Positions 1 through 64,000 of a stretch of 64,000 nucleotides of DNA are shown in pieces (positions within the stretch are counted from its first letter, which is position 1; the number at the start of each line of letters is the position of its first letter). Under the pieces are notes generated by a model. It was not told the origin of the DNA and did not search any database. It saw only the letters and a program-made list of their open reading frames with translations. Origin of the DNA: Sneathiellales bacterium (lineage in GTDB: Bacteria; Pseudomonadota; Alphaproteobacteria; JANQFL01); NCBI GenBank assembly GCA_028277845.1, contig JANQFL010000103.1, positions 1-64,000 of the forward strand, in the 5' to 3' direction. The position numbers were made by a program, and so were the translations under genes.

Positions 1-162
1 ACCCAGGAAGTCTCGAGCAATATCGGCGGCGTCACCCAGGCGGCCCAGGAAACCGGCAGTGCGGCGGGCGAGGTCCTATCCGCCGCCGGTGAACTGAACC
101 AGCAGTCCAATTCGCTGAACAGCGAGGTCGAGGGCTTCCTGCGTAAGATCCGCGCCGCCTGA
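1..162 (+). CDS. Methyl-accepting chemotaxis protein, C-terminal fragment (5' end outside window)
   Basis: Open frame from the window start encodes TQEVSSNIGGVTQAAQETGSAAGEVLSAAGELNQQSNSLNSEVEGFLRKIRAA*, typical of an MCP C-terminus; TGA at 160-162. Confidence 0.8.
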   Translation, partial: TQEVSSNIGGVTQAAQETGSAAGEVLSAAGELNQQSNSLNSEVEGFLRKIRAA

Positions 163-238
163 CCGCGACCGCACAAACGAATTCCACGGGGCGGGTGCCG
201 AGGGACGGCCGCCCCGTTTCGTTTACTGTGGGCGGCGC

Positions 239-1003
239 TCAGGCCTGAGCGATCACGACGCGCGTATCGGCGGCGTCCAGCACGGACGCCAAAGGCGGCG
301 GCGGCGGTTCGTCGGTGACCAGGATATCCACCAGTTCAGGCCCGCACACCCGCACCAGGCTGGTGTGCTCGAACTTGGACTGATCGACAGCGACGATGAC
401 CTGTTCGGCCTGCGCGATCACGGCTTGGGAAAACTCCGCTTCGCACAGATGGAAATCCATGAAGCCCTTGTCGTGGCGCAGGGCGCCCATGGACAGGATG
501 GCGTAGCGCACCTGGAAGCGCTTGACGAACTCGATGGCGTCGGCGCCGAACGCCGCCGCGTCGTGGGCGCGCAATTCGCCGCCGGCCATGAACACCCGGT
601 TGTCGTTACGCACCGATAGAAGGTTGGCGATGTAGGACGAATTGGTCACCACGGTCAGGTTGGCGTGGTTGGCGAGCGCCTGGGCCACATAGGCCGTGGT
701 CGAGCCGGTATCCAGCATCAGCGCATCGCCGTCCTGTACCAATTCGGCGATGTGCGCGGCGATACGTTGCTTGGACGGCTGGTTCTGCAGCATGCGGCGC
801 TGGATCGGCGGCTCGAAAAACTGCTCGGGCAGCACGATGGCGCCGTGCACCTTCTCCACCATGCCTGCATCGGTCAGCGGCTTGATGTTGCGCCGGATGG
901 TCTCCTCCGACACGTTCAGCCGCTGGGCCAGATCGCCGATGCCGCAGGAGCCCTGCAGCCGGACCAGGCGGAGAATTTCGTTCTGTCTCGGCGTTGCCCG
1001 CAT
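239..1003 (-). CDS. DeoR/GlpR-family transcriptional regulator
   Basis: MRATPRQNEILRLVRLQGSCGIGDLAQRLNVSEETIRRNIKPL HTH plus DeoRC sensor (DGDALMLDTGSTTAYVAQAL). Start placed at the internal Met (1003), not at 1093. Confidence 0.9.
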   Translation of the reverse strand: MRATPRQNEILRLVRLQGSCGIGDLAQRLNVSEETIRRNIKPLTDAGMVEKVHGAIVLPEQFFEPPIQRRMLQNQPSKQRIAAHIAELVQDGDALMLDTGSTTAYVAQALANHANLTVVTNSSYIANLLSVRNDNRVFMAGGELRAHDAAAFGADAIEFVKRFQVRYAILSMGALRHDKGFMDFHLCEAEFSQAVIAQAEQVIVAVDQSKFEHTSLVRVCGPELVDILVTDEPPPPPLASVLDAADTRVVIAQA

Positions 1004-1052
1004 GCTCGTCGTGCTTTCCCTGTTTCCCGCAATTGTAGACGATTTGTGAGAT

Positions 1053-1103
1053 TCAACAACAAAAAGCCACATAATTCCCACATAAAACCACATTTATTGT
1101 TGA
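1053..1103. promoter_or_regulatory. Candidate DeoR operator region: TCAACAA/TTGTTGA inverted repeat enclosing three phased CCACAT direct repeats
   Basis: TCAACAA 1053-1059, TTGTTGA 1097-1103, CCACAT at 1067, 1078 and 1088 in the deoR/proX divergent intergenic region. Confidence 0.5.
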
Positions 1104-1233
1104 CTCTCCCACACATATCCTCCGAAATGGCAGGCGGGAATATTCCGCATCCGGGGGCACAACGGCGCAGAACGCGCCCCGTTCCTCAGCCGCCGGACAC
1201 AACGAAAACGAAGACCGAGGAGGAGAGAACAGG

Positions 1234-2193
1234 ATGTCATCCCTATCACGTATCAAGACGGCTCTGGTCGGCGCCGTGGCCCTGGCCGGGCTGGCCGCCG
1301 GCGGCCAGGCTCTGGCGGCCGAGTCCAAGGACCCGATCAAGCTGACCCTGCACGACTGGACCGGCCAGCTCATCACCACCAAGCTGATGGGCGAGGTGCT
1401 GAAGCGCGGCGGCTACAACATCGAATATGTCCAGGCCGACTACATCGCCCAGTTCGCCGGCCTGAAGACCGGCGATCTGCACGTGGCCATGGAGATCTGG
1501 GAAACCACGGGCCGCGACGCCATGGACGAGGCGACCAAAACCGGCAAGGTGGTCAATCTGGGCGAAACCGGCATGCAGGCCATCGAGGAGTGGTGGTATC
1601 CGCTCTACATGAAAGAGAAGTGCCCGGGCCTGCCCGACTGGAAGGCGCTGAACGACTGCGCCGAGGCGTTCTCGACGCCCGAGACCGCACCGCGCGGCCG
1701 GTATCTCGGCGGCCCCGTGACCTGGGGCGGTTTCGATGACGAACGGGCTGAGGCGCTCGAGTTGGATTACGAAGTGGTGCACGCCGGCACCGACGCCGCG
1801 CTGTTCGCCGAACTGGAATCGGCCTATCAGCGCAAGGCGCCGATCCTGCTGTGGGTCTACGCGCCGCACTGGGCGCCAGCCAAGTTCAAGGGCGAATGGG
1901 TCGATTTCCCGGCCTACACCGCCGAGTGCTACCAGGACCCGAAATGGGGCAGCAATCCGGACATGGCGCACGACTGCGGCAAGCCGCGCGGCCCGATCTG
2001 GAAGGTCTCCTGGGCCGGTCTCGAGAAGAAGTGGCCGGGCGCCCACAAGGCGATCAAGGCCTTCACCGTCTCCAACGACGAGATGGCCAACATGATCGTC
2101 GAGGTCGACCTCAACGGCAAAAAGCTCGACGACGTCGTATCCGCCTGGATCGGCCAGAACGAGAAGCGCTGGCGCACCTGGATCGGCAAGTAA
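1234..2193 (+). CDS. proX: Glycine betaine/proline-type ABC transporter substrate-binding protein (OpuAC/ProX family)
   Basis: Signal peptide followed by DPIKLTLHDWTGQLITTKLMGEVLKRGGYNIEYVQ...; first gene of a ProXVW-like set. Confidence 0.85.
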   Translation: MSSLSRIKTALVGAVALAGLAAGGQALAAESKDPIKLTLHDWTGQLITTKLMGEVLKRGGYNIEYVQADYIAQFAGLKTGDLHVAMEIWETTGRDAMDEATKTGKVVNLGETGMQAIEEWWYPLYMKEKCPGLPDWKALNDCAEAFSTPETAPRGRYLGGPVTWGGFDDERAEALELDYEVVHAGTDAALFAELESAYQRKAPILLWVYAPHWAPAKFKGEWVDFPAYTAECYQDPKWGSNPDMAHDCGKPRGPIWKVSWAGLEKKWPGAHKAIKAFTVSNDEMANMIVEVDLNGKKLDDVVSAWIGQNEKRWRTWIGK

Positions 2194-2225
2194 CACCGCT
2201 CCGGCGATTGGCGTAGACGTTACGC

Positions 2226-2258
2226 GGGCGCGTGTCAGAGACGCATTGTCACGCGCCC
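2226..2258 (+). other. Intercistronic stem-loop between proX and proV
   Basis: Perfect 9-bp arms GGGCGCGTG (2226-2234) and CACGCGCCC (2250-2258) in the 150-bp proX-proV gap, with no strong T tract. Confidence 0.55.
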
Positions 2259-2343
2259 TGTAACAGGCTTTAACACGGAAGGGGAGGCGCACTACCGCCT
2301 CCCCGTCCGAACCCGCGCGCCAATCGACCCAAGGAAAAGACCC

Positions 2344-3390
2344 GTGACCCAAGCCCCGGTGAAACTCGCCTGCCGCAATGTCTGGAAACTGTTCGGCGAC
2401 GGCGCGGAAGAGACCCTCGCCCGCCATGACGGGTCTCCCGGCGAGGACGCCATCAAGGCCGCCGGGCTGATCGGCGCCGTGCGCGACGCCAACCTGGATG
2501 TGCGCCAGGGCGAAATCTTCATCATCATGGGCCTCAGCGGCTCGGGCAAATCGACCCTGGTGCGCTGTCTCTCGCGGCTGATCGAACCGACGGCCGGCGA
2601 GATCCTGTTCGAGGGCCAGGACCTGTTGCGCGCCTCCGAGCGCGAGATGATCGACATCCGCCGCCACAAGATGGGCATGGTGTTCCAGCACTTCGCCCTG
2701 CTGCCCCACCTCACGGTCTTGGGCAACGTGGCGTTTCCGCTCGAGGTCCAGGGCGTCGACAGGGCGGCGCGCGAGCAACGCGCCCGCGAAGTCATCGAGC
2801 TCGTGGGACTGGAAGGCCGCGAGAACTATTACCCGCGCGAACTGTCGGGTGGCCAGCAGCAACGCGTCGGCATCGCCCGCAGCCTGGCGGTGGAGCCGGA
2901 ACTGTGGTTCCTGGACGAACCGTTCTCGGCCCTCGACCCGCTGATCCGGCGCGAGATGCAGGACGAGTTCATGCGCCTGCAGAACGTGCTGCACAAGACC
3001 ATCGTCTTCATCACCCACGATTTCGACGAGGCCATCCGCCTGGCCGACCGCATCGCCATCATGAAGGACGGCGCCATCATCCAGACCGGCACGCCCGAGG
3101 AACTGGTGATCGATCCGGCCACCGACTATGTCGCCGAATTCACCCGCCACATCCCGCGCGCCAAGGTGCTGTCGGCCGGCTCGGTCATGACGCCGCTCGG
3201 TGCCACGAACGGTTTCGCCGGCGAGGTGCGCGACACTGACCGCATCGCCGACATCGCCGACAAGGTCGAGGCGGCCGACGCGCCATTCGCCGTGGTCGGC
3301 GACGACGGCGAGAAAGTCGGCGTGCTGAACCGCGACGCCGTCATCGACGTGCTGATCGGCCGCGCCGTCGACCGGACGCCGGACTCATGA
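2344..3390 (+). CDS. proV: Glycine betaine/proline-type ABC transporter ATP-binding protein
   Basis: Walker A GLSGSGKST, signature LSGGQQQR, Walker B LWFLDEPFSALDP; C-terminal CBS-like segment. Confidence 0.9.
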   Translation: MTQAPVKLACRNVWKLFGDGAEETLARHDGSPGEDAIKAAGLIGAVRDANLDVRQGEIFIIMGLSGSGKSTLVRCLSRLIEPTAGEILFEGQDLLRASEREMIDIRRHKMGMVFQHFALLPHLTVLGNVAFPLEVQGVDRAAREQRAREVIELVGLEGRENYYPRELSGGQQQRVGIARSLAVEPELWFLDEPFSALDPLIRREMQDEFMRLQNVLHKTIVFITHDFDEAIRLADRIAIMKDGAIIQTGTPEELVIDPATDYVAEFTRHIPRAKVLSAGSVMTPLGATNGFAGEVRDTDRIADIADKVEAADAPFAVVGDDGEKVGVLNRDAVIDVLIGRAVDRTPDS

Positions 3391-5384
3391 CGGCCGCCAT
3401 CGCTAAACGCCTGACCCTGACGAACGCGTTCTGGATCGGCGCGCTGATCTTTTCGTTCGTGCTGGCGGCCAATGCCCGCGGCTGGCTGCCGCGCTGGGCG
3501 ACCAAATATCCGCGCAAGTGGAATATCCCGGTCAAGCAGACCATCACCGACTTCATGAACTGGCTGGTGGAAACCGCCACGTTCGGCCTGTTCACCTTCC
3601 AGGAACTGACCCGCGGCATCGCCTGGCTGCTGGAATGGCCACTGGCCTTCGCCACGTCCCTGTTGTCGTCGGGCTTCCTGCAGGGCCAGGGGTCCGATGC
3701 CGTACAGATCCTGCCGCCGCTGACCTGGATCGCCGTGCTGGTGGTCATCGTCGCCATCGGCAAGTACGCCCGCGACTGGAAGCTGGCAGCCTTCGTCGGC
3801 GCCTGCTTCGGCTACCTCGCCGTATTCGGTCAGTGGAACAGCGCCATGGTGACGCTGTCGTCCATCGTCATCACCGTGCCGTTCGGCGTCGCCGGCGGAT
3901 TGCTGATCGGCATCGGCGGCTACCGCTGGCCGTGGTTCGAGCGCGCCGTGACGCCGGTCTTGGACCTGATGCAAACGGTGCCGGTGTTCGCCTACCTGAT
4001 CCCGGTCCTGTTCCTGTTCGGTTTCGGCCCGGTGGCGGCCATGATCGCCACCATCATCTACGCCATGCCGCCCATGGTGCGCATCACCATGCTGGCCTTG
4101 AAACAGGTGCCGGGCGAGATCAGCGACTTCGGCCACATGGCAGGCTGCACCAAGCGGCAATTGATGTGGAAGGTGCTGGTGCCGTCGGCGACGCCCGGCC
4201 TGATGGTCGGGGTCAACCAGGTCATCATGCTGTCGCTGAACATGGTGATCATCGCCTCCATGATCGGCGCCGGTGGCTTGGGGTACGATGTGCTGACCTC
4301 TCTCCGTCGTCTCAACATCGGCGCCGGCTTGGAAGCGGGCATCGCCATCGTCGTGCTGGCCATCGCGCTGGACCGGTTGAGCCAGGCCTTCGTGCACCGC
4401 CCGCCGCCGGTGCACATCGACCCCAGCCAGAACTACCTGCAGCGCCATCCCTGGTTCGTCACCTGCATCGCCGTCATCGTCGGCACCGGCCTGGTCGGCC
4501 TGGTGGCGGCGCCGGTGCAGTCTTATCCGGAAGCCTTGCAGATCACCACGGCCAGTTTCTGGGAAGACCTGGTCAAGGCGATCAACGTCAACTTCTTCGA
4601 CCAGTTGGAGGCGGTGAAAACCGCCGTGCTGCTGAACGTGCTGGTGCCGGTCAAACGCTTCCTGCTGGGTCTGCCGTGGGGCTGGACCATCCTGCTGGTG
4701 ACGTTGGCCGCGTGGCAAATCGGCGGCTGGCGTATCGCGCTGTTGAGCGTCGTCCTGTCCGGCTTCATCGTCGTCACCGGTCAGTGGCCCAAGGCGATGA
4801 TCACGGTCTATCTGTGCGGCGTGTCGGTGATGTTCGCCGCCCTGATCGGCATCCCGCTGGGCATCGCCGCGGCGCAGAACGCCCGGCTCGGCCGTGTCAT
4901 TCAGGGCTTCATCGACACGTTGCAGACCCTGCCCAGTTTCGTCTACCTGATCCCGGTGGTGATGCTGTTCCGGGTCGGCGACTTCTCGGCCATGATCGCG
5001 GTCATCCTCTATGCCCTGGCCCCGGCGGTGCGCTACACCGCCCACGGTATCGGCCGCATCGATCCGAGCCTGATCGAGGCCGGCGTGGTGTCCGGCTGCA
5101 CCAAGCGCCAGTTGCTGTGGAAGGTGAAGCTGCCGCTGGCCTTGCCCGAGATCATGCTGGGCATCAACCAGACCATCATGCTGGCCCTGTCCATGCTGGT
5201 GATCACGGCGCTGGTCGGTACCCGCGATCTCGGCCAGGAGGTCTACATCGCCCTGACCAAGGCGGACACCGGGCGCGGCCTGGTCGCCGGCCTGTCCATC
5301 GCCTTCATCGCCATCATCGCCGACCGCATGATCGCCGCCGGCGCCCGCAAGGCCCGGGCGCGGCTCGGCCTGCCAGAGCATTGA
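3387..5384 (+). CDS. proW: Glycine betaine/proline-type ABC transporter permease, two permease domains in one polypeptide
   Basis: Two related permease modules with repeated GCTKRQLxWKV motifs; overlaps proV by 4 bp. Confidence 0.88.
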   Translation: MTAAIAKRLTLTNAFWIGALIFSFVLAANARGWLPRWATKYPRKWNIPVKQTITDFMNWLVETATFGLFTFQELTRGIAWLLEWPLAFATSLLSSGFLQGQGSDAVQILPPLTWIAVLVVIVAIGKYARDWKLAAFVGACFGYLAVFGQWNSAMVTLSSIVITVPFGVAGGLLIGIGGYRWPWFERAVTPVLDLMQTVPVFAYLIPVLFLFGFGPVAAMIATIIYAMPPMVRITMLALKQVPGEISDFGHMAGCTKRQLMWKVLVPSATPGLMVGVNQVIMLSLNMVIIASMIGAGGLGYDVLTSLRRLNIGAGLEAGIAIVVLAIALDRLSQAFVHRPPPVHIDPSQNYLQRHPWFVTCIAVIVGTGLVGLVAAPVQSYPEALQITTASFWEDLVKAINVNFFDQLEAVKTAVLLNVLVPVKRFLLGLPWGWTILLVTLAAWQIGGWRIALLSVVLSGFIVVTGQWPKAMITVYLCGVSVMFAALIGIPLGIAAAQNARLGRVIQGFIDTLQTLPSFVYLIPVVMLFRVGDFSAMIAVILYALAPAVRYTAHGIGRIDPSLIEAGVVSGCTKRQLLWKVKLPLALPEIMLGINQTIMLALSMLVITALVGTRDLGQEVYIALTKADTGRGLVAGLSIAFIAIIADRMIAAGARKARARLGLPEH

Positions 5385-5412
5385 ACACGACAAGGAAAGT
5401 TCCGGAGACCCC

Positions 5413-6300
5413 ATGACCACACCGCCCGAACGCGTCGCCAATCTGTCTTTCTGGTCCGGCCCGGTGCAGCCGCAGACCTTGGGCGGCGGCATATCCAACC
5501 ACAACTTCACCGTCGAGGACGGCGGCGAGACCTATGTCGTGCGCATCGGCGAGGACATTCCGGAACATCACGTCTTCCGCTGGAACGAAGTGGCCGCCAG
5601 CAAAGCCGCTTTTGCCGCCGGCATTTCGCCCGAGCTTGTGCATCACGAACAGGGCGTATTGATCCTGCGCTACATCGAAAGCGAAACACTGACGCCGGAG
5701 ATGGTGTGCGAACGGGCGCAGCTGGAACGTATCGTCGCGTTGATCCAACGGTACCACCGTGACATGCCGAAACACTTCCGCGGCCCGGCGCTGATCTTCT
5801 GGCCGTTCCACGTCATGCGCGATTACACCGCCCGCCTGAACGACGAGAACAGCCGCATGATTCCCGAACTGCCGCGCCTGTCGGCGGCGGCGGACAAGCT
5901 GGAACGCGCCGTCGGCCAAATCGACCTGGTGTTCGGCCACAACGACCTGCTGGCCGCCAACCTGCTGGACGACGGCGACCGGCTGTGGCTGATCGACTGG
6001 GAGTACGGCGCGTATTCCAGCCCGCTGTTCGACCTGGGCAATTTGGCCTCCAACAACGAACTGAAGCGCGCCGACGAGCAATGGCTGCTGGAAGCCTACT
6101 TCGACCGGCCCCTCGATGACGGCCTGTGGCGCAGCTATGCGGCCATGAAGTGCGCCTCGCTGCTGCGCGAGACCATGTGGAGCATGGTGGCGGAAATCCA
6201 TTCACCGCTCGATTTCGACTACGCCGCCTACACCGACGAATATCTGCAACGCTTCGACGGCATTTATGCGGCCGTCGACCAGGAAGTGGGATTGTCATGA
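5413..6300 (+). CDS. Choline/ethanolamine kinase-like (APH family) phosphotransferase
   Basis: Brenner-type motif GHNDLLAANLL and LWLIDWEYG; choline-kinase-like fold. Confidence 0.8.
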   Translation: MTTPPERVANLSFWSGPVQPQTLGGGISNHNFTVEDGGETYVVRIGEDIPEHHVFRWNEVAASKAAFAAGISPELVHHEQGVLILRYIESETLTPEMVCERAQLERIVALIQRYHRDMPKHFRGPALIFWPFHVMRDYTARLNDENSRMIPELPRLSAAADKLERAVGQIDLVFGHNDLLAANLLDDGDRLWLIDWEYGAYSSPLFDLGNLASNNELKRADEQWLLEAYFDRPLDDGLWRSYAAMKCASLLRETMWSMVAEIHSPLDFDYAAYTDEYLQRFDGIYAAVDQEVGLS

Positions 6301-8744
6301 GCGACACGTTTCCGACCCAGGCCGAAATCGTCATCATCGGCGGCGGCATCATCGGCTGCAGCACGGCCTACCACCTGGCCAAGGAAGGCAAGAAAGACGT
6401 GGTGCTGCTGGAACGCGGCCAGCTGACCTGCGGCAGCACCTTCCACGCCGCCGGTCTGGTCGGCCAGTTGCGCTCGTCCGCCAGCATCACCCGGCTGCTG
6501 AAGTACAGCGTCGAACTGTACGACCGGCTGGAAGAGGAAACCGGCCTGGCGACGGGCTGGAAGATGAACGGCGGCCTGCGGCTGGCCTGCAACCGGGAAC
6601 GCTGGACCGAGATCAAACGCCAGGCCACAACGGCCCACAGCTTCGGCCTGGAAATGAACCTGCTGACACCGTCGGAGGCCAAGGACATCTGGCCCCTGAT
6701 GGATGTGTCCGATCTGGTCGGCGCCGCGCTGCTGCCGACCGACGGCCAGGCCAACCCGTCCGACATCACGCAATCGCTCGCCAAAGGGGCACGGTCGGGC
6801 GGCGTGCGCATCATCGAGGACGTCACCGTCACCGGCATCGACGTGGTCAACGGCCGGGTCACCGGCGTACGGACCAACCGGGGCGATATCGCCTGCCGGA
6901 AGCTGGTCAACTGCGCCGGCCAATGGGCCAAGGACGTCGGCCGCATGGCCGGCGTGTCCGTGCCGCTGCAATCGGTGCAGCACCAGTACATGGTGACCGA
7001 ACCCATGGAGGGCGTCGACCGCGACCTGCCGACCCTGCGCGACCCCGACCGGCTGATCTATTTCAAGGAAGAGGTGGGCGGCCTGGTCATGGGCGGCTAC
7101 GAACGCAACCCCATTCCCTGGGCCGAGAACGGCATTCCCGACGGGTTCGTCTTCTCCCTGCTCGACAGCGACTGGGATCATTTCGAACAGTTGATGGAGC
7201 AGGCGCTGATCCGCGTGCCGTCGCTGGCCGAGGCGGGCGTGCGCACCCTGACCAACGGACCGGAATCGTTCACGCCCGACGGCAACTTCATCCTCGGCGA
7301 GGCACCCGAGGTGCGGAACTTCTACGTCGGCGCCGGTTTCAATGCCTTCGGTATCGCGGCCGGCGGCGGCGCCGGCAAGGCGCTGGCCGAATGGGTCATT
7401 GCCGGCGAGCAGCCCATGGACCTGTGGGTCGTCGATATCCGGCGGTTCTCCAATGTGCACCGCGACGACGAATGGACGCGCAAGCGCACACTGGAAATGT
7501 ACGGCAAGCACTACACCATGGCCTGGCCGCACGAGGAGCACGAAAGCTGCCGCCCGGTGCTGACGTCGACGCTCTACGACCGGTTGCAGGCGCAGAACGC
7601 CTGTTTCGGCTCGAAGCTGGGCTGGGAGCGGCCCAACTGGTTCGCCCCCGACGGCATGGAGCCGAAGGACGACTACTCGTTTGGCCGCCAGAACTGGTTC
7701 GATGCTGTCGGCGCCGAACACCGGGCGGCGCGGGAACGGGTCGCGCTGTTCGACCAATCCTCCTTCGCCAAGTTCGAGATCAGGGGTAAGGATGCGGAAG
7801 CGGCATTGTCGTGGATCTGCGCCAATGACGTGGCCAAGCCGGTGGGCAGCCTGATCTACACCCAGATGCTGAACAGCCGCGGTTGCATCGAATGCGACCT
7901 GACCGTCGCCCGCATTGCCGAGGACGCCTACTACATCGTCACCGGCACCGGCTACCGCACCCACGACTTCGCATGGATCGGCCAGAACATCCCCGATGAT
8001 TTGGACGCCCGGCTGATCGACATTACCGAAGACTGGGGCACGTTGTCGCTGATGGGGCCGCGGGCCCGCGACGTGTTGTCGGTGGTCACCGATGACGATA
8101 TTTCCAACGAGGCGTTTGCCTTCGGCACCTGTCGCGACATCCGCGTCGGGCCCGACACCGTGCGGGCGTTGCGCGTCACCTTCGTCGGCGAGTTGGGTTG
8201 GGAGTTGCACATGCCCATCACCGCCATGGCCGATGTCTACGACAAGCTGATGGCGGCGGGCACGCCGTATCGCATCGCCAACGCCGGCTACCGGGCCATC
8301 GAATCCCTGCGCCTCGAGAAAGGCTACCGGGTGTGGAGCGCCGACATCACGCCGGGCGATTCGCCGTTCGAGGCCGGCCTGGGCTGGGCCGTCAAACTGA
8401 AGACCAACGCCCCGTTCCTCGGCCGCGACGCCGCCGAACAGGTGCGCGACAACCCGCTGGCCAAGCGCCTCGCCTGCTTCACCCTGGACGATCCGGACAT
8501 CGTGCTGCTGGGCCGCGAGACCATTTACCGCAACGGCGAACCGGTCGGCTGGCTGACCAGCGGCGGCTGGGGTTACACGGTCGGCAAGAACATCGGCTAC
8601 GGCTATGTGCGCAACGGCGGCGGCGTCACCATGGACTACCTCAAGTCGGGTTCCTACGAACTGGAAGTGGCCTGCGAGCGGGTGCCGTGCGAACTGCAGA
8701 TCGGCGCCCTCTATGACCCCAAGATGGAACGTATCAAGGTTTAA
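6297..8744 (+). CDS. FAD-dependent oxidoreductase with C-terminal GcvT domain (dimethylglycine/sarcosine dehydrogenase type)
   Basis: N-terminal IIGGGIIGCSTAYHL Rossmann motif, FHAAGLVGQLRSS, C-terminal aminomethyltransferase-like domain. Start at 6297, overlapping the kinase by 4 bp. Confidence 0.88.
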   Translation: MSDTFPTQAEIVIIGGGIIGCSTAYHLAKEGKKDVVLLERGQLTCGSTFHAAGLVGQLRSSASITRLLKYSVELYDRLEEETGLATGWKMNGGLRLACNRERWTEIKRQATTAHSFGLEMNLLTPSEAKDIWPLMDVSDLVGAALLPTDGQANPSDITQSLAKGARSGGVRIIEDVTVTGIDVVNGRVTGVRTNRGDIACRKLVNCAGQWAKDVGRMAGVSVPLQSVQHQYMVTEPMEGVDRDLPTLRDPDRLIYFKEEVGGLVMGGYERNPIPWAENGIPDGFVFSLLDSDWDHFEQLMEQALIRVPSLAEAGVRTLTNGPESFTPDGNFILGEAPEVRNFYVGAGFNAFGIAAGGGAGKALAEWVIAGEQPMDLWVVDIRRFSNVHRDDEWTRKRTLEMYGKHYTMAWPHEEHESCRPVLTSTLYDRLQAQNACFGSKLGWERPNWFAPDGMEPKDDYSFGRQNWFDAVGAEHRAARERVALFDQSSFAKFEIRGKDAEAALSWICANDVAKPVGSLIYTQMLNSRGCIECDLTVARIAEDAYYIVTGTGYRTHDFAWIGQNIPDDLDARLIDITEDWGTLSLMGPRARDVLSVVTDDDISNEAFAFGTCRDIRVGPDTVRALRVTFVGELGWELHMPITAMADVYDKLMAAGTPYRIANAGYRAIESLRLEKGYRVWSADITPGDSPFEAGLGWAVKLKTNAPFLGRDAAEQVRDNPLAKRLACFTLDDPDIVLLGRETIYRNGEPVGWLTSGGWGYTVGKNIGYGYVRNGGGVTMDYLKSGSYELEVACERVPCELQIGALYDPKMERIKV

Positions 8745-11171
8745 ATGATGTCCGCAACGCAGCACGCACAGTATCTGATCATCGGCGGCGGCATCATCGG
8801 CTGCTCCATCGCCTACCACCTGACGCGCATGGGCGCGACGGATGTGGTGATCCTGGAGAAGAGCGGCCTGACCCACGGCGCCACCTGGCATGCCGCCGGG
8901 CTGGTCGGCCAGTTGCGCTCGTCGCGCAACACCACCCGCATGCTGCAGAGGTCGGTCGAACTGTATGACCGGTTGGAAGAGGAAACCGGCCAGGCCATCG
9001 AATGGAAGAAGGTCGGCAGCCTGCGCCTCGCCGCCTCGCCCGACCGCATGCTCGAGGTCAAGCGCCTGGCCACCATGGCCCGCAGCTTCGGTTTGGAGAT
9101 GCAGGTGATTTCGCCGACCGAGGCGAAAGAGCTGTTTCCGTTGATCGACACCGCCGAAGTGCTGGGCGCGGCCTACCTGCCCACCGACGGCTATATCGAC
9201 CCGAGCGGTGTCTGTCAGGCTCTGGCCGCCGGCGCCCGCAAGCAGGGCGCCAGGATCGTCCAAGGCGTGCGGGTCGAGGCGGTGCACAGCGACGGCCGCA
9301 CCGTCACCGGCGTCGACACGGACAACGGCTCCTGGACCTGCGATACGATGGTGCTGGCCGCCGGCATGTGGTCGCGCGAGATCGGCGCCCTGTCGGGCGT
9401 CAACGTGCCGGCCTGCGCCGTCGAACACCAGTACATCGTCACCGAACCCATCGCCGACATGCCCAAGGACATGCCGACCCTGCGGGACCCGGACCGGCTG
9501 GTCTACTACAAGCCCGACGCCGGGCGTCTGGTGGTCGGCGGGTATGAGCCCGACACCATTCCCTTCGGCGACGAGGGCGTGCCGCGCGACTTCGGCCAGG
9601 AACTGCTGCCCGGCAACATGGACCGCTTCCTGCCCCTGGCCGAGAAGGGCGCCAAGGTGACGCCGGTGCTCAACGAAGTGGGCATCCGCGAGGTGATCAA
9701 CGGACCCATCCCCTATTCCGCCGACGGCGATTTCATTATGGGCCGGGTGCCTGAGTTGGATAACTATTTCGTCGCCAGCGGGTTTCTGTACGGTATCGCC
9801 GCCGGCGGCGGCGCCGGACAGATGATGGCCGAATGGATCCTCGACGGCCGGCCGAGTCTCGACCTGTGGCCCCTCGACGTGCGCCGCTTCCTGCCCCATC
9901 ACAACACCCGGCGCTTCATCGTCGACCGCGCCGTCGAGCATTACGGCGGTCATTACCTGCTGCACAAGCCGGGCGAGGAAAGCGGCACCGCCCGCGGCCT
10001 GCGCCGCAGTCCGCTCTACGGCACCTTGAAGCACCGCCGCGCCGTCTACGGCTCCAAAGCCGGCTGGGAACGGCCCAACTGGTTCGCGCCGGAGGGCACG
10101 GAGATCGCCGATGCGCTCTCGTTCGACCGCCGCGCCACCAATTGGTTCCCGGCGATGGCCGAGGAACACCGGGCGGTGCGCGAGCGGGTGGCGCTGATCG
10201 ATCAATCCTCGTTCGCCAAGCTCGAGGTGTGGGGACGCGGCGCGTTGGACGCATTGCAGACACTGGCCGTGTCCAACCTGGACAAGCCCGTCGGCGCCGT
10301 CGTTTACACCCAGCTCTGCAACGAGCGCGGCGGCATCGAATGCGACCTGACCATCATCCGCACCGGCGAAGACCGCTTCTACGTCGTCACCGGCTCGGGT
10401 TTCGGCGCGCACGATTTCCATTGGATCACCACGCACATGCCGGACGACGGATCGGTCGCCTGGCGCGAGGTGACCTCGGCCTATGCCGTCGTCAACCTGT
10501 GCGGCCCCCGGGCGCGGACGGTGCTGCAACAAGTCGCCGACGGAGATGTCTCCAACGCCGCCCAGCCCTTCGCCACGGCGCGGGAACTGGACATTGGTGC
10601 CGCCACGGTTCTGGCCGCCCGCATCGGCTATGTCGGCGAGCTGGGCTGGGAGCTGCACATCCCGACCGAGTTCGCCGGCCATGTCTACGGGTTATTGCGC
10701 GAGGCCGGCGAGCCGCACGGCATCGCCGACGCCGGCTACCGGGCCATCGACAGCCTGCGCATGGAGAAGGGCTATCTCTATTGGAGCGCCGACATCACGC
10801 CCGACTACACCCCCTACGAAGCCGGTCTCGGCTTCAAGGTGGCGCTGAAATCGAAAGGCGACTTTCTCGGCAAGACGGTGCTGCAGGCGCAAAAGGAGAG
10901 CGGCCCCACGCAGCGCCTCTGCACCTTCACCGTCGACGATCACGTGTCACTCTATGGCGGCGAGCCGGTGTTCCTGAACGGCGAGCAGGTCGGCTTGACC
11001 ACCAGCGCCAATTACGGCCACACGGTGGGCAAGGAAATCGCCTACAGCTACCTGCCCGCCGCCGCGTGGGACGCGACGGACTTTGAGATCGAATCCTTCG
11101 GCGAGCGTTACAAGGCCGCGCGGCACGACCGGCCGCTTTATGATCCCGACAATGAAAGGTTGAAGGCATGA
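8745..11171 (+). CDS. FAD-dependent oxidoreductase with C-terminal GcvT domain, tandem paralogue of the preceding gene
   Basis: IIGGGIIGCSIAYHL, WHAAGLVGQLRSS, and the same domain architecture as 6297-8744. Confidence 0.88.
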   Translation: MMSATQHAQYLIIGGGIIGCSIAYHLTRMGATDVVILEKSGLTHGATWHAAGLVGQLRSSRNTTRMLQRSVELYDRLEEETGQAIEWKKVGSLRLAASPDRMLEVKRLATMARSFGLEMQVISPTEAKELFPLIDTAEVLGAAYLPTDGYIDPSGVCQALAAGARKQGARIVQGVRVEAVHSDGRTVTGVDTDNGSWTCDTMVLAAGMWSREIGALSGVNVPACAVEHQYIVTEPIADMPKDMPTLRDPDRLVYYKPDAGRLVVGGYEPDTIPFGDEGVPRDFGQELLPGNMDRFLPLAEKGAKVTPVLNEVGIREVINGPIPYSADGDFIMGRVPELDNYFVASGFLYGIAAGGGAGQMMAEWILDGRPSLDLWPLDVRRFLPHHNTRRFIVDRAVEHYGGHYLLHKPGEESGTARGLRRSPLYGTLKHRRAVYGSKAGWERPNWFAPEGTEIADALSFDRRATNWFPAMAEEHRAVRERVALIDQSSFAKLEVWGRGALDALQTLAVSNLDKPVGAVVYTQLCNERGGIECDLTIIRTGEDRFYVVTGSGFGAHDFHWITTHMPDDGSVAWREVTSAYAVVNLCGPRARTVLQQVADGDVSNAAQPFATARELDIGAATVLAARIGYVGELGWELHIPTEFAGHVYGLLREAGEPHGIADAGYRAIDSLRMEKGYLYWSADITPDYTPYEAGLGFKVALKSKGDFLGKTVLQAQKESGPTQRLCTFTVDDHVSLYGGEPVFLNGEQVGLTTSANYGHTVGKEIAYSYLPAAAWDATDFEIESFGERYKAARHDRPLYDPDNERLKA

Positions 11172-12124
11172 CCAACCTGGCCCAGGAGGTGCAGACCGCG
11201 CTTTCGCAAATTCCCCGTTTCGGTTCGATCACGCCGGACGACTACACCATGGACCGGCTCGGCGGCCTGACCAACAAGGTCTTCCGTATCGAAACCGGCG
11301 GCGAGCGTTTCATCCTGCGCATCCCCGGCGAAGGCACCGAGGAGTACATCGACCGGGTGGTCGAGGGCCACAACGCCCAGGTCGCCGCCGACGCCGGCGT
11401 CTCGGCCGAGGTACTGCACGTCGACCCGGCCAGCGGCCTGATGCTGAGCCGTTGCATCGACGACATCGTCACCATGAGCCCCGAAGCCTTCAAGTCCCGC
11501 ACCGGCGCACCGGCGCGCGCCGCGCGGGCGTTCAAGCAGATGCACGAATGCGGTATGGAATTTCAGTTCCGCTTCGAACTGTTCGCCATGATAGACGAAT
11601 ACCGCGGCCACCTGTCCAAGCTCGGCGCGCAACTGCCCGAAGGCTATGACGCGGCGGTGGAGGAGGCCGGTGGCATCCAGACCATCCTGGCCGCCCACCC
11701 GATCCCGCTGGCGCCGTGCCATTGCGACCCGCTGTCGGAGAACTTCCTCGACAACGGCGAACGCATGTGGATCGTCGACTGGGAATATTCCGGAATGAAC
11801 GATCCCATGTGGGACCTGGGCGATCTGTCGGTCGAGGCCGAGTTCGACGCCGAGCAGGACGCCGAAATGATGCGCGCCTATTTCGACGGCACCCCGCCCG
11901 CCGCAATGATGGGCCGCATGGTCATCTACAAGGCCATGTGCGACCTGCTGTGGACGCTGTGGGGATTGATCCAGCACACCAACGACAACCCGGCCGAGGA
12001 TTTCTGGGCCTATTCCGTCAACCGCTTCGAACGCTGCCGCGCCCTGATGGCGACGCCCGATTTCAAGATGCATCTGACCGCCGTCGCCGAATCACCGACG
12101 CTGGCGGCCAAACGATTTTCTTAA
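11168..12124 (+). CDS. Choline/ethanolamine kinase-like (APH family) phosphotransferase
   Basis: PCHCDPLSENFLDNGERMWIVDWEYSGMNDPMWDLGDLS matches choline/ethanolamine kinase catalytic motifs; 4-bp overlap with upstream gene. Confidence 0.85.
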   Translation: MTNLAQEVQTALSQIPRFGSITPDDYTMDRLGGLTNKVFRIETGGERFILRIPGEGTEEYIDRVVEGHNAQVAADAGVSAEVLHVDPASGLMLSRCIDDIVTMSPEAFKSRTGAPARAARAFKQMHECGMEFQFRFELFAMIDEYRGHLSKLGAQLPEGYDAAVEEAGGIQTILAAHPIPLAPCHCDPLSENFLDNGERMWIVDWEYSGMNDPMWDLGDLSVEAEFDAEQDAEMMRAYFDGTPPAAMMGRMVIYKAMCDLLWTLWGLIQHTNDNPAEDFWAYSVNRFERCRALMATPDFKMHLTAVAESPTLAAKRFS

Positions 12125-12142
12125 CTGTAAGGTAGATCATCC

Positions 12143-12901
12143 ATGACCATCCGCGCCGTGACCTTCGATCTGTGGGACACCATGGTTCACGACGATTCCG
12201 ACGAGGCCAAGCGGGCCGCCCGGGGCCTGCGCAGCAAGCGCGACGAGCGCCGCCATCTGGTGTGGGCCGCGCTCAACGAGATCGAGCCGATCGACCTCGA
12301 CGCAGTGACGTTGGCCTACGACACCGCCGACGCCGGCTTCAATGTGGTGTGGAAGGAGTTGTTCATCAACTGGACCGTCGAGCAGCGCCTGCGGGTGGTG
12401 CTCAATGGTTTGAAGCGTTCCCTGCCCGACGACGCCTTCGCCAAGCTGGTCGAAGACACCGGCAACATGGAAGTCGACATCCCGCCCGACGCCATCGAGG
12501 GTATCGGCGAAGCGCTCGAAGACCTGGCCGGCCGCTACAAACTGTGCGTCGTCTCCGACGCCATCGTCACGCCGGGCACGGGGCTGCGCCGGATCCTCGA
12601 GCAGTACGACCTGGCCAGGCATTTCTCCGGCTTCGCCTTCAGCGACGAGATCGGCCACTCGAAACCGCACCGCTCCATGTTCGATTCGGCGGCGGAGCAA
12701 CTGGGCATTCCGGTCAACCAGATGGTGCACATCGGCGACCGCGACCACAACGACGTCAAGGGTCCGCATGCGCTCGGTGCCAAGGCCGTGCTGTTCGTCG
12801 CCACCCGCGACGCCGACCGGGCGACCACCACCGCCGACGCCATCTGCGAACACCACCGCGATCTGCCGGCCATTATCGACCGGCTCGCCGCCGAGGCCTG
12901 A
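12143..12901 (+). CDS. HAD-superfamily hydrolase
   Basis: TFDLWDTMVHD (motif I), VVSDA (motif II), KPHRSMF and HIGDRDHNDVKG (motifs III/IV). Confidence 0.88.
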   Translation: MTIRAVTFDLWDTMVHDDSDEAKRAARGLRSKRDERRHLVWAALNEIEPIDLDAVTLAYDTADAGFNVVWKELFINWTVEQRLRVVLNGLKRSLPDDAFAKLVEDTGNMEVDIPPDAIEGIGEALEDLAGRYKLCVVSDAIVTPGTGLRRILEQYDLARHFSGFAFSDEIGHSKPHRSMFDSAAEQLGIPVNQMVHIGDRDHNDVKGPHALGAKAVLFVATRDADRATTTADAICEHHRDLPAIIDRLAAEA

Positions 12902-12913
12902 GGAGACACAACC

Positions 12914-13774
12914 ATGTCGCAGCACCCCCGTTTCCTCGTCGTCGACGGCTACGCCAAGGCCGGCCGCGACGACCTCGCCTCCGGCGGCGCCACCACGGCC
13001 GGTAACCTCTACGCCGCCATGCTCGAGCGCTGCCACCCGGGCGCCCAATCCGACATCGTCTACCCCGCCGACCCCGACGCGGCCCTGCCCCAGGGCGCGG
13101 CCATTGCGCAGTACGACGGCATCGCCTGGACCGGCTCGAGCCTGACCATCCACCAGCCCGATCCCAAGGTGACGCCACAGATCGCCCTGGCCGAGGAAGC
13201 CTTCCGCGCCCACGTGCCCCAGTTCGGCAGCTGCTGGGCGGCCCAGATCGCCGCGGTGGCGGCCGGCGGCCGCTGCGACGTCAACCCCAAGGGCCGCGAG
13301 ATGGGCATCGCCCGCAAGATCGGCCTGACGCCCGAGGGCCGGTCCCATCCGCTCTATACCGGCAAGAAGACCGTGTTCGACGCCTTCATCAGCCACGACG
13401 ACGAGATCACCCACCTGCCGGCCGGCGGGGTCCTGTTGGCGTCCAACGCCTACACCCACGTCCAGGCCCTGGCGGTGACGTACGAGGGCGGCGAGTTCTG
13501 GGGGCTGCAGTACCATCCGGAGTACGACCTGCACGAAATGGCCCGGCTGTGCTACTGCCGCAAGCGGAAGCTTACGGACAAGGGCTTTTTCCAGGACATG
13601 GACGCGGCCCAGCGCTTCGTCGACCTGCTTGAGGCCCTGCACCAGGACCCGGGCCGCAGGGACATCGCCTGGCTCTTAGGCATCGACGAGGACATCACCA
13701 ACCCCGATATCCGCGTCGCCGAGGTGCGTAACTGGATCCGCCACCTGGTGCTGCCGCGCATGGCGGAGAAGTAG
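12914..13774 (+). CDS. Class-I glutamine amidotransferase-like protein (GATase1)
   Basis: FGSCWAAQ nucleophile elbow and LQYHPEYD His-x-Glu motif. Confidence 0.8.
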   Translation: MSQHPRFLVVDGYAKAGRDDLASGGATTAGNLYAAMLERCHPGAQSDIVYPADPDAALPQGAAIAQYDGIAWTGSSLTIHQPDPKVTPQIALAEEAFRAHVPQFGSCWAAQIAAVAAGGRCDVNPKGREMGIARKIGLTPEGRSHPLYTGKKTVFDAFISHDDEITHLPAGGVLLASNAYTHVQALAVTYEGGEFWGLQYHPEYDLHEMARLCYCRKRKLTDKGFFQDMDAAQRFVDLLEALHQDPGRRDIAWLLGIDEDITNPDIRVAEVRNWIRHLVLPRMAEK

Positions 13775-13879
13775 GCGCGGTGCGCTGAACTTTCGAAAAC
13801 CTGGAATACGTCGTAGGTGGCAATGCGCGAATTCGGCGGATTCGTGCGGGTTTTGATCCGCCGCACAGAGTCACTTGTC

Positions 13880-13905
13880 TAAATGATATAACTTTATATC
13901 ATTTA
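13880..13905. promoter_or_regulatory. Candidate operator: 11-bp perfect inverted repeat TAAATGATATA-actt-TATATCATTTA
   Basis: AT-rich dyad 39 bp upstream of the aconitase-type large subunit start. Confidence 0.6.
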
Positions 13906-13943
13906 AGCGAATTTCGACTTCGGAAACGTGCGGACCCAAGCGG

Positions 13944-15221
13944 ATGGCGGCGACCCTGGCGCAGAAGATCATTGCCCGTGCGGCGGGCCGGGAGCATATC
14001 GATCCCGGCGCCATCGTCACCTGCCGGGTCGACCTGGCGATGATGCACGATTCGGGCGGCCCGCGCCGGGTCAAGCCGATCCTCGACCGGCTCGGTGTCG
14101 GCGTCTGGGACCCGGCCCGGGTGGTGGTGGTGACCGACCACTACGTGCCCGCCGTCGACGCCGAGAGCGCCCGCATCCTGGCGCTGACCCGCGACTGGGT
14201 GGCGGACAACGCCATCGCCGCCTTCCATGACATGCAGGGCATCTGCCACGTGGTGGTGCCCGAACACGGCCATCTGAAACCCGGCATGCTGGTGGTCGGC
14301 GGCGACAGCCACTCGCCGACCGGCGGCGCCTTCGGGGCCTACATGTTCGGCGTCGGCGCCACCGAGATGGCCGGCGTGCTGGCCACCGGCGAGATCTGGC
14401 TCAAGGTGCCCGAGACCATCCGGCTGGAATGGACCGGCACGCTGGGACCGGGTGTGTCGGCCAAGGACATGGTGCTGGCCCTGTGCGCCCGCCTGGGCAT
14501 GGGCGGCGCCGATTACCAGGCGGTCGAATATGCCGGCGACGGCGTCGCCGCCCTGCCCATGGCCGAGCGCATGACGTTGAGCAACATGGCCGCCGAACTG
14601 GGCGCCCAGACCGGCCTGATCGCCCCCGACGACACCACGGCCCGGGCGATCCGCGACGCCGGCGCCGAACCGGGCGACATGACGGATCTGCGCGGCGACG
14701 ACGACGCGGCCTACAACCAGGTGCATACACTGGACGCCGGCGCCCTGGCGCCCCAGGTCGCCGCGCCGCACAGCCCGGCCAATGCCGCCGCCGTCGGCGA
14801 GCACGCCGGCACCGCCATCGACCAGGCCTATCTCGGCGCCTGCACCGGGGCCAAGCTGGACGATCTACGCATGGCCGCCCAGGTGCTGAAGGGCCGCACC
14901 GTGGCCCCCGACACCCGGTTGCTGGTGGCCCCGGCGTCGACCCGGACCACGGCCGCCGCCGCGGCCGACGGTACCCTGGCGGTCCTGACGGCGGCCGGCG
15001 CCCACATCATGCCGTCGGGCTGCGGCGCCTGCGCCGGCTACGGCGCGGGCGTGCTGGCGGACGGCGAGGTCTGCATCGCCTCGACGGCGCGCAACTTCAG
15101 GGGCCGCATGGGCGCGACCGGATCGCGGGTCTATCTCGCGTCGCCCTTCACCGTCGCCGCCGCGGCCGCCACCGGCCGCATCACCGATCCGCGCGACCTG
15201 TTGAGCGAGGCCGCGGCATGA
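13944..15221 (+). CDS. Aconitase/3-isopropylmalate dehydratase large-subunit family protein
   Basis: GDSHSPTGGAFGAYMFGVGATEMAGVLATGEIWLKVPETI, LGACTGAKLDDLRMAA and PSGCGACAGYGAGVL [4Fe-4S] motifs. Confidence 0.87.
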   Translation: MAATLAQKIIARAAGREHIDPGAIVTCRVDLAMMHDSGGPRRVKPILDRLGVGVWDPARVVVVTDHYVPAVDAESARILALTRDWVADNAIAAFHDMQGICHVVVPEHGHLKPGMLVVGGDSHSPTGGAFGAYMFGVGATEMAGVLATGEIWLKVPETIRLEWTGTLGPGVSAKDMVLALCARLGMGGADYQAVEYAGDGVAALPMAERMTLSNMAAELGAQTGLIAPDDTTARAIRDAGAEPGDMTDLRGDDDAAYNQVHTLDAGALAPQVAAPHSPANAAAVGEHAGTAIDQAYLGACTGAKLDDLRMAAQVLKGRTVAPDTRLLVAPASTRTTAAAAADGTLAVLTAAGAHIMPSGCGACAGYGAGVLADGEVCIASTARNFRGRMGATGSRVYLASPFTVAAAAATGRITDPRDLLSEAAA

Positions 15222-15742
15222 GCGAACACGGCCTGACCGTCGGCCGGGCCTGGGTGTTCGGCGACGACATCGATACCGACGTGCTGGCTCCCGGCCTGTA
15301 CATGAAAAGCCCGCTCGAGGAACTGGCGTCCCACTGCCTGGAAACCGTCGACCCGCAATTCGCGGCGAACGTCCGGGCCGGCGACGTGATCTTCGCCGGC
15401 AATAATTTCGGCATGGGCTCGTCGCGGGAGCAGGCGGCCGAGGCGCTGAAGCACCTGGGCGTCACCGCCGTTGTCGCGCGGTCGTTTGCCGGTATCTTCT
15501 ACCGCAACGCCATCAATCTCGGCCTGCCGGCGGTGACCTGCGCACAGACCGATCTGATCCACAACGGCGATCAGATCGTCATCGACCTGGACAACGGCGA
15601 GATCCATAACCGCACCACCGGCGCCACGCTTGCGTGCGAGGCCATCCCGGTGCACCTCGCGGCCCTGATCCGCGACGGCGGCCTGGTCGCCCATCTGGAA
15701 AAACGGTTTGCGCGCCAGCGCGCGGAAGGCTCAGCCTCATGA
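15218..15742 (+). CDS. Aconitase/3-isopropylmalate dehydratase small-subunit family protein
   Basis: GDDIDTDVLAPGLYM, NNFGMGSSREQAAEALKHLGVTAVVARSFAGIFYRNAINLGLPAV. Start at 15218 (ATGA overlap). Confidence 0.88.
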   Translation: MSEHGLTVGRAWVFGDDIDTDVLAPGLYMKSPLEELASHCLETVDPQFAANVRAGDVIFAGNNFGMGSSREQAAEALKHLGVTAVVARSFAGIFYRNAINLGLPAVTCAQTDLIHNGDQIVIDLDNGEIHNRTTGATLACEAIPVHLAALIRDGGLVAHLEKRFARQRAEGSAS

Positions 15743-16632
15743 CCTCTTCACACCAACACCTGCGCCAGTTGCTGGCCCACGACGCCATCCTGGTCGCGCC
15801 GGGGATCTACGACGCCCTCGGCGCCCTGCTCGCGGGCCGCGCGGGCTTCGCCGCCGCTTATCTGTCCGGCGCTTCCATCGCCTACACCCGCTTCGGCCGG
15901 CCCGATATCGGCCTGGTGGGCATGAGCGAAGTGGCCGCCACCCTGTCGGCGGTGAAGGAGCGGGTCGACCTGCCGGTGATCGTCGATGCCGATACTGGTT
16001 TCGGCAACGCCCTCAACGTCATGCGCACGGTGCAGCTGTTCGAACGCAACGGCGCCGACGCCATTCAGATCGAGGACCAGGGATTTCCCAAACGCTGCGG
16101 CCATCTGACCGGCAAGACGGTGGTGCCGGTCGGCGAGATGGTGGGCAAGATCAAGGCGGCGCTGGATGCCCGCCGCGACGGCGCACTGATCATCGCCCGC
16201 ACCGACGCCATCGCCGTCGAGGGATTCGATGCCGCCCTGGACCGGGCCGAGGCCTACCGCGAGGCCGGCGCCGACATGCTGTTCGTCGAGGCACCGCAAA
16301 GCCGCGACGACATGGCCCGGGTGGCCGAACGGTTCGGCGGCCGCATACCGTTGATGGCCAACATGGTGGAAGGCGGCCGCACGCCGGACCTGACCGCCGA
16401 CGAACTGCAGGCGCTGGGATATTCCCTGGCCATCTTCCCGGGCGGACTGGTGCGCGCCTTCGCCCGGCTGGCCGAGGAATACTTCGCCAGTCTGCAGGCG
16501 TCGGGCAGCACGGCGCCGTTCCGCAACCGCATGTACGATTTCAACGGCCTCAACGACGTGCTCGGCACGGCCGACATGCTGGCCACCGGCGAACGCTACG
16601 ACGGCGAATTGATTAGCGGCGGAGAAGATTGA
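15739..16632 (+). CDS. Isocitrate lyase/PEP mutase (PEPM) family lyase
   Basis: DADTGFGNALNVMRTV, IEDQGFPKRCGHLTGKTVVP, ARTDAIAVEG motifs. Start at 15739 (ATGA overlap). Confidence 0.88.
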   Translation: MTSSHQHLRQLLAHDAILVAPGIYDALGALLAGRAGFAAAYLSGASIAYTRFGRPDIGLVGMSEVAATLSAVKERVDLPVIVDADTGFGNALNVMRTVQLFERNGADAIQIEDQGFPKRCGHLTGKTVVPVGEMVGKIKAALDARRDGALIIARTDAIAVEGFDAALDRAEAYREAGADMLFVEAPQSRDDMARVAERFGGRIPLMANMVEGGRTPDLTADELQALGYSLAIFPGGLVRAFARLAEEYFASLQASGSTAPFRNRMYDFNGLNDVLGTADMLATGERYDGELISGGED

Positions 16633-16634
16633 GC

Positions 16635-18320
16635 ATGATCGATCCCGTCACCCTGGCCGTGCTCAAGGGCCGGCTCGAACAGATCGCCGACGAAATGGAC
16701 GCGACCCTGTTCCGCAGCGCCTTCAACCCGATCATCGCCGAGGCCCACGATGCCAGCCACGGCCTGTATCACCGCGACACCGGCGAGACCCTGATCCAGG
16801 GCAAGTCGGGCCTGCCGGTGTTCGTCGGCGCCATGTCGTTCGCCGTCAAGGCGGTGATCGACGTGGCGGCCCGGGACGGCGACCTGGCCGACGGCGACGT
16901 CTATATCTTCAACGACCCCTACGACGGCGGCACCCACCTGTCCGACTTCAAGCTGGTGCGGCCCTATTTCCGCGACGGCGAACTGTTCTGCTATCTCGCC
17001 TCGGTCGGTCACTGGCACGACGTCGGCGGCAACGTGCCGGGCAACTACAACCCCGTCGCCACCGAGTGCTTCCAGGAAGGCATGCTGATCCCGCCGGTCA
17101 AACTGTTCGCCGCCGGCGAGATGCGCCGGGACGTGGTGCGCATTCTGCAGGCCAACTCGCGCCTGCCCGGAAGCCTGTACGGCGACCTGAACGGCCAGAT
17201 CAACGCCCTCGATCTGGGCGTGCAGCGGTTGACCGCCTTGCTGGACGAATACGGCGACAAGGTGGTGACCGAAGCCCTGGCAGAATTGAAGGACCGGGCG
17301 GCGCGTCTGATGCGGTCCAATATCGCCGAGCTGCCCGACGGCACCTATGCCGCCGAGGACTGGCTCGACAATGACGGCATCACCGACGACCCGTTGCGTA
17401 TCGGCCTGACCGTCACGATAGCCGGCGACGAAATGACGCTGGATTTCTCCAATACCGCGCCGGCCTGCGCCGGACCGGTCAACATCGCCCGCTCGACGGC
17501 CATCGCGTCGTGTTACGTGGCGCTCAAACACATCTTCCAGGACGTGCCGGCCAACGCCGGCGTGCTCGACCCCATCACCTTCGTCATTCCCGACGATTCG
17601 CTGCTCAGCGTCACCGCGCCCAAGCCGGTCGGCGGCTACACCGAAACCATCCTCAGGGTCATCGACGTGGTGTTCCAGGCCTTTGGCCAAATCGCGCCGG
17701 AACGCAGCAACGGATGCGCCTACGGCACCATCAACGCCCTGTCCCTGGCCGGCCATCGCAAGGACGGGCGGCGCTGGGTGATGTTCTCGTTCTTCGGCGG
17801 CGGGCACGGCGGCAACCCGGTCGGCGACGGACTCAACCACGGCAACGCGCCGATCTCGACCGCCACCATTCCGCCGGTGGAAATCCTCGAGGCCGCCTAT
17901 CCGGTCAAGTTCACCCAATGGGCGCTCAGGCCCGACAGCGGCGGCGCCGGGCGCCACCGGGGCGGCCTGGGTGCGGTTTATGAAATCGAACTGCTGGAGG
18001 AAGAGGCCGACGTGTTCCTGTTCGCCGAGCGCGGTAAGTACGCGCCCCAGGGCATCGCCGGCGGTGGCGCAGCCGCGGCCAATCGGTTCGTCTACGAACA
18101 GGACGACGGCGACCACGAACTGCCCTTCGTCTCGAAGGGCGTCGGCATCAAGATCAGCAAGGGCCAGCGGCTGCATTTGGAGACGCCGGGCGGCGGCGGC
18201 TACGGCAATGCAAGCGAACGCGCCACCGACGATATCGCCCGTGACATCCGCCTTGGGTATTTGACCGACACGGGCGCCCGCGAGGACTACGGTGACGGCG
18301 GGTCGGGGCAGACGGCATGA
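16635..18320 (+). CDS. hyuB: Hydantoinase B/oxoprolinase family protein
   Basis: DPVTLAVLKGRLEQIADEMDATLFRSAFNPIIAEAHDASHGLY and PGGGGYGNA hallmarks of HyuB. ATG at 16635; an alternative TTG start at 16629. Confidence 0.9.
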   Translation: MIDPVTLAVLKGRLEQIADEMDATLFRSAFNPIIAEAHDASHGLYHRDTGETLIQGKSGLPVFVGAMSFAVKAVIDVAARDGDLADGDVYIFNDPYDGGTHLSDFKLVRPYFRDGELFCYLASVGHWHDVGGNVPGNYNPVATECFQEGMLIPPVKLFAAGEMRRDVVRILQANSRLPGSLYGDLNGQINALDLGVQRLTALLDEYGDKVVTEALAELKDRAARLMRSNIAELPDGTYAAEDWLDNDGITDDPLRIGLTVTIAGDEMTLDFSNTAPACAGPVNIARSTAIASCYVALKHIFQDVPANAGVLDPITFVIPDDSLLSVTAPKPVGGYTETILRVIDVVFQAFGQIAPERSNGCAYGTINALSLAGHRKDGRRWVMFSFFGGGHGGNPVGDGLNHGNAPISTATIPPVEILEAAYPVKFTQWALRPDSGGAGRHRGGLGAVYEIELLEEEADVFLFAERGKYAPQGIAGGGAAAANRFVYEQDDGDHELPFVSKGVGIKISKGQRLHLETPGGGGYGNASERATDDIARDIRLGYLTDTGAREDYGDGGSGQTA

Positions 18321-20395
18321 GTGATTCACCCGGGCGTATCGTCGGTGTCGATGTCGGCGGCACCTTCACCGACGTGTTTTTTCTCAACGAGGCCACCGGC
18401 GGCTACGAAGTGGCCAAGGTGCCGTCGACGCCGGGCGACCAGTCCAAGGGTTTCCTCAACGGGCTCAAGCAAGGCGAGGCACCCTTCGCCGAAATCGCCA
18501 CCGTGGTACACGGCACGACCGTCGGCACCAATGCGTTGCTGGAACGCAAAGGGGCCAGGACCGGTTTGATCACGTCACGGGGTTTCCGCGACGTGCTGGA
18601 AATGCGCCGGCGCGACCGGCCGCAGACCTGGGGCCTGTGGGGCACGTTCGATCCGGTCATCCCGCGCGACCTGCGCCTGGAAGTGGCCGAACGCACCCAC
18701 GCCGACGGCATGGTCGCAGAGGCGGTCGATGCACAGGAAGTCAAGGCCCGCGCCAGGGACCTGGTCGAGATGGGCTGCGATGCCGTGGCGGTGTTCTTCA
18801 TCAACAGTTACGCCAACGCGGCCAACGAACAGGCCGCACTGGCCGCCGTCGCCGAGGTCTGGCCCAACGAGCATATCGTCGCCTCGCACCGGATCGTGCC
18901 GGAGATCCGCGAATTCGAGCGCATCTCCACCACGGCCCTGAACGCCGCCCTGCGGCCGGTGGTCGGCACCTACCTGCACCGGCTGGAAACGGCGTTGGTC
19001 GACGACGGCTTCGGCGGCCAGGTTCTCATCGTACAGTCCAACGGCGGCGTCATGTCGGTCGACACGGCCCGGCAGTTGCCGATCCGTACCGCGCTGTCGG
19101 GCCCGGCCGCCGGGGTCATCGCCGGCGCCCACATCGCCAAGGCCGCGGGTTATCCCGACGTCATCACCTGCGACATGGGCGGCACCAGCTTCGACGTCGC
19201 CCTGGTGGTCGACGGCGAAAGCGCGCTGAGCCCGCAGACCGCCATCGACTTCGGCATGGTGGTGCGCACGCCGATGATCGAGATCACCACCATCGGCGCC
19301 GGCGGCGGCTCCATCGCCTGGGTCGACCGCGGCGGGCTGCTGCAGATCGGTCCGGAATCGGCGGGTTCGGACCCCGGTCCGGTGTGTTACGGCCTGGGCA
19401 ACGACCGGCCGACGGTGACCGACGCCAACCTGGTGCTGGGCCGCATCAACGCCGAGCGGCCGATCGGCGGCAAACTCGACCGCCTCGATGTCGACGCCGC
19501 CAAGGCGGCCATCGCGGCGCATGTGGGCGAACCACTCGGTCTGGGCGCCATGGACGCCGCCGAGGCCATCATCCGCGTGGCCAACGCCCGCATGGCCGGC
19601 GCCATCCGCCTGGTTTCGGTCGAACGGGGCCATGACCCGCGCGGTTTTTCGGCCATGCCGTTCGGCGGCGGCGGTTCGCTGCACACGGGCGCGCTGATCA
19701 AGGAGGTCGGCCTGGCCCGCGCCCTGGTGCCGCGCTTTCCCGGCGTGACCAGCGCGCTGGGCTGCGTCATCGCCGATATGCGCCACGACTTCGTGCACAC
19801 CCTCAACGTCATGCTCGACGACCTGGACGAAGGGGCGCTCGATGCGGAGATGTCCGGCCGTGCCGGTGAAGGTCTGGCGCTGCTTGAGAAGGCGGGAATC
19901 GGGTTGCAGGGGAACACCTGCCAGTTCGAACTGGACATGTCGTATCTCGGGCAGACTCATACCGTATCGGTCCCCCTGCCGGTCACGCTCGACGGGGACA
20001 CCACCGGCGTGACCCGCGCCCTGATCCGCCAGGCCTTTGAGGATGCCTACCGGGCCGCCTACGGCCGGTTGCTGGACGACATCGCCATCCGTGTGCTCAA
20101 CCTGCGCGTCGCCGTCATCGGCCACCGGCCCAAGTTCGACCTTTCCGCGCTGGCGCCGGGACCGGACGCCTCGGCCGAGGCGGCGAGAACCGGCGAGCGC
20201 CAGGTCTGGGTCGACGGCGGCTGGCATACGGCGGCGATCTACGACCGGCTGGTCCTGCCGGCCGGCGCCGGGGTGCCCGGACCGGCCCTGCTGGAACAGC
20301 CCGACACCACCATTTTCATCGACCCCGATCTGGCCGGCACCGTCGACGCCCACGGCAATCTGGTCATCGAACGCAAGCAGGACGCCCGGCCATGA
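18317..20395 (+). CDS. hyuA: Hydantoinase A/5-oxoprolinase family protein
   Basis: GVDVGGTFTDVFF, HGTTVGTNALLERKGARTGLITSRGF, CDMGGTSFDVALV, GAGGGSIAWVD. Confidence 0.92.
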   Translation: MSDSPGRIVGVDVGGTFTDVFFLNEATGGYEVAKVPSTPGDQSKGFLNGLKQGEAPFAEIATVVHGTTVGTNALLERKGARTGLITSRGFRDVLEMRRRDRPQTWGLWGTFDPVIPRDLRLEVAERTHADGMVAEAVDAQEVKARARDLVEMGCDAVAVFFINSYANAANEQAALAAVAEVWPNEHIVASHRIVPEIREFERISTTALNAALRPVVGTYLHRLETALVDDGFGGQVLIVQSNGGVMSVDTARQLPIRTALSGPAAGVIAGAHIAKAAGYPDVITCDMGGTSFDVALVVDGESALSPQTAIDFGMVVRTPMIEITTIGAGGGSIAWVDRGGLLQIGPESAGSDPGPVCYGLGNDRPTVTDANLVLGRINAERPIGGKLDRLDVDAAKAAIAAHVGEPLGLGAMDAAEAIIRVANARMAGAIRLVSVERGHDPRGFSAMPFGGGGSLHTGALIKEVGLARALVPRFPGVTSALGCVIADMRHDFVHTLNVMLDDLDEGALDAEMSGRAGEGLALLEKAGIGLQGNTCQFELDMSYLGQTHTVSVPLPVTLDGDTTGVTRALIRQAFEDAYRAAYGRLLDDIAIRVLNLRVAVIGHRPKFDLSALAPGPDASAEAARTGERQVWVDGGWHTAAIYDRLVLPAGAGVPGPALLEQPDTTIFIDPDLAGTVDAHGNLVIERKQDARP

Positions 20396-20994
20396 CCGCT
20401 TCCGATCCCGCCCGCACGGCCCTGGTGCTGGTCGACATGCAGAACGATTTCCTGCACCCGAACGGCGCCTACGGCCGGGCCGGTGTCGGCGACCCGTCCA
20501 TCGCCGCCCTGCCGGACCGGCTCGCTCCGGTCGCGGACGCCATGCGTCGTGCGGGCGGCTGGATCGTCTCGACCCATTTCACCCTGGTGCCGGGCAAGAA
20601 CGGCGCGCCCTTCATTTCCGATCATCTGCGCAAGCTGCGGCCGTTTCTGACGACCGGCGATTTCGTGCCGGGCGGCTTCGGCCACGACCTGATCGACGCC
20701 CTCAAACCCGCCGACCTGTCGGTGGAAAAAGTGGCGTTTTCCGCTTTCTATCAAAGCCACCTGGAGTTCGTGCTGGGCCGCGCCGGCATCGACACCCTGA
20801 TCTTCGGCGGCATCGTCACCAACGGCGGCGTCGCCTCGACGGTGCGCGACGCCCATGTGCGCGACTTCCACATCACCGTTCTCAGCGACGGCTGCGCCGC
20901 CTTCGGCGCCGAGGCGCACGAGGCGACGATCAAATCGCTGTCGACCATTGCAACCATCTCGACCTGTGAAGAGGCTATCACTACAGTTACCTGA
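20392..20994 (+). CDS. Isochorismatase-family cysteine hydrolase
   Basis: ALVLVDMQNDFLHPNGAYGRAG, KVAFSAFYQSHLE, and GGIVTNGGVASTVRDA (Thr-Asn in place of the usual Cys region). Confidence 0.8.
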   Translation: MTASDPARTALVLVDMQNDFLHPNGAYGRAGVGDPSIAALPDRLAPVADAMRRAGGWIVSTHFTLVPGKNGAPFISDHLRKLRPFLTTGDFVPGGFGHDLIDALKPADLSVEKVAFSAFYQSHLEFVLGRAGIDTLIFGGIVTNGGVASTVRDAHVRDFHITVLSDGCAAFGAEAHEATIKSLSTIATISTCEEAITTVT

Positions 20995-21019
20995 CCGTTC
21001 CTTTCGTACCGAGTAAATC

Positions 21020-21988
21020 ATGACCAGTATCGTGCACGTGCGTTGCGGCAGCGACATCCGCGACGCGCTGAGTGAAGCCGGCATCCCCGGCGACTTTGTC
21101 GAGTTTTCCGATCCCATCTGCCAAGGCCCCGTACCGCCCGGCCTGTCCGAGGACGGCCTGCACAGCGTACGGACGGCATTCATCACCGAGACCTACGGCG
21201 CAGCAGCAGCCGTGCCCGTTCCCGGCCGGCTGGAGCGGGAATCGGAGGTGCTGGACAGCATCACCGGTGCCGACAAGATCGTGCTGTGGTTCGAGCACGA
21301 CATCTACGACCAGGCGATCCTGATCCGGTTGCTGGCAGCGCTGAAGGACCGTAACGATCTGCATAACCGGCTGTTCATGATCAGCACCGACCGTTTTCCC
21401 GGCATCGACCGCTTCGTCGGACTGGGGCAGTTGATGCCGGAGCAGTTGGGGGAACTGTGGGGGACCGAGACGCCGGTGACCGGGGCCCAGATGAACGCGG
21501 CCGCCGAGGCCTGGACCGCCTACCGAAGTGGCGATCCGAGCGACCTGTTGCCGTTTGCCAAGACCACCGACGGACCGCTGCCCTATCTGGCCGGCGCGTT
21601 GACCCGGCACCTGCGGGAACTGCCTTGGACGCGCGACGGCTTGTCCCTGACCGAACGGCTGATCCTGACGGCCATCGCCAAGGGAGCGGCGACGCCGGGT
21701 CTGGCCTTCCGGGACCTGTATGTCGAGTACGAGCCGCAACCGTTCCTTGGCGATTTGATGTTCTGGCCCATCGTGCGCGGCTTGGCCGGGGCACGGGAAC
21801 CGGCGCTCACCCCGTACACCGCACCGCCTGATCCTATCGCCCTCACCGATTTCGGGCATGGGTTGCTGAACGGCGATGCCGACTGGATCGTAACCAACGG
21901 CATCGACCGCTGGTGGGGCGGTACTCACCTGACCGGCGATCCCGATTGGCGCTGGGATGACGGTCCGGACTCGGTCGTGATGGTTTAA
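21020..21988 (+). CDS. DUF1835-domain protein
   Basis: IVHVRCGSDIRDALSEAGIPGDFVEFSDPICQGPVP is typical of the DUF1835 N-terminus. Confidence 0.75.
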   Translation: MTSIVHVRCGSDIRDALSEAGIPGDFVEFSDPICQGPVPPGLSEDGLHSVRTAFITETYGAAAAVPVPGRLERESEVLDSITGADKIVLWFEHDIYDQAILIRLLAALKDRNDLHNRLFMISTDRFPGIDRFVGLGQLMPEQLGELWGTETPVTGAQMNAAAEAWTAYRSGDPSDLLPFAKTTDGPLPYLAGALTRHLRELPWTRDGLSLTERLILTAIAKGAATPGLAFRDLYVEYEPQPFLGDLMFWPIVRGLAGAREPALTPYTAPPDPIALTDFGHGLLNGDADWIVTNGIDRWWGGTHLTGDPDWRWDDGPDSVVMV

Positions 21989-21989
21989 G

Positions 21990-22661
21990 TCAAGGCACCG
22001 ACGCCGCCAGGGTCATGCTGATCTGGCAAAGCGGCAGGCCGCTTTCCTCGGCCCAGGCGTTGTAGGCCTCCTGCACGGCTTTCCTATCGCCCTTGCCCTT
22101 GGGCTCGCCGTCGAAGGCGCCCCAGTGGTTGAGGGCCTTGACCACGAAACCGGTCAGCACGAAGGTGTCCTTGCCGACCATGCGCAGGAAGTAAGGCCCG
22201 GAATTGCCGCCCAGTTGCTTGAAGCGCTTGCCCAGATCGAACCACAGGCCGACCACGTCGTCCTTGGGCCAGCCGGCCAGGTAGTCGCCCATGCCGCCGA
22301 ATTCGTCGATCACGTCGCACAGCGCCGCGGCGTTGTGCAGTGTCGCCCGCATCTTGCCGCCGTGGCGGATCAGGGCTTTGTTGGACATCAGCCGGTCCAG
22401 GTCCTCGTCGTTGAAGGACCGCACCCGGTGCGGATCGAAGCCTTCGAACGCCTCCTCGAAATCCGGCCAGCGGGCGTCGACCATGCTTTGCTTGAGGCCG
22501 GCGCGGAAGATGCGCAGGGACATCTGCGAGAAATAGCGGTCATCGGAGACATTGCGCAACGCCTTCGGGCCCTTCGGTTTCGGCATGCGCTTGGCCAGTT
22601 CGTCCTCGCCGATGCGCTTCACAGCCGCTGCCTGGATTTTCGCGAATGTCGTCATGCTCAT
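21990..22661 (-). CDS. DNA-3-methyladenine glycosylase I-like protein
   Basis: RYFSQMSLRIFRAGLKQSMVDARWPDFEEAFEGFDP resembles Tag-type glycosylase I. Confidence 0.7.
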   Translation of the reverse strand: MSMTTFAKIQAAAVKRIGEDELAKRMPKPKGPKALRNVSDDRYFSQMSLRIFRAGLKQSMVDARWPDFEEAFEGFDPHRVRSFNDEDLDRLMSNKALIRHGGKMRATLHNAAALCDVIDEFGGMGDYLAGWPKDDVVGLWFDLGKRFKQLGGNSGPYFLRMVGKDTFVLTGFVVKALNHWGAFDGEPKGKGDRKAVQEAYNAWAEESGLPLCQISMTLAASVP

Positions 22662-23494
22662 ATCCCTTCCCCACCACTGTCCGGCCAGGTTAAATGTCGT
22701 GTGAATCCGGTCTCCGTCAAGAGGGGAGCCAGATGGTCGAGGTCGGACAGGACACCGGTCGTGTAGGCCGTGTCGGGACCGGTTGCCCGGGCGGCGCCAT
22801 CCGGCAAGACGTCGCGCAACCGCCTAGCCACCGCCGGCGCGGGATCGAGCCAGGTGATGGCACCGTCCGACAGGGCGTCCAGTTCCGGCAACAGAAACGG
22901 GTAGTGCGTACACCCCAGCACGCCGACATCGATGGGCGGTTCGGCGGACAGGATGGGTGCGACGATGGCGCGGAGCCGGTCGCTGTCCACCGGTTTGCCG
23001 CGCATCTTGTCTTCCGCCATCTGCGCGAGTTCGGGGGAACCGACCCGGACGATGCGGCAATCGGGCGCGAAGTCCGCCACCAGCCGGTCGAGATAGCGCC
23101 GCCGTACCGTGGCTTCCGTGGCCAGTACGGCGATGGCGCGGGTGCGCGAGCGTTCGCCGGCCGGCTTGACCGGCGGCACCACGCCGACGAACGGCATAGC
23201 GAACCGGTCCCGCACGGCATCCAGCACCACCGTGCTGGCGGTGTTGCACGCCACGACCACGGCGTCGACGGCGGCCGGCGCGGCGGCGATCAAGGCGCAT
23301 ACCCGGGCGACGAGCCGGTCTTCGGCCATGGCACCGTAGGGAAACGCCGCGAAATCGGCCAGATAGCTCAAACGCAGGCCGGGTGCCGCGGCGCGCATCG
23401 CCCGCACCACGCTGAGGCCGCCGATGCCCGAATCGAGCACCAGGACGTGATGGCATGGCGGAGCATCTGGTGACATGGGGCGGGACAATGACAC
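22658..23494 (-). CDS. murI: Glutamate racemase
   Basis: VLDSGIGGLSVVRAMR, VVACNTASTVVLDAVR, GVLGCTHYPFLLPELDAL. Confidence 0.9.
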   Translation of the reverse strand: MSLSRPMSPDAPPCHHVLVLDSGIGGLSVVRAMRAAAPGLRLSYLADFAAFPYGAMAEDRLVARVCALIAAAPAAVDAVVVACNTASTVVLDAVRDRFAMPFVGVVPPVKPAGERSRTRAIAVLATEATVRRRYLDRLVADFAPDCRIVRVGSPELAQMAEDKMRGKPVDSDRLRAIVAPILSAEPPIDVGVLGCTHYPFLLPELDALSDGAITWLDPAPAVARRLRDVLPDGAARATGPDTAYTTGVLSDLDHLAPLLTETGFTRHLTWPDSGGEGI

Positions 23495-23639
23495 AACCGT
23501 CCCGCCGCGGTAAAGGCACGGCGCCGCCGAAGCGATAAACGTTTAGGCCGACGCCAAACCAGTATGATAGTCGTTTAAGCCGGCGCCGGAAACGAGTATG
23601 CATGGGCCGGACCCAATGCCCCGGAAGCAAGGAAACCGC

Positions 23640-24389
23640 ATGCGAGTCGCTGTCGTCACGCCCTATTTCGAAACGCCGCGGGACTGGTTCGAGCAATGCC
23701 ACCGGTCGGTCATGGCGCAGACCCATCCCTGCACGCACATCGTCGTGGCCGACGGCGCGCCCGAGGATTATGTCGGCGGCTGGGAGGCGCAGCACATCAT
23801 GCTGGACGTCAACCACGCCGATTATGGCGACACGCCACGGGCCATCGGCTCGGTAGCGGCCATCGGCCAGCAGTTCGACGCCATCGCCTATCTCGATGCC
23901 GACAACTGGTACACGCCCGACCACATCGCGTCCCTGGTCGAGCTGCACCGGGAGACCGATGCCGACGTGTGCATCTCCAGCCGGACCATGAACCATCTGG
24001 ACGGCAGCGAACTGGGGCCGTGCCTCGAGACCGACGGGGCGTTCTTCGCCGACACCAGTTGCCTGATGCTGACGCGCCCGGCGTTCCGCGTCGCCGGGGC
24101 CTGGGCCATGTTCGAGCCGCAACTGCATCCCATCTGCGACCGCATGATGATGCACGTGATCCGGCAGCATCAACTGAAACGGGCGTTCAGCGGCAAGACC
24201 ACGGTGGCGTTCCGGACGGCCTACAAAGGGATGTACAGGCTCTATGGCGTCACGCCGCCGCCGGGCGCGGACAAGTCCGGCGATGACTTTCTCAAGGCCA
24301 TCGACTATCTCAAGCACATGGGCGGACCCGACCTGTCGCCCCGGATCATCCGCCGGCCGCCGGGCGGACAGGTTTCGCACACCGACTGA
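23640..24389 (+). CDS. Glycosyltransferase family 2-like protein
   Basis: MRVAVVTPYFETPRDWFEQCHRSVMAQTHPCTHIVVADGAP and AYLDADNWYTPDHIASLV. Confidence 0.8.
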   Translation: MRVAVVTPYFETPRDWFEQCHRSVMAQTHPCTHIVVADGAPEDYVGGWEAQHIMLDVNHADYGDTPRAIGSVAAIGQQFDAIAYLDADNWYTPDHIASLVELHRETDADVCISSRTMNHLDGSELGPCLETDGAFFADTSCLMLTRPAFRVAGAWAMFEPQLHPICDRMMMHVIRQHQLKRAFSGKTTVAFRTAYKGMYRLYGVTPPPGADKSGDDFLKAIDYLKHMGGPDLSPRIIRRPPGGQVSHTD

Positions 24390-24458
24390 TCCCCTCGCCG
24401 GGCCGACGCCGAACGGCTATGGTTGCCCGTTCATGCAATCGACCGCCGACAAGCATTC

Positions 24459-25169
24459 ATGCGCCGAGCCGACCGACTGTTCCTGCTGATCCAGATCCTG
24501 CGCCGCGGCCGCGTCGTCACGGCCAGCGACATCGCCGGGGAGCTGGAGGTTTCGACGCGCACCGTCTACCGCGATATCGCCGACCTGACGGCCACCGGCG
24601 TGCCCATCGACGGCGAGGCCGGCGTCGGCTATGTGCTGCGCCCGGGCTTCGACATGCCGCCCCTGGGCTTCACCACCGACGAACTGGAGGCCCTGGCGCT
24701 GGGCGCGCGTATCGTCGCCGGTAGCGGCGACGAGAAGCTGGCCCGCGCCGCCGAGGATGTCCTGGCCAAGGTGGCGGCGGCGGTGCCCGACCAGGACGCC
24801 GAAACCATCGACGCCATCGCCTTGCTGGCACCGCCGGACGACACGCGCCCGCCCGTGGTGGCCGACATTCCGGCCCTGCGCCGGGCCATTCGCGAACGGC
24901 GCAAGGTGCGGCTGGCCTACCGTTCGGAACGGGGCGACGACACGACGCGGGTGATCCGGCCGCTGGTGCTGCTCTATTTCGGACCGGTGTGGCTGCTGGC
25001 CGGCTGGTGCGAACTGCGCCGGGGCTTCCGCAATTTCCGCCTCGACTGGGTCGCCGGGGCCGACGTTCTGGACGAAACCTTCCCCGATGCACCGGGCCAC
25101 AGGCTGGCCGATTATCTGAAACTGGAACGGGAAAAGCTGGCGCCGCACCAGTCCGCGAAGGCGGATTAA
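24459..25169 (+). CDS. YafY-type HTH/WYL-domain transcriptional regulator
   Basis: MRRADRLFLLIQILRRGRVVTASDIAGELEVSTRTVYRDIADL plus WYL-like C-terminal domain. Confidence 0.9.
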   Translation: MRRADRLFLLIQILRRGRVVTASDIAGELEVSTRTVYRDIADLTATGVPIDGEAGVGYVLRPGFDMPPLGFTTDELEALALGARIVAGSGDEKLARAAEDVLAKVAAAVPDQDAETIDAIALLAPPDDTRPPVVADIPALRRAIRERRKVRLAYRSERGDDTTRVIRPLVLLYFGPVWLLAGWCELRRGFRNFRLDWVAGADVLDETFPDAPGHRLADYLKLEREKLAPHQSAKAD

Positions 25170-25235
25170 ACGTCGCCCTTGCGGTAGTCCTTCGGCGCCG
25201 GTCCCCGTTCGCCTCAATGTCACCCCGGCCTTGTT

Positions 25236-25961
25236 TCAGGCCGGCGGTTCGAGCAGGCGGCCGCGGCCGCGGGCCGTTGCGTCGCAGCCGCTCAACCGCA
25301 GTGCCGCCCAACTGCCCGCCACGGCGCTGGACACCATGGGAATACCGGTTTCCGCTTCCAGCGCCGTGGTCACGTCCAATGTGTGCAGGCCACCGCAGGA
25401 CACCAGGATGGCGTCGGAATGGGCATCGCGCCCTTCGGCGTAGGCGCGGCGGCCGAGATCCAACAGGTCGTCCTGGCCGACGTCGGCGATCGCATCGACG
25501 GCTTCGATGTTCAGCGACGCCAGGGCCGTGACCGTGAAGCCCGAAACCGCAAGAAATTCGACGAGACGGCGGTTGACCGGGTCCGTGTAAGCCGTGCCGA
25601 CGGCGACGCGCCGGGCACCCAGCACCCGCAGGGCATCGACGACGGCGTTGCTCATGGTCGTCGCCGGAAGGCCGGTTTCCGCGCGCATGATATCGACCAG
25701 CCGCCTGTTGAACGCGGCGCCGCGGTAGAAACTCATCGACGTGCCCATCAGGACGACGGCGTCCGCGCCCCGGCCGGCCAGGCGTTCGGCATGGCCGGCG
25801 ATACTGTCGACAACGCCGTCGTAACCATCCGGCGTCAATCTGTCGAGCCCCAGACCGGCGGCGATGAACGACGCCCGATCCCCGTAGAGCGCCGGGCATT
25901 CCGGCGGCACCAGGCCGCCGGCCGGGGGAACGATCAGTCCGATAGTCGGTTTGCCGGCCAT
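25236..25961 (-). CDS. Arylmalonate decarboxylase-like protein (Asp/Glu racemase/maleate isomerase superfamily)
   Basis: GLIVPPAGGLVPPE, VVLMGTSMSFYRGAAFN and ILVSCGGLHTLD match arylmalonate decarboxylase motifs as recalled; Gly at the first catalytic position, Cys at the second. Start at internal Met 25961. Confidence 0.8.
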   Translation of the reverse strand: MAGKPTIGLIVPPAGGLVPPECPALYGDRASFIAAGLGLDRLTPDGYDGVVDSIAGHAERLAGRGADAVVLMGTSMSFYRGAAFNRRLVDIMRAETGLPATTMSNAVVDALRVLGARRVAVGTAYTDPVNRRLVEFLAVSGFTVTALASLNIEAVDAIADVGQDDLLDLGRRAYAEGRDAHSDAILVSCGGLHTLDVTTALEAETGIPMVSSAVAGSWAALRLSGCDATARGRGRLLEPPA

Positions 25962-25998
25962 GATGTCTGCCTTCGCTGTTGAATCGGAAAGGGGCGTG

Positions 25999-27153
25999 TC
26001 AGCCTTTGCCGGCGCCGCGCGATTTCGGCTGTTTCGACAAATCGCGCACATGATCGATATTCGGCTCGAATCCGAGTCCCGGGCCGGTGGGCAATGTCAG
26101 CCAGCCGTCCTCGGGTTGCGGCAAATTGTCGAAGATCAGGCCGTAACACTCGACCGCAAGATAGTGGTGTTCGACCAGCCAGCCGTTGGCCAGGCCGGCG
26201 TGAATGTGCATGTTGTGATAGGACCAGGCGCCGCCGTTGGCGTAGGGCGTGTTGAACGCCGCCGCCATGCCGGCGATTTTCGCGCACTGGGTATAACCGC
26301 CGGTAATGACCACGTTGGGCTGAACGACATCGACCGCGCCGGCGGCAAGCAGATCGCGGAAGCGGTAGGCCAGACCCTCGTTCTGGCCGCAGGCCAGCGG
26401 AATGCGCGTCTTGCGGCGCAGCTCGGCCATGCCGCGTACATCGTTCTGGGTAATCGGCTCCTCGAAGAAGGAAATGCCGCAATCCTCCACGGCGCCGGCA
26501 AGCTGGGAGGCATGAAACAGATCGAGGTTGCAGTTGGCGTCGATGTAGAGGGCGATATCCTCGCCGACCGCCGCGCGCACGGCGCGCACGCGCTGGATAT
26601 CCTCGGCGAGGACGTCGGCCGGCGGCCGCGGCTCGTCGCGCCGCCTGAGGGCCCCGTCGCCCACGGTCATTTTGAGGCGTGTAAATCCGTTCGCAACCCA
26701 CAGCTTGGCCGCTTCGGCCAGTTGCTCGCGGTCGAAAACCGAGAAACCGAACGTGGCATAGACCGGCACGCGGTCGCGGGCGGCGCCGAGCAGCCGCCAG
26801 ACCGGCTGTCCGAGCGCCTTGCCCTTGAGGTCCCACAACGCGACGTCGACGGCGGCGATGGCGTGCGACGCGTAACCGGTCTGCCCCCGCGGGCTGAGCA
26901 ACCAGTAAAGGTCATGCCACAACGCTTCGCTTGCCAGCGGGTCCCGCCCGATTATCGCCGGCCCGGCGACCGCGTTGACGGCCTCGGCGACGACTTCCTC
27001 CTCGGTGATGCCCGTCATGCCCCACCCCGTGAGGCCGGTATCCGTATCGATCCGCACCAGACACACCGACAATCCGGTTTTCTTGTCGAGGCCGAGAACA
27101 TCGACGGTGACGGGAAGGAACAGCGGAATGGCTTCGACGTTCGCAATCTTCAT
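25999..27153 (-). CDS. Mandelate racemase/muconate lactonizing enzyme (enolase superfamily) protein
   Basis: MKIANVEAIPLFLPV, YIDANCN, FFEEPI, PLACGQNEGL; MR_MLE N-terminal and C-terminal architecture. Confidence 0.88.
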   Translation of the reverse strand: MKIANVEAIPLFLPVTVDVLGLDKKTGLSVCLVRIDTDTGLTGWGMTGITEEEVVAEAVNAVAGPAIIGRDPLASEALWHDLYWLLSPRGQTGYASHAIAAVDVALWDLKGKALGQPVWRLLGAARDRVPVYATFGFSVFDREQLAEAAKLWVANGFTRLKMTVGDGALRRRDEPRPPADVLAEDIQRVRAVRAAVGEDIALYIDANCNLDLFHASQLAGAVEDCGISFFEEPITQNDVRGMAELRRKTRIPLACGQNEGLAYRFRDLLAAGAVDVVQPNVVITGGYTQCAKIAGMAAAFNTPYANGGAWSYHNMHIHAGLANGWLVEHHYLAVECYGLIFDNLPQPEDGWLTLPTGPGLGFEPNIDHVRDLSKQPKSRGAGKG

Positions 27154-27237
27154 GGCGACCAAATGCTCCTGACTTGATACTGGGACCCCAACACATACGA
27201 GTCCGGTTCGGTCATGGCGGCGGCAGTGACGGCATTA

Positions 27238-28746
27238 TCAATCCCCATCGTCCGCCTCCGGCGCGCGGTTCCGGAAATATGCCGGCAGATAGCGCATCAA
27301 GGGCCAAAACGCCGTGGCGAACGCCACGACCAGAAAGGCGAGCGAGACCGGCCGGGTGACCAGCGGCAGGAAGCTGCCGTCGTAGATCATCAGGCCCGAG
27401 CGCAGATTGACTTCGGCGATGGGCGCCAGAATGTAGCCGATGATGAACGGACCCGTCGGCACGCGGGCCTGAATCATGGCGAAACCGAGGGCACCGAACC
27501 CCAACATGACCCAAACGTCGAACAAACGGTTGCTTTCCGAGAACGCGCCGATAATGCAGAACACGACAATGGGCGGCATCAGCCAGACCCGCGAGACATA
27601 CATCAGGCGGGCGAAAACCGGCGTCGCGACCAGCATGATCAACAGCATGAGCACGTTGGCGACCAGCGCGGCGGCGATGATGCCGTAGGCGCTCTCGGGC
27701 GAATTCTGAAACAGCAGCGGCCCGGGCGTGAGATTGTGAATGACCAGGGCGCCGAGGAGAATCACGTCGATCACGCTGCCGGGAATGCCCAGGGTAATCA
27801 GCGGTACCAACGCACCGTTGACGGCGGCGTTGTTGGCGGTTTCCGCCGCCACGATGCCGTCCTCGCACCCCTTGCCGAACTTCTCGGGGTGACGCGAGAA
27901 GCTGCGCGCGGTGGTATAGGACGCGATGGCGCCGGTCGTGCCGCCGATGCCGGGCAGGATACCGATCCAGGTGCCGATCAGCGACGACCGCACCAAATTG
28001 ACGGCCTGGGCCTTCAGGTCGGACAGCGTCATGAACATGCTGCGCGTCGTCGTCCGCACCCGCTCGAGCGGTTGTTCGATATCGATGACGTCCTTGAGAA
28101 CCTGGCTCAGGACCAGCATGCCGAGAATCACCGGCAGCAGTTGGAAGCCGCTGTCCAGGTCGTGGAACCCGAACGTCATGCGGACAACGCCGGACGCGTT
28201 GTCGACCCCCACCATGGACACGACGGCGCCCAGCACGCCGGAAAGCAGGCCCTTGATCATCGAGCCCTGGCTGACCGCGCTGATCAGCATCAGCGCGACC
28301 AGGCTGATGGCGAAGATCTCGTACGGACCGAACCGCACCGCGATGTCGGCGAGCGGCGGCGACAATGCCGCCAGAAATACCCAGGAGATCAGGCCGCCGA
28401 TAAACGACGCCATGATCCCGAAGCCGAGGGCACGCCCGGGCTGGCCCCGCTTGGCCATGGGAAAGCCGTCCAACACCGTCATCATCGCCGCCGGTGTTCC
28501 GGGCATGCGCATCAAGGTGGCCGAGATCAGCCCGCCGCTCGTCGAGCCGACGTACATGGCCACCAGCAGCACCAGGGCATGGGTGCTTTCCATGAAAAAC
28601 GTCAACGGCAAGGCGAGGGCAATGACCATCGCGCCGCTCATGCCGGGAATGGCGCCGACCACGATACCCACGAACACGCCGAGAAACACCAGCAGAAAGG
28701 GAAGCGGCGCAAACAGTTCCGCGAACGAGGACAGCAATGGCTCCAT
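27238..28746 (-). CDS. tctA: Tripartite tricarboxylate transporter permease, TctA family
   Basis: About 500-aa multi-TM protein; GAIPGMSGAMVIALALPLTF, LGIPGSVIDVILLGALVIHNLTPGPLLF. Confidence 0.93.
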   Translation of the reverse strand: MEPLLSSFAELFAPLPFLLVFLGVFVGIVVGAIPGMSGAMVIALALPLTFFMESTHALVLLVAMYVGSTSGGLISATLMRMPGTPAAMMTVLDGFPMAKRGQPGRALGFGIMASFIGGLISWVFLAALSPPLADIAVRFGPYEIFAISLVALMLISAVSQGSMIKGLLSGVLGAVVSMVGVDNASGVVRMTFGFHDLDSGFQLLPVILGMLVLSQVLKDVIDIEQPLERVRTTTRSMFMTLSDLKAQAVNLVRSSLIGTWIGILPGIGGTTGAIASYTTARSFSRHPEKFGKGCEDGIVAAETANNAAVNGALVPLITLGIPGSVIDVILLGALVIHNLTPGPLLFQNSPESAYGIIAAALVANVLMLLIMLVATPVFARLMYVSRVWLMPPIVVFCIIGAFSESNRLFDVWVMLGFGALGFAMIQARVPTGPFIIGYILAPIAEVNLRSGLMIYDGSFLPLVTRPVSLAFLVVAFATAFWPLMRYLPAYFRNRAPEADDGD

Positions 28747-28761
28747 AAGACGGCGCGGCCC

Positions 28762-29268
28762 TTAGCCGGGTAAATCGATGTAGAAGAAACCGGTGAAAAT
28801 CCAATGCAGGCCGACGCCCAAAACCAGCGCCACGCCAAGCGCCACCGGGAGCATGCGGACGCGCCGGCCGGCAAGAACCATGATGAAGGCAAAGACAAAC
28901 AACACGGACGCCCAGCGAAATCCCAGCACCTGCCATTCCATGGCCAGAACGTAAAGCACCGTGAGTCCGGCGGCGGCGGCGGCCAAGTCGCGGCGCGGCC
29001 GGGCGGCCGGTGCGTCCGGCGCCGGCGCGCCTTCGCTCTCCGGGTTTGCGGATCCGGACCGGCCGCGGGCGGTCTGCACGGCGGCGGCGATGGACAGAAC
29101 GACCAGCACAAGCCCCGCCCAAAGCGGAAACGCGGCCGGACCGACAGGCTCGAGCATCGGCGGCGGCAATCCGATACTGCTCCAGATGGCCAGCCCGCCG
29201 ACCGCGGCCATGGCACAGGCAAACGCATTGTCGGCCACCCAGGCCGTGAACAAAGACCGGTTCATCAT
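28762..29268 (-). CDS. tctB: Tripartite tricarboxylate transporter small membrane subunit, TctB family
   Basis: Small 4-TM protein between TctA and TctC genes. Confidence 0.85.
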   Translation of the reverse strand: MMNRSLFTAWVADNAFACAMAAVGGLAIWSSIGLPPPMLEPVGPAAFPLWAGLVLVVLSIAAAVQTARGRSGSANPESEGAPAPDAPAARPRRDLAAAAAGLTVLYVLAMEWQVLGFRWASVLFVFAFIMVLAGRRVRMLPVALGVALVLGVGLHWIFTGFFYIDLPG

Positions 29269-29368
29269 CGACCTCCGCTTCCCCGGTGAGACGTCCGTCC
29301 GGGAAAAGGTACCATCGGCGCCGGAAAAGACACCAACGGCCGTTTCCCGGACCGTGGGAAGCGAGCCC

Positions 29369-30328
29369 TTATTGCATCGACGCCTTTACGGTGCCCGCGA
29401 CACTCTCGAACGACTTCATTTCGGCCGCGATATCCTGCTTGAGCTGCGCGCCCGTGCGCACGCGGATCGTACTGAGCCGTTGCTTGTGATACTCGATCAG
29501 TTCCGGGGTCCGCATGACCTTTTCCAGCACGCCGGCAAAGTAGGCGACATGGTCCGGCGACGTTCCGGCGGGAGCCCAAAAACGCCGGTTCAGGCAAGCC
29601 TCGATATCAAGTCCGCGTTCCTTGGCCGTCGGCATGCCCTTCGCCGCGGCGGGCAGGGCCGATCCCATCCACAGGAGTCCCCTGAGTTCATCGCCGGCGC
29701 GTTTGATCCAACCCGGAGACATGAACGCCATGTCCGTGTGACCGCCCTTCATCGAGGCAAAACGCTTCGACGTGCCGCCGGTGTGCACGACTCCGAACTT
29801 GATACCCAGCCTGTCCATCATCATGGCCGCCGGGAAATGGGAAATACCGCCGATGATATCCGCCAGTTTGAGCTGGCCCGGGTTGGCCTTGGCGTACGCC
29901 GTCATGTCGTCAAATGTCTTGAGTTGGGATTTCGCCGGCACGGCGAGATAAAGGCACGACTGGGTGGTTTGCGCCACCGGTTCGTAGGCTGTGGCCGGAT
30001 CGAAGCCGAGCCGGCCGGTGGCCGCCAGCGCGAACATCTCGTTGTGCATCTGCAAGAACGTATAACCGTCGGGATCGGCATCCTTGACCCGCCGGGCACC
30101 GACGGCGCCGCCGGCACCGGTCACGTTGACCACGACCAGCGGCTGCGTCATCAGCTTGTGTTTTTCGATGGCGGCCTGAATGGTCCGGGCCAAACCGTCG
30201 GTTCCGCCGCCGGCCCGGTAAGGCAGAATCAGCTTGATCGGTTTTTCGGGATATTCCGCAAACGCGGCGGAGCCCGCAAAGAGAATCGGTAGCGCCAACA
30301 ACGCTGTGATCAGTTTTCGCCCCATCAT
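29369..30328 (-). CDS. tctC: Tripartite tricarboxylate transporter substrate-binding protein, TctC/Bug family
   Basis: EYPEKPIKLILPYRAGGGTDGLARTIQAAIEK, Bug-family signature; signal peptide from MMGRKLITALLALPILFAGSAAFA. Confidence 0.92.
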   Translation of the reverse strand: MMGRKLITALLALPILFAGSAAFAEYPEKPIKLILPYRAGGGTDGLARTIQAAIEKHKLMTQPLVVVNVTGAGGAVGARRVKDADPDGYTFLQMHNEMFALAATGRLGFDPATAYEPVAQTTQSCLYLAVPAKSQLKTFDDMTAYAKANPGQLKLADIIGGISHFPAAMMMDRLGIKFGVVHTGGTSKRFASMKGGHTDMAFMSPGWIKRAGDELRGLLWMGSALPAAAKGMPTAKERGLDIEACLNRRFWAPAGTSPDHVAYFAGVLEKVMRTPELIEYHKQRLSTIRVRTGAQLKQDIAAEMKSFESVAGTVKASMQ

Positions 30329-30494
30329 GGCAGCCTCCCTGGTTCTGGTTGGTTCGGCTTTGCGAACGAGAACCGGGCCACCGGCACCAGCCACCTTTTT
30401 CATCACATCGCCGCTCAAATTGGCTTGAGATTGACAGGCTGATCCTAAACCGACAATTATATTTTTTTACCTAAGCCATAACCAAAGGTTAAGT

Positions 30495-31412
30495 ATGGAG
30501 CTGCGTCAGCTTGGCCATTTTCTCGCGATCGTGGAGCACGGGTCGTTGGGCCGCGCGGCCCTGGCCCTCAACATCACGGAACCGGCGTTGAGCAAGAGCA
30601 TCCGGCGGCTGGAAGACAGCCTGCAGGTTTCGCTGTTCGACCGCGGCACGCGCGGCATGACCCGCACGCCGTTCGGCGATTCGTTTCTCCAACACGCCCG
30701 GCTGATCGTCGGCGAGATCGAGACCACGCGTCAGGAACTGGATGAACTGCGCGGTATCAGCCGCGGTATCGTCCGTATCGGCGCCCGGCCCAGTTTCAAT
30801 TTGACCGTATTGCCGCGGGCGGTTACCCGCATGCAAACGAGCCGGCCGGGCGTACAGGCCGTCGTGCGCGAAGGCTTCATGCCGAACCTGATCACCGAAG
30901 TCATTCAGGGCGACCTCGACTTTATCGTCGTGACCGAGGCGGACGATCTCGATCAAAGCCTCACACAGGAACCGTTGGCAATGAGCCCGGTCGGCCTGAT
31001 GGCCCAGGCCAACGATCCGCTGCTGCGGAAAGGCACGCTTGCCGCCGCCGACCTCGACGGCGCCAAATGGATCCTGCCGTTGCCGACCGATCCGATCCGC
31101 CGCCAATTGGAACACGCCCTCGGGACCATCGGCCTCGATCCGGTCAATGTCGTGGCGGAGTCCAATTCGGTTCTGTTCACCATGTCGTACATCCGCGAAA
31201 CCGGCGCGGTCGGTTTCCTGCCCCGCGCGACGATCGAGCTCGGGCTGGGCTGGGGCCGTGACGACCTTGCGTTCCTCGACGTGCCCGAACTGTCCTGGCA
31301 GCGGCAACTGAATATCATTCGCCGCCGCCGCGCCAGCCTGTCGCCACCGGCGCAATTGATGATCCGGGAATTGAAGGCGGTCAGCGAGGAACTTGGCGTC
31401 GGCATCACATAA
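30495..31412 (+). CDS. LysR-family transcriptional regulator
   Basis: MELRQLGHFLAIVEHGSLGRAALALNITEPALSKSIRRLEDSL; divergent from tctC. Confidence 0.93.
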   Translation: MELRQLGHFLAIVEHGSLGRAALALNITEPALSKSIRRLEDSLQVSLFDRGTRGMTRTPFGDSFLQHARLIVGEIETTRQELDELRGISRGIVRIGARPSFNLTVLPRAVTRMQTSRPGVQAVVREGFMPNLITEVIQGDLDFIVVTEADDLDQSLTQEPLAMSPVGLMAQANDPLLRKGTLAAADLDGAKWILPLPTDPIRRQLEHALGTIGLDPVNVVAESNSVLFTMSYIRETGAVGFLPRATIELGLGWGRDDLAFLDVPELSWQRQLNIIRRRRASLSPPAQLMIRELKAVSEELGVGIT

Positions 31413-31464
31413 AGACGTACTCCCGTACGTTGGGCTCCATCCCCTGCCTGCGGACGCCGGTTTT

Positions 31465-31537
31465 CCAGCCCTACTTCAGCGCCCGGCCGAGATAATCCAC
31501 CGCCGCCTGGGTGCCGCCGGTGCCGTGGGGGGATGTC
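31465..31537. repeat. Diverged copy A of the aminotransferase 3' end
   Basis: About 73 bp matching 32664-32735 with 3 substitutions and one extra G; reverse complement encodes AAVDYLGRALK*. Confidence 0.85.
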
Positions 31538-31572
31538 CAGTGCCTCCTTCCATTGCAAAGAAAAGATCGCAC

Positions 31573-31614
31573 CATCAAACCCTGGGATCAAACACCTAAA
31601 GCAAGGGTTTGATG
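31573..31614. repeat. 11-bp perfect inverted repeat, catcaaaccct ... agggtttgatg
   Basis: Arms at 31573-31583 and 31604-31614 at the left edge of the AT-rich insert. Confidence 0.6.
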
Positions 31615-31771
31615 TCATTTGCTATCCGTATTGGAATTAGTCGACCTGCTTGATTGAGACGCAACTTTCGCTACAGAAATGCAACCATTAAGGATAGAAT
31701 ATTGTTTCGTTTCTGTTCAAATTATTGGGCCACCCGACAAGGAGTTAAAACCAAGATACGGATGTTTGGAT

Positions 31772-32260
31772 ATGTACTCACTCCTCAACATAGTCGGCGC
31801 TCTAGCCTCGATTGCGGGGCTTGTTTTAACAATTATTGCGATGGATTTCAGAACGGGCTCCGTCGTCGTGCCGACAATTCCATTGAAAAATCTTCCCTTA
31901 TTAATTCTAATATTTCTTGTTTTGGAATATTTATTTGCCCATTTTTTTATAACGTTACTTATGTGGTTCAATAGTCGAATTAATAATGCAACAATTTTTA
32001 TAGTTGGATTTATACTTCTTTTTCTTTCTGGCTGGCAATCGTCCGTTTTGTGTCAATATATCTGGGGAGTTTCTCCCAACTCATCTCTTGATTGGGCGAA
32101 ATACATAGCACTTGGCGCGTTCTGCGTCATTTTACATCCCATGCCTGTACTTGGCTCTTCTTCCAAATTGGAATCAGATTTCGATGATAGTTTTATGAAC
32201 ATGACTTTTGTTTTTGGGATACCTTTCTTTTTTGCTTTCATTACGGCAGGCCTAGGTTAA
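31772..32260 (+). CDS. Hypothetical multi-TM membrane protein in AT-rich DNA
   Basis: MYSLLNIVGALASIAGLVLTIIAMDF... with four to five hydrophobic stretches; AT-rich codons unlike the surrounding genes; no family recognised. Confidence 0.5.
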   Translation: MYSLLNIVGALASIAGLVLTIIAMDFRTGSVVVPTIPLKNLPLLILIFLVLEYLFAHFFITLLMWFNSRINNATIFIVGFILLFLSGWQSSVLCQYIWGVSPNSSLDWAKYIALGAFCVILHPMPVLGSSSKLESDFDDSFMNMTFVFGIPFFFAFITAGLG

Positions 32261-32663
32261 TTTTACCCGCGAAATTTTTGCTTTAACTTAACTCGGACTT
32301 GAGCATGTCGCTCTTTACATACCTGCAACAATACTGTTGGCGAGCTCCATAGGCGTTGGCATTGAAGTGTTGAATGCAAGGCCAAAAGCCACTTGGTCTA
32401 CTTTACCTAGTCAAACAAACTAAGTACGAAAACAGTCAATTAGATAATCTAGTCAGCCGCATAAGATTTGCCTGGATTAGTCCATTTTATGTCAGAGACG
32501 TGAAATGGCCATTGATGCTCGAAATGTTGCTGCCAGCAATTCAAAGCATCTTGAAGACAAGTGACTACCATTTACCCACGGTCACAATCGCGAGTTTCTC
32601 GCTGTACTTGCGTCCGGTCCAGGAAACGACTTGCAGGTTTTGGTTCTAGGGTTAGAGCTCCGC

Positions 32664-32735
32664 CCAGCCCTACTTCAGCGCCCGTCCCAAATAATCCACC
32701 GCCGCCTGGGTGCCGCCGGTGCCGTGGGGGATGTC
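32664..32735. repeat. Copy B of the repeat: 3' end of the intact aminotransferase gene
   Basis: Matches 31465-31537. Confidence 0.85.
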
Positions 32736-33857
32736 GAGGGCGGCGAGGCCGGTTTCCAGGGCGCCGAGGGTGCCGAGCACCATGGGGGCGTTGGTGTGGC
32801 CCATGTGGGCGATGCGCAGGGCCTTGCCGTCCATTTCCTCGCCGATGCCGATGCCCAGCACCACGCCGCAGGTTTCGCGCACGAAGTCGAGCAGCCGCTG
32901 CGGATCGTAGCCCTGCTTGACCAGCACCGTGGTGACCGAGACGGCCCGTTCCTCGGGCCTTTCGATGTTGAAATCGAGCACCCCGCCGGTGCGCCAGACG
33001 TCGACCGCGGCATGCACGGCGCCGGCCAGCAGGCGATGGCGGCGGAAGGTGTTTTCCAGGCCTTCCTCGAGCAGGATGTCGAAGGCCTTGCGCAGGCCGA
33101 ACAGCAGGTGCTCGGGCGGCGTGCCGCAGTATTTCTGGTAGTGCAGCGGCCCGTCGCGCTGGGTCCAGTCCCAGTAGTAGGTGCGCAGGCCGGCCGACTG
33201 GTGGCGTTCGACCGCCTTGGGTCCGGCGGCGACGAAGCTGAGCCCCGGCGGCGTCATCAAACCCTTCTGCGAACCGGTCACGGCGATGTCGACGCCCCAG
33301 CTGTCCATGGCGAAGGGCATGCAGCCCAACGAGGCGATGCAGTCGACCATGAGCAGTGCGTCGCTGCCGGTGTCGTCCATGGCGGCGCGGATCGCCGGAA
33401 TGTCGTTGACCACGCCGGACGCGGTGTCGATCTGCACCACCAGGATGGCCTTGAAATCCTTGGCGTCGTCGGCCTGCAGGCGCGCCTTGAACGCCGCCAC
33501 GTCGACCGCCGCGTGCCAACTGCCGGGCAGCACCTCGACCTCGACGCCGAGCATGTCCGCCATCATGCCCCAGGCGGTGGCGAAGCGGCCGCTTTCCAGC
33601 ACCAGTACCTTGTCGCCGCGGTTGAGCACGTTGGTCAGGGCCGCCTCCCAGGCGCCGTGGCCGTTGGATGCGTAAATGTAGGCCCGGCCCTCGGTGCGGA
33701 AGACGGTGCGCAGGTCCTCGTGGCACGACGAGGTGATGTCGAGCAGCGAGCCGGAATAGATGTCCACGGCCGGGCGGTGCATGGCGTTGAGCACTTCATC
33801 GGGCACGTTGGTGGGACCGGGGATGGACAGGAATTCGCGGCCGTTGGCGACAGTCAT
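32670..33857 (-). CDS. Class V aminotransferase (serine-glyoxylate/alanine-glyoxylate type)
   Basis: FLSIPGPTNVPDEVLNAMHRPAVDIYSG and AVTGSQKGLMTPPGLSFVA (PLP lysine). Confidence 0.9.
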   Translation of the reverse strand: MTVANGREFLSIPGPTNVPDEVLNAMHRPAVDIYSGSLLDITSSCHEDLRTVFRTEGRAYIYASNGHGAWEAALTNVLNRGDKVLVLESGRFATAWGMMADMLGVEVEVLPGSWHAAVDVAAFKARLQADDAKDFKAILVVQIDTASGVVNDIPAIRAAMDDTGSDALLMVDCIASLGCMPFAMDSWGVDIAVTGSQKGLMTPPGLSFVAAGPKAVERHQSAGLRTYYWDWTQRDGPLHYQKYCGTPPEHLLFGLRKAFDILLEEGLENTFRRHRLLAGAVHAAVDVWRTGGVLDFNIERPEERAVSVTTVLVKQGYDPQRLLDFVRETCGVVLGIGIGEEMDGKALRIAHMGHTNAPMVLGTLGALETGLAALDIPHGTGGTQAAVDYLGRALK

Positions 33858-33926
33858 GACAAAACCTTCGATTTTGGGGGTCGATTTCAGAACCGGCGCC
33901 GACTCTTTCGCAAGCGGCGGTGAAAG

Positions 33927-34033
33927 TCCAGTCCTGTGAGCCTCACGGCGCCGTGACCGCCGGGACGATCACTGCTGACAGGACGGTGTCAGCAGGGTCC
34001 TGTTACATCAACGGGACGCCGGCGCACCGCCGG
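33927..34033 (+). promoter_or_regulatory. Candidate structured leader RNA or riboswitch-like element upstream of the GST gene
   Basis: TCACGGCGCCGTGA palindrome (33943-33956), CTGCTGACA/TGTCAGCAG hairpin (33972-33995), CCGGCG/CGCCGG hairpin (34019-34033), ACAGGAC with two alternative GTCCTGT partners. Confidence 0.45.
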
Positions 34034-34066
34034 ACGTCTGAAAACCGACCGACGAGGACAAGACCC

Positions 34067-34684
34067 ATGATGACGCTCTATCACTATCCCTATTCGCAAC
34101 ACGCCCGCCGCGTGGTGTCCCTGCTGGAGGCCGCCGGGCTGCCTTACCGGCTGCATCCCGTGGACATGGGGAAACAGGAATACCTGACGGACGAATACGC
34201 CGCCATCAACCCCAACCGGCAGATCCCTACACTGATCGACGGCACCGTCATCATCCACGAATCCAACGCCATCCTGCGCTATCTGTGCGCCAAGCACGGC
34301 CTGGACGACTGGTATCCCGCCGACCTGGCGCGGCGGGCGGCGGTGGAGCAGTGGCTCGACTGGAACCAGTGCCGGCTGGGCCCGGCGGTGGTCGACATCG
34401 TGCTCAACACCGTGTTCATGGGCGAGGACGGCGACAAGGCGGCCATCGCCCGCGGCCACGAGAAACTGACAGCGCTGGCCAGGATCCTCGACGACGCCCT
34501 GGCGGCGCAGGACTATCTGGCCGGCGATACGCCGACCATCGCCGACCTGTCGGTGGCGTCGAACATCTTCCACTTGGGCTTCGCCGACGCCCTGCCGGAC
34601 CGGCCCAACATCCGCGCCTGGTTCGCGCGCATGAGCGCCATCGAAGGGTTCCGCAAATCCCTGCCGGAGAAGCAAGCGGCCTGA
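34067..34684 (+). CDS. Glutathione S-transferase family protein
   Basis: MMTLYHYPYSQHARRVVSLLEAAGLPYRL, NPNRQIPTLIDG, HESNAILRYL. Confidence 0.9.
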   Translation: MMTLYHYPYSQHARRVVSLLEAAGLPYRLHPVDMGKQEYLTDEYAAINPNRQIPTLIDGTVIIHESNAILRYLCAKHGLDDWYPADLARRAAVEQWLDWNQCRLGPAVVDIVLNTVFMGEDGDKAAIARGHEKLTALARILDDALAAQDYLAGDTPTIADLSVASNIFHLGFADALPDRPNIRAWFARMSAIEGFRKSLPEKQAA

Positions 34685-34686
34685 GC

Positions 34687-35286
34687 CTATTGCCGGGCTA
34701 CGGTCCCGGCCCCGCCGGACGGAGGCCGGGCGCCGCGGCGGCGTGCGAACAGCACGGCGATTCCCGCCAGCATGATGCCGCCGCCGAGCGCGGCGCGCAG
34801 CCAGTCCACCGGCGCCGCGTTGGCCCGCAGGGAGAGGCTGGCCGCGCTCACCGTCGCCGTGCGGGCGTTGAGCGACCAGTCCAGCCGGTAGCCGCCGCCG
34901 ATGGAGACATCGAACGTGCCCAGGCCCCTGCGCAGCGATCCCTTGTGATAGTGGTCGCTGCGGTCGGTGGCGTCGTCCCGGTGCACGGCCTTACCCGACC
35001 ACACGGCGATGTCGGCGGTGTTGCGCACCTCGACCCGGGTGTCGAACAGCGGCGTGTTGGGCCGGCGGTGGGTCATCTCGTAGTCGATGTCGAACACCGC
35101 GCGCAACGGGTTCATGTATTCTTCCAGCCGGACCGTCGTCTCCCGGGTGCCTCCGCCGGACAGCTCGAGCCGCGCCACCTCGCGACCCGACGACAGGGCG
35201 GCATCGATGGTGGTGTAAAAAAGATAAAACCCGGCGCCGATGAGCGCCAGTGACGGCACGATGCGCACGATGCCCCGTGATTTCAT
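34687..35286 (-). CDS. Hypothetical membrane-anchored protein
   Basis: N- and C-terminal hydrophobic segments; GC-rich coding frame; no family recognised. Confidence 0.6.
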   Translation of the reverse strand: MKSRGIVRIVPSLALIGAGFYLFYTTIDAALSSGREVARLELSGGGTRETTVRLEEYMNPLRAVFDIDYEMTHRRPNTPLFDTRVEVRNTADIAVWSGKAVHRDDATDRSDHYHKGSLRRGLGTFDVSIGGGYRLDWSLNARTATVSAASLSLRANAAPVDWLRAALGGGIMLAGIAVLFARRRGARPPSGGAGTVARQ

Positions 35287-35323
35287 AACGCCCCCCTCAT
35301 AACACCCTCAGCGCGCTGGCCGG

Positions 35324-36106
35324 CTACGGCCGGCGGAAGTCGCGGCCGACCCTACCCCAATGGCAGCGCGGATAAAACGGATAGGTGTCGGTGGCGAAAT
35401 AGACGTATTTGCCGTCCAGCATGCCGCCGTTGCATTCGTCCAGCGTGCCCGACCCGGCGACGTACTGCCAGTCCTGCACGAACCGACCGTCATGACGCCC
35501 GCCCGGCGCGGAAGAACGGGTGCCCGGCTTCAACCGGTAGCTCGACTTGGCCTTGGCGCCGACATAGTGCAGTTCGAAACCGTCGGCGGCGTAGCCGATA
35601 TGGCTTGACGCGCTTTGATCCACCAGACCCACGGGCACGCCGTGATAGTGATACAGCCCGCGGCGATCGACGTGGGCGTTGTGGTGGTCCATGCCGAGGC
35701 GGCGGGCGTTGCCCATGCCCTCCAGGTTCCAGCCCGAGGACCGGTCGCGGCTGTGGCCGCGCGGCGACGAGGCGTCGTACCAGTCGGCGGTGCCGGGCCG
35801 TACCGGCACACCGTTCAGGGCAACTGCGACCACCGGGGCACCATAAAACGGCGTGCTGTTGCGCCGTGGATTGGCATCGAAGCAATAGCGCAGCCGCTGG
35901 CTGCGAAAGCGGTGCGGATTGCCCCGGTTGGGAAACCGCCCCATGTCGTGGTTCGGCGTACCGTCGGAGACGATGCAGCGTTGATCGCCTTGCTGGAAGA
36001 TGCGCACCGAGTGCGCGCCGGAAGGGGGGTTCTGGGCGGTCGCCGAACACGCGGCGAGGACGAAGGCGCTCAAAGCCAAAACGGATACGCGTCGAACAAT
36101 CATCAA
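35324..36106 (-). CDS. YHYH-domain protein, secreted
   Basis: Signal peptide with lipobox-like LAACSA and GLYHYHGVPVGLVD motif. Confidence 0.8.
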   Translation of the reverse strand: MMIVRRVSVLALSAFVLAACSATAQNPPSGAHSVRIFQQGDQRCIVSDGTPNHDMGRFPNRGNPHRFRSQRLRYCFDANPRRNSTPFYGAPVVAVALNGVPVRPGTADWYDASSPRGHSRDRSSGWNLEGMGNARRLGMDHHNAHVDRRGLYHYHGVPVGLVDQSASSHIGYAADGFELHYVGAKAKSSYRLKPGTRSSAPGGRHDGRFVQDWQYVAGSGTLDECNGGMLDGKYVYFATDTYPFYPRCHWGRVGRDFRRP

Positions 36107-36125
36107 TCAACTCCTGCGGACCGTC

Positions 36126-36902
36126 TCAGGTTACCAGCGTCTCGGCGTAGCCGTCGACGGCGATGACCTGGCCGTTGATGTGGCGGCCGTTGTCGGAGGC
36201 GAGGAACAGGGCCATGTCGGCGATTTCCTCGGGTTCGATCAGGGTGCGCATGGCGCTTTGTTGGACGTAGGCCTGGCGGACCTCGTCCTCGCTGACGCCC
36301 TTGGCCGCGGCCTCGCGGGCGATGACGCCGGCCATGCGGTCGTTGTTGATCGAACCGGGCGCGATGGCGTTGACGCGGATGCCGTCGCCGCCCAGCTCCA
36401 TGGCCAGGGTCTTGGTCAGGCCGACGACGGCCCACTTGGCGGCGGCGTAGGGCGCGCGCAGGGGATAGGCGAGCACGCCGGCGGTGGACGCGATGTTGAC
36501 GATGACGCCGGACGATTGCGCCTTCATCACCGGCACGGCGCGGCGGCAGCACAGGAAACTGCCGTCCAGGTTGACCGCGGTGCAGTGCCGCCAGTCTTCG
36601 AGCGACAGTGAATCGACACCGCCGGTGGGTCCGGAGACGCCGGCGTTGTTGACCAGCACGTCGATGCCGCCCAACTCGGCCAGGACCAGATCGAAAAAGC
36701 CATCCACGTCCGTCTCGGACGACACGTCCGCCCGCGCGGCGATGACGCCGGGCAGCGCGGCCTGCAAAGCGTCGAGATGGTCCTGGGATATGTCACAGAC
36801 GGCAACGCGGCCGCCGCGATCTGCAAACCCCTGTGCGATCGCCCGGCCGATGCCGGACCCGCCGGCGGTCACCACCACGCGCTTGCCGTCCAAACCCCGC
36901 AT
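36126..36902 (-). CDS. SDR-family oxidoreductase
   Basis: GKRVVVTAGGSGIGRAIAQGFADRGG, NNAG, YAAAKWAVVGLTKTLAMELGGDGIRVNAIAPG. Confidence 0.92.
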   Translation of the reverse strand: MRGLDGKRVVVTAGGSGIGRAIAQGFADRGGRVAVCDISQDHLDALQAALPGVIAARADVSSETDVDGFFDLVLAELGGIDVLVNNAGVSGPTGGVDSLSLEDWRHCTAVNLDGSFLCCRRAVPVMKAQSSGVIVNIASTAGVLAYPLRAPYAAAKWAVVGLTKTLAMELGGDGIRVNAIAPGSINNDRMAGVIAREAAAKGVSEDEVRQAYVQQSAMRTLIEPEEIADMALFLASDNGRHINGQVIAVDGYAETLVT

Positions 36903-36970
36903 GACGCCTCCTCCCACGCATTGTCGGAATGGGAGGACTGTAGCAGCGGTTGCCGACCCCGGAAACGATC

Positions 36971-37210
36971 CTATTGGTCCGTCGCGGGTTCCGGATGGCC
37001 CTGGAGAAAGTCGGCGCTTCCCGGGTGCCAAGGCACGGCGTAGCCGGTGGCGGCTTCGGTGCCGGGCGACAACGGGCTGCCGACCAGGGCGCCGGTGACC
37101 AGCCAGGCATGACGGGCCGGCAGATCGGCGCGGGTGATCAAAAGCCGGTCGCCGAACGGCGCCAGCAGGCGCAGATCGATCGGCCCGTAGGGCACGAAGG
37201 CACCCGTCCC
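36971..37210 (-). pseudogene. 3' fragment of a substrate-binding protein gene, possibly TAXI-type TRAP
   Basis: ...GAFVPYGPIDLRLLAPFGDRLLITRADLPARHAWLVTGALVG...VPWHPGSADFLQGH; no 5' part present. Confidence 0.45.
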
Positions 37211-37818
37211 CTGCCGCCTGGCTGATCTTCGGTCTCGTTTCGTCGCACGCTCGATACAGGGTTTTACTGCGCGGCCTTGTCGCCGTTGTTGTCGTGATGG
37301 CCGTCATCTCACCGTGGACGGTCAGAAACTATCTGGTGTTGGGAGATTTCATCCCGGTTTCGAGCAATGGAGGCTCCGTCCTTTACCGCGCTAAAAACCC
37401 GCTTGCACGCGGAGGCTATTCGACGAGAGGGGAACGCGACCTCGACGCGCTCAGAGGAAACGAAGCCGAGTGGAATCGCACCGGCGTTCGATGGGCAGTG
37501 GTCTGGATTAAAGACAATCCCCTCGAGTTCGTCGAACTCGTGTTTCACAAACAAAGACTGTTCCTGGCAAACGACTATTCGGGTGCGTACTACGCATTCA
37601 ACCGTTTCGTTCAGCAAAAGCCGGACAGCACTCTGCTGGAAAACACCGTTGCAAACTATTTCCGTGCGGCCGGCAATTTCTGGTGGGTATCGCTTTGGAT
37701 ATTGGTTGCCTCGTCTTTGCTGTCCCGCGCGGACCACTGGCGGTCTATTCCGAGTGTCATGTTGTTGTTGCTGCCGCTTATCTATTTGTTGGGCATCCAT
37801 TCCGTGTTCGAGAGTTAG
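37210..37818 (+). pseudogene. 3' fragment of a PMT/GT39-like membrane glycosyltransferase gene
   Basis: AVISPWTVRNYLVLGDFIPVSSNGGSVLY... matches the late segment of such enzymes; no N-terminal catalytic part upstream. Confidence 0.55.
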
Positions 37819-38066
37819 CCGCGATATTATATTCCGGCGGTCACGTTTCTGTGTATCGGCGCGTCGTAGATATTTGTGCCTAGCAGCAGACACTCTCGAA
37901 ACCATTGACGGTTGGCGCGTTTCTGTATTCCCGACCGCGTCCGCGAATTGCCAGAATTTTGCAACCATCGCGCCACAAAACTGAAATCGAGTCAACATCG
38001 AACTGTCTTGAAGCGCCACTAACATGGCCCCGTTTTCCAAATTTGTGTCATTAGCGGGGCCTGAAC

Positions 38067-38957
38067 ATGTTCAAGAAATTTATCGCCGCCGCCGTCATGG
38101 TCGCGGGGCTGCTGACATTGCAATCTCCTGCCGTATCGGCGGAAAAGATCAGACTTGCCGTTACCGACCTGGTCGGGCTCGAGGAGCTGCAGCGTGAATT
38201 CGGCGCCTTCAAATCGGTGCTCGGCAAGGCGACCGGCTACGATATCGAATTTCTGCCGGTGACCAACCGGACGGCGGCCGTCGAGGCGCTGCGCTTCAAG
38301 AAGGTCGACTTCGTGCTGACCGGCCCGGCCGAATACGTGGTGATGAAGAAGCGCTCCAACGCCAGGATCGTCGTCGGTTTCTCCCGGCCCGACTATTTCG
38401 CCGTGCTGATCGCCCTGGCCGACAGCCCTTACACCATGGCCAAGGACCTCAAGGGCAAGAAGGTCGCCCTGGGCTCGGTGGGATCGACGTCGAAGCACCT
38501 CGGTCCGAGTCAGGTCATGGCCGACTACGGCCTGGATCCGATGAAGGATGTCCAGGTGATCCACACCAAGATGCCGGTTGCCTGGGAATCGCTCAAGAAG
38601 GGCGACGTTGCGGCGGTCGGTATGAACCACCTGAAGTTCCTCAGCTTCCGCAAGAAGGAAATGGAAAAGGGCGGGATGCCGCCGGGTGCCTTCCGTGTCG
38701 TCGGCCGCGGCCCCGATCTGCCCAACGACGTGCTGATGGTCGGCAGCCATGTGGACCAGGCCACCGTCGACAAGATGCGCAACGCGTTCGTCAAGCACTC
38801 CGACGAACTGGTGGGCGCCATCCTCAAGGGCGAGGACAATCAGAAGTACGAGGGCATGGCGTTCCTGAGCAACATTCAGGACAAGGATTACGACTATGTG
38901 CGGTCGATGTACCGTACGGTCGGGTATCCGGAATACGCCGATTTCATCGGCAACTGA
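38067..38957 (+). CDS. phnD: Phosphonate/phosphate-type ABC transporter substrate-binding protein (PhnD family), module 1
   Basis: Signal peptide, KIRLAVTDLVGLEELQREFGAFKSVLGKATGYDIEFLPVTNRTAAVEALRFKKVDFVLTGPAEYV. Confidence 0.85.
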   Translation: MFKKFIAAAVMVAGLLTLQSPAVSAEKIRLAVTDLVGLEELQREFGAFKSVLGKATGYDIEFLPVTNRTAAVEALRFKKVDFVLTGPAEYVVMKKRSNARIVVGFSRPDYFAVLIALADSPYTMAKDLKGKKVALGSVGSTSKHLGPSQVMADYGLDPMKDVQVIHTKMPVAWESLKKGDVAAVGMNHLKFLSFRKKEMEKGGMPPGAFRVVGRGPDLPNDVLMVGSHVDQATVDKMRNAFVKHSDELVGAILKGEDNQKYEGMAFLSNIQDKDYDYVRSMYRTVGYPEYADFIGN

Positions 38958-38959
38958 CC

Positions 38960-39778
38960 ATGACCGCGGTTGCGCGCCTGGCAACCTTTGAAGGCAACGG
39001 GCAGGACGGGCCGCCGGCGAGCAGCCTGTCCCCCACCCCGGCGCTGCAGGTACGCCGGCTCAGTAAAAGTTTCACAGCCGGCGGCCAACCGGTCTTCCAC
39101 GACGTCACGTTCGATGTCCCGCAAGGACAGTCGGTGGCCCTGATCGGCGCCAACGGCGCCGGCAAGAGCACGTTGTTGCGCTGTTGCCTGCGCCTGGTCG
39201 AACCGGACAGCGGCGACATCGCGTTTCATGGCACGGATTTCGTCGCCGCCCGCCGTCAGGCGCTGCGCCGCATGCGTGCCCGCGTCGGTTTCGTGTTTCA
39301 GAAGCACAATCTGGTGCCGCGCCTGTCCGTGCTGACCAACGTCATGCATGGCGCCCTCGCCCGCGGTGTCGGACCGCGGTCGTGGTTCCAGGCGATCGCC
39401 CCCGGGGCGGAGCGCGAAAAAGCCATGGCGTGCCTCGAGCAGGTCGGTCTCGCCGACCTCGCGGACAGAAGGGCCGACCGGCTGTCGGGCGGTCAGTCGC
39501 AACGGGTCGCCATCGCCCGGTCCCTGATGCAGGACCCCGAGCTGATGTTCGCCGACGAACCGGTGGCGAGCCTCGACCCCGCGGCCGGCGAAGGCATCAT
39601 GGAACTGTTCGCGCGACTCAACCACGACCGCGGGCTGACCCTGGTGTTCGTCTCGCACCAGCTGGATCACGCGCTGCGCTATGCCGATCGGGTGCTGGGG
39701 CTCCGGGAAGGCGGCCTGGCGCTCGATGCCGCGAGCGCCGGCCGGACGCCCGGCTGTCTGCGCGGCCTGTATGACTGA
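38960..39778 (+). CDS. phnC: Phosphonate ABC transporter ATP-binding protein (PhnC family), module 1
   Basis: [61 protein letters not shown]. Confidence 0.9.
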   Translation: MTAVARLATFEGNGQDGPPASSLSPTPALQVRRLSKSFTAGGQPVFHDVTFDVPQGQSVALIGANGAGKSTLLRCCLRLVEPDSGDIAFHGTDFVAARRQALRRMRARVGFVFQKHNLVPRLSVLTNVMHGALARGVGPRSWFQAIAPGAEREKAMACLEQVGLADLADRRADRLSGGQSQRVAIARSLMQDPELMFADEPVASLDPAAGEGIMELFARLNHDRGLTLVFVSHQLDHALRYADRVLGLREGGLALDAASAGRTPGCLRGLYD

Positions 39779-40580
39779 TACCGCGACAAGCCGGAGCGGG
39801 CCAAAACGCTTCGCCGCGCCCGAACCGCTGAAGGCCGCGCTGTTCGCCGGCGGTCTCGGGTTTTTCCTCTGGTCCCTGGCCGGCGCCGGCGTGTCGATCA
39901 GCGAACTGATTTCCGGCCTGCCCAACATGGGGGTCATCGCGTCGGAAATGGTGCCGCCGGCGACGGACCGCTTCCTGCCCATGCTGTGGTCGGTGCTGAC
40001 CACGTTTCAGATGGCGCTGGTCGGTACGGTCATCGGCGTCGTCATCAGCGTGCCGCTGGCCGTGCTCGCCGCCCGCAATCTGGCACCCCATCCGCTGATC
40101 CATGCCGCCGTGCGCGGGATCGTCAGTTTCCTTCGTACCGTGCCCGATCTGGCCTGGGCCTTGTTTTTCGTCGCCTCGGTCGGACTGGGCCCGTTTGCCG
40201 GAACGCTGACCATCATCGTCGACACGGTCGGGTTCTGTGCCCGCTTCTTCGCCGAGAACATGGAAGAGGCCGACCCCGGCCCCGGCGAAGCCATCGCCAC
40301 CCTGGGCGGCCGGCGCATCGACATCGTCGTCTGCTGCATCTTTCCGGCCGCCCTGCCGGCCATGATCAACACCAGCCTGTTCGCGTTGGAAAAGGCTGTG
40401 CGCTCGTCCGTCGTGCTCGGCCTGGTCGGCGCCGGAGGCATCGGCGCCGAACTGGCCGTGTCCATGGAAATGTTCCGCTACGACCAGGCCGCCACCATCG
40501 TGCTGATGATCTTCGTCCTGGTGCTCGGTGTCGAACGCTTCAGCTCATGGTCGCGGGGGCGGCTGATCGGAAGAGCCTGA
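39771..40580 (+). CDS. phnE: Phosphonate ABC transporter permease (PhnE family), module 1
   Basis: LRTVPDLAWALFFVASVGLGPFAGTLTIIVDTVGFCARFFAENMEEADPGPGEA. Start 39771, overlapping phnC by 8 bp. Confidence 0.9.
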   Translation: MTDTATSRSGPKRFAAPEPLKAALFAGGLGFFLWSLAGAGVSISELISGLPNMGVIASEMVPPATDRFLPMLWSVLTTFQMALVGTVIGVVISVPLAVLAARNLAPHPLIHAAVRGIVSFLRTVPDLAWALFFVASVGLGPFAGTLTIIVDTVGFCARFFAENMEEADPGPGEAIATLGGRRIDIVVCCIFPAALPAMINTSLFALEKAVRSSVVLGLVGAGGIGAELAVSMEMFRYDQAATIVLMIFVLVLGVERFSSWSRGRLIGRA

Positions 40581-40609
40581 CCCATACCCGGAGAAAGAGA
40601 GTACGCCCG

Positions 40610-41770
40610 ATGGATCAATTCAATCCCCACCAGGTCACCGTCGTCGAGAACGCGCACGTCCTTACGCCCGAGGGCTGGCGCAAGGACGTCTCGCTCGTCA
40701 TCCGCGGCGGCCTGATCGAGGAGATTACCAAGCTGCGCCCCGCCGCCGATTTCTACCTGCCGGGCGAGGACCGTTATATCCTGCCGGGCATTGTCGATAT
40801 TCATGGCGACGCCTTCGAGAGGCACATCGCGCCGCGGGCCGGCGTCCAGTTTCCTGTCTCCATGGCGGTGCAGTTCAACGACGCCAGCCTCGTCGCGGCG
40901 GGTATCACGACCTTTTTCTACAGCATCACCGACGGTTTCGAACCCGGTCTGCGCAGCCGCCGCACCGTGCGCGAGATCATGCAGGCCCTTAACGATCATC
41001 GCGGCAAGCTGCTGTGCGATTCGCGCGTACACATTCGCCATGAACAGGCCAATACCGAGGATCATGACGAGCTGGTCGCCTGGATGAAGAGCGGGCAAAT
41101 CGACCTGTTGTCCCTCAACAACCACTTGCCGCCGGCCGGCAACCAAAAGGCCTTCGACCGCAGCGTCAACGGGCTCAGGCGCCGGGTCTCCATCAGCGAG
41201 CCGGAAGCCGTGGCGTATCTGCAGAACCTTCAGGCGCGAATTCCCGAGGGCAAGGTTCAAGTCGAGGAGCTGGCCCGGCTGGCCCGGGACCACGGCGTAC
41301 CTCTTGCATCTCACGACGACGCCAACGAAGCGGACGTTCGGCGCTCGCTCATGCTGGGCGTCGATATCGCCGAGTTTCCCATGACCATCGAGACCGCCCG
41401 TTCCTTCCGCGACGAAGGCGTGCACGTGGTCATGGGGGCGCCCAACGGCGTGCGCGGCAAGTCGCATCTGTCGGCGCTCAGCGTGCGAGAGGCGGTGGCC
41501 GCCGGGATCGTCGACGTGCTGTGCAGCGATTATCATTACCCCAGCCTGTTCCAGGTGCCCTTCCTGCTCAATCAACTGGGCGCGCTCGACCTGGCCGAGG
41601 CCTGGAAGCTGGTCAGCGCCAATCCCGCCCGCGCCGTCGGCCTGGAGGCGATCAAGGGCGGTATCGAACCCGGCATGGCGGCCGATGTTCTGCTGCTCAA
41701 CGCATTGACCGGTTCGGCCTTCGACCTCGACGGCGTTGTCGTCGGCGGCCGTGTCGTGCTGCAGCGTTAG
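40610..41770 (+). CDS. phnM: PhnM-like amidohydrolase (alpha-D-ribose 1-methylphosphonate 5-triphosphate diphosphatase family), module 1
   Basis: ILPGIVDIHGDAFERHIAPRAGVQFP, LASHDDANEADVRRSL, DVLCSDYHYPSLFQ. Start 40610. Confidence 0.87.
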   Translation: MDQFNPHQVTVVENAHVLTPEGWRKDVSLVIRGGLIEEITKLRPAADFYLPGEDRYILPGIVDIHGDAFERHIAPRAGVQFPVSMAVQFNDASLVAAGITTFFYSITDGFEPGLRSRRTVREIMQALNDHRGKLLCDSRVHIRHEQANTEDHDELVAWMKSGQIDLLSLNNHLPPAGNQKAFDRSVNGLRRRVSISEPEAVAYLQNLQARIPEGKVQVEELARLARDHGVPLASHDDANEADVRRSLMLGVDIAEFPMTIETARSFRDEGVHVVMGAPNGVRGKSHLSALSVREAVAAGIVDVLCSDYHYPSLFQVPFLLNQLGALDLAEAWKLVSANPARAVGLEAIKGGIEPGMAADVLLLNALTGSAFDLDGVVVGGRVVLQR

Positions 41771-41780
41771 GGCTTCCGGC

Positions 41781-42401
41781 ATGGGCCGATTTCCCGGCAC
41801 CCTCGTTCTCGTTCTCGTTGTCGGCCCGTCGGGCGCGGGCAAGGATACGATCCTGAACGGCGCCCGCCGGCTGCTGGCCGACGATCCACGCTTTTTCTTT
41901 CCCCGGCGCGCCATCACCCGCCCGGCCGACGCCGGCGGCGAGGACCACATCGCCGTCAGCGACCAGGATTACGACGCCATCCTGGCGCATGACGGCTTCG
42001 CGCTGCATTGGCAGGCGCACGGCCTGCGCTACGGCATTTCCCGCGGCATCGAGCGCGACCTGGCCCTCAACCGTTCGGTCGTCGTCAATGCCTCGCGCAC
42101 GATGATCGAAACGGCGCAGCACCTGTATCCGGGCACGCAGGCCATTTTCGTGACGGCGTCGCCACAGGTGCTGGCCGAACGGCTCGCGGCGCGCAACAGG
42201 GAAACCCATGACGCGATTCTGGCCCGCCTAAACCGGAAAACACCGTTGCCGACAACGGGAGATGGTATCTGGCACGTGCGCAACGATGGAACTGCCGACA
42301 CGGCGATCAATGCATTCGTCGCGATCCTCAAACGCATTGTTCTGCTCGGCTCCGGAACCGGGGTCTCGAGCGGGCCATCCGAATTACGCCCGTTCCAATG
42401 A
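41781..42401 (+). CDS. phnN: Ribose 1,5-bisphosphate phosphokinase
   Basis: VLVVGPSGAGKDTILNGARRLL, RRAITRPADAGGEDHIAVS, guanylate-kinase-like. Confidence 0.88.
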   Translation: MGRFPGTLVLVLVVGPSGAGKDTILNGARRLLADDPRFFFPRRAITRPADAGGEDHIAVSDQDYDAILAHDGFALHWQAHGLRYGISRGIERDLALNRSVVVNASRTMIETAQHLYPGTQAIFVTASPQVLAERLAARNRETHDAILARLNRKTPLPTTGDGIWHVRNDGTADTAINAFVAILKRIVLLGSGTGVSSGPSELRPFQ

Positions 42402-42408
42402 CTTCGAC

Positions 42409-42417
42409 ACTTGTCTA
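42409..42417. promoter_or_regulatory. Candidate PhnF-type operator half-site (ACTTGTCTA) upstream of phnC
   Basis: Same 9-mer as in the phnF/phnG intergenic dyad (52407-52415). Confidence 0.45.
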
Positions 42418-42432
42418 GCCGACGACACCGTT

Positions 42433-42483
42433 TTGTCATTTTGACTTCATGAAGCGGTCATCTTGACTTCATGAAGCGGTCAT
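42433..42483 (+). promoter_or_regulatory. Tandem Pho-box array: five 7-bp half-sites at exact 11-bp period
   Basis: TTGTCAT-tttg-ACTTCAT-gaag-CGGTCAT-cttg-ACTTCAT-gaag-CGGTCAT, upstream of phnC (start 42523). Confidence 0.75.
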
Positions 42484-42522
42484 CGCCGGTTGTTAGAGCA
42501 CGGTAGAGGAAAGGAGGCCGTC

Positions 42523-43386
42523 ATGACGCCTGCCATACACGTGCAAGATCTCAACAAGACCTTCGGCAAGAAGAAACGGGCGTTGCGTGACGTCAGCCTG
42601 AATGTGGCCGAGGGGGAAATGGTCGCACTGATCGGCGCCTCCGGTTCCGGCAAGTCCACGCTCATTCGCCATGTCGCCGGCCTGGTCGAGTCGGACAAGA
42701 CCGGCAGCCAGGTCGCGGTGTTCGGACAAACCATGCAATCCCAGGGCCGGCTGGCCGGCAATGTATCGGTTTTGCGCCGCGATATCGGTGTCATCTTTCA
42801 GCAGTTCAATCTGGTCGGGCGGCTCTCCGTCCTGACCAACGTCCTGGTCGGCCTGCTCGGATCGATCCCCGGCTGGCGCGGCGCCATGGCCCTGTTCACC
42901 CGGGACGAGAAGCAAACCGCCATGCAGGCCCTGCGCCGCGTCGGCATCGACGATACGGCGCTGCAGCGGGCCAATACCCTGTCGGGCGGCCAGCAGCAGC
43001 GGGCCGCCATCGCCCGGGCCCTGGTGCAGGGCGCACGGATCATCCTGGCCGACGAGCCGATCGCCTCGCTCGACCCGGCCTCGGCCAAGCGGGTGATGGA
43101 AACCCTGTCGTCGGTCAATGCCGGCGACGGCATCACGGTGCTGGTGTCGCTGCATCAGGTCGAATACGCACGCCGCTTCTGCCCGCGCACGGTGGCCATG
43201 CGGGACGGCGAGATCGTCTACGACGGTCCCAGCGCCGCGCTGACCAACGACTTCCTGCGCGAGATCTACGGCGAGGCCAGCGAGGAGTTGGTCCTGCCCG
43301 ATGCCAGCGATGGCGAAATCATCGTCGCGCCGATTCCGCGGCCGCACGAGTTCCCGGCCGCCGCCGAAGCCGTCGCGACGGCCTAG
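42523..43386 (+). CDS. phnC: Phosphonate ABC transporter ATP-binding protein, module 2
   Basis: [69 protein letters not shown]. Start 42523 with AAGGAGG upstream. Confidence 0.92.
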
Positions 43387-43437
43387 GTGTTGTTCCTGTC
43401 CATCCGCCCGTTCCACTCAGCAAGCTTGGAGACTTCC

Positions 43438-44493
43438 ATGAAACTCGTAAGAACCCTTGCCGTCGCCGCCTTGGTGTCGGCGGTGTCCTTCTCCGCTTCG
43501 GCGAAGAAGATCCACGTCAACAAGAACAGCGACGGCAAAGTTTTGATCAACGTCGGCCTACTGGCGACGGAATCCCAGGAAAACCTGATGAAGCGCTGGG
43601 GCCCGATCATCGACCTGATGGCGAAGAAGACCGGCTACGACGTGAAACCGTTCTTCGCGTCCGACTATGCCGGCGTCATCGAGGGCATGCGCTTCAACAA
43701 GGTCGATCTGGTGCTGTACGGCAACAAGTCGGCCATGGAAGCGGTCAAACGGGCCGATGCGGAAATCTTCGCCCAGGTCGTCGAGATCGGCGGCGGTCTC
43801 GGATATTACTCCGTGCTGCATACCCTGAAGTCGAACGACAAGATCAACTCGCTCGACGACGTCTTGAAGTGCGACAAGTCGATCAACTTCGGCATCGGCG
43901 ACCCCAACTCCACGTCGGGATTCCTCGTGCCGACCACGTTCATTTTCGCCAAGCACGGCGTCAACCCGCAGAAGTGCTTCAAGACCGTGCGCAACGCCAG
44001 CCATGAAACCAACCTGCTGTCGGTCGCCAACGGCCAGGTCACCGTGGCCACGGCCAACAACAAGGCCATGCACATCCGGCTGCAGCGCAATCACCCGGAG
44101 AAATACAACAAGCTCAAGGAAATCTGGCGCTCGCCGCTGATCCCGTCCGATCCGCTGGCCTATCGCGGCAATCTGCCTGCGGACGTCAAGGCCAAGATCT
44201 TCCACTTCTTTATCGGTCTCGGCCGCTTCGGCACGCCCGATGAGATCCGCAAGGAGCGGGCGATCATGAACTACGCCACCTTCGCCGGGTTCAAGCCGTC
44301 GTCCAACGCCCAGCTCTTCCCGATCCGCGAGATGGCCTTGAACAAGGACATCATGAAGGTCCAGGCGGACAAGAAGCTGTCGGCCGACGAGAAGAAGAAA
44401 AAGATCGCCGAGCTGACCAACAAGATCAAGGAGATCCAGGCCCTGGCCAACGAGATCCCCAACGATCTGGGACAGACCAAGCTCATCAACTGA
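43438..44493 (+). CDS. phnD: Phosphonate ABC transporter substrate-binding protein, module 2
   Basis: Signal peptide; VLINVGLLATESQENLMKRWGPIIDLMAKKTGYDVKPFFASDYAGVIEGMRFNKVDLVLYGNKSAMEAVKRA. Confidence 0.92.
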   Translation: MKLVRTLAVAALVSAVSFSASAKKIHVNKNSDGKVLINVGLLATESQENLMKRWGPIIDLMAKKTGYDVKPFFASDYAGVIEGMRFNKVDLVLYGNKSAMEAVKRADAEIFAQVVEIGGGLGYYSVLHTLKSNDKINSLDDVLKCDKSINFGIGDPNSTSGFLVPTTFIFAKHGVNPQKCFKTVRNASHETNLLSVANGQVTVATANNKAMHIRLQRNHPEKYNKLKEIWRSPLIPSDPLAYRGNLPADVKAKIFHFFIGLGRFGTPDEIRKERAIMNYATFAGFKPSSNAQLFPIREMALNKDIMKVQADKKLSADEKKKKIAELTNKIKEIQALANEIPNDLGQTKLIN

Positions 44494-44507
44494 TGACGCG
44501 CCGGTAC

Positions 44508-44535
44508 GGGCGGTGGCCGCATGCGGCCACCGCCC
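44508..44535. other. 28-bp perfect palindrome between phnD and phnE, probable intercistronic hairpin
   Basis: GGGCGGTGGCCGCATGCGGCCACCGCCC, 14 bp after the phnD stop, followed by GCCCCTTTTG. Confidence 0.8.
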
Positions 44536-44579
44536 GCCCCTTTTGAACCCTCGCCCATCCCTACACGATTGGTCCCGCC

Positions 44580-45395
44580 ATGCCGGACGCCGCCGCGGTC
44601 AAGCCCGCCGAAGACATCGCCATTCCGAAAGAGGACTTGAGCCGCAGGCTCTACCGCTGGGCCATGTGGGGCGCCATCGGTATTATCCTCGCCTGGGGCT
44701 ACGGCCCGTCCGAGGTGCACAAGTTCACCAGCCTGTTCACCGACGCGGCCAACATGGCCGAATACGCGTCCGACTTTCTCGAACCGGATTTCCATGCCTG
44801 GGAGATCTATGTCGAACAGATGGTGCTGACCATCCAGATGGCCTTCTGGGGCACGTTCCTGGCCGTGGTGTTCGCCATCCCCTTCTCCTTGCTGTCGTCC
44901 AACAACATCGTGCCGTTCTGGATCGTGCAGCCGATCCGCCGCCTGATGGACGCCGCCCGGGCGATCAACGAAATCGTCTTCGCCGTGCTGTTCATCGTCG
45001 CCGTGGGGCTCGGCCCGTTCGCCGGGGTGATGGCCCTGTTCGTGCACAATGTGGGCGTCATCGCCAAGCTGTTTTCCGAGATCGTCGAAACCATCGACCA
45101 CCGGCCGGTCGAAGGCATCCGGGCGACCGGCGCCACGCGGCTGGAGGAAATCGTCTTCGGCGTGCTGCCCCAGGTGCTGCCCAACTGGATTTCGCTCTCG
45201 CTCTACCGGCTCGAGACCAATGTGCGCTCGGCGACGGTGCTCGGCATCGTCGGCGCCGGCGGCATCGGCTTCGTGCTGCACGAATCGATCCGCGCCTTCG
45301 AATACGGCAAGGCGTCGGCGATCATCATTGTCATCATCGTCGCCGTATCGCTGGTCGACATCATCTCCCAGCAACTGCGCAAGCTGGTGGTGTAA
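44580..45395 (+). CDS. phnE: Phosphonate ABC transporter permease, module 2
   Basis: AINEIVFAVLFIVAVGLGPFAGVMALFVHNVGVIAKLFSEIVETIDHRPVEGIRATGA. Confidence 0.92.
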   Translation: MPDAAAVKPAEDIAIPKEDLSRRLYRWAMWGAIGIILAWGYGPSEVHKFTSLFTDAANMAEYASDFLEPDFHAWEIYVEQMVLTIQMAFWGTFLAVVFAIPFSLLSSNNIVPFWIVQPIRRLMDAARAINEIVFAVLFIVAVGLGPFAGVMALFVHNVGVIAKLFSEIVETIDHRPVEGIRATGATRLEEIVFGVLPQVLPNWISLSLYRLETNVRSATVLGIVGAGGIGFVLHESIRAFEYGKASAIIIVIIVAVSLVDIISQQLRKLVV

Positions 45396-45399
45396 GGCG

Positions 45400-46092
45400 C
45401 TACCCGAAGGGAAAGCGCGCCCAGGTTTCGAACGGCGCGCCGGCGGAGGGTTGCCGGAACACGGTCAGCGCGTCGCATAGGATCGGCGAACGCAAGGCAA
45501 CGGCGAAGTGATCGGCCAGAACCGGAAGGACCCGGTCCCGCGCGTCGTCGTCGAGCTTACCGGTCAACGTCATGTGAAAGCGGAACTCGTCCAGTACGTA
45601 CGGATAGCCCCATGCGTCCAGCAGTTGGCGCCGGCGGTCCGACAGGCGCTCGGGCCTGCGCCGGGCTCGTTCGCCGGCGGTCAGCGGCGCACGCAGGAAC
45701 TCGAAATGCCTGACACAGTGGCCGGCCAACCGGTGGAGTTCGGGACATTCGTCCTGAAGCAGAAGCGCGACGAATCCGGCGATTCGGCCGACGGCCAGTT
45801 GCGGCAAGGAAAACGCCTGGACCGCCGCGGCGAGGTCTTGCGCCGCGTTTTTCACATCCTCCGGACGGGCGTCTTCGGCCAGGCGGAACGGCGGCTTCAG
45901 CGTGGCATGAAAGCCATAGGTGCGCGGCGCGGCCGTCAGGTCGTGTAGTTGGTTGGGCGACAGGCCGGGAACCGCCGGGCGGGGCGGAACCGCGCCGCCC
46001 GGCCGCGGATTGCGGCCGAGCCAGGCGGCGGCCGCCTGTTCCAGCGTGCTGCCGGGCGGCGGCGCGAAATAGACGGCAAAACGTTCCGTCAC
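45400..46092 (-). CDS. DUF1045 phosphonate-operon protein, 2H phosphoesterase-like
   Basis: MTERFAVYFAPPPGSTLEQAAAAWLGRNP; two HxT motifs, YGFHATLKPPF and FRFHMTLTGKL. Confidence 0.85.
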   Translation of the reverse strand: MTERFAVYFAPPPGSTLEQAAAAWLGRNPRPGGAVPPRPAVPGLSPNQLHDLTAAPRTYGFHATLKPPFRLAEDARPEDVKNAAQDLAAAVQAFSLPQLAVGRIAGFVALLLQDECPELHRLAGHCVRHFEFLRAPLTAGERARRRPERLSDRRRQLLDAWGYPYVLDEFRFHMTLTGKLDDDARDRVLPVLADHFAVALRSPILCDALTVFRQPSAGAPFETWARFPFG

Positions 46093-46095
46093 CGG

Positions 46096-46653
46096 CTAGG
46101 CGGCTCGGCCGTTCCTGAGCGCAAGTTGCGCGAAGCCGAGATAATAGTCCAGATCTTCCGTCTCTGCGGCCGGATCCTTCGCCAGGTCGTCCCAACGGCG
46201 CAAGCGAATGGCCTCGCGGGCATGGGGCCGTTCGAGAAACGCTGCCGATTCCGGGCCGTCGAACGCGCCACCCTGCAGTTCGAGGCTGCGGACCGACCCG
46301 GGAGACAAGCCGTCGAAATAGCCGCCGTCGACGGCACAGAGATAGCGCTTGGCCGCGACATGAAGCTGAATCGGACCGGTGACGTCGGGCCCGAACCATT
46401 TGCCCAGATAGCCGCAGCCGATGTCCTCGTGCCGGCGGTCGATGCCGGCCTCGGCGGCCCCCTCGAAATGGGTGTCGACCAGATGGCCGATATCGTGCAG
46501 CAGCGCCGCGGTGATCAGATCCGCCGACGAACCGGCCGCCTCCGCATGGGCGGCGCACTGCAGGGCATGCTGCAATTGCGTCACCCGCTGTTCGCCATAG
46601 CGCTCGACGCCGGCGGTTTGCAGGATATGCGCGATTTCCTCGATCGGTGTCAT
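46096..46653 (-). CDS. Phosphonate-operon-associated HD-domain protein, PhnZ-like oxygenase family
   Basis: LQHALQCAAHAEAAG, AALLHDIGHLVD, RRHEDIGCGYLGKWFG, IQLHVAAKRYL. Start 46653. Confidence 0.85.
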   Translation of the reverse strand: MTPIEEIAHILQTAGVERYGEQRVTQLQHALQCAAHAEAAGSSADLITAALLHDIGHLVDTHFEGAAEAGIDRRHEDIGCGYLGKWFGPDVTGPIQLHVAAKRYLCAVDGGYFDGLSPGSVRSLELQGGAFDGPESAAFLERPHAREAIRLRRWDDLAKDPAAETEDLDYYLGFAQLALRNGRAA

Positions 46654-46669
46654 GTCTCTCTCCCGCTTG

Positions 46670-47812
46670 TCATGCAATACGAACGCCTTCGCGCCAGACG
46701 CCGCGGATGAGCGGATGATGGGGCGTGTGGCGCACGCGAACGAAATCGGCGCGCTTGCCGATGGCGATCTCCCCCCGGTCGTGCAGACCGGCCGACTCCG
46801 CCGCCGTCTTGGTCACCGTGCGGATGGCCCGCGGCAGGTCATAACCCTCGACGTCGTCATAGAGCAGAAAGGCCGCGTGCAGCAGGCTGTTGGGGACATA
46901 ATCGCTGGAGAAAATGTCCAGCAGGTCGTCCTCGGCCAGGGTCTGCGCAGACACGTTACCCGAATGGGAACCGCCGCGCACCAGATTGGGCGCGCCCATC
47001 ATGACGCAAAGGCCGTTGCCGTGGGAGGCCCGGGCCGCCTCGACCGTCGTCGGAAATTCGGCGATCGACATGCCGTCGGCGACCGCTTCGTCCACATGAG
47101 CCGTCGTGGCGTCGTCGTGGCTGGCCAGACTGAGACCCAATGCCTTGGCCCGGTCGACCACATGGCGCCGGTTCGGCGCGCTATGACGGCGCTGGTCTTC
47201 CTTGCGCAAGGCGACGAAGGTATCCATCTCGGCGTCGCTCATGCCGAACTTGCCCTGATAGTAGATGCGGTATTTTTCCTCGGCCACGAACTGCCGTTGA
47301 CCGGGCGTGTGATCCATGACCGAAACGAGCCGCACCAACGGGCTGTCCATGATGGGGTCGAGCAATTCCTGCAAATCGGGGTACGACACCTCGCAGCGCA
47401 GGTGGATCAAGTGATCGGCCCGCAACAGGTCGTCGCGCACGCCGGTTTCGATGGCGCAGACCATTTCGCGCAGCCGCTTGATCCGGGCGCTGGTCTCGGA
47501 CAAGGCGCCGACGGCAATGGCGTCGAACACCGTGGTGATTCCGGAGACGGCGACCTGGCTGTCGTGGGCGATCAGCGCCGCCGTGGCCGGCCATTCGGTC
47601 TGCGGCCGGGGCGTCATATGACCTTCCAGATTGTCGGTGTGCAGTTCGACCAGCCCGGGGATCAACAGATCACCTTCCAGGTCGCGGGCCTCCGGCAGGG
47701 ATGAAGGCCCGCTGTCGATGTCGCTGATCAGGCCGTCCTCGATGACCACCGTGCCGGGCACGACGTCGTTTTCGAGCACCAGCCGGGCATTGGTCAGCAC
47801 ATGGTCTTTCAT
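46670..47812 (-). CDS. phnM: Alpha-D-ribose 1-methylphosphonate 5-triphosphate diphosphatase, module 2
   Basis: LIPGLVELHTDNLEGHMTPRPQTEWP, LASHDDATTAHVDEAV, DIFSSDYVPNSLLHAAF. Start 47812 overlapping phnL. Confidence 0.93.
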   Translation of the reverse strand: MKDHVLTNARLVLENDVVPGTVVIEDGLISDIDSGPSSLPEARDLEGDLLIPGLVELHTDNLEGHMTPRPQTEWPATAALIAHDSQVAVSGITTVFDAIAVGALSETSARIKRLREMVCAIETGVRDDLLRADHLIHLRCEVSYPDLQELLDPIMDSPLVRLVSVMDHTPGQRQFVAEEKYRIYYQGKFGMSDAEMDTFVALRKEDQRRHSAPNRRHVVDRAKALGLSLASHDDATTAHVDEAVADGMSIAEFPTTVEAARASHGNGLCVMMGAPNLVRGGSHSGNVSAQTLAEDDLLDIFSSDYVPNSLLHAAFLLYDDVEGYDLPRAIRTVTKTAAESAGLHDRGEIAIGKRADFVRVRHTPHHPLIRGVWREGVRIA

Positions 47813-48510
47813 GCCGCCCGCTGCCCCAGTTCGGCCGTGTCCAGAACGCGGGTCGCCACGGTTTCGCGTGCCTCCCGGTCGTGGAAAATGCCGATGACGG
47901 CGCTGCCCCGCTCGCGCGCTTCCAGGATCAGCGACAGAACGATCCGCTTGTTGGCGGCATCCAGACTGGCCGTCGGTTCGTCGAGCAGCAGGATGGGATA
48001 GGGGTGCACGAAACCCCGGGCGATGTTGACCCGCTGCTGCTCGCCGCCCGAAAAGGTGACCGGCGACAACGACCACAGCCGTTCCGGCACATTCAGGCGG
48101 GTGAGCATGTTACCTGCCTCGACCAGGGCCTGGTCGGCGTCCATGCCGACGGCGCGCAACGGCTCGGCGACGACGTCGATGGTCGGGACGCGGGGCACGA
48201 CACGGAGGAACTGGGAGACATAGCCCATGGTGCGTCGCCGCACATCGAGAACACGGTGCGGATGGGCTGATGCCATGTCGACCCAAGCGCCGTCATGATG
48301 CACCAGGATGCGTCCTTGCGGACAGGTATAGTTGGCGTGGATCATGCGGATCAGCGTGCTCTTGCCGATGCCGGACGGCCCGGCCAGCGCGACGCATTCG
48401 CCGGCCTCGACGGTCAGGTCCAGGCTTTCGAACACCGGCAGTTCGACGCCGCCCTGAACATGCAGGGTGAAACTCTTGCCCACGTTTTCCAGCTTCAGCA
48501 TGGTCGTCAT
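47809..48510 (-). CDS. phnL: C-P lyase complex subunit PhnL (ABC ATPase-like)
   Basis: VALAGPSGIGKSTLIRMIHANYTCPQGRILVHHDG, FSGGEQQRVNIARGFVHPYPILLLDEPTASLD. Confidence 0.93.
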   Translation of the reverse strand: MTTMLKLENVGKSFTLHVQGGVELPVFESLDLTVEAGECVALAGPSGIGKSTLIRMIHANYTCPQGRILVHHDGAWVDMASAHPHRVLDVRRRTMGYVSQFLRVVPRVPTIDVVAEPLRAVGMDADQALVEAGNMLTRLNVPERLWSLSPVTFSGGEQQRVNIARGFVHPYPILLLDEPTASLDAANKRIVLSLILEARERGSAVIGIFHDREARETVATRVLDTAELGQRAA

Positions 48511-48517
48511 GGCGTCC

Positions 48518-49300
48518 TCACGTCTGCAGGATTGAGGAAACGAGGAGTTGCGAATAAGGATGCTGGGGATCGTCCAGCACCTGATCGGTCAGGCCGTTCT
48601 CGACCACATAACCGTCTTTCATAACCATCAGCCGGTGGGCCAGTAGCCGGACCACCGCCAGATCGTGGGTGACAATGACCGCCGATAGTCCGAGGTCGGT
48701 CACCAGGCCTCGGATCAGGTCGAGCAAACGGGCCTGGACCGAGACATCCAACCCGCCGGTCGGCTCGTCCATAAAGACGAGGCGCGGGCCGGTGACCAGG
48801 TTGCGGGCGATCTGCAGGCGCTGCTGCATGCCGCCGGAAAAGGTCACGGGCAGGTCGTCGATGCGGCCGTGTTCCACCTCGACCCGCTCCAGCCACTCCA
48901 CGGCCTGGCCGCGGATATTGCCGTAATGGCGCCGGCCGATGGCCATCAGCCGTTCGCCCACATTGGCCCCGGCCGAGACGTTCATGCGCAGGCCGTCGCG
49001 CGGGTTCTGATGCACGAAGGCCCAGTCCGTGCGCATCAGCAACCGGCGCTCCGGCTCGCCCATACGGTGAATGTCGACTTCGCCGCCCGATCGGCCGCGA
49101 TAGCGGACCGATCCGGTCGAGGGGGTCAAATGGCCCGCCAGCACGTTCAACAGCGTGGTTTTGCCGGAGCCGGACTCGCCGACCACGCCCATGACCTCGC
49201 CGGGATAGAGATCGAACGAGACCCCGGCGCAGCCACGCTGCCGGCCATAGTCGTGCGACACGTTATCGACGGACAAGATCGGTTGTTCGCTGCCCAGCAT
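48518..49300 (-). CDS. phnK: C-P lyase complex subunit PhnK (ABC ATPase-like)
   Basis: GVVGESGSGKTTLLNVLAGHL, FSGGMQQRLQIARNLVTGPRLVFMDEPTGGLDVSVQARLLDLIRGL. Start 49300. Confidence 0.93.
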   Translation of the reverse strand: MLGSEQPILSVDNVSHDYGRQRGCAGVSFDLYPGEVMGVVGESGSGKTTLLNVLAGHLTPSTGSVRYRGRSGGEVDIHRMGEPERRLLMRTDWAFVHQNPRDGLRMNVSAGANVGERLMAIGRRHYGNIRGQAVEWLERVEVEHGRIDDLPVTFSGGMQQRLQIARNLVTGPRLVFMDEPTGGLDVSVQARLLDLIRGLVTDLGLSAVIVTHDLAVVRLLAHRLMVMKDGYVVENGLTDQVLDDPQHPYSQLLVSSILQT

Positions 49301-50202
49301 CAGTCCGCCGCCTCCCCGTCGAACAGGGCCGGTCCGGCGTGGCCGGCGGCGCGCCGTTCGCTGCAATGGTCCGTGTCGGAGCAGACGAACATGCGCTTGC
49401 CCCGGTCGTCGAGGATGACCTCGTCGAGGAAGGTGTCCTCGGCGCCGCAGAAGGCGCACACATCCTGCCACTCCGGCAGCTCGAACGGATAGTCGTCGAA
49501 GTCGAGGCTCTTGACCTCGGTATGGGGCGGCACGGCGTAGATGCGTTTTTCCCGCCCGGCGCCGAACAACTGCAGCGCCGCCATGCGGTCCATCTTGGGA
49601 TTGTCGAATTTCGGCGTCGGCGACGGGTCCATCACGTAGCGCCCGGCGACCTTGACCGGATAGGCGTAGGTGGTGGCGATGTGGCCGTGATGGGCGATGT
49701 CCTCGTACAGCTTGACGTGCATCAGGCCGTAATCCTCCAGTGCGTGCATGCGCCGGGTCTCGGTCTCGCGCGGTTCGAGAAAGCGCAGCGGTTCCGGGAT
49801 CGGCACCTGGAACACCAGGATCTGATCGGCGCGCAGGTCCTTTTCCGGAATGCGGTGGCGGGTCTGGATCAGCGACGCGTCCGCCGTGCTCTCCGTCGTC
49901 TCGACGCCGGTGGTGCGGACGAAGAACTTGCGGATGCTGATGGCGTTGGTGGTGTCGTCGGAACCCTGGTCGATGACCTTGAGAACGTCGTCGGGGCCGA
50001 TGATGCTGGCGGTCACCTGAATACCGCCGGTGCCCCAGCCGTACGGCATGGGCATCTCGCGGCTGGCAAACGGCACCTGGTAGCCCGGAATCGCCACGGC
50101 CTTGAGGATGGCGCGGCGGATCATGCGCTTGGTCTGCTCGTCGAGAAACGCGAAGTTGTAGGCGCTGTCGAACGCCGAACCGGATTCACTCTGCGGCGAC
50201 AT
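49300..50202 (-). CDS. phnJ: Alpha-D-ribose 1-methylphosphonate 5-phosphate C-P lyase PhnJ
   Basis: YNFAFLDEQTKRMIRRAILKAVAIPGYQVPFASREMPMPYGWGTGG; Cys array C-x2-C-x21-C-x5-C (CAFC...CSDTDHC). Confidence 0.96.
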   Translation of the reverse strand: MSPQSESGSAFDSAYNFAFLDEQTKRMIRRAILKAVAIPGYQVPFASREMPMPYGWGTGGIQVTASIIGPDDVLKVIDQGSDDTTNAISIRKFFVRTTGVETTESTADASLIQTRHRIPEKDLRADQILVFQVPIPEPLRFLEPRETETRRMHALEDYGLMHVKLYEDIAHHGHIATTYAYPVKVAGRYVMDPSPTPKFDNPKMDRMAALQLFGAGREKRIYAVPPHTEVKSLDFDDYPFELPEWQDVCAFCGAEDTFLDEVILDDRGKRMFVCSDTDHCSERRAAGHAGPALFDGEAAD

Positions 50203-51298
50203 CGGCAGCCTCCCCTTCGGCCCAGCGGCCCTCCGCGATTTCCCGCCGCATCTTGCGCACCAGCTCGAGCTCGGACTGGAAGTCCACATAGTGGGGCAAT
50301 TTGAGATGCTGCACGAAGCCCGAGGCCTCGACGTTGTCGGCGTGGGCCAGCACGAACTCCTCGTCCTGGGCCGGCGCCGTCGCCTCCTCGCCCAGTTCGC
50401 GGCAGCGCAGGGCGCGGTCGACCAGGGCCATGGCCATGGCCTTGCGCTCGCAGAAACCGAAGGTCAGGCCGTAGCCGCGGGTGAACTGCGGCGGCTCGGT
50501 CTTCGATCCGGCGAACTGGTTGATCATCTCGCATTCGGTCAGGGTGATTTCGCCGATGACCACCGCTTCGCCGATTTCCTCTACGAAGACCTCGACCTCC
50601 ACCGCGCCCATGCGGATTTCGCCGGCGAACGGATGGGTGCGGCCGTAGCCGCGCTGGGTCGAATAGCCCAGCGCCAGCAGATAGCCTTCGTCACCCCGGG
50701 CCAGGGCCTGCAGCCGCAGGGCACGCTCGGCGGGGAAATCCATCGGATCGCGGGTCAGGTCGGGCGGCGGTGCGCCGTCATCGCCCGCCGGTTCGGTTTC
50801 GATCAGGTTTTCGTTGGCCAGCAGGTCCGAGACACGCGGCATGGTGCCGTCGTCGCCTTGGGGCGCTTCCGGCGCGTCCGGCACCGCGCCTTCCGCCGCC
50901 AGTGCGAAGTCGAGCAGGCGGTGGGTGTAGTCGAACGTGGGTCCCAGCACCTGGCCGCCGGGTAGATCCTTGTAGGTCGCCGAGATGCGCCGGCGGATGC
51001 GCATGGCGCCGGTATCGACCGGGCGTGTCTCGGCCAAACGCGGCAGTGTGGTACGGTAGGCCCGCAGGAGAAAGATCGCCTCGACCAGGTCGCCGCGCGC
51101 CTGCTTGATGGCCAGGGCCGCCAGGTCGCGATCGTACAGCGACCCTTCCGTCATTACCCGGTCGACGGCCAGGGTCATCTGTTGCTTGATCTGGTCGATG
51201 CCGAGTTCCGGTACCGCCTGGTCGCCGCGCCGGTCCTCCGCCAGCAGGGCGTGGGCGTTTTCGATGGCCTGCTCTCCGCCCTTGACCGCCACATACAT
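50186..51298 (-). CDS. phnI: C-P lyase core subunit PhnI
   Basis: MYVAVKGGEQAIENAHALLAEDRRGD..., RRISATYKDLPGGQVLGPTFDYTHRLLDF. Confidence 0.95.
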   Translation of the reverse strand: MYVAVKGGEQAIENAHALLAEDRRGDQAVPELGIDQIKQQMTLAVDRVMTEGSLYDRDLAALAIKQARGDLVEAIFLLRAYRTTLPRLAETRPVDTGAMRIRRRISATYKDLPGGQVLGPTFDYTHRLLDFALAAEGAVPDAPEAPQGDDGTMPRVSDLLANENLIETEPAGDDGAPPPDLTRDPMDFPAERALRLQALARGDEGYLLALGYSTQRGYGRTHPFAGEIRMGAVEVEVFVEEIGEAVVIGEITLTECEMINQFAGSKTEPPQFTRGYGLTFGFCERKAMAMALVDRALRCRELGEEATAPAQDEEFVLAHADNVEASGFVQHLKLPHYVDFQSELELVRKMRREIAEGRWAEGEAADVAAE

Positions 51299-51299
51299 G

Positions 51300-51896
51300 T
51301 CAGCTCTCCACTTTGGTTGTGCGCGGCAGGCAGGCGAGCCGGCCGCCGGCCACCAGAATGAAATCGAGGCCCAGGGGGAACCGCGCATGGTTCGCGCCGA
51401 CCAGGTCCCAGAAGGCCGGCGAAACACCGGTGACATCCAGGCGGTGCTCGCTTTCGATGCCCGGTCCGGTCAGCCGCCGGCCGTGTCCTTCGGTCAAGGC
51501 CGCCACCTGAACGATGAGCGTCGCCGAGCGGTCGGGATATTCGGGAGTGCCGGCGGAAAAGTCCCGGGCCAGGGATGCGCCGTCCATACCGGATATGATG
51601 GCGAAGGCGGCGGTGCCGGGATCGTCCGTCATCGGACAACCGGTGTGAAAGGAGAAAAACCCGGCCGCCGCGTCGGTGATGATGTCCGGCGCGATCCACA
51701 CCGGCGTCGCCAGGTCGAACAGTGTCAGCCCGGCGGCCGCCGTGGCGGGCGCCAGGGGGGGCGGCGCCGTTTCGAGGCGGTCGACCTGCGATATCCGTCC
51801 CGGCTGGGCGAAGGCGGACAGGATGGCCCGGTAGACGTGCTGGGAATCGAGGACGGGATCGGCCAATCCGGCCGCCGGCGCCGTAGATGCCATCAT
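51300..51896 (-). CDS. phnH: C-P lyase core subunit PhnH
   Basis: DPVLDSQHVYRAILSAFAQPGRI, GLDFILVAGGRLACLPRTT; in order between phnI and phnG. Confidence 0.93.
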   Translation of the reverse strand: MMASTAPAAGLADPVLDSQHVYRAILSAFAQPGRISQVDRLETAPPPLAPATAAAGLTLFDLATPVWIAPDIITDAAAGFFSFHTGCPMTDDPGTAAFAIISGMDGASLARDFSAGTPEYPDRSATLIVQVAALTEGHGRRLTGPGIESEHRLDVTGVSPAFWDLVGANHARFPLGLDFILVAGGRLACLPRTTKVES

Positions 51897-51898
51897 GC

Positions 51899-52408
51899 TC
51901 AGCGCCCCCGTTCCATGGTGAAGAATTCGACCTTGGTTGCCGCCGCCTTTGCCGCCTGCGCGGCGCGCGCGCGTTGCCGGGTCTGCCGCAGGGCGGGCAA
52001 TACGGATTGGCGCAGAGCGGGCCCCAGCCCGTTGTCCTGAAACACGGCGTCGAACAGCGCCACCAGTTCGGCATGGCGGCGACTGCGGCCGGCGACGGTG
52101 GCCGTGCCTTTGATACTCTCGCCACTCACGCTGTCCGCGATGCCCACGGTGCAACGGGTGATCGTCATTTCACCCAGATTGAAGGCGGCGCCGGACCCGC
52201 CGGTCCGCCCCCTGACCAAGGCGAGACCGGTTTCGGGCCGGCGCAGAAACGTGTGAACGGGCGGTGACGGCTGATCGTTCCACAGGATTTCCAGCTGATC
52301 CGAATCGGACTGGGCCAACACGGCCAGCCATTCGCGCCGGCTGAAAGCCTGAGAGCCGCCGTCTTCATGCTTACGATCCGAGGAGGAGGACATCGACAGT
52401 TTACTCAC
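51899..52408 (-). CDS. phnG: C-P lyase core subunit PhnG
   Basis: RREWLAVLAQSDSDQLEILW, PETGLALVRGRTGGSGAAFNLGEMTITRCTVGI. Confidence 0.93.
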   Translation of the reverse strand: MSKLSMSSSSDRKHEDGGSQAFSRREWLAVLAQSDSDQLEILWNDQPSPPVHTFLRRPETGLALVRGRTGGSGAAFNLGEMTITRCTVGIADSVSGESIKGTATVAGRSRRHAELVALFDAVFQDNGLGPALRQSVLPALRQTRQRARAAQAAKAAATKVEFFTMERGR

Positions 52409-52422
52409 TTGTCTAGACAGAT
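52407..52422. promoter_or_regulatory. Candidate PhnF operator (ACTTGTCTAGACAGAT)
   Basis: Contains the perfect palindrome TGTCTAGACA at 52410-52419, in the phnG/phnF divergent region. Confidence 0.65.
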
Positions 52423-52459
52423 TTCATCTCAAGTCCTACACTCCTATGGTTTCCGTCGC

Positions 52460-52488
52460 TTGACAGCCATGTGAACATTTTATGACGC
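52460..52488 (-). promoter_or_regulatory. Candidate Pho box toward phnG: three half-sites at 11-bp period
   Basis: Minus strand GCGTCAT-aaaa-TGTTCAC-atgg-CTGTCAA, overlapping the phnF start codon. Confidence 0.6.
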
Positions 52489-53213
52489 GCACCATCGACC
52501 GGCAGGCCTTGCTACCCCTGTGGCAGCAAATCCGCGATGTCCTGGCCGACGAAATCCGCACCGGCGTTCTGGGCGCGGACGGTAAGCTGCCGTCGGCTGG
52601 CCGCCTGGCGGAACGCTTCGGCGTCAACCGCCATACGGTGCGGCAGGCGTTGATGGCGCTGGAGGAATCCGGCCTCACCCAGACCCGGCAGGGGGCGGGC
52701 AGTTATGTGGTCGGCCGCGTCGTCGACTACCCCATCTCGCGCCACACACGGTTTTCGGAAATCGTGCTGAAACAGGGCATGGAACCGTCCGGGGAAGTGC
52801 TGCGGGATACGGAGAAAACCGCCAGCAAGGAAGTCGCCGACGCTCTCGCCGTCAAACACAACGCGCGTGTCATCATGATTGAACGCACGTGCCGGGCCGA
52901 CGGTCTGCTCATCGGCATCACCCGGCACCACTTCCCGGCCACCCGGTTTCGCAAATTGGGCCGTATCGTCCGGGAGACGTTCAGCATCTCCGACGCCTAT
53001 CGGCGAGTCGGTATCAAAAACTATTACCGCAGCGCGACCACGGTCTCGTCACGCCTGCCGACATCGCGCGAGGCCCGGCTTCTCGGCCAGCCGGCCTCCC
53101 ATCCGGTACTCGTCTCGAAGGCCGTCAATATCGATGAGGACGGACGGCCGATCGAATACGGTGTCACGCTGTTTTTGTCAGACCGGGTTTGCCTGCGATT
53201 TGGCGGACTGTAA
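52482..53213 (+). CDS. phnF: Phosphonate metabolism GntR-family transcriptional regulator
   Basis: LPLWQQIRDVLADEIRTGVLGADGKLPSAGRLAERFGVNRHTVRQALMALEESGL plus UTRA-type domain; divergent from phnG. Confidence 0.93.
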   Translation: MTRTIDRQALLPLWQQIRDVLADEIRTGVLGADGKLPSAGRLAERFGVNRHTVRQALMALEESGLTQTRQGAGSYVVGRVVDYPISRHTRFSEIVLKQGMEPSGEVLRDTEKTASKEVADALAVKHNARVIMIERTCRADGLLIGITRHHFPATRFRKLGRIVRETFSISDAYRRVGIKNYYRSATTVSSRLPTSREARLLGQPASHPVLVSKAVNIDEDGRPIEYGVTLFLSDRVCLRFGGL

Positions 53214-53427
53214 AAGTCGTTTGAGAGCAAGCACCCTACGGATTTCGCCGCATGCGAATCAGGCCCGTACCCTGTGTGGACCGTCTGGCGCCCACGAAGC
53301 CGGATCGCCCCGCGGACGATCGATGTTCCATGAAATACGGAATGTCCGAGTTGGGTCGAACCCGCCCCCAACCCTTTCCGACCGGAGAAACCGTAAACCG
53401 TCTCGCCGGAACGAACTCTAGGAAAAA

Positions 53428-53516
<89 letters not shown>

Positions 53517-53766
53517 ACGGGGCCCGGCGGCGGGCCGCCGGGAAGGCCCGGAACCTACCCCAAGGCGCTTTTTGGGGCAAGACCCGCGTATCTCAAGAAA
53601 TTTGCCGAGGAAAAGGTTAACGCCGAGCCGCCACCGAGCTGGAAAACGCCCTTAAAACGGCCTCGGAAAGCCGTTGACAGGCGGGCCGCGGCGGTTATAT
53701 TCCCGTCCTTCGGATCGCAGCGGCGCGAAAGGTTCGCGGCCGCTCCATTTTCTTTGGAAGAATATC

Positions 53767-54357
53767 ATGTACGCAGTCATCAGGACGGGTGGCAAACAGC
53801 AGAAGGTCGCCGCGGGTGAGGTCATCAAGGTCGAGAAGCTCGATGGCGAAGCCGGATCGACGGTCACCCTGGACGACGTGCTGGCCATCGGCGACGACAA
53901 GGGCCTGACCGTGGGATCCCCCACCGTCGACGGCGCGTCGGTCACCGCCGAAGTGCTGGAGCAGACCCGTGGCGCCAAGATCATCGTGTTCAAGAAGAAG
54001 CGCCGCAAGAACTACCGCCGCAAGAAGGGCCACCGCCAGCACGTGACCGTGCTGCGGGTCACCGACATTTCCGGCCCGGGCGCCAAGAAGGCCGCGGCGA
54101 AGAAGGCGCCGGCGAAGGCCAAGGCCGACGACGCGGCGGAAGAGAAGAAGCCGGCGGCCAAGAAGGCCCCCGCCAAGAAGACCGAGGCGAAGACCGAAGC
54201 CAAGACCGAGGCGAAAGCGCCGGCCGCCAAGAAGGCCCCGGCGAAGAAGGCCCCCGCCAAGAAGACCGAAACGGCGGCGGCCAAGAAGCCTGCGGCGAAG
54301 AAAGCCCCCGCTAAGAAAGCACCGGCCAAGAAGGCCGCGGACAAGTCCGAGGAGTAA
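53767..54357 (+). CDS. rplU: 50S ribosomal protein L21 with extended Lys/Ala/Pro-rich tail
   Basis: [43 protein letters not shown]..., [16 protein letters not shown], then about 90 residues of AKKAPAKK-type sequence. Confidence 0.96.
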
Positions 54358-54360
54358 GCA

Positions 54361-54618
54361 ATGGCACATAAAAAGGCAGGTGGTAGCTCCCGCAACGGCC
54401 GCGACAGCGCGGGCCGGCGCCTGGGCGTGAAGAAATTCGGCGGCGAAGCCGTCATTCCCGGCAACATCATCGTGCGCCAGCGCGGCACCAAGTGGCACCC
54501 GGGCGAAAATGTCGGCCTGGGCAAGGACCACACCATCTTCGCGCTGGTCGAAGGCAAGGTGAAGTTTCTGCGTGGACGGAACAATCGTTCGATCGTTTCG
54601 GTGGAGCCGTCGCGCTGA
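54361..54618 (+). CDS. rpmA: 50S ribosomal protein L27
   Basis: [29 protein letters not shown]. Confidence 0.97.
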
Positions 54619-54644
54619 CGTGATCCCCTATCCATGTTCGGATC

Positions 54645-54676
54645 AAGGGGAATGGCCCGCCATTCCCCTTTTTTTG
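54645..54676 (+). terminator. Rho-independent terminator after rpmA
   Basis: AAGGGGAATGG-cccg-CCATTCCCCTT, perfect 11-bp stem followed by a T tract. Confidence 0.9.
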
Positions 54677-54683
54677 TGTCTAA

Positions 54684-56896
<2,213 letters not shown>

Positions 56897-56916
56897 CAAG
56901 GCCAAGGAGAGGTGTC

Positions 56917-58200
56917 ATGAGTACACATGAACATGCGTCCGAGCAGTCGCTGGAAACCGTGATGGAGGAGCTGGGCAAGGCCGCCCGGGCCGCCATGGAA
57001 GCCCTGGCGCTGGCCGCGCCGGATGCCAAGATCGCCGCCCTCAAGGCCGCCGCCGCCGCCATGCGCGCCGACAAGGACGCCATCCTCGCGGCCAATGAAA
57101 AGGACATGGAGGTCGGCCGCCAGCGTAACCTGTCGGGCCCCATGCTGGATCGGCTGCAGCTCACCGAGGACCGCATCGAGGCCATGGCTCGTGGTGTTGA
57201 GGACGTCGCCGACCTGAACGATCCCATCGGTGAAGTCCTGGGCGAATGGGACCGCCCGAACGGCCTGCGCATCAGCCGCGTGCGGGTGCCGCTCGGCGTC
57301 ATCGGCGTTATTTACGAATCACGGCCCAACGTCACCGCCGACGCTGGCGCGCTGTGCCTCAAGGCCGGCAATGCCGCCATCCTGCGCGGCGGGTCGGAGA
57401 GCTTCCATTCCAGCCGCGCCATCCACACGTGCCTGGCCCATGGCCTGCGCATGGCCGGCCTGCCGGAAACGGCGATCCAGTTGATCCCCACCACCGACCG
57501 GGCCGCCGTCGGCATGCTGCTGTCCATGCCCGAGTATGTCGACGTCATCGTGCCCCGGGGCGGCCGGTCGCTGATCGAACGGGTGCAGAGCGAGAGCCGG
57601 GTGCCGGTGTTCGCCCACCTGGAAGGCCTGTGCCACATCTACGTGCACGAAAAGGCCGACGCCGAGATGGCCAAGTCGATCGCCGTCAACGCCAAGATGC
57701 GCCGCACCAGCATCTGCGGCGCCGCCGAGACGCTGCTGGTCGATAGGGCGGTGGCCGGGAACCAGCTGCCCGGCCTGATCGATGCCCTGATCGACGCCGG
57801 CTGCGCCGTGCGCGGCGACGACGCGACGCAGGCCGCCGACAGCCGGGTCACCCCGGCCGAGGATGTGGACTGGATCACCGAATATCTGGCGCCGGTCATT
57901 TCGGTGCGGGTGGTGGACGGTATCGAACAGGCCATGGCGCATATCGACCGCTACGGCTCGCATCACACCGATTCCATCGTGACCGAGGATCAGGCGGCGG
58001 CGGAGCGGTTCCTGCGCACGGTCGACAGCGCCATCGTCATGCACAACGCCTCGACCCAATACGCCGACGGCGCCGAGTTCGGCATGGGCGCCGAGATCGG
58101 CATCTCCACCGGCCGCATGCACGCCCGCGGCCCGGTCGGCGTCGAGCAGCTGACCACGTTCAAATACGTTGTACGGGGGTCGGGCCAGACCCGGCCCTGA
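56917..58200 (+). CDS. proA: Glutamate-5-semialdehyde dehydrogenase
   Basis: [52 protein letters not shown]. Confidence 0.95.
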
Positions 58201-58232
58201 CCGACGGCAATGGCGACGGGCACGGATCCGGC

Positions 58233-58865
58233 ATGAGCGGCCTGCGCGTCGGTTTGCTGGGCGGGTCGTTCAACCCGGCCCATGAAGGCCACCGCCATAT
58301 CAGCCTGGTGGCGCTGGAACGGCTGGCGCTGGACCAGGTCTGGTGGATGGTGTCGCCGCAGAACCCGTTGAAGCCGGTCAGCGGCATGGCCGACTTCACG
58401 CACCGCGTGCAACAGGCCCGGGACATCGCCCGGCATCCGCGTATCGTCGTCACCGACGTGGAAAACCGTCTGGGTACGCGTTTTACCGCCGAAACCGTCA
58501 AACGCCTGCAACAACGGCACCCTAGCATGCGATTCGTATGGTTAATGGGGGCCGACAATTTGTTACAGATCCCGGAATGGCGGAACTGGCGGACAATCTT
58601 CAATGCCCTGCCCATTGCGATTCTCGACCGCGGTCCCTATTCTATTTTCTATCGGGCCTTGTCCGGTCAGGCAGCCCAGACATTCAAACCTTTCAGGGTT
58701 TCTGCCAGCCGGGCCAGCCGATTGGCGGACATGGACGCCCCCGCCTGGGTCTACCTGCGGGACATGAAACGGCATCCGGCCTCCGCCACGGGTATCCGTG
58801 AAGCGGCGCGTTCGCGACAATCGAGCGGGCCGCCTGACATCAACCACGCCGGGACGTCCTCCTAG
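58233..58865 (+). CDS. nadD: Nicotinate-nucleotide adenylyltransferase
   Basis: RVGLLGGSFNPAHEGHRHISLVAL, VWWMVSPQNPLK, FVWLMGADNLLQIPEWRNW. Confidence 0.94.
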   Translation: MSGLRVGLLGGSFNPAHEGHRHISLVALERLALDQVWWMVSPQNPLKPVSGMADFTHRVQQARDIARHPRIVVTDVENRLGTRFTAETVKRLQQRHPSMRFVWLMGADNLLQIPEWRNWRTIFNALPIAILDRGPYSIFYRALSGQAAQTFKPFRVSASRASRLADMDAPAWVYLRDMKRHPASATGIREAARSRQSSGPPDINHAGTSS

Positions 58866-58881
58866 CTGTCCCGGCCCTGAA

Positions 58882-59268
58882 ATGGAGCACGAAACCATAG
58901 GAATCCAGAGTAGCCCCGAACGGGCCGCCGCCGAGTTGCTGACGTTGATCCAGCACTCGCTTGAAGACGACAAAGCGGAAGATGTCGTCACTATCGATCT
59001 CGCAAAGAAATCCTCGATCGCCGATTTCATGGTCATCGCCAGCGGCCGTTCACAACGGCAGGTGGGCGCGATCTCGCAGCATTTGGCCGAACGGGTCAAA
59101 TCGGGCGGGTACGGACCGGCGCGGCTGGAGGGCACCAACACCTGCGACTGGGTGCTGGTGGATACGGGCGATGTGATCGTGCATGTCTTCCGACCCGAGG
59201 TGCGCAGCTTCTACAACCTCGAAAAACTGTGGTCCGTCGTCATGCCGGAGGAGGCCGCCGTCGTCTGA
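58882..59268 (+). CDS. rsfS: Ribosome silencing factor
   Basis: LIQHSLEDDKAEDVVTIDLAKKSSIADFMVIASGRSQRQVGAI, CDWVLVDTGDVIVHVFRPEVRSFYNLEKLW. Confidence 0.94.
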   Translation: MEHETIGIQSSPERAAAELLTLIQHSLEDDKAEDVVTIDLAKKSSIADFMVIASGRSQRQVGAISQHLAERVKSGGYGPARLEGTNTCDWVLVDTGDVIVHVFRPEVRSFYNLEKLWSVVMPEEAAVV

Positions 59269-59358
59269 GCCGACGGCCCCGCCTCCCTACACGGCAGGTA
59301 AGACTTTCCGGCGCCACGCACACGCGCCGGCCCTGTCCGTATATCGTATCCATTCCGG

Positions 59359-59823
59359 ATGAGCACCAAAATCACCATCGCCAGCGTCGGGCGCTGGCGC
59401 GACTGTCCCGAGCGCCGGTTGTTCGACGACTATGCGCGCCGCCTCGCCTGGCCGGTCGTACTGCGTGAAGTGGAGGTCAAGAAGTCCCTGCCCGACGCGG
59501 CGCGCATGACCCGGGAAGGCGACCTGTTGCGCCAGGCCGTGGACGGCTGCGACGTGTGTGTCGCCCTGGACGAACGCGGCAAGGCCCTGACCAGCCGCGA
59601 TATCGCCAAGCAGTTCGAATCTTGGCAGATGAACGGCCAGGGCGCGGTCGGTTTCCTGATCGGCGGCGCCGACGGCCTCGACGACGTCACCCGCAACGCC
59701 GCCGACGCGCGCTGGTCGCTCGGCGCCATGACTTGGCCACATATGCTGGTCAGAGTGCTGCTGGCCGAGCAGATCTACCGGGCGTCGAGTATTTTGGCCG
59801 GACACCCCTATCATCGGGGTTGA
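59359..59823 (+). CDS. rlmH: 23S rRNA (pseudouridine1915-N3)-methyltransferase
   Basis: VALDERGKALTSRDIAKQFE, VGFLIGGADGLDD, MTWPHMLVRVLLAEQIYRA. Confidence 0.94.
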   Translation: MSTKITIASVGRWRDCPERRLFDDYARRLAWPVVLREVEVKKSLPDAARMTREGDLLRQAVDGCDVCVALDERGKALTSRDIAKQFESWQMNGQGAVGFLIGGADGLDDVTRNAADARWSLGAMTWPHMLVRVLLAEQIYRASSILAGHPYHRG

Positions 59824-59932
59824 GCCGAGGCGCCGACCGGGCTAGGAAACGGGACCAAAAGCGTGTCATCCGCGTGTCTCATTCAAATGTTCGTAGACCC
59901 GCCGACTAGGTAAACAAAGCGTTAGTAAATCC

Positions 59933-61546
59933 ATGTATAGTGCCGCCATGCCCAACCCGCGCTCGCCTTCCGACGCCGCCGCCCGTCCGAAACCGGTCGT
60001 GCTGTGTATCCTGGACGGCTGGGGGCTGCGCAGCGATCCCACCGACAACGCCATCGCCCTGGCCGACACACCCCACTGGGACGCCATGATGCGCGATTGC
60101 GCCACGGCGCGGATCGCCACGTCGGGCGAGGATGTCGGCCTGACCGCCGGCCAGATGGGCAATTCGGAAGTGGGCCACATGAACATCGGCGCCGGCCGTA
60201 TCGTCGTGCAGGACCTGCCGCGGATCGACGCGGCGGTGGCCGACGGATCGCTGGCGCAAAACGCCGATCTTCTGGCGTTCATCGAAAAGCTGAAAGCCTC
60301 GGGCGGCGTCTGTCATTTGATGGGGCTGCTGTCGCCCGGCGGCGTGCACAGCCACCAGGACCACGTGATCAGCCTGGCGCGTACTATCGCCGGCCACGGC
60401 ATTGCCGTGCGCGTCCACGCCTTCCTCGACGGCCGCGACACGCCGCCGAGAAGCGCCGACGGGTTCATGCGGCGGTTCGTCGACGCCCTCGGCAGCGACG
60501 GCGACATCCGCGTCGCCACCGTCTGCGGCCGTTACTACGCCATGGACCGGGACAAGCGCTGGGAGCGGGTATCGCTAGCCTACGACATGCTGACCGCGGC
60601 CACGGGCCGGCACGCCGACGATCCGGTGGAGGCCGTCACCGCAGCCTACGCGGCCGATGAAAACGACGAATTCGTCCTGCCCACCGTGGTCGGCGACCAT
60701 ACCGGCATGGCCGACGGCGACGGACTGCTGATGGCCAACTTCCGGGCCGACCGGGCGCGGGAAATTCTGACGGCGCTGGTCGACCCGCACTTCGACGGCT
60801 TCAACCGCGCCAAGACGGTCACCTTCGCCGCCCGGGCCGGCATGGTGTCCTACTCGACGGCGCTGGACGAATTCCTGCCCGCCCTGTTCCCGCCGATCGC
60901 GCTCAGGAACACCATCGGCGAACTGGTGGCCAAGGCCGGCATGACGCAGTTGCGCATCGCCGAAACCGAGAAATACGCCCACGTCACGTTCTTCCTGAAC
61001 GGCGGCGAGGAAAAGGTCTTCGACGGCGAGGACCGCGAGTTGATCCCCTCGCCCAAGGTGGCGACCTACGACCTGCAGCCGGAAATGTCGGCGCCGGAAG
61101 TGACCGACCGGCTGATCGCCGCCATCGGTTCGAACCGGTACGATCTGATCATCGTCAATTACGCCAATCCGGACATGGTCGGCCACACCGGCATCATGCC
61201 CGCCGCCATCACCGCGGTGCAGACCATCGATACCTGTCTCGGCCGGCTGAACGATGCCGTCAAGACGGCCGGGGGCGTCATGCTGGTGACGGCCGATCAC
61301 GGCAATATCGAACAGATGACCGACGACACCGGCGGGAACCCGCACACCGCCCACACGACCAATCTGGTGCCCCTGGTCCTGGTCAACGGTGCGCAGGGCG
61401 TGTCCTTGCGCGACGGCCGCCTGGCCGACATCGCACCGACCTTGCTGCGGTTCCTCGGGCTGCCCGTGCCGGACGACATGACCGGCCAGCCGCTGGTGGA
61501 TGCCGCCGGCGTGAACAGTGGACTGGAGCACCGTGCGTCGGCCTGA
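59933..61546 (+). CDS. gpmI: 2,3-bisphosphoglycerate-independent phosphoglycerate mutase
   Basis: VVLCILDGWGLRSDPTDNAIALADTPHWD, GQMGNSEVGHMNIGAGRIV, TADHGNIEQM. Confidence 0.95.
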   Translation: MYSAAMPNPRSPSDAAARPKPVVLCILDGWGLRSDPTDNAIALADTPHWDAMMRDCATARIATSGEDVGLTAGQMGNSEVGHMNIGAGRIVVQDLPRIDAAVADGSLAQNADLLAFIEKLKASGGVCHLMGLLSPGGVHSHQDHVISLARTIAGHGIAVRVHAFLDGRDTPPRSADGFMRRFVDALGSDGDIRVATVCGRYYAMDRDKRWERVSLAYDMLTAATGRHADDPVEAVTAAYAADENDEFVLPTVVGDHTGMADGDGLLMANFRADRAREILTALVDPHFDGFNRAKTVTFAARAGMVSYSTALDEFLPALFPPIALRNTIGELVAKAGMTQLRIAETEKYAHVTFFLNGGEEKVFDGEDRELIPSPKVATYDLQPEMSAPEVTDRLIAAIGSNRYDLIIVNYANPDMVGHTGIMPAAITAVQTIDTCLGRLNDAVKTAGGVMLVTADHGNIEQMTDDTGGNPHTAHTTNLVPLVLVNGAQGVSLRDGRLADIAPTLLRFLGLPVPDDMTGQPLVDAAGVNSGLEHRASA

Positions 61547-62870
61547 CCCCTCTTTGGCCCGAACCCGCCGCGTCTTGGCGGCCGCCGTACTGACAGGCCT
61601 GTTTGCGGCACCGCTCGCGGCCGACGCGGCGGAAAAGACGCCGCAGGACGAGTTGCGCACGGTCGAACAGAATTTGAGCGCCGAGCGCCAGCGCGAAAAA
61701 ATCCTGTCCCGCAAGCGCACGCGCATCGAGAGCGACCTGGCGGCCCTGCGCAAGGGCCTGGTCGCTGCGGGGGCGCGCATCCAGAAGAACGAGGCCCAGG
61801 TCACCAAACTGGAAAAACGCCTGACATCGCTCAACAAGCTTGTGGCGGAAAAAAGCGATGCCCTGGAGGCCCGCCACAAGGACATTTCGGCGGCCCTGGG
61901 CACGATGGTCCGCATCAGCCGCAGCCCGCGCGCCGTGCTGGTTTCGGCGCCCGGCAACATCACCGACGCCGCCCGCAGCGTCACCGTCATGCGCCACGTC
62001 ACCGACACATTGCAGGGCCAGAGCAAGGACCTGCAGCGCGATCTGATTCAACTGGCCAGCCTGCGCGGCGACGTCATCCGCGAGCGCAAGTCGCTGGAAG
62101 ATGCCCAGGCGATGTTGGCCAAGGAGCGGGGCGCGTTGGATATCCTGCTCAACCGCAAGGCTTCCCTGCGCCAGCGCACGGTGAGCGAACAGGGCAAGCT
62201 GAACAAGCGCCTGGCCCGGCTGTCGAAGGCGGCCACCAGCCTGCGGTCGTTGCTGGACAAGCTGAACGCCGAAGCGGTGCGGGAAGAAAAGCGCAAACAA
62301 ACGGCATTGCGGGCGGCGAGACCCGAAACGCCCGCCGGGCCGCCCGCGCGCGCGACAGCCAAGCGACCGGAACGCGGGCAAAAACCTGCGGCGCCGGAAA
62401 CCGACGTCGCCGCGTTGCAACCGGCGCCGCGGGCGGAAACCCTGCCACGCAACGGCGCCCTTTTTTCCGATGCGCGGGGACGGTTGCCCCTGCCGGCGCG
62501 CGGCAAGATCGTCACCCTGTTCGGTGCCCCCAACGACAATGGCGGGCGCAACAAGGGCATCACTCTGGCGACCCGGTCCCAGGCCACCGTCGTGGCCCCA
62601 TATGACGGTAAAGTGGTGTATGCCGGCCAGTTTCGCGGCTACGGGGAGCTATTGATCATCGCCCACGGCGAGGGATATCATACGTTGCTTGCGGGCATGG
62701 CCCGTATATACGGTGTCGTCGGTCAACGGCTTCTTGCTGGGGAGCCTGTCGGGCTCATGGCAGACAGTCCGAACGGGGTACCGCGTCTTTATGTGGAATT
62801 GCGACGCGACGGCGTCGCCATCAATCCTGTCCCCTGGTTGGCGGCAAGCGAAAGGAAGGTCAGCGGATAA
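61533..62870 (+). CDS. Murein hydrolase activator EnvC-like / M23 family peptidase
   Basis: Signal peptide, long coiled coil, then LytM-type domain GKIVTLFG...NKGITLATRSQATVVAPYDGKVVYAGQFRGYGELLIIAHGEGYHTLLAGM. Confidence 0.9.
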   Translation: MRRPDPSLARTRRVLAAAVLTGLFAAPLAADAAEKTPQDELRTVEQNLSAERQREKILSRKRTRIESDLAALRKGLVAAGARIQKNEAQVTKLEKRLTSLNKLVAEKSDALEARHKDISAALGTMVRISRSPRAVLVSAPGNITDAARSVTVMRHVTDTLQGQSKDLQRDLIQLASLRGDVIRERKSLEDAQAMLAKERGALDILLNRKASLRQRTVSEQGKLNKRLARLSKAATSLRSLLDKLNAEAVREEKRKQTALRAARPETPAGPPARATAKRPERGQKPAAPETDVAALQPAPRAETLPRNGALFSDARGRLPLPARGKIVTLFGAPNDNGGRNKGITLATRSQATVVAPYDGKVVYAGQFRGYGELLIIAHGEGYHTLLAGMARIYGVVGQRLLAGEPVGLMADSPNGVPRLYVELRRDGVAINPVPWLAASERKVSG

Positions 62871-64000
62871 TGCGTAGGCTTGTAATCTCGGGTGTGGCGG
62901 CGATCACGCTTCTCACCTTCTCGGCCCCTGCGTTGAGCGCCGGGTCCGATACCTATAAGCAATTGGATCTGTTCGGCGATATTTTCGAGCGCATTCGTTC
63001 GGACTATGTCGAAACCGTCGATGACGCCAAGCTCATCGAAGCGGCCATCAACGGCATGCTGACGTCGCTCGATCCGCATTCCAGCTACCTCAATCCGAAA
63101 AACTACCGCGACATGCAGGTCACGACCCGCGGCACCTTCGGCGGCCTGGGTATCGAGGTGACCATGGAGAACGGTCTGGTCAAGGTGGTCGCGCCGATCG
63201 ACGATACCCCGGCTTACGACGCCGGCATCAAATCGGGCGATTTGATCACCGCCATCGACGGCGAACCGGTCATGGGCCTGACCCTGAGCGAAGCCGTCGA
63301 GAAGATGCGCGGCCCGGTGGACACCACCATCGACCTGACCCTGTCGCGCAAGGGTGAAAAGAAACCCCTTGACGTCACCATCAAGCGCGCCGTCATCAAG
63401 GTGCGTTCGGCCCGCGGCCGGGCGGAAGGCAAGGTCGGCTATGTCCGTATCTCGTCGTTCAGCGAACAGACGACCAATGGCTTGAAGAAAGCGGTCGAGA
63501 AGGCCAAGAAGGACATCGGCGACGAGTTTGCCGGCCTGGTGCTTGACCTGCGCAGCAACCCCGGCGGTTTGCTCGATCAGGCCATCCAGGTGTCCGACGC
63601 GTTCCTGGAGCGCGGCGAGATCGTTTCGACGCGGGGCAAGACCACGGGCGATTCGCAACGTTTCAACGCCCGCCCGGGCGACATCATCGACGGCTTGCCG
63701 CTGGTGGTGCTGATCAACGGCGGTTCGGCCTCGGCTTCCGAGATCGTCGCCGGCGCGTTGCAGGATCACCGCCGCGCCCTGGTGCTCGGCACCAAGTCTT
63801 TCGGCAAGGGTTCGGTGCAGACCATCATTCCGCTCGGCGGACGTGGCGCGCTGCGTTTGACGACGCAACGGTATTACACGCCGTCGGGACGGTCCATTCA
63901 GGCGAAAGGCATCACGCCCGACATCATCGTCACGCCGGCCCAGATCGAGTCGGAGGAAGAGGCCAAGGTGCGGAGCGAATCCGATCTGCGCAACCATCTC
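62870..64000 (+). CDS. S41-family C-terminal processing peptidase, truncated at window end
   Basis: MRRLVISGVAAITLLTFSAPALSAGSDTYKQLDLFGDIFERIRSDYVETVDD..., PDZ domain, GGSASASEIVAGALQDHRRALVLGTKSFGKGSVQT. Not in the supplied ORF list because it runs off the end. Confidence 0.94.
   Translation, partial: MRRLVISGVAAITLLTFSAPALSAGSDTYKQLDLFGDIFERIRSDYVETVDDAKLIEAAINGMLTSLDPHSSYLNPKNYRDMQVTTRGTFGGLGIEVTMENGLVKVVAPIDDTPAYDAGIKSGDLITAIDGEPVMGLTLSEAVEKMRGPVDTTIDLTLSRKGEKKPLDVTIKRAVIKVRSARGRAEGKVGYVRISSFSEQTTNGLKKAVEKAKKDIGDEFAGLVLDLRSNPGGLLDQAIQVSDAFLERGEIVSTRGKTTGDSQRFNARPGDIIDGLPLVVLINGGSASASEIVAGALQDHRRALVLGTKSFGKGSVQTIIPLGGRGALRLTTQRYYTPSGRSIQAKGITPDIIVTPAQIESEEEAKVRSESDLRNHL

Follow-up and report, generated by a model that had tools for sequence, protein, structure and literature searches.

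A conserved gene unit of an arylmalonate decarboxylase, an atypical MR/MLE protein and a TctCBA importer that probably imports and decarboxylates a malonate-type acid

The gene content, residue and neighborhood data show that an arylmalonate decarboxylase (AMDase), an atypical enolase-superfamily protein of the MR/MLE type and a tripartite tricarboxylate transporter (TTT) encoded together in a Sneathiellales bacterium constitute a real and conserved bacterial unit that probably imports and decarboxylates a malonate-type acid. The import and decarboxylation module is well supported, and we infer that its substrate is a 2-hydroxy-2-substituted malonate. The locus occupies positions 25236-31412 of the window, i.e. 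the whole stretch of 64,000 nucleotides analyzed here (positions 1-64,000 of contig JANQFL010000103.1, assembly GCA_028277845.1), and has the following features:

25236-25961, minus strand: amd, arylmalonate decarboxylase (AMDase), 241 aa (PF17645, 311 bits; NF052327, 316.8 bits)
25999-27153, minus strand: MR/MLE enolase-superfamily protein with an atypical active site, 384 aa (MR_MLE_C, PF13378, 181.8 bits, and MR_MLE_N, PF02746, 65.2 bits, the Pfam pair behind the gene assignment)
27238-28746, minus strand: tctA, large permease of the tripartite tricarboxylate transporter, 502 aa (PF01970, 469.7 bits)
28762-29268, minus strand: tctB, small permease, 168 aa (PF07331, 62.9 bits)
29369 to ~30328, minus strand: tctC, periplasmic substrate-binding protein, ~319 aa (PF03401, 95.7 bits; start inferred from an ATG followed by a signal-peptide-like N-terminus)
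30329-30494, no strand: divergent intergenic region, putative shared promoter/operator (from the sequence)
30495-31412, plus strand: divergently transcribed LysR-type regulator, 305 aa (PF00126/PF03466)

By coordinates and profile scores, all six genes lie in the order and on the strands given in an earlier, sequence-only reading of this DNA, and the Pfam profiles identify TctA, TctB and TctC as encoded together. Spacings of 37, 84, 15 and 100 bp separate the five minus-strand genes and a divergent region of 166 bp separates tctC from the LysR gene, an arrangement that is compatible with a single operon. No specific site was found in the divergent region, in which promoter-like matches barely exceed those in shuffled sequence; we suggest that the LysR-type protein may control the unit.

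The amd product passes the NCBIfam equivalog model for arylmalonate decarboxylase (NF052327) with 316.8 bits against a cut-off of 225, agrees with the published criteria in 12 of 12 cases and is 56% identical to the AMDase of Bordetella bronchiseptica (PDB 3dtv, 3ip8), with which it shares the catalytic residues and the oxyanion hole. In Bordetella numbering, the equivalents of G74, T75, S76, Y126, C188 and G189 are all kept: the catalytic C188 is present, position 74 is Gly and not Cys, and the dioxyanion hole (T75, S76, Y126 and G189) together with P14-P15 is identical throughout. The two proteins differ in the hydrophobic pocket, in which L40, V43, Y48, V156 and M159 correspond to L, L, Y, V and I, i.e. 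the two conservative changes V43L and M159I. By model and residues the window's protein is a true arylmalonate decarboxylase with a predicted activity. Pfam PF17645 was rejected as a detector of AMDases, as it has hits in 142 of the class's 395 genomes, with low scores for almost all of them.

The MR/MLE protein has the two-domain fold of its superfamily with a (beta/alpha) barrel, as indicated by PF02746 and PF13378, an AlphaFold2 model (pLDDT 86.9) and PDB 3ozm, the best Foldseek match of that model (TM 0.87). In the model, the active-site positions K161, T163, D205, E231, Q257, N280 and G307/G308 lie at or just past the ends of the barrel strands. Neither K166 nor the H297-D270 pair of mandelate racemase is present, their places being taken by T163, G307/G308 and N280. 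D205 and E231 are retained as metal ligands and the third is Q257, so that the set of three acids is incomplete; Gln as the third ligand is also seen in solved structures such as 3no1, and Q257 therefore counts solely against a standard metal site. The corresponding E247 to Q change is not a hallmark unique to the linked proteins, given that 3msy, 3no1 and 4h83 share the Gln and retain the KxK motif and the His. All linked homologues lack the mandelate racemase catalytic set, have T or V at the K166 position and thus have an atypical active site in common in the alignment. Its closest relatives among NCBIfam models and PDB entries are sugar-acid dehydratases and cycloisomerases. The residues bar direct assignment both as a mandelate racemase and as a sugar-acid dehydratase of the ordinary kind. 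The sequence-only reading had described this protein as enolate-forming; as neither the usual second Lys nor the Asp-His pair of mandelate racemase is present, its chemistry cannot be deduced from the family name.

Among the 81 amd loci compared, an MR/MLE gene of the same distinctive type adjoins the AMDase gene in 30, and in an independent phylum sample a close MR/MLE protein (E <= 1e-75) occurs in only 4 of 399 genomes, the two strongest of which (the window and G736) both have it next to an AMDase gene. Given this recurrence, chance co-location of the MR/MLE and AMDase genes is excluded in practice, and the combination with TctABC, which the sequence-only reading had put forward for a survey, is conserved across lineages. 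Aurantimonas, Ponticoccus and Nitratireductor also combine a transporter of the window's subfamily with MR/MLE and AMDase, the window's TctA being 58-63% identical to those of the amd-bearing loci L110, L093 and L034 and its TctC 44-49% identical to those of L093, L034 and L110. The next-closest TctA relatives (49-54% identity) adjoin other MR/MLE genes or sulfatase-like genes, neighbors that proved uninformative as a clue to the ligand. The atypical MR/MLE protein is not an exclusive partner of AMDase: relatives with 41-46% identity adjoin TTT genes with no AMDase nearby, as in L112, L113 and L114. The TTT uptake systems TphC, AdpC and MatC for terephthalate or dicarboxylates likewise use a TctC-type dicarboxylate-binding protein, which in the window is predicted from the gene, and the TphC TTT gene adjoins genes for degradation of its ligand (PMC8556258).

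Two further partners recur. An FMN 2-hydroxyacid dehydrogenase is encoded in 17 of the 81 loci, 16 of which also have the linked MR/MLE. Twelve loci encode an IlvD-type dehydratase, none of them together with the linked MR/MLE (0/12), so that MR/MLE and IlvD are mutually exclusive; these 17 and 12 loci stem from few independent clades and Fisher values thus overstate the significance. There are also many amd loci in which all of these partners are missing. The mandelate pathway (mdlABCD) consists of a racemase, an FMN (S)-mandelate dehydrogenase, a benzoylformate decarboxylase and a benzaldehyde dehydrogenase, and the same four enzyme types lie next to AMDase in relatives of the window's unit from Hydrogenophaga and Ponticoccus, with the differences that AMDase is additional and that the racemase homologue lacks the catalytic residues of mandelate racemase. 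The Hydrogenophaga operon reads TctC-ALDH-benzoylformate decarboxylase-TctC-AMD-MR-FMN_dh-FAD hydroxylase with gaps or overlaps of <30 bp, its benzoylformate decarboxylase scores 771.8 bits against a cut-off of 493, and aromatic hydroxylases are present in the locus. Independently, a Ponticoccus plasmid carries TctCBA-AMD-ALDH-ThDP enzyme adjoining MR-FMN oxidase, and the dehydrogenase, a ThDP enzyme and an ALDH occur together in L060, L103 and L110. By gene content these loci point to a mandelate-type route. The window's unit has only the MR/MLE gene of this set, the FMN 2-hydroxyacid dehydrogenase, ThDP decarboxylase and ALDH all being absent from it; a family search of the host genome gave one strong FMN_dh gene elsewhere and no match above the benzoylformate decarboxylase cut-off.

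Combining these data, we suggest a model in which (i) TctC would bind an extracellular malonate-type dicarboxylate that TctAB would move inside, (ii) AMDase would strip one carboxylate via an enediolate protonated by C188, giving an (R)-acid, and (iii) the acid would be converted to a 2-oxoacid. The likeliest substrates would be 2-hydroxy-2-substituted malonates (tartronates), which would yield an (R)-2-hydroxyacid, with an aryl or alkenyl substituent to the extent that findings on the Bordetella enzyme apply; AMDase takes alpha-hydroxy-alpha-phenyl and alpha-hydroxy-alpha-alkenyl malonates well (PMC4517146). No report of aryl tartronates as natural products was found in the literature searched. 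IlvD-type dehydratases are known to act on (2R)-dihydroxyacids. In one route, the MR/MLE protein may invert the (R)-2-hydroxyacid for an FMN (S)-2-hydroxyacid dehydrogenase, an enzyme that would be encoded outside the cluster in the window's host; alternatively, an IlvD-type dehydratase may convert the (R)-2-hydroxyacid directly if a 3-hydroxyl is present. The 2-oxoacid would then be degraded, in some hosts via a ThDP decarboxylase and an aldehyde dehydrogenase. The mutual exclusion of MR/MLE and IlvD is in keeping with a need for inversion solely ahead of an (S)-specific dehydrogenase, and a racemase role would require an unrecognised second base, as K166, D270 and H297 are missing. We consider the chances evenly balanced that the window encodes a substrate-inducible catabolic unit of this kind, from hydroxymalonate import through decarboxylation and 2-oxoacid formation to degradation. 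More tentatively, and with rather less confidence, AMDases may by nature be 2-hydroxymalonate decarboxylases that open a mandelate-type route, with the linked MR/MLE proteins forming a new class of 2-hydroxyacid racemases, or other enolate enzymes, that dispense with Lys166 and His297.

The same partners can be read differently if the substrate is a sugar-acid-type malonate, e.g. an ascorbate-derived 2-carboxy-L-pentonate, from which AMDase would form an aldonate, with MR/MLE and IlvD acting as interchangeable aldonate dehydratases. Their substitution for each other in amd loci, the sugar-acid dehydratases and cycloisomerases closest to MR/MLE and the tartronate-semialdehyde-reductase-like HIBADH in IlvD loci are in line with this reading. 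In Ralstonia eutropha, decarboxylation of 2-carboxy-L-pentonates is carried out by a PdxA-family enzyme. Natural 2-carboxy-L-pentonates also shed one of their carboxyl groups slowly, forming L-lyxonate and L-xylonate (PMC11066805). However, the characterised AMDase requires a pi-system at the alpha-carbon and refuses dialkyl malonates (PMC4517146), the pocket residues are hydrophobic, the benzoylformate decarboxylase and aromatic hydroxylases of Hydrogenophaga suggest aryl substrates and MR/MLE lacks the standard dehydratase bases, and we regard a sugar-acid substrate as unlikely.

Similarly, a plain aryl- or alkenylmalonate without the 2-hydroxyl could give an arylacetate, with the oxidative genes serving neighboring aromatic pathways. 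Phenylmalonate served for the isolation of AMDase hosts (PMC4424294, PMC4996985), and many amd loci have a TctC or ABC transporter alone without hydroxyacid enzymes; yet FMN 2-hydroxyacid dehydrogenases and benzoylformate decarboxylase, which do not use arylacetates, sit in tight amd operons, and this substrate likewise appears unlikely. Lastly, the TTT importer could be a general one for common carboxylates that happens to lie beside unrelated enzymes, given the abundance of TTT and MR/MLE genes in such genomes and the varied neighbors of the distant TctA relatives. Against such a loose neighborhood, the same combination recurs in differing gene orders and several lineages, and the MR/MLE is of this one divergent type in every case, leaving this disfavored explanation with very little likelihood. 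We favor the hydroxymalonate model.

The grouping of AMDase, MR/MLE and TTT genes is not new. In Maimanakos 2016 (PMC4996985), MR/MLE genes adjoin 61% of amd genes, complete TctABC occurs with amd in alphaproteobacteria, and substrate uptake and product degradation by amd neighbors are proposed with the substrate left unassigned; a 2018 review restated this proposal (PMC5812351). The gene assignments of the sequence-only reading are supported, as is its proposal of a unit dedicated to uptake plus catabolism, which these papers had anticipated. In gene content the window's unit resembles clusters TTT-IV and TTT-V of that study, alphaproteobacterial loci in which AMDase is accompanied by a complete TctABC and often by an adjacent MR/MLE. 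The text consulted makes no mention of the atypical MR/MLE site or of FMN dehydrogenase, ThDP decarboxylase, ALDH and IlvD as partners. From the genes of the 81 amd loci, what appears new here is the recurring importer subfamily, the mandelate-type partners, the MR/MLE-IlvD exclusion and the atypical site, and the literature searched contained no report that connects AMDase with the mandelate pathway.

AMDase is a cofactor-free decarboxylase for making single-enantiomer drugs, its strict (R) outcome is conserved among AMDases, and PMC4996985 assigns neither its natural substrate nor the cause of this selectivity. The comparison of amd neighborhoods reduces the candidates for the natural substrate to a small testable set. 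It also offers a possible reason why (R)-selectivity has been kept: it would set the need for inversion ahead of the following enzyme, an (S)-dehydrogenase requiring the linked MR/MLE as inverting partner and IlvD-type dehydratases requiring none. The conserved enolase-superfamily group with its unusual active site is a target for function assignment.

The cluster is organized as the sequence-only reading described it, and all of its genes are found on the strands named there: a LysR gene divergent from genes for a tripartite tricarboxylate transporter (TTT, TctABC), a mandelate-racemase/muconate-lactonizing (MR/MLE) protein and an arylmalonate decarboxylase (AMDase, gene amd).

30495-31412, + strand: LysR, divergent from the five minus-strand genes
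start at about 30328, - strand: TctC, its ATG opening a signal-peptide-like sequence
minus strand: TctB
minus strand: TctA
minus strand: MR/MLE enolase-superfamily protein
start at 25961 (preferred over a longer ORF start at 26051), - strand: AMDase

The five minus-strand genes are separated by gaps of 15-100 bp. Just past LysR, at 31000-32999, G+C drops to 0.52-0.54 from about 0.65-0.70 over most of the region around it, possibly reflecting an old insertion boundary. A hydantoinase A-type gene (18317-20395, + strand) lies near the cluster; L034_10, directly downstream of the AMDase gene in Nitratireductor pacificus, appears by eye to be of this type too.

With the NCBIfam arylmalonate decarboxylase model the AMDase reaches 316.8 bits (cut-off 225). 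It shares 56% identity with the Bordetella bronchiseptica enzyme of known crystal structure and fits the 12 criteria that Maimanakos et al. set out, with V43L and M159I as conservative pocket changes. Units of the AMDase-MR/MLE-TctABC kind have been known since 2016: an MR/MLE gene was reported in 61% of amd neighbourhoods, TTT genes were reported in five amd clusters, the alphaproteobacterial ones with complete TctABC, and substrate uptake and product degradation were put forward as roles for amd neighbours, while the natural substrate was stated as unknown and the conserved (R)-preference called puzzling (Maimanakos et al. 2016, PMC4996985). The uptake idea was restated in a 2018 review (PMC5812351), and the central point of the sequence-only reading, a catabolic unit with a dedicated importer, was therefore already published.

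Scanning genome contigs yielded 79 AMDase loci; adding the window and a plasmid locus from Ponticoccus brings the total to 81. G74, T75, S76 and Y126 are present in 81/81 loci and C188 in every row reaching that position. Within 6 kb of the AMDase gene are TctC (38/81 loci), MR/MLE (32), TRAP permease (18), FMN 2-hydroxyacid dehydrogenase (17), IlvD-type dehydratase (12, a HIBADH-type dehydrogenase also being present in 11), aldehyde dehydrogenase (ALDH; 8), ABC oligopeptide-type binding protein (4) and ThDP enzyme (3). Three AMDase genes (L035, L050, L081) are in MAGs labelled Chloroflexota and Acidobacteriota, possibly by contamination, whereas the 2016 survey confined amd to Proteobacteria. 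A more distant AMDase-like protein (L002; 194.9 bits on PF17645, GTS and CGG motifs) neighbours an ABC transporter and an enoyl-CoA hydratase-like gene.

The anticipated co-occurrence of TctABC, MR/MLE and AMDase across genomes is borne out, the closest cases being these:

L093 (Aurantimonas): TctCBA divergent from MR-FMN dehydrogenase-MarR; AMDase next
L110 (Ponticoccus): TctCBA-AMD-ALDH-ThDP enzyme divergent from MR-FMN oxidase-MarR
L034 (Nitratireductor pacificus): MR divergent from TctCBA, then TRAP-MR-AMD

The window TctA shares 62-63% identity with its counterparts in L110 and L093, 58% with that of L034 and at most 36% with others in the same comparison. A later search gave relatives of 49-54% identity, in whose loci no AMDase was found, and the amd-linked transporters thus form a close set within a broader group. 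In an independent genome sample, one genome (G736) has an MR/MLE 69% identical to that of the window, with TctC and AMDase adjacent. Further along the Ponticoccus locus (10173-15149) are a RuBisCO-like protein, transketolase/ThDP E1 pieces and a molybdopterin oxidoreductase.

Evidence on the pathway comes from an operon in two Hydrogenophaga MAGs, TctC-ALDH-benzoylformate decarboxylase-TctC-AMD-MR-FMN dehydrogenase-FAD aromatic hydroxylase, in which neighbouring genes overlap or stand apart by less than 30 bp and the decarboxylase scores 771.8 bits against the equivalog cut-off of 493. The Ponticoccus ThDP enzyme is of a different subtype (NF006203, 643.6 bits), and its substrate is accordingly less certain. 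The presence of a 2-hydroxyacid dehydrogenase together with a 2-oxoacid decarboxylase and an aldehyde dehydrogenase would be understandable if the AMDase product were a 2-hydroxyacid, in which case the AMDase substrate would be a 2-hydroxymalonate. Malonates with alpha-hydroxy-alpha-phenyl or alpha-hydroxy-alpha-alkenyl substitution are substrates of the Bordetella AMDase, and dialkyl malonates are not (PMC4517146). A search of the host genome gave one strong FMN_dh match outside the cluster (407.5 bits), three IlvD/EDD genes and no ThDP enzyme over the benzoylformate decarboxylase cut-off; later steps in this host are thus unlinked or different.

MR/MLE is present in 16/17 amd loci with FMN dehydrogenase, and the MR/MLE type linked to amd is present in 0/12 IlvD-bearing loci among the 81. 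FMN_dh enzymes oxidise (S)-2-hydroxyacids and dihydroxyacid dehydratases act on (2R)-dihydroxyacids. AMDase gives (R) products, which would need an inverting enzyme ahead of FMN_dh and could enter IlvD directly, and we infer that this stereochemical need, arising before FMN_dh only, would explain the mutual exclusion of MR/MLE and IlvD. The pattern recurs, although from few independent events, since in the tree the FMN dehydrogenase loci fall in a Comamonadaceae clade, Aurantimonas plus Ponticoccus and one gammaproteobacterial MAG, and the IlvD loci at two or three positions within the alphaproteobacteria, interspersed with MR/MLE loci. Fisher values computed for the gene associations take no account of this clustering and overstate their significance. 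At L105 a fused class I fumarase/tartrate-dehydratase-type gene immediately upstream of AMDase is possibly a third kind of dehydratase partner. The ABC-type Aminobacter locus L117 adjoins 4-hydroxyphenylacetate 3-hydroxylase-family, flavin reductase and muconolactone isomerase-family genes, one more aromatic setting.

The linked MR/MLE has an ordinary fold and an unusual active site. Of the mandelate racemase residues, K164, D195 and E221 are retained in each of the 26 operonic copies examined, and K166 is replaced by T or V, E247 by Q (motif GQNEG), D270 by N and H297 by G; this numbering depends on a reference stretch that we take to be correct, the within-group conservation does not. MR/MLE genes of another type in the same locus set (L039, L047) retain the acidic ligands and the His. 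In an AlphaFold2 model of the window protein (pLDDT 86.9), for which enolase-superfamily structures are the top Foldseek matches, these active-site positions lie at or just past barrel-strand ends. The E247-to-Q change is also seen in three solved structures, 3msy, 3no1 and 4h83, which retain KxK. H313 and H316, invariant in the alignment of the linked type, are candidates for a second base. In Neorhizobium, Paracoccus and the archaeon Halostagnicola, relatives with the Q/N/G pattern adjoin TTT genes with no AMDase alongside, and the type is thus not bound to AMDase alone.

In total, we suggest with high confidence that the cluster genes form an import-plus-decarboxylation unit, and see about an even chance that 2-hydroxymalonates are its substrate class. 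What is new is the comparison of loci, which suggests 2-hydroxymalonates as substrates followed by a mandelate-type route, together with the atypical active site of the linked MR/MLE.
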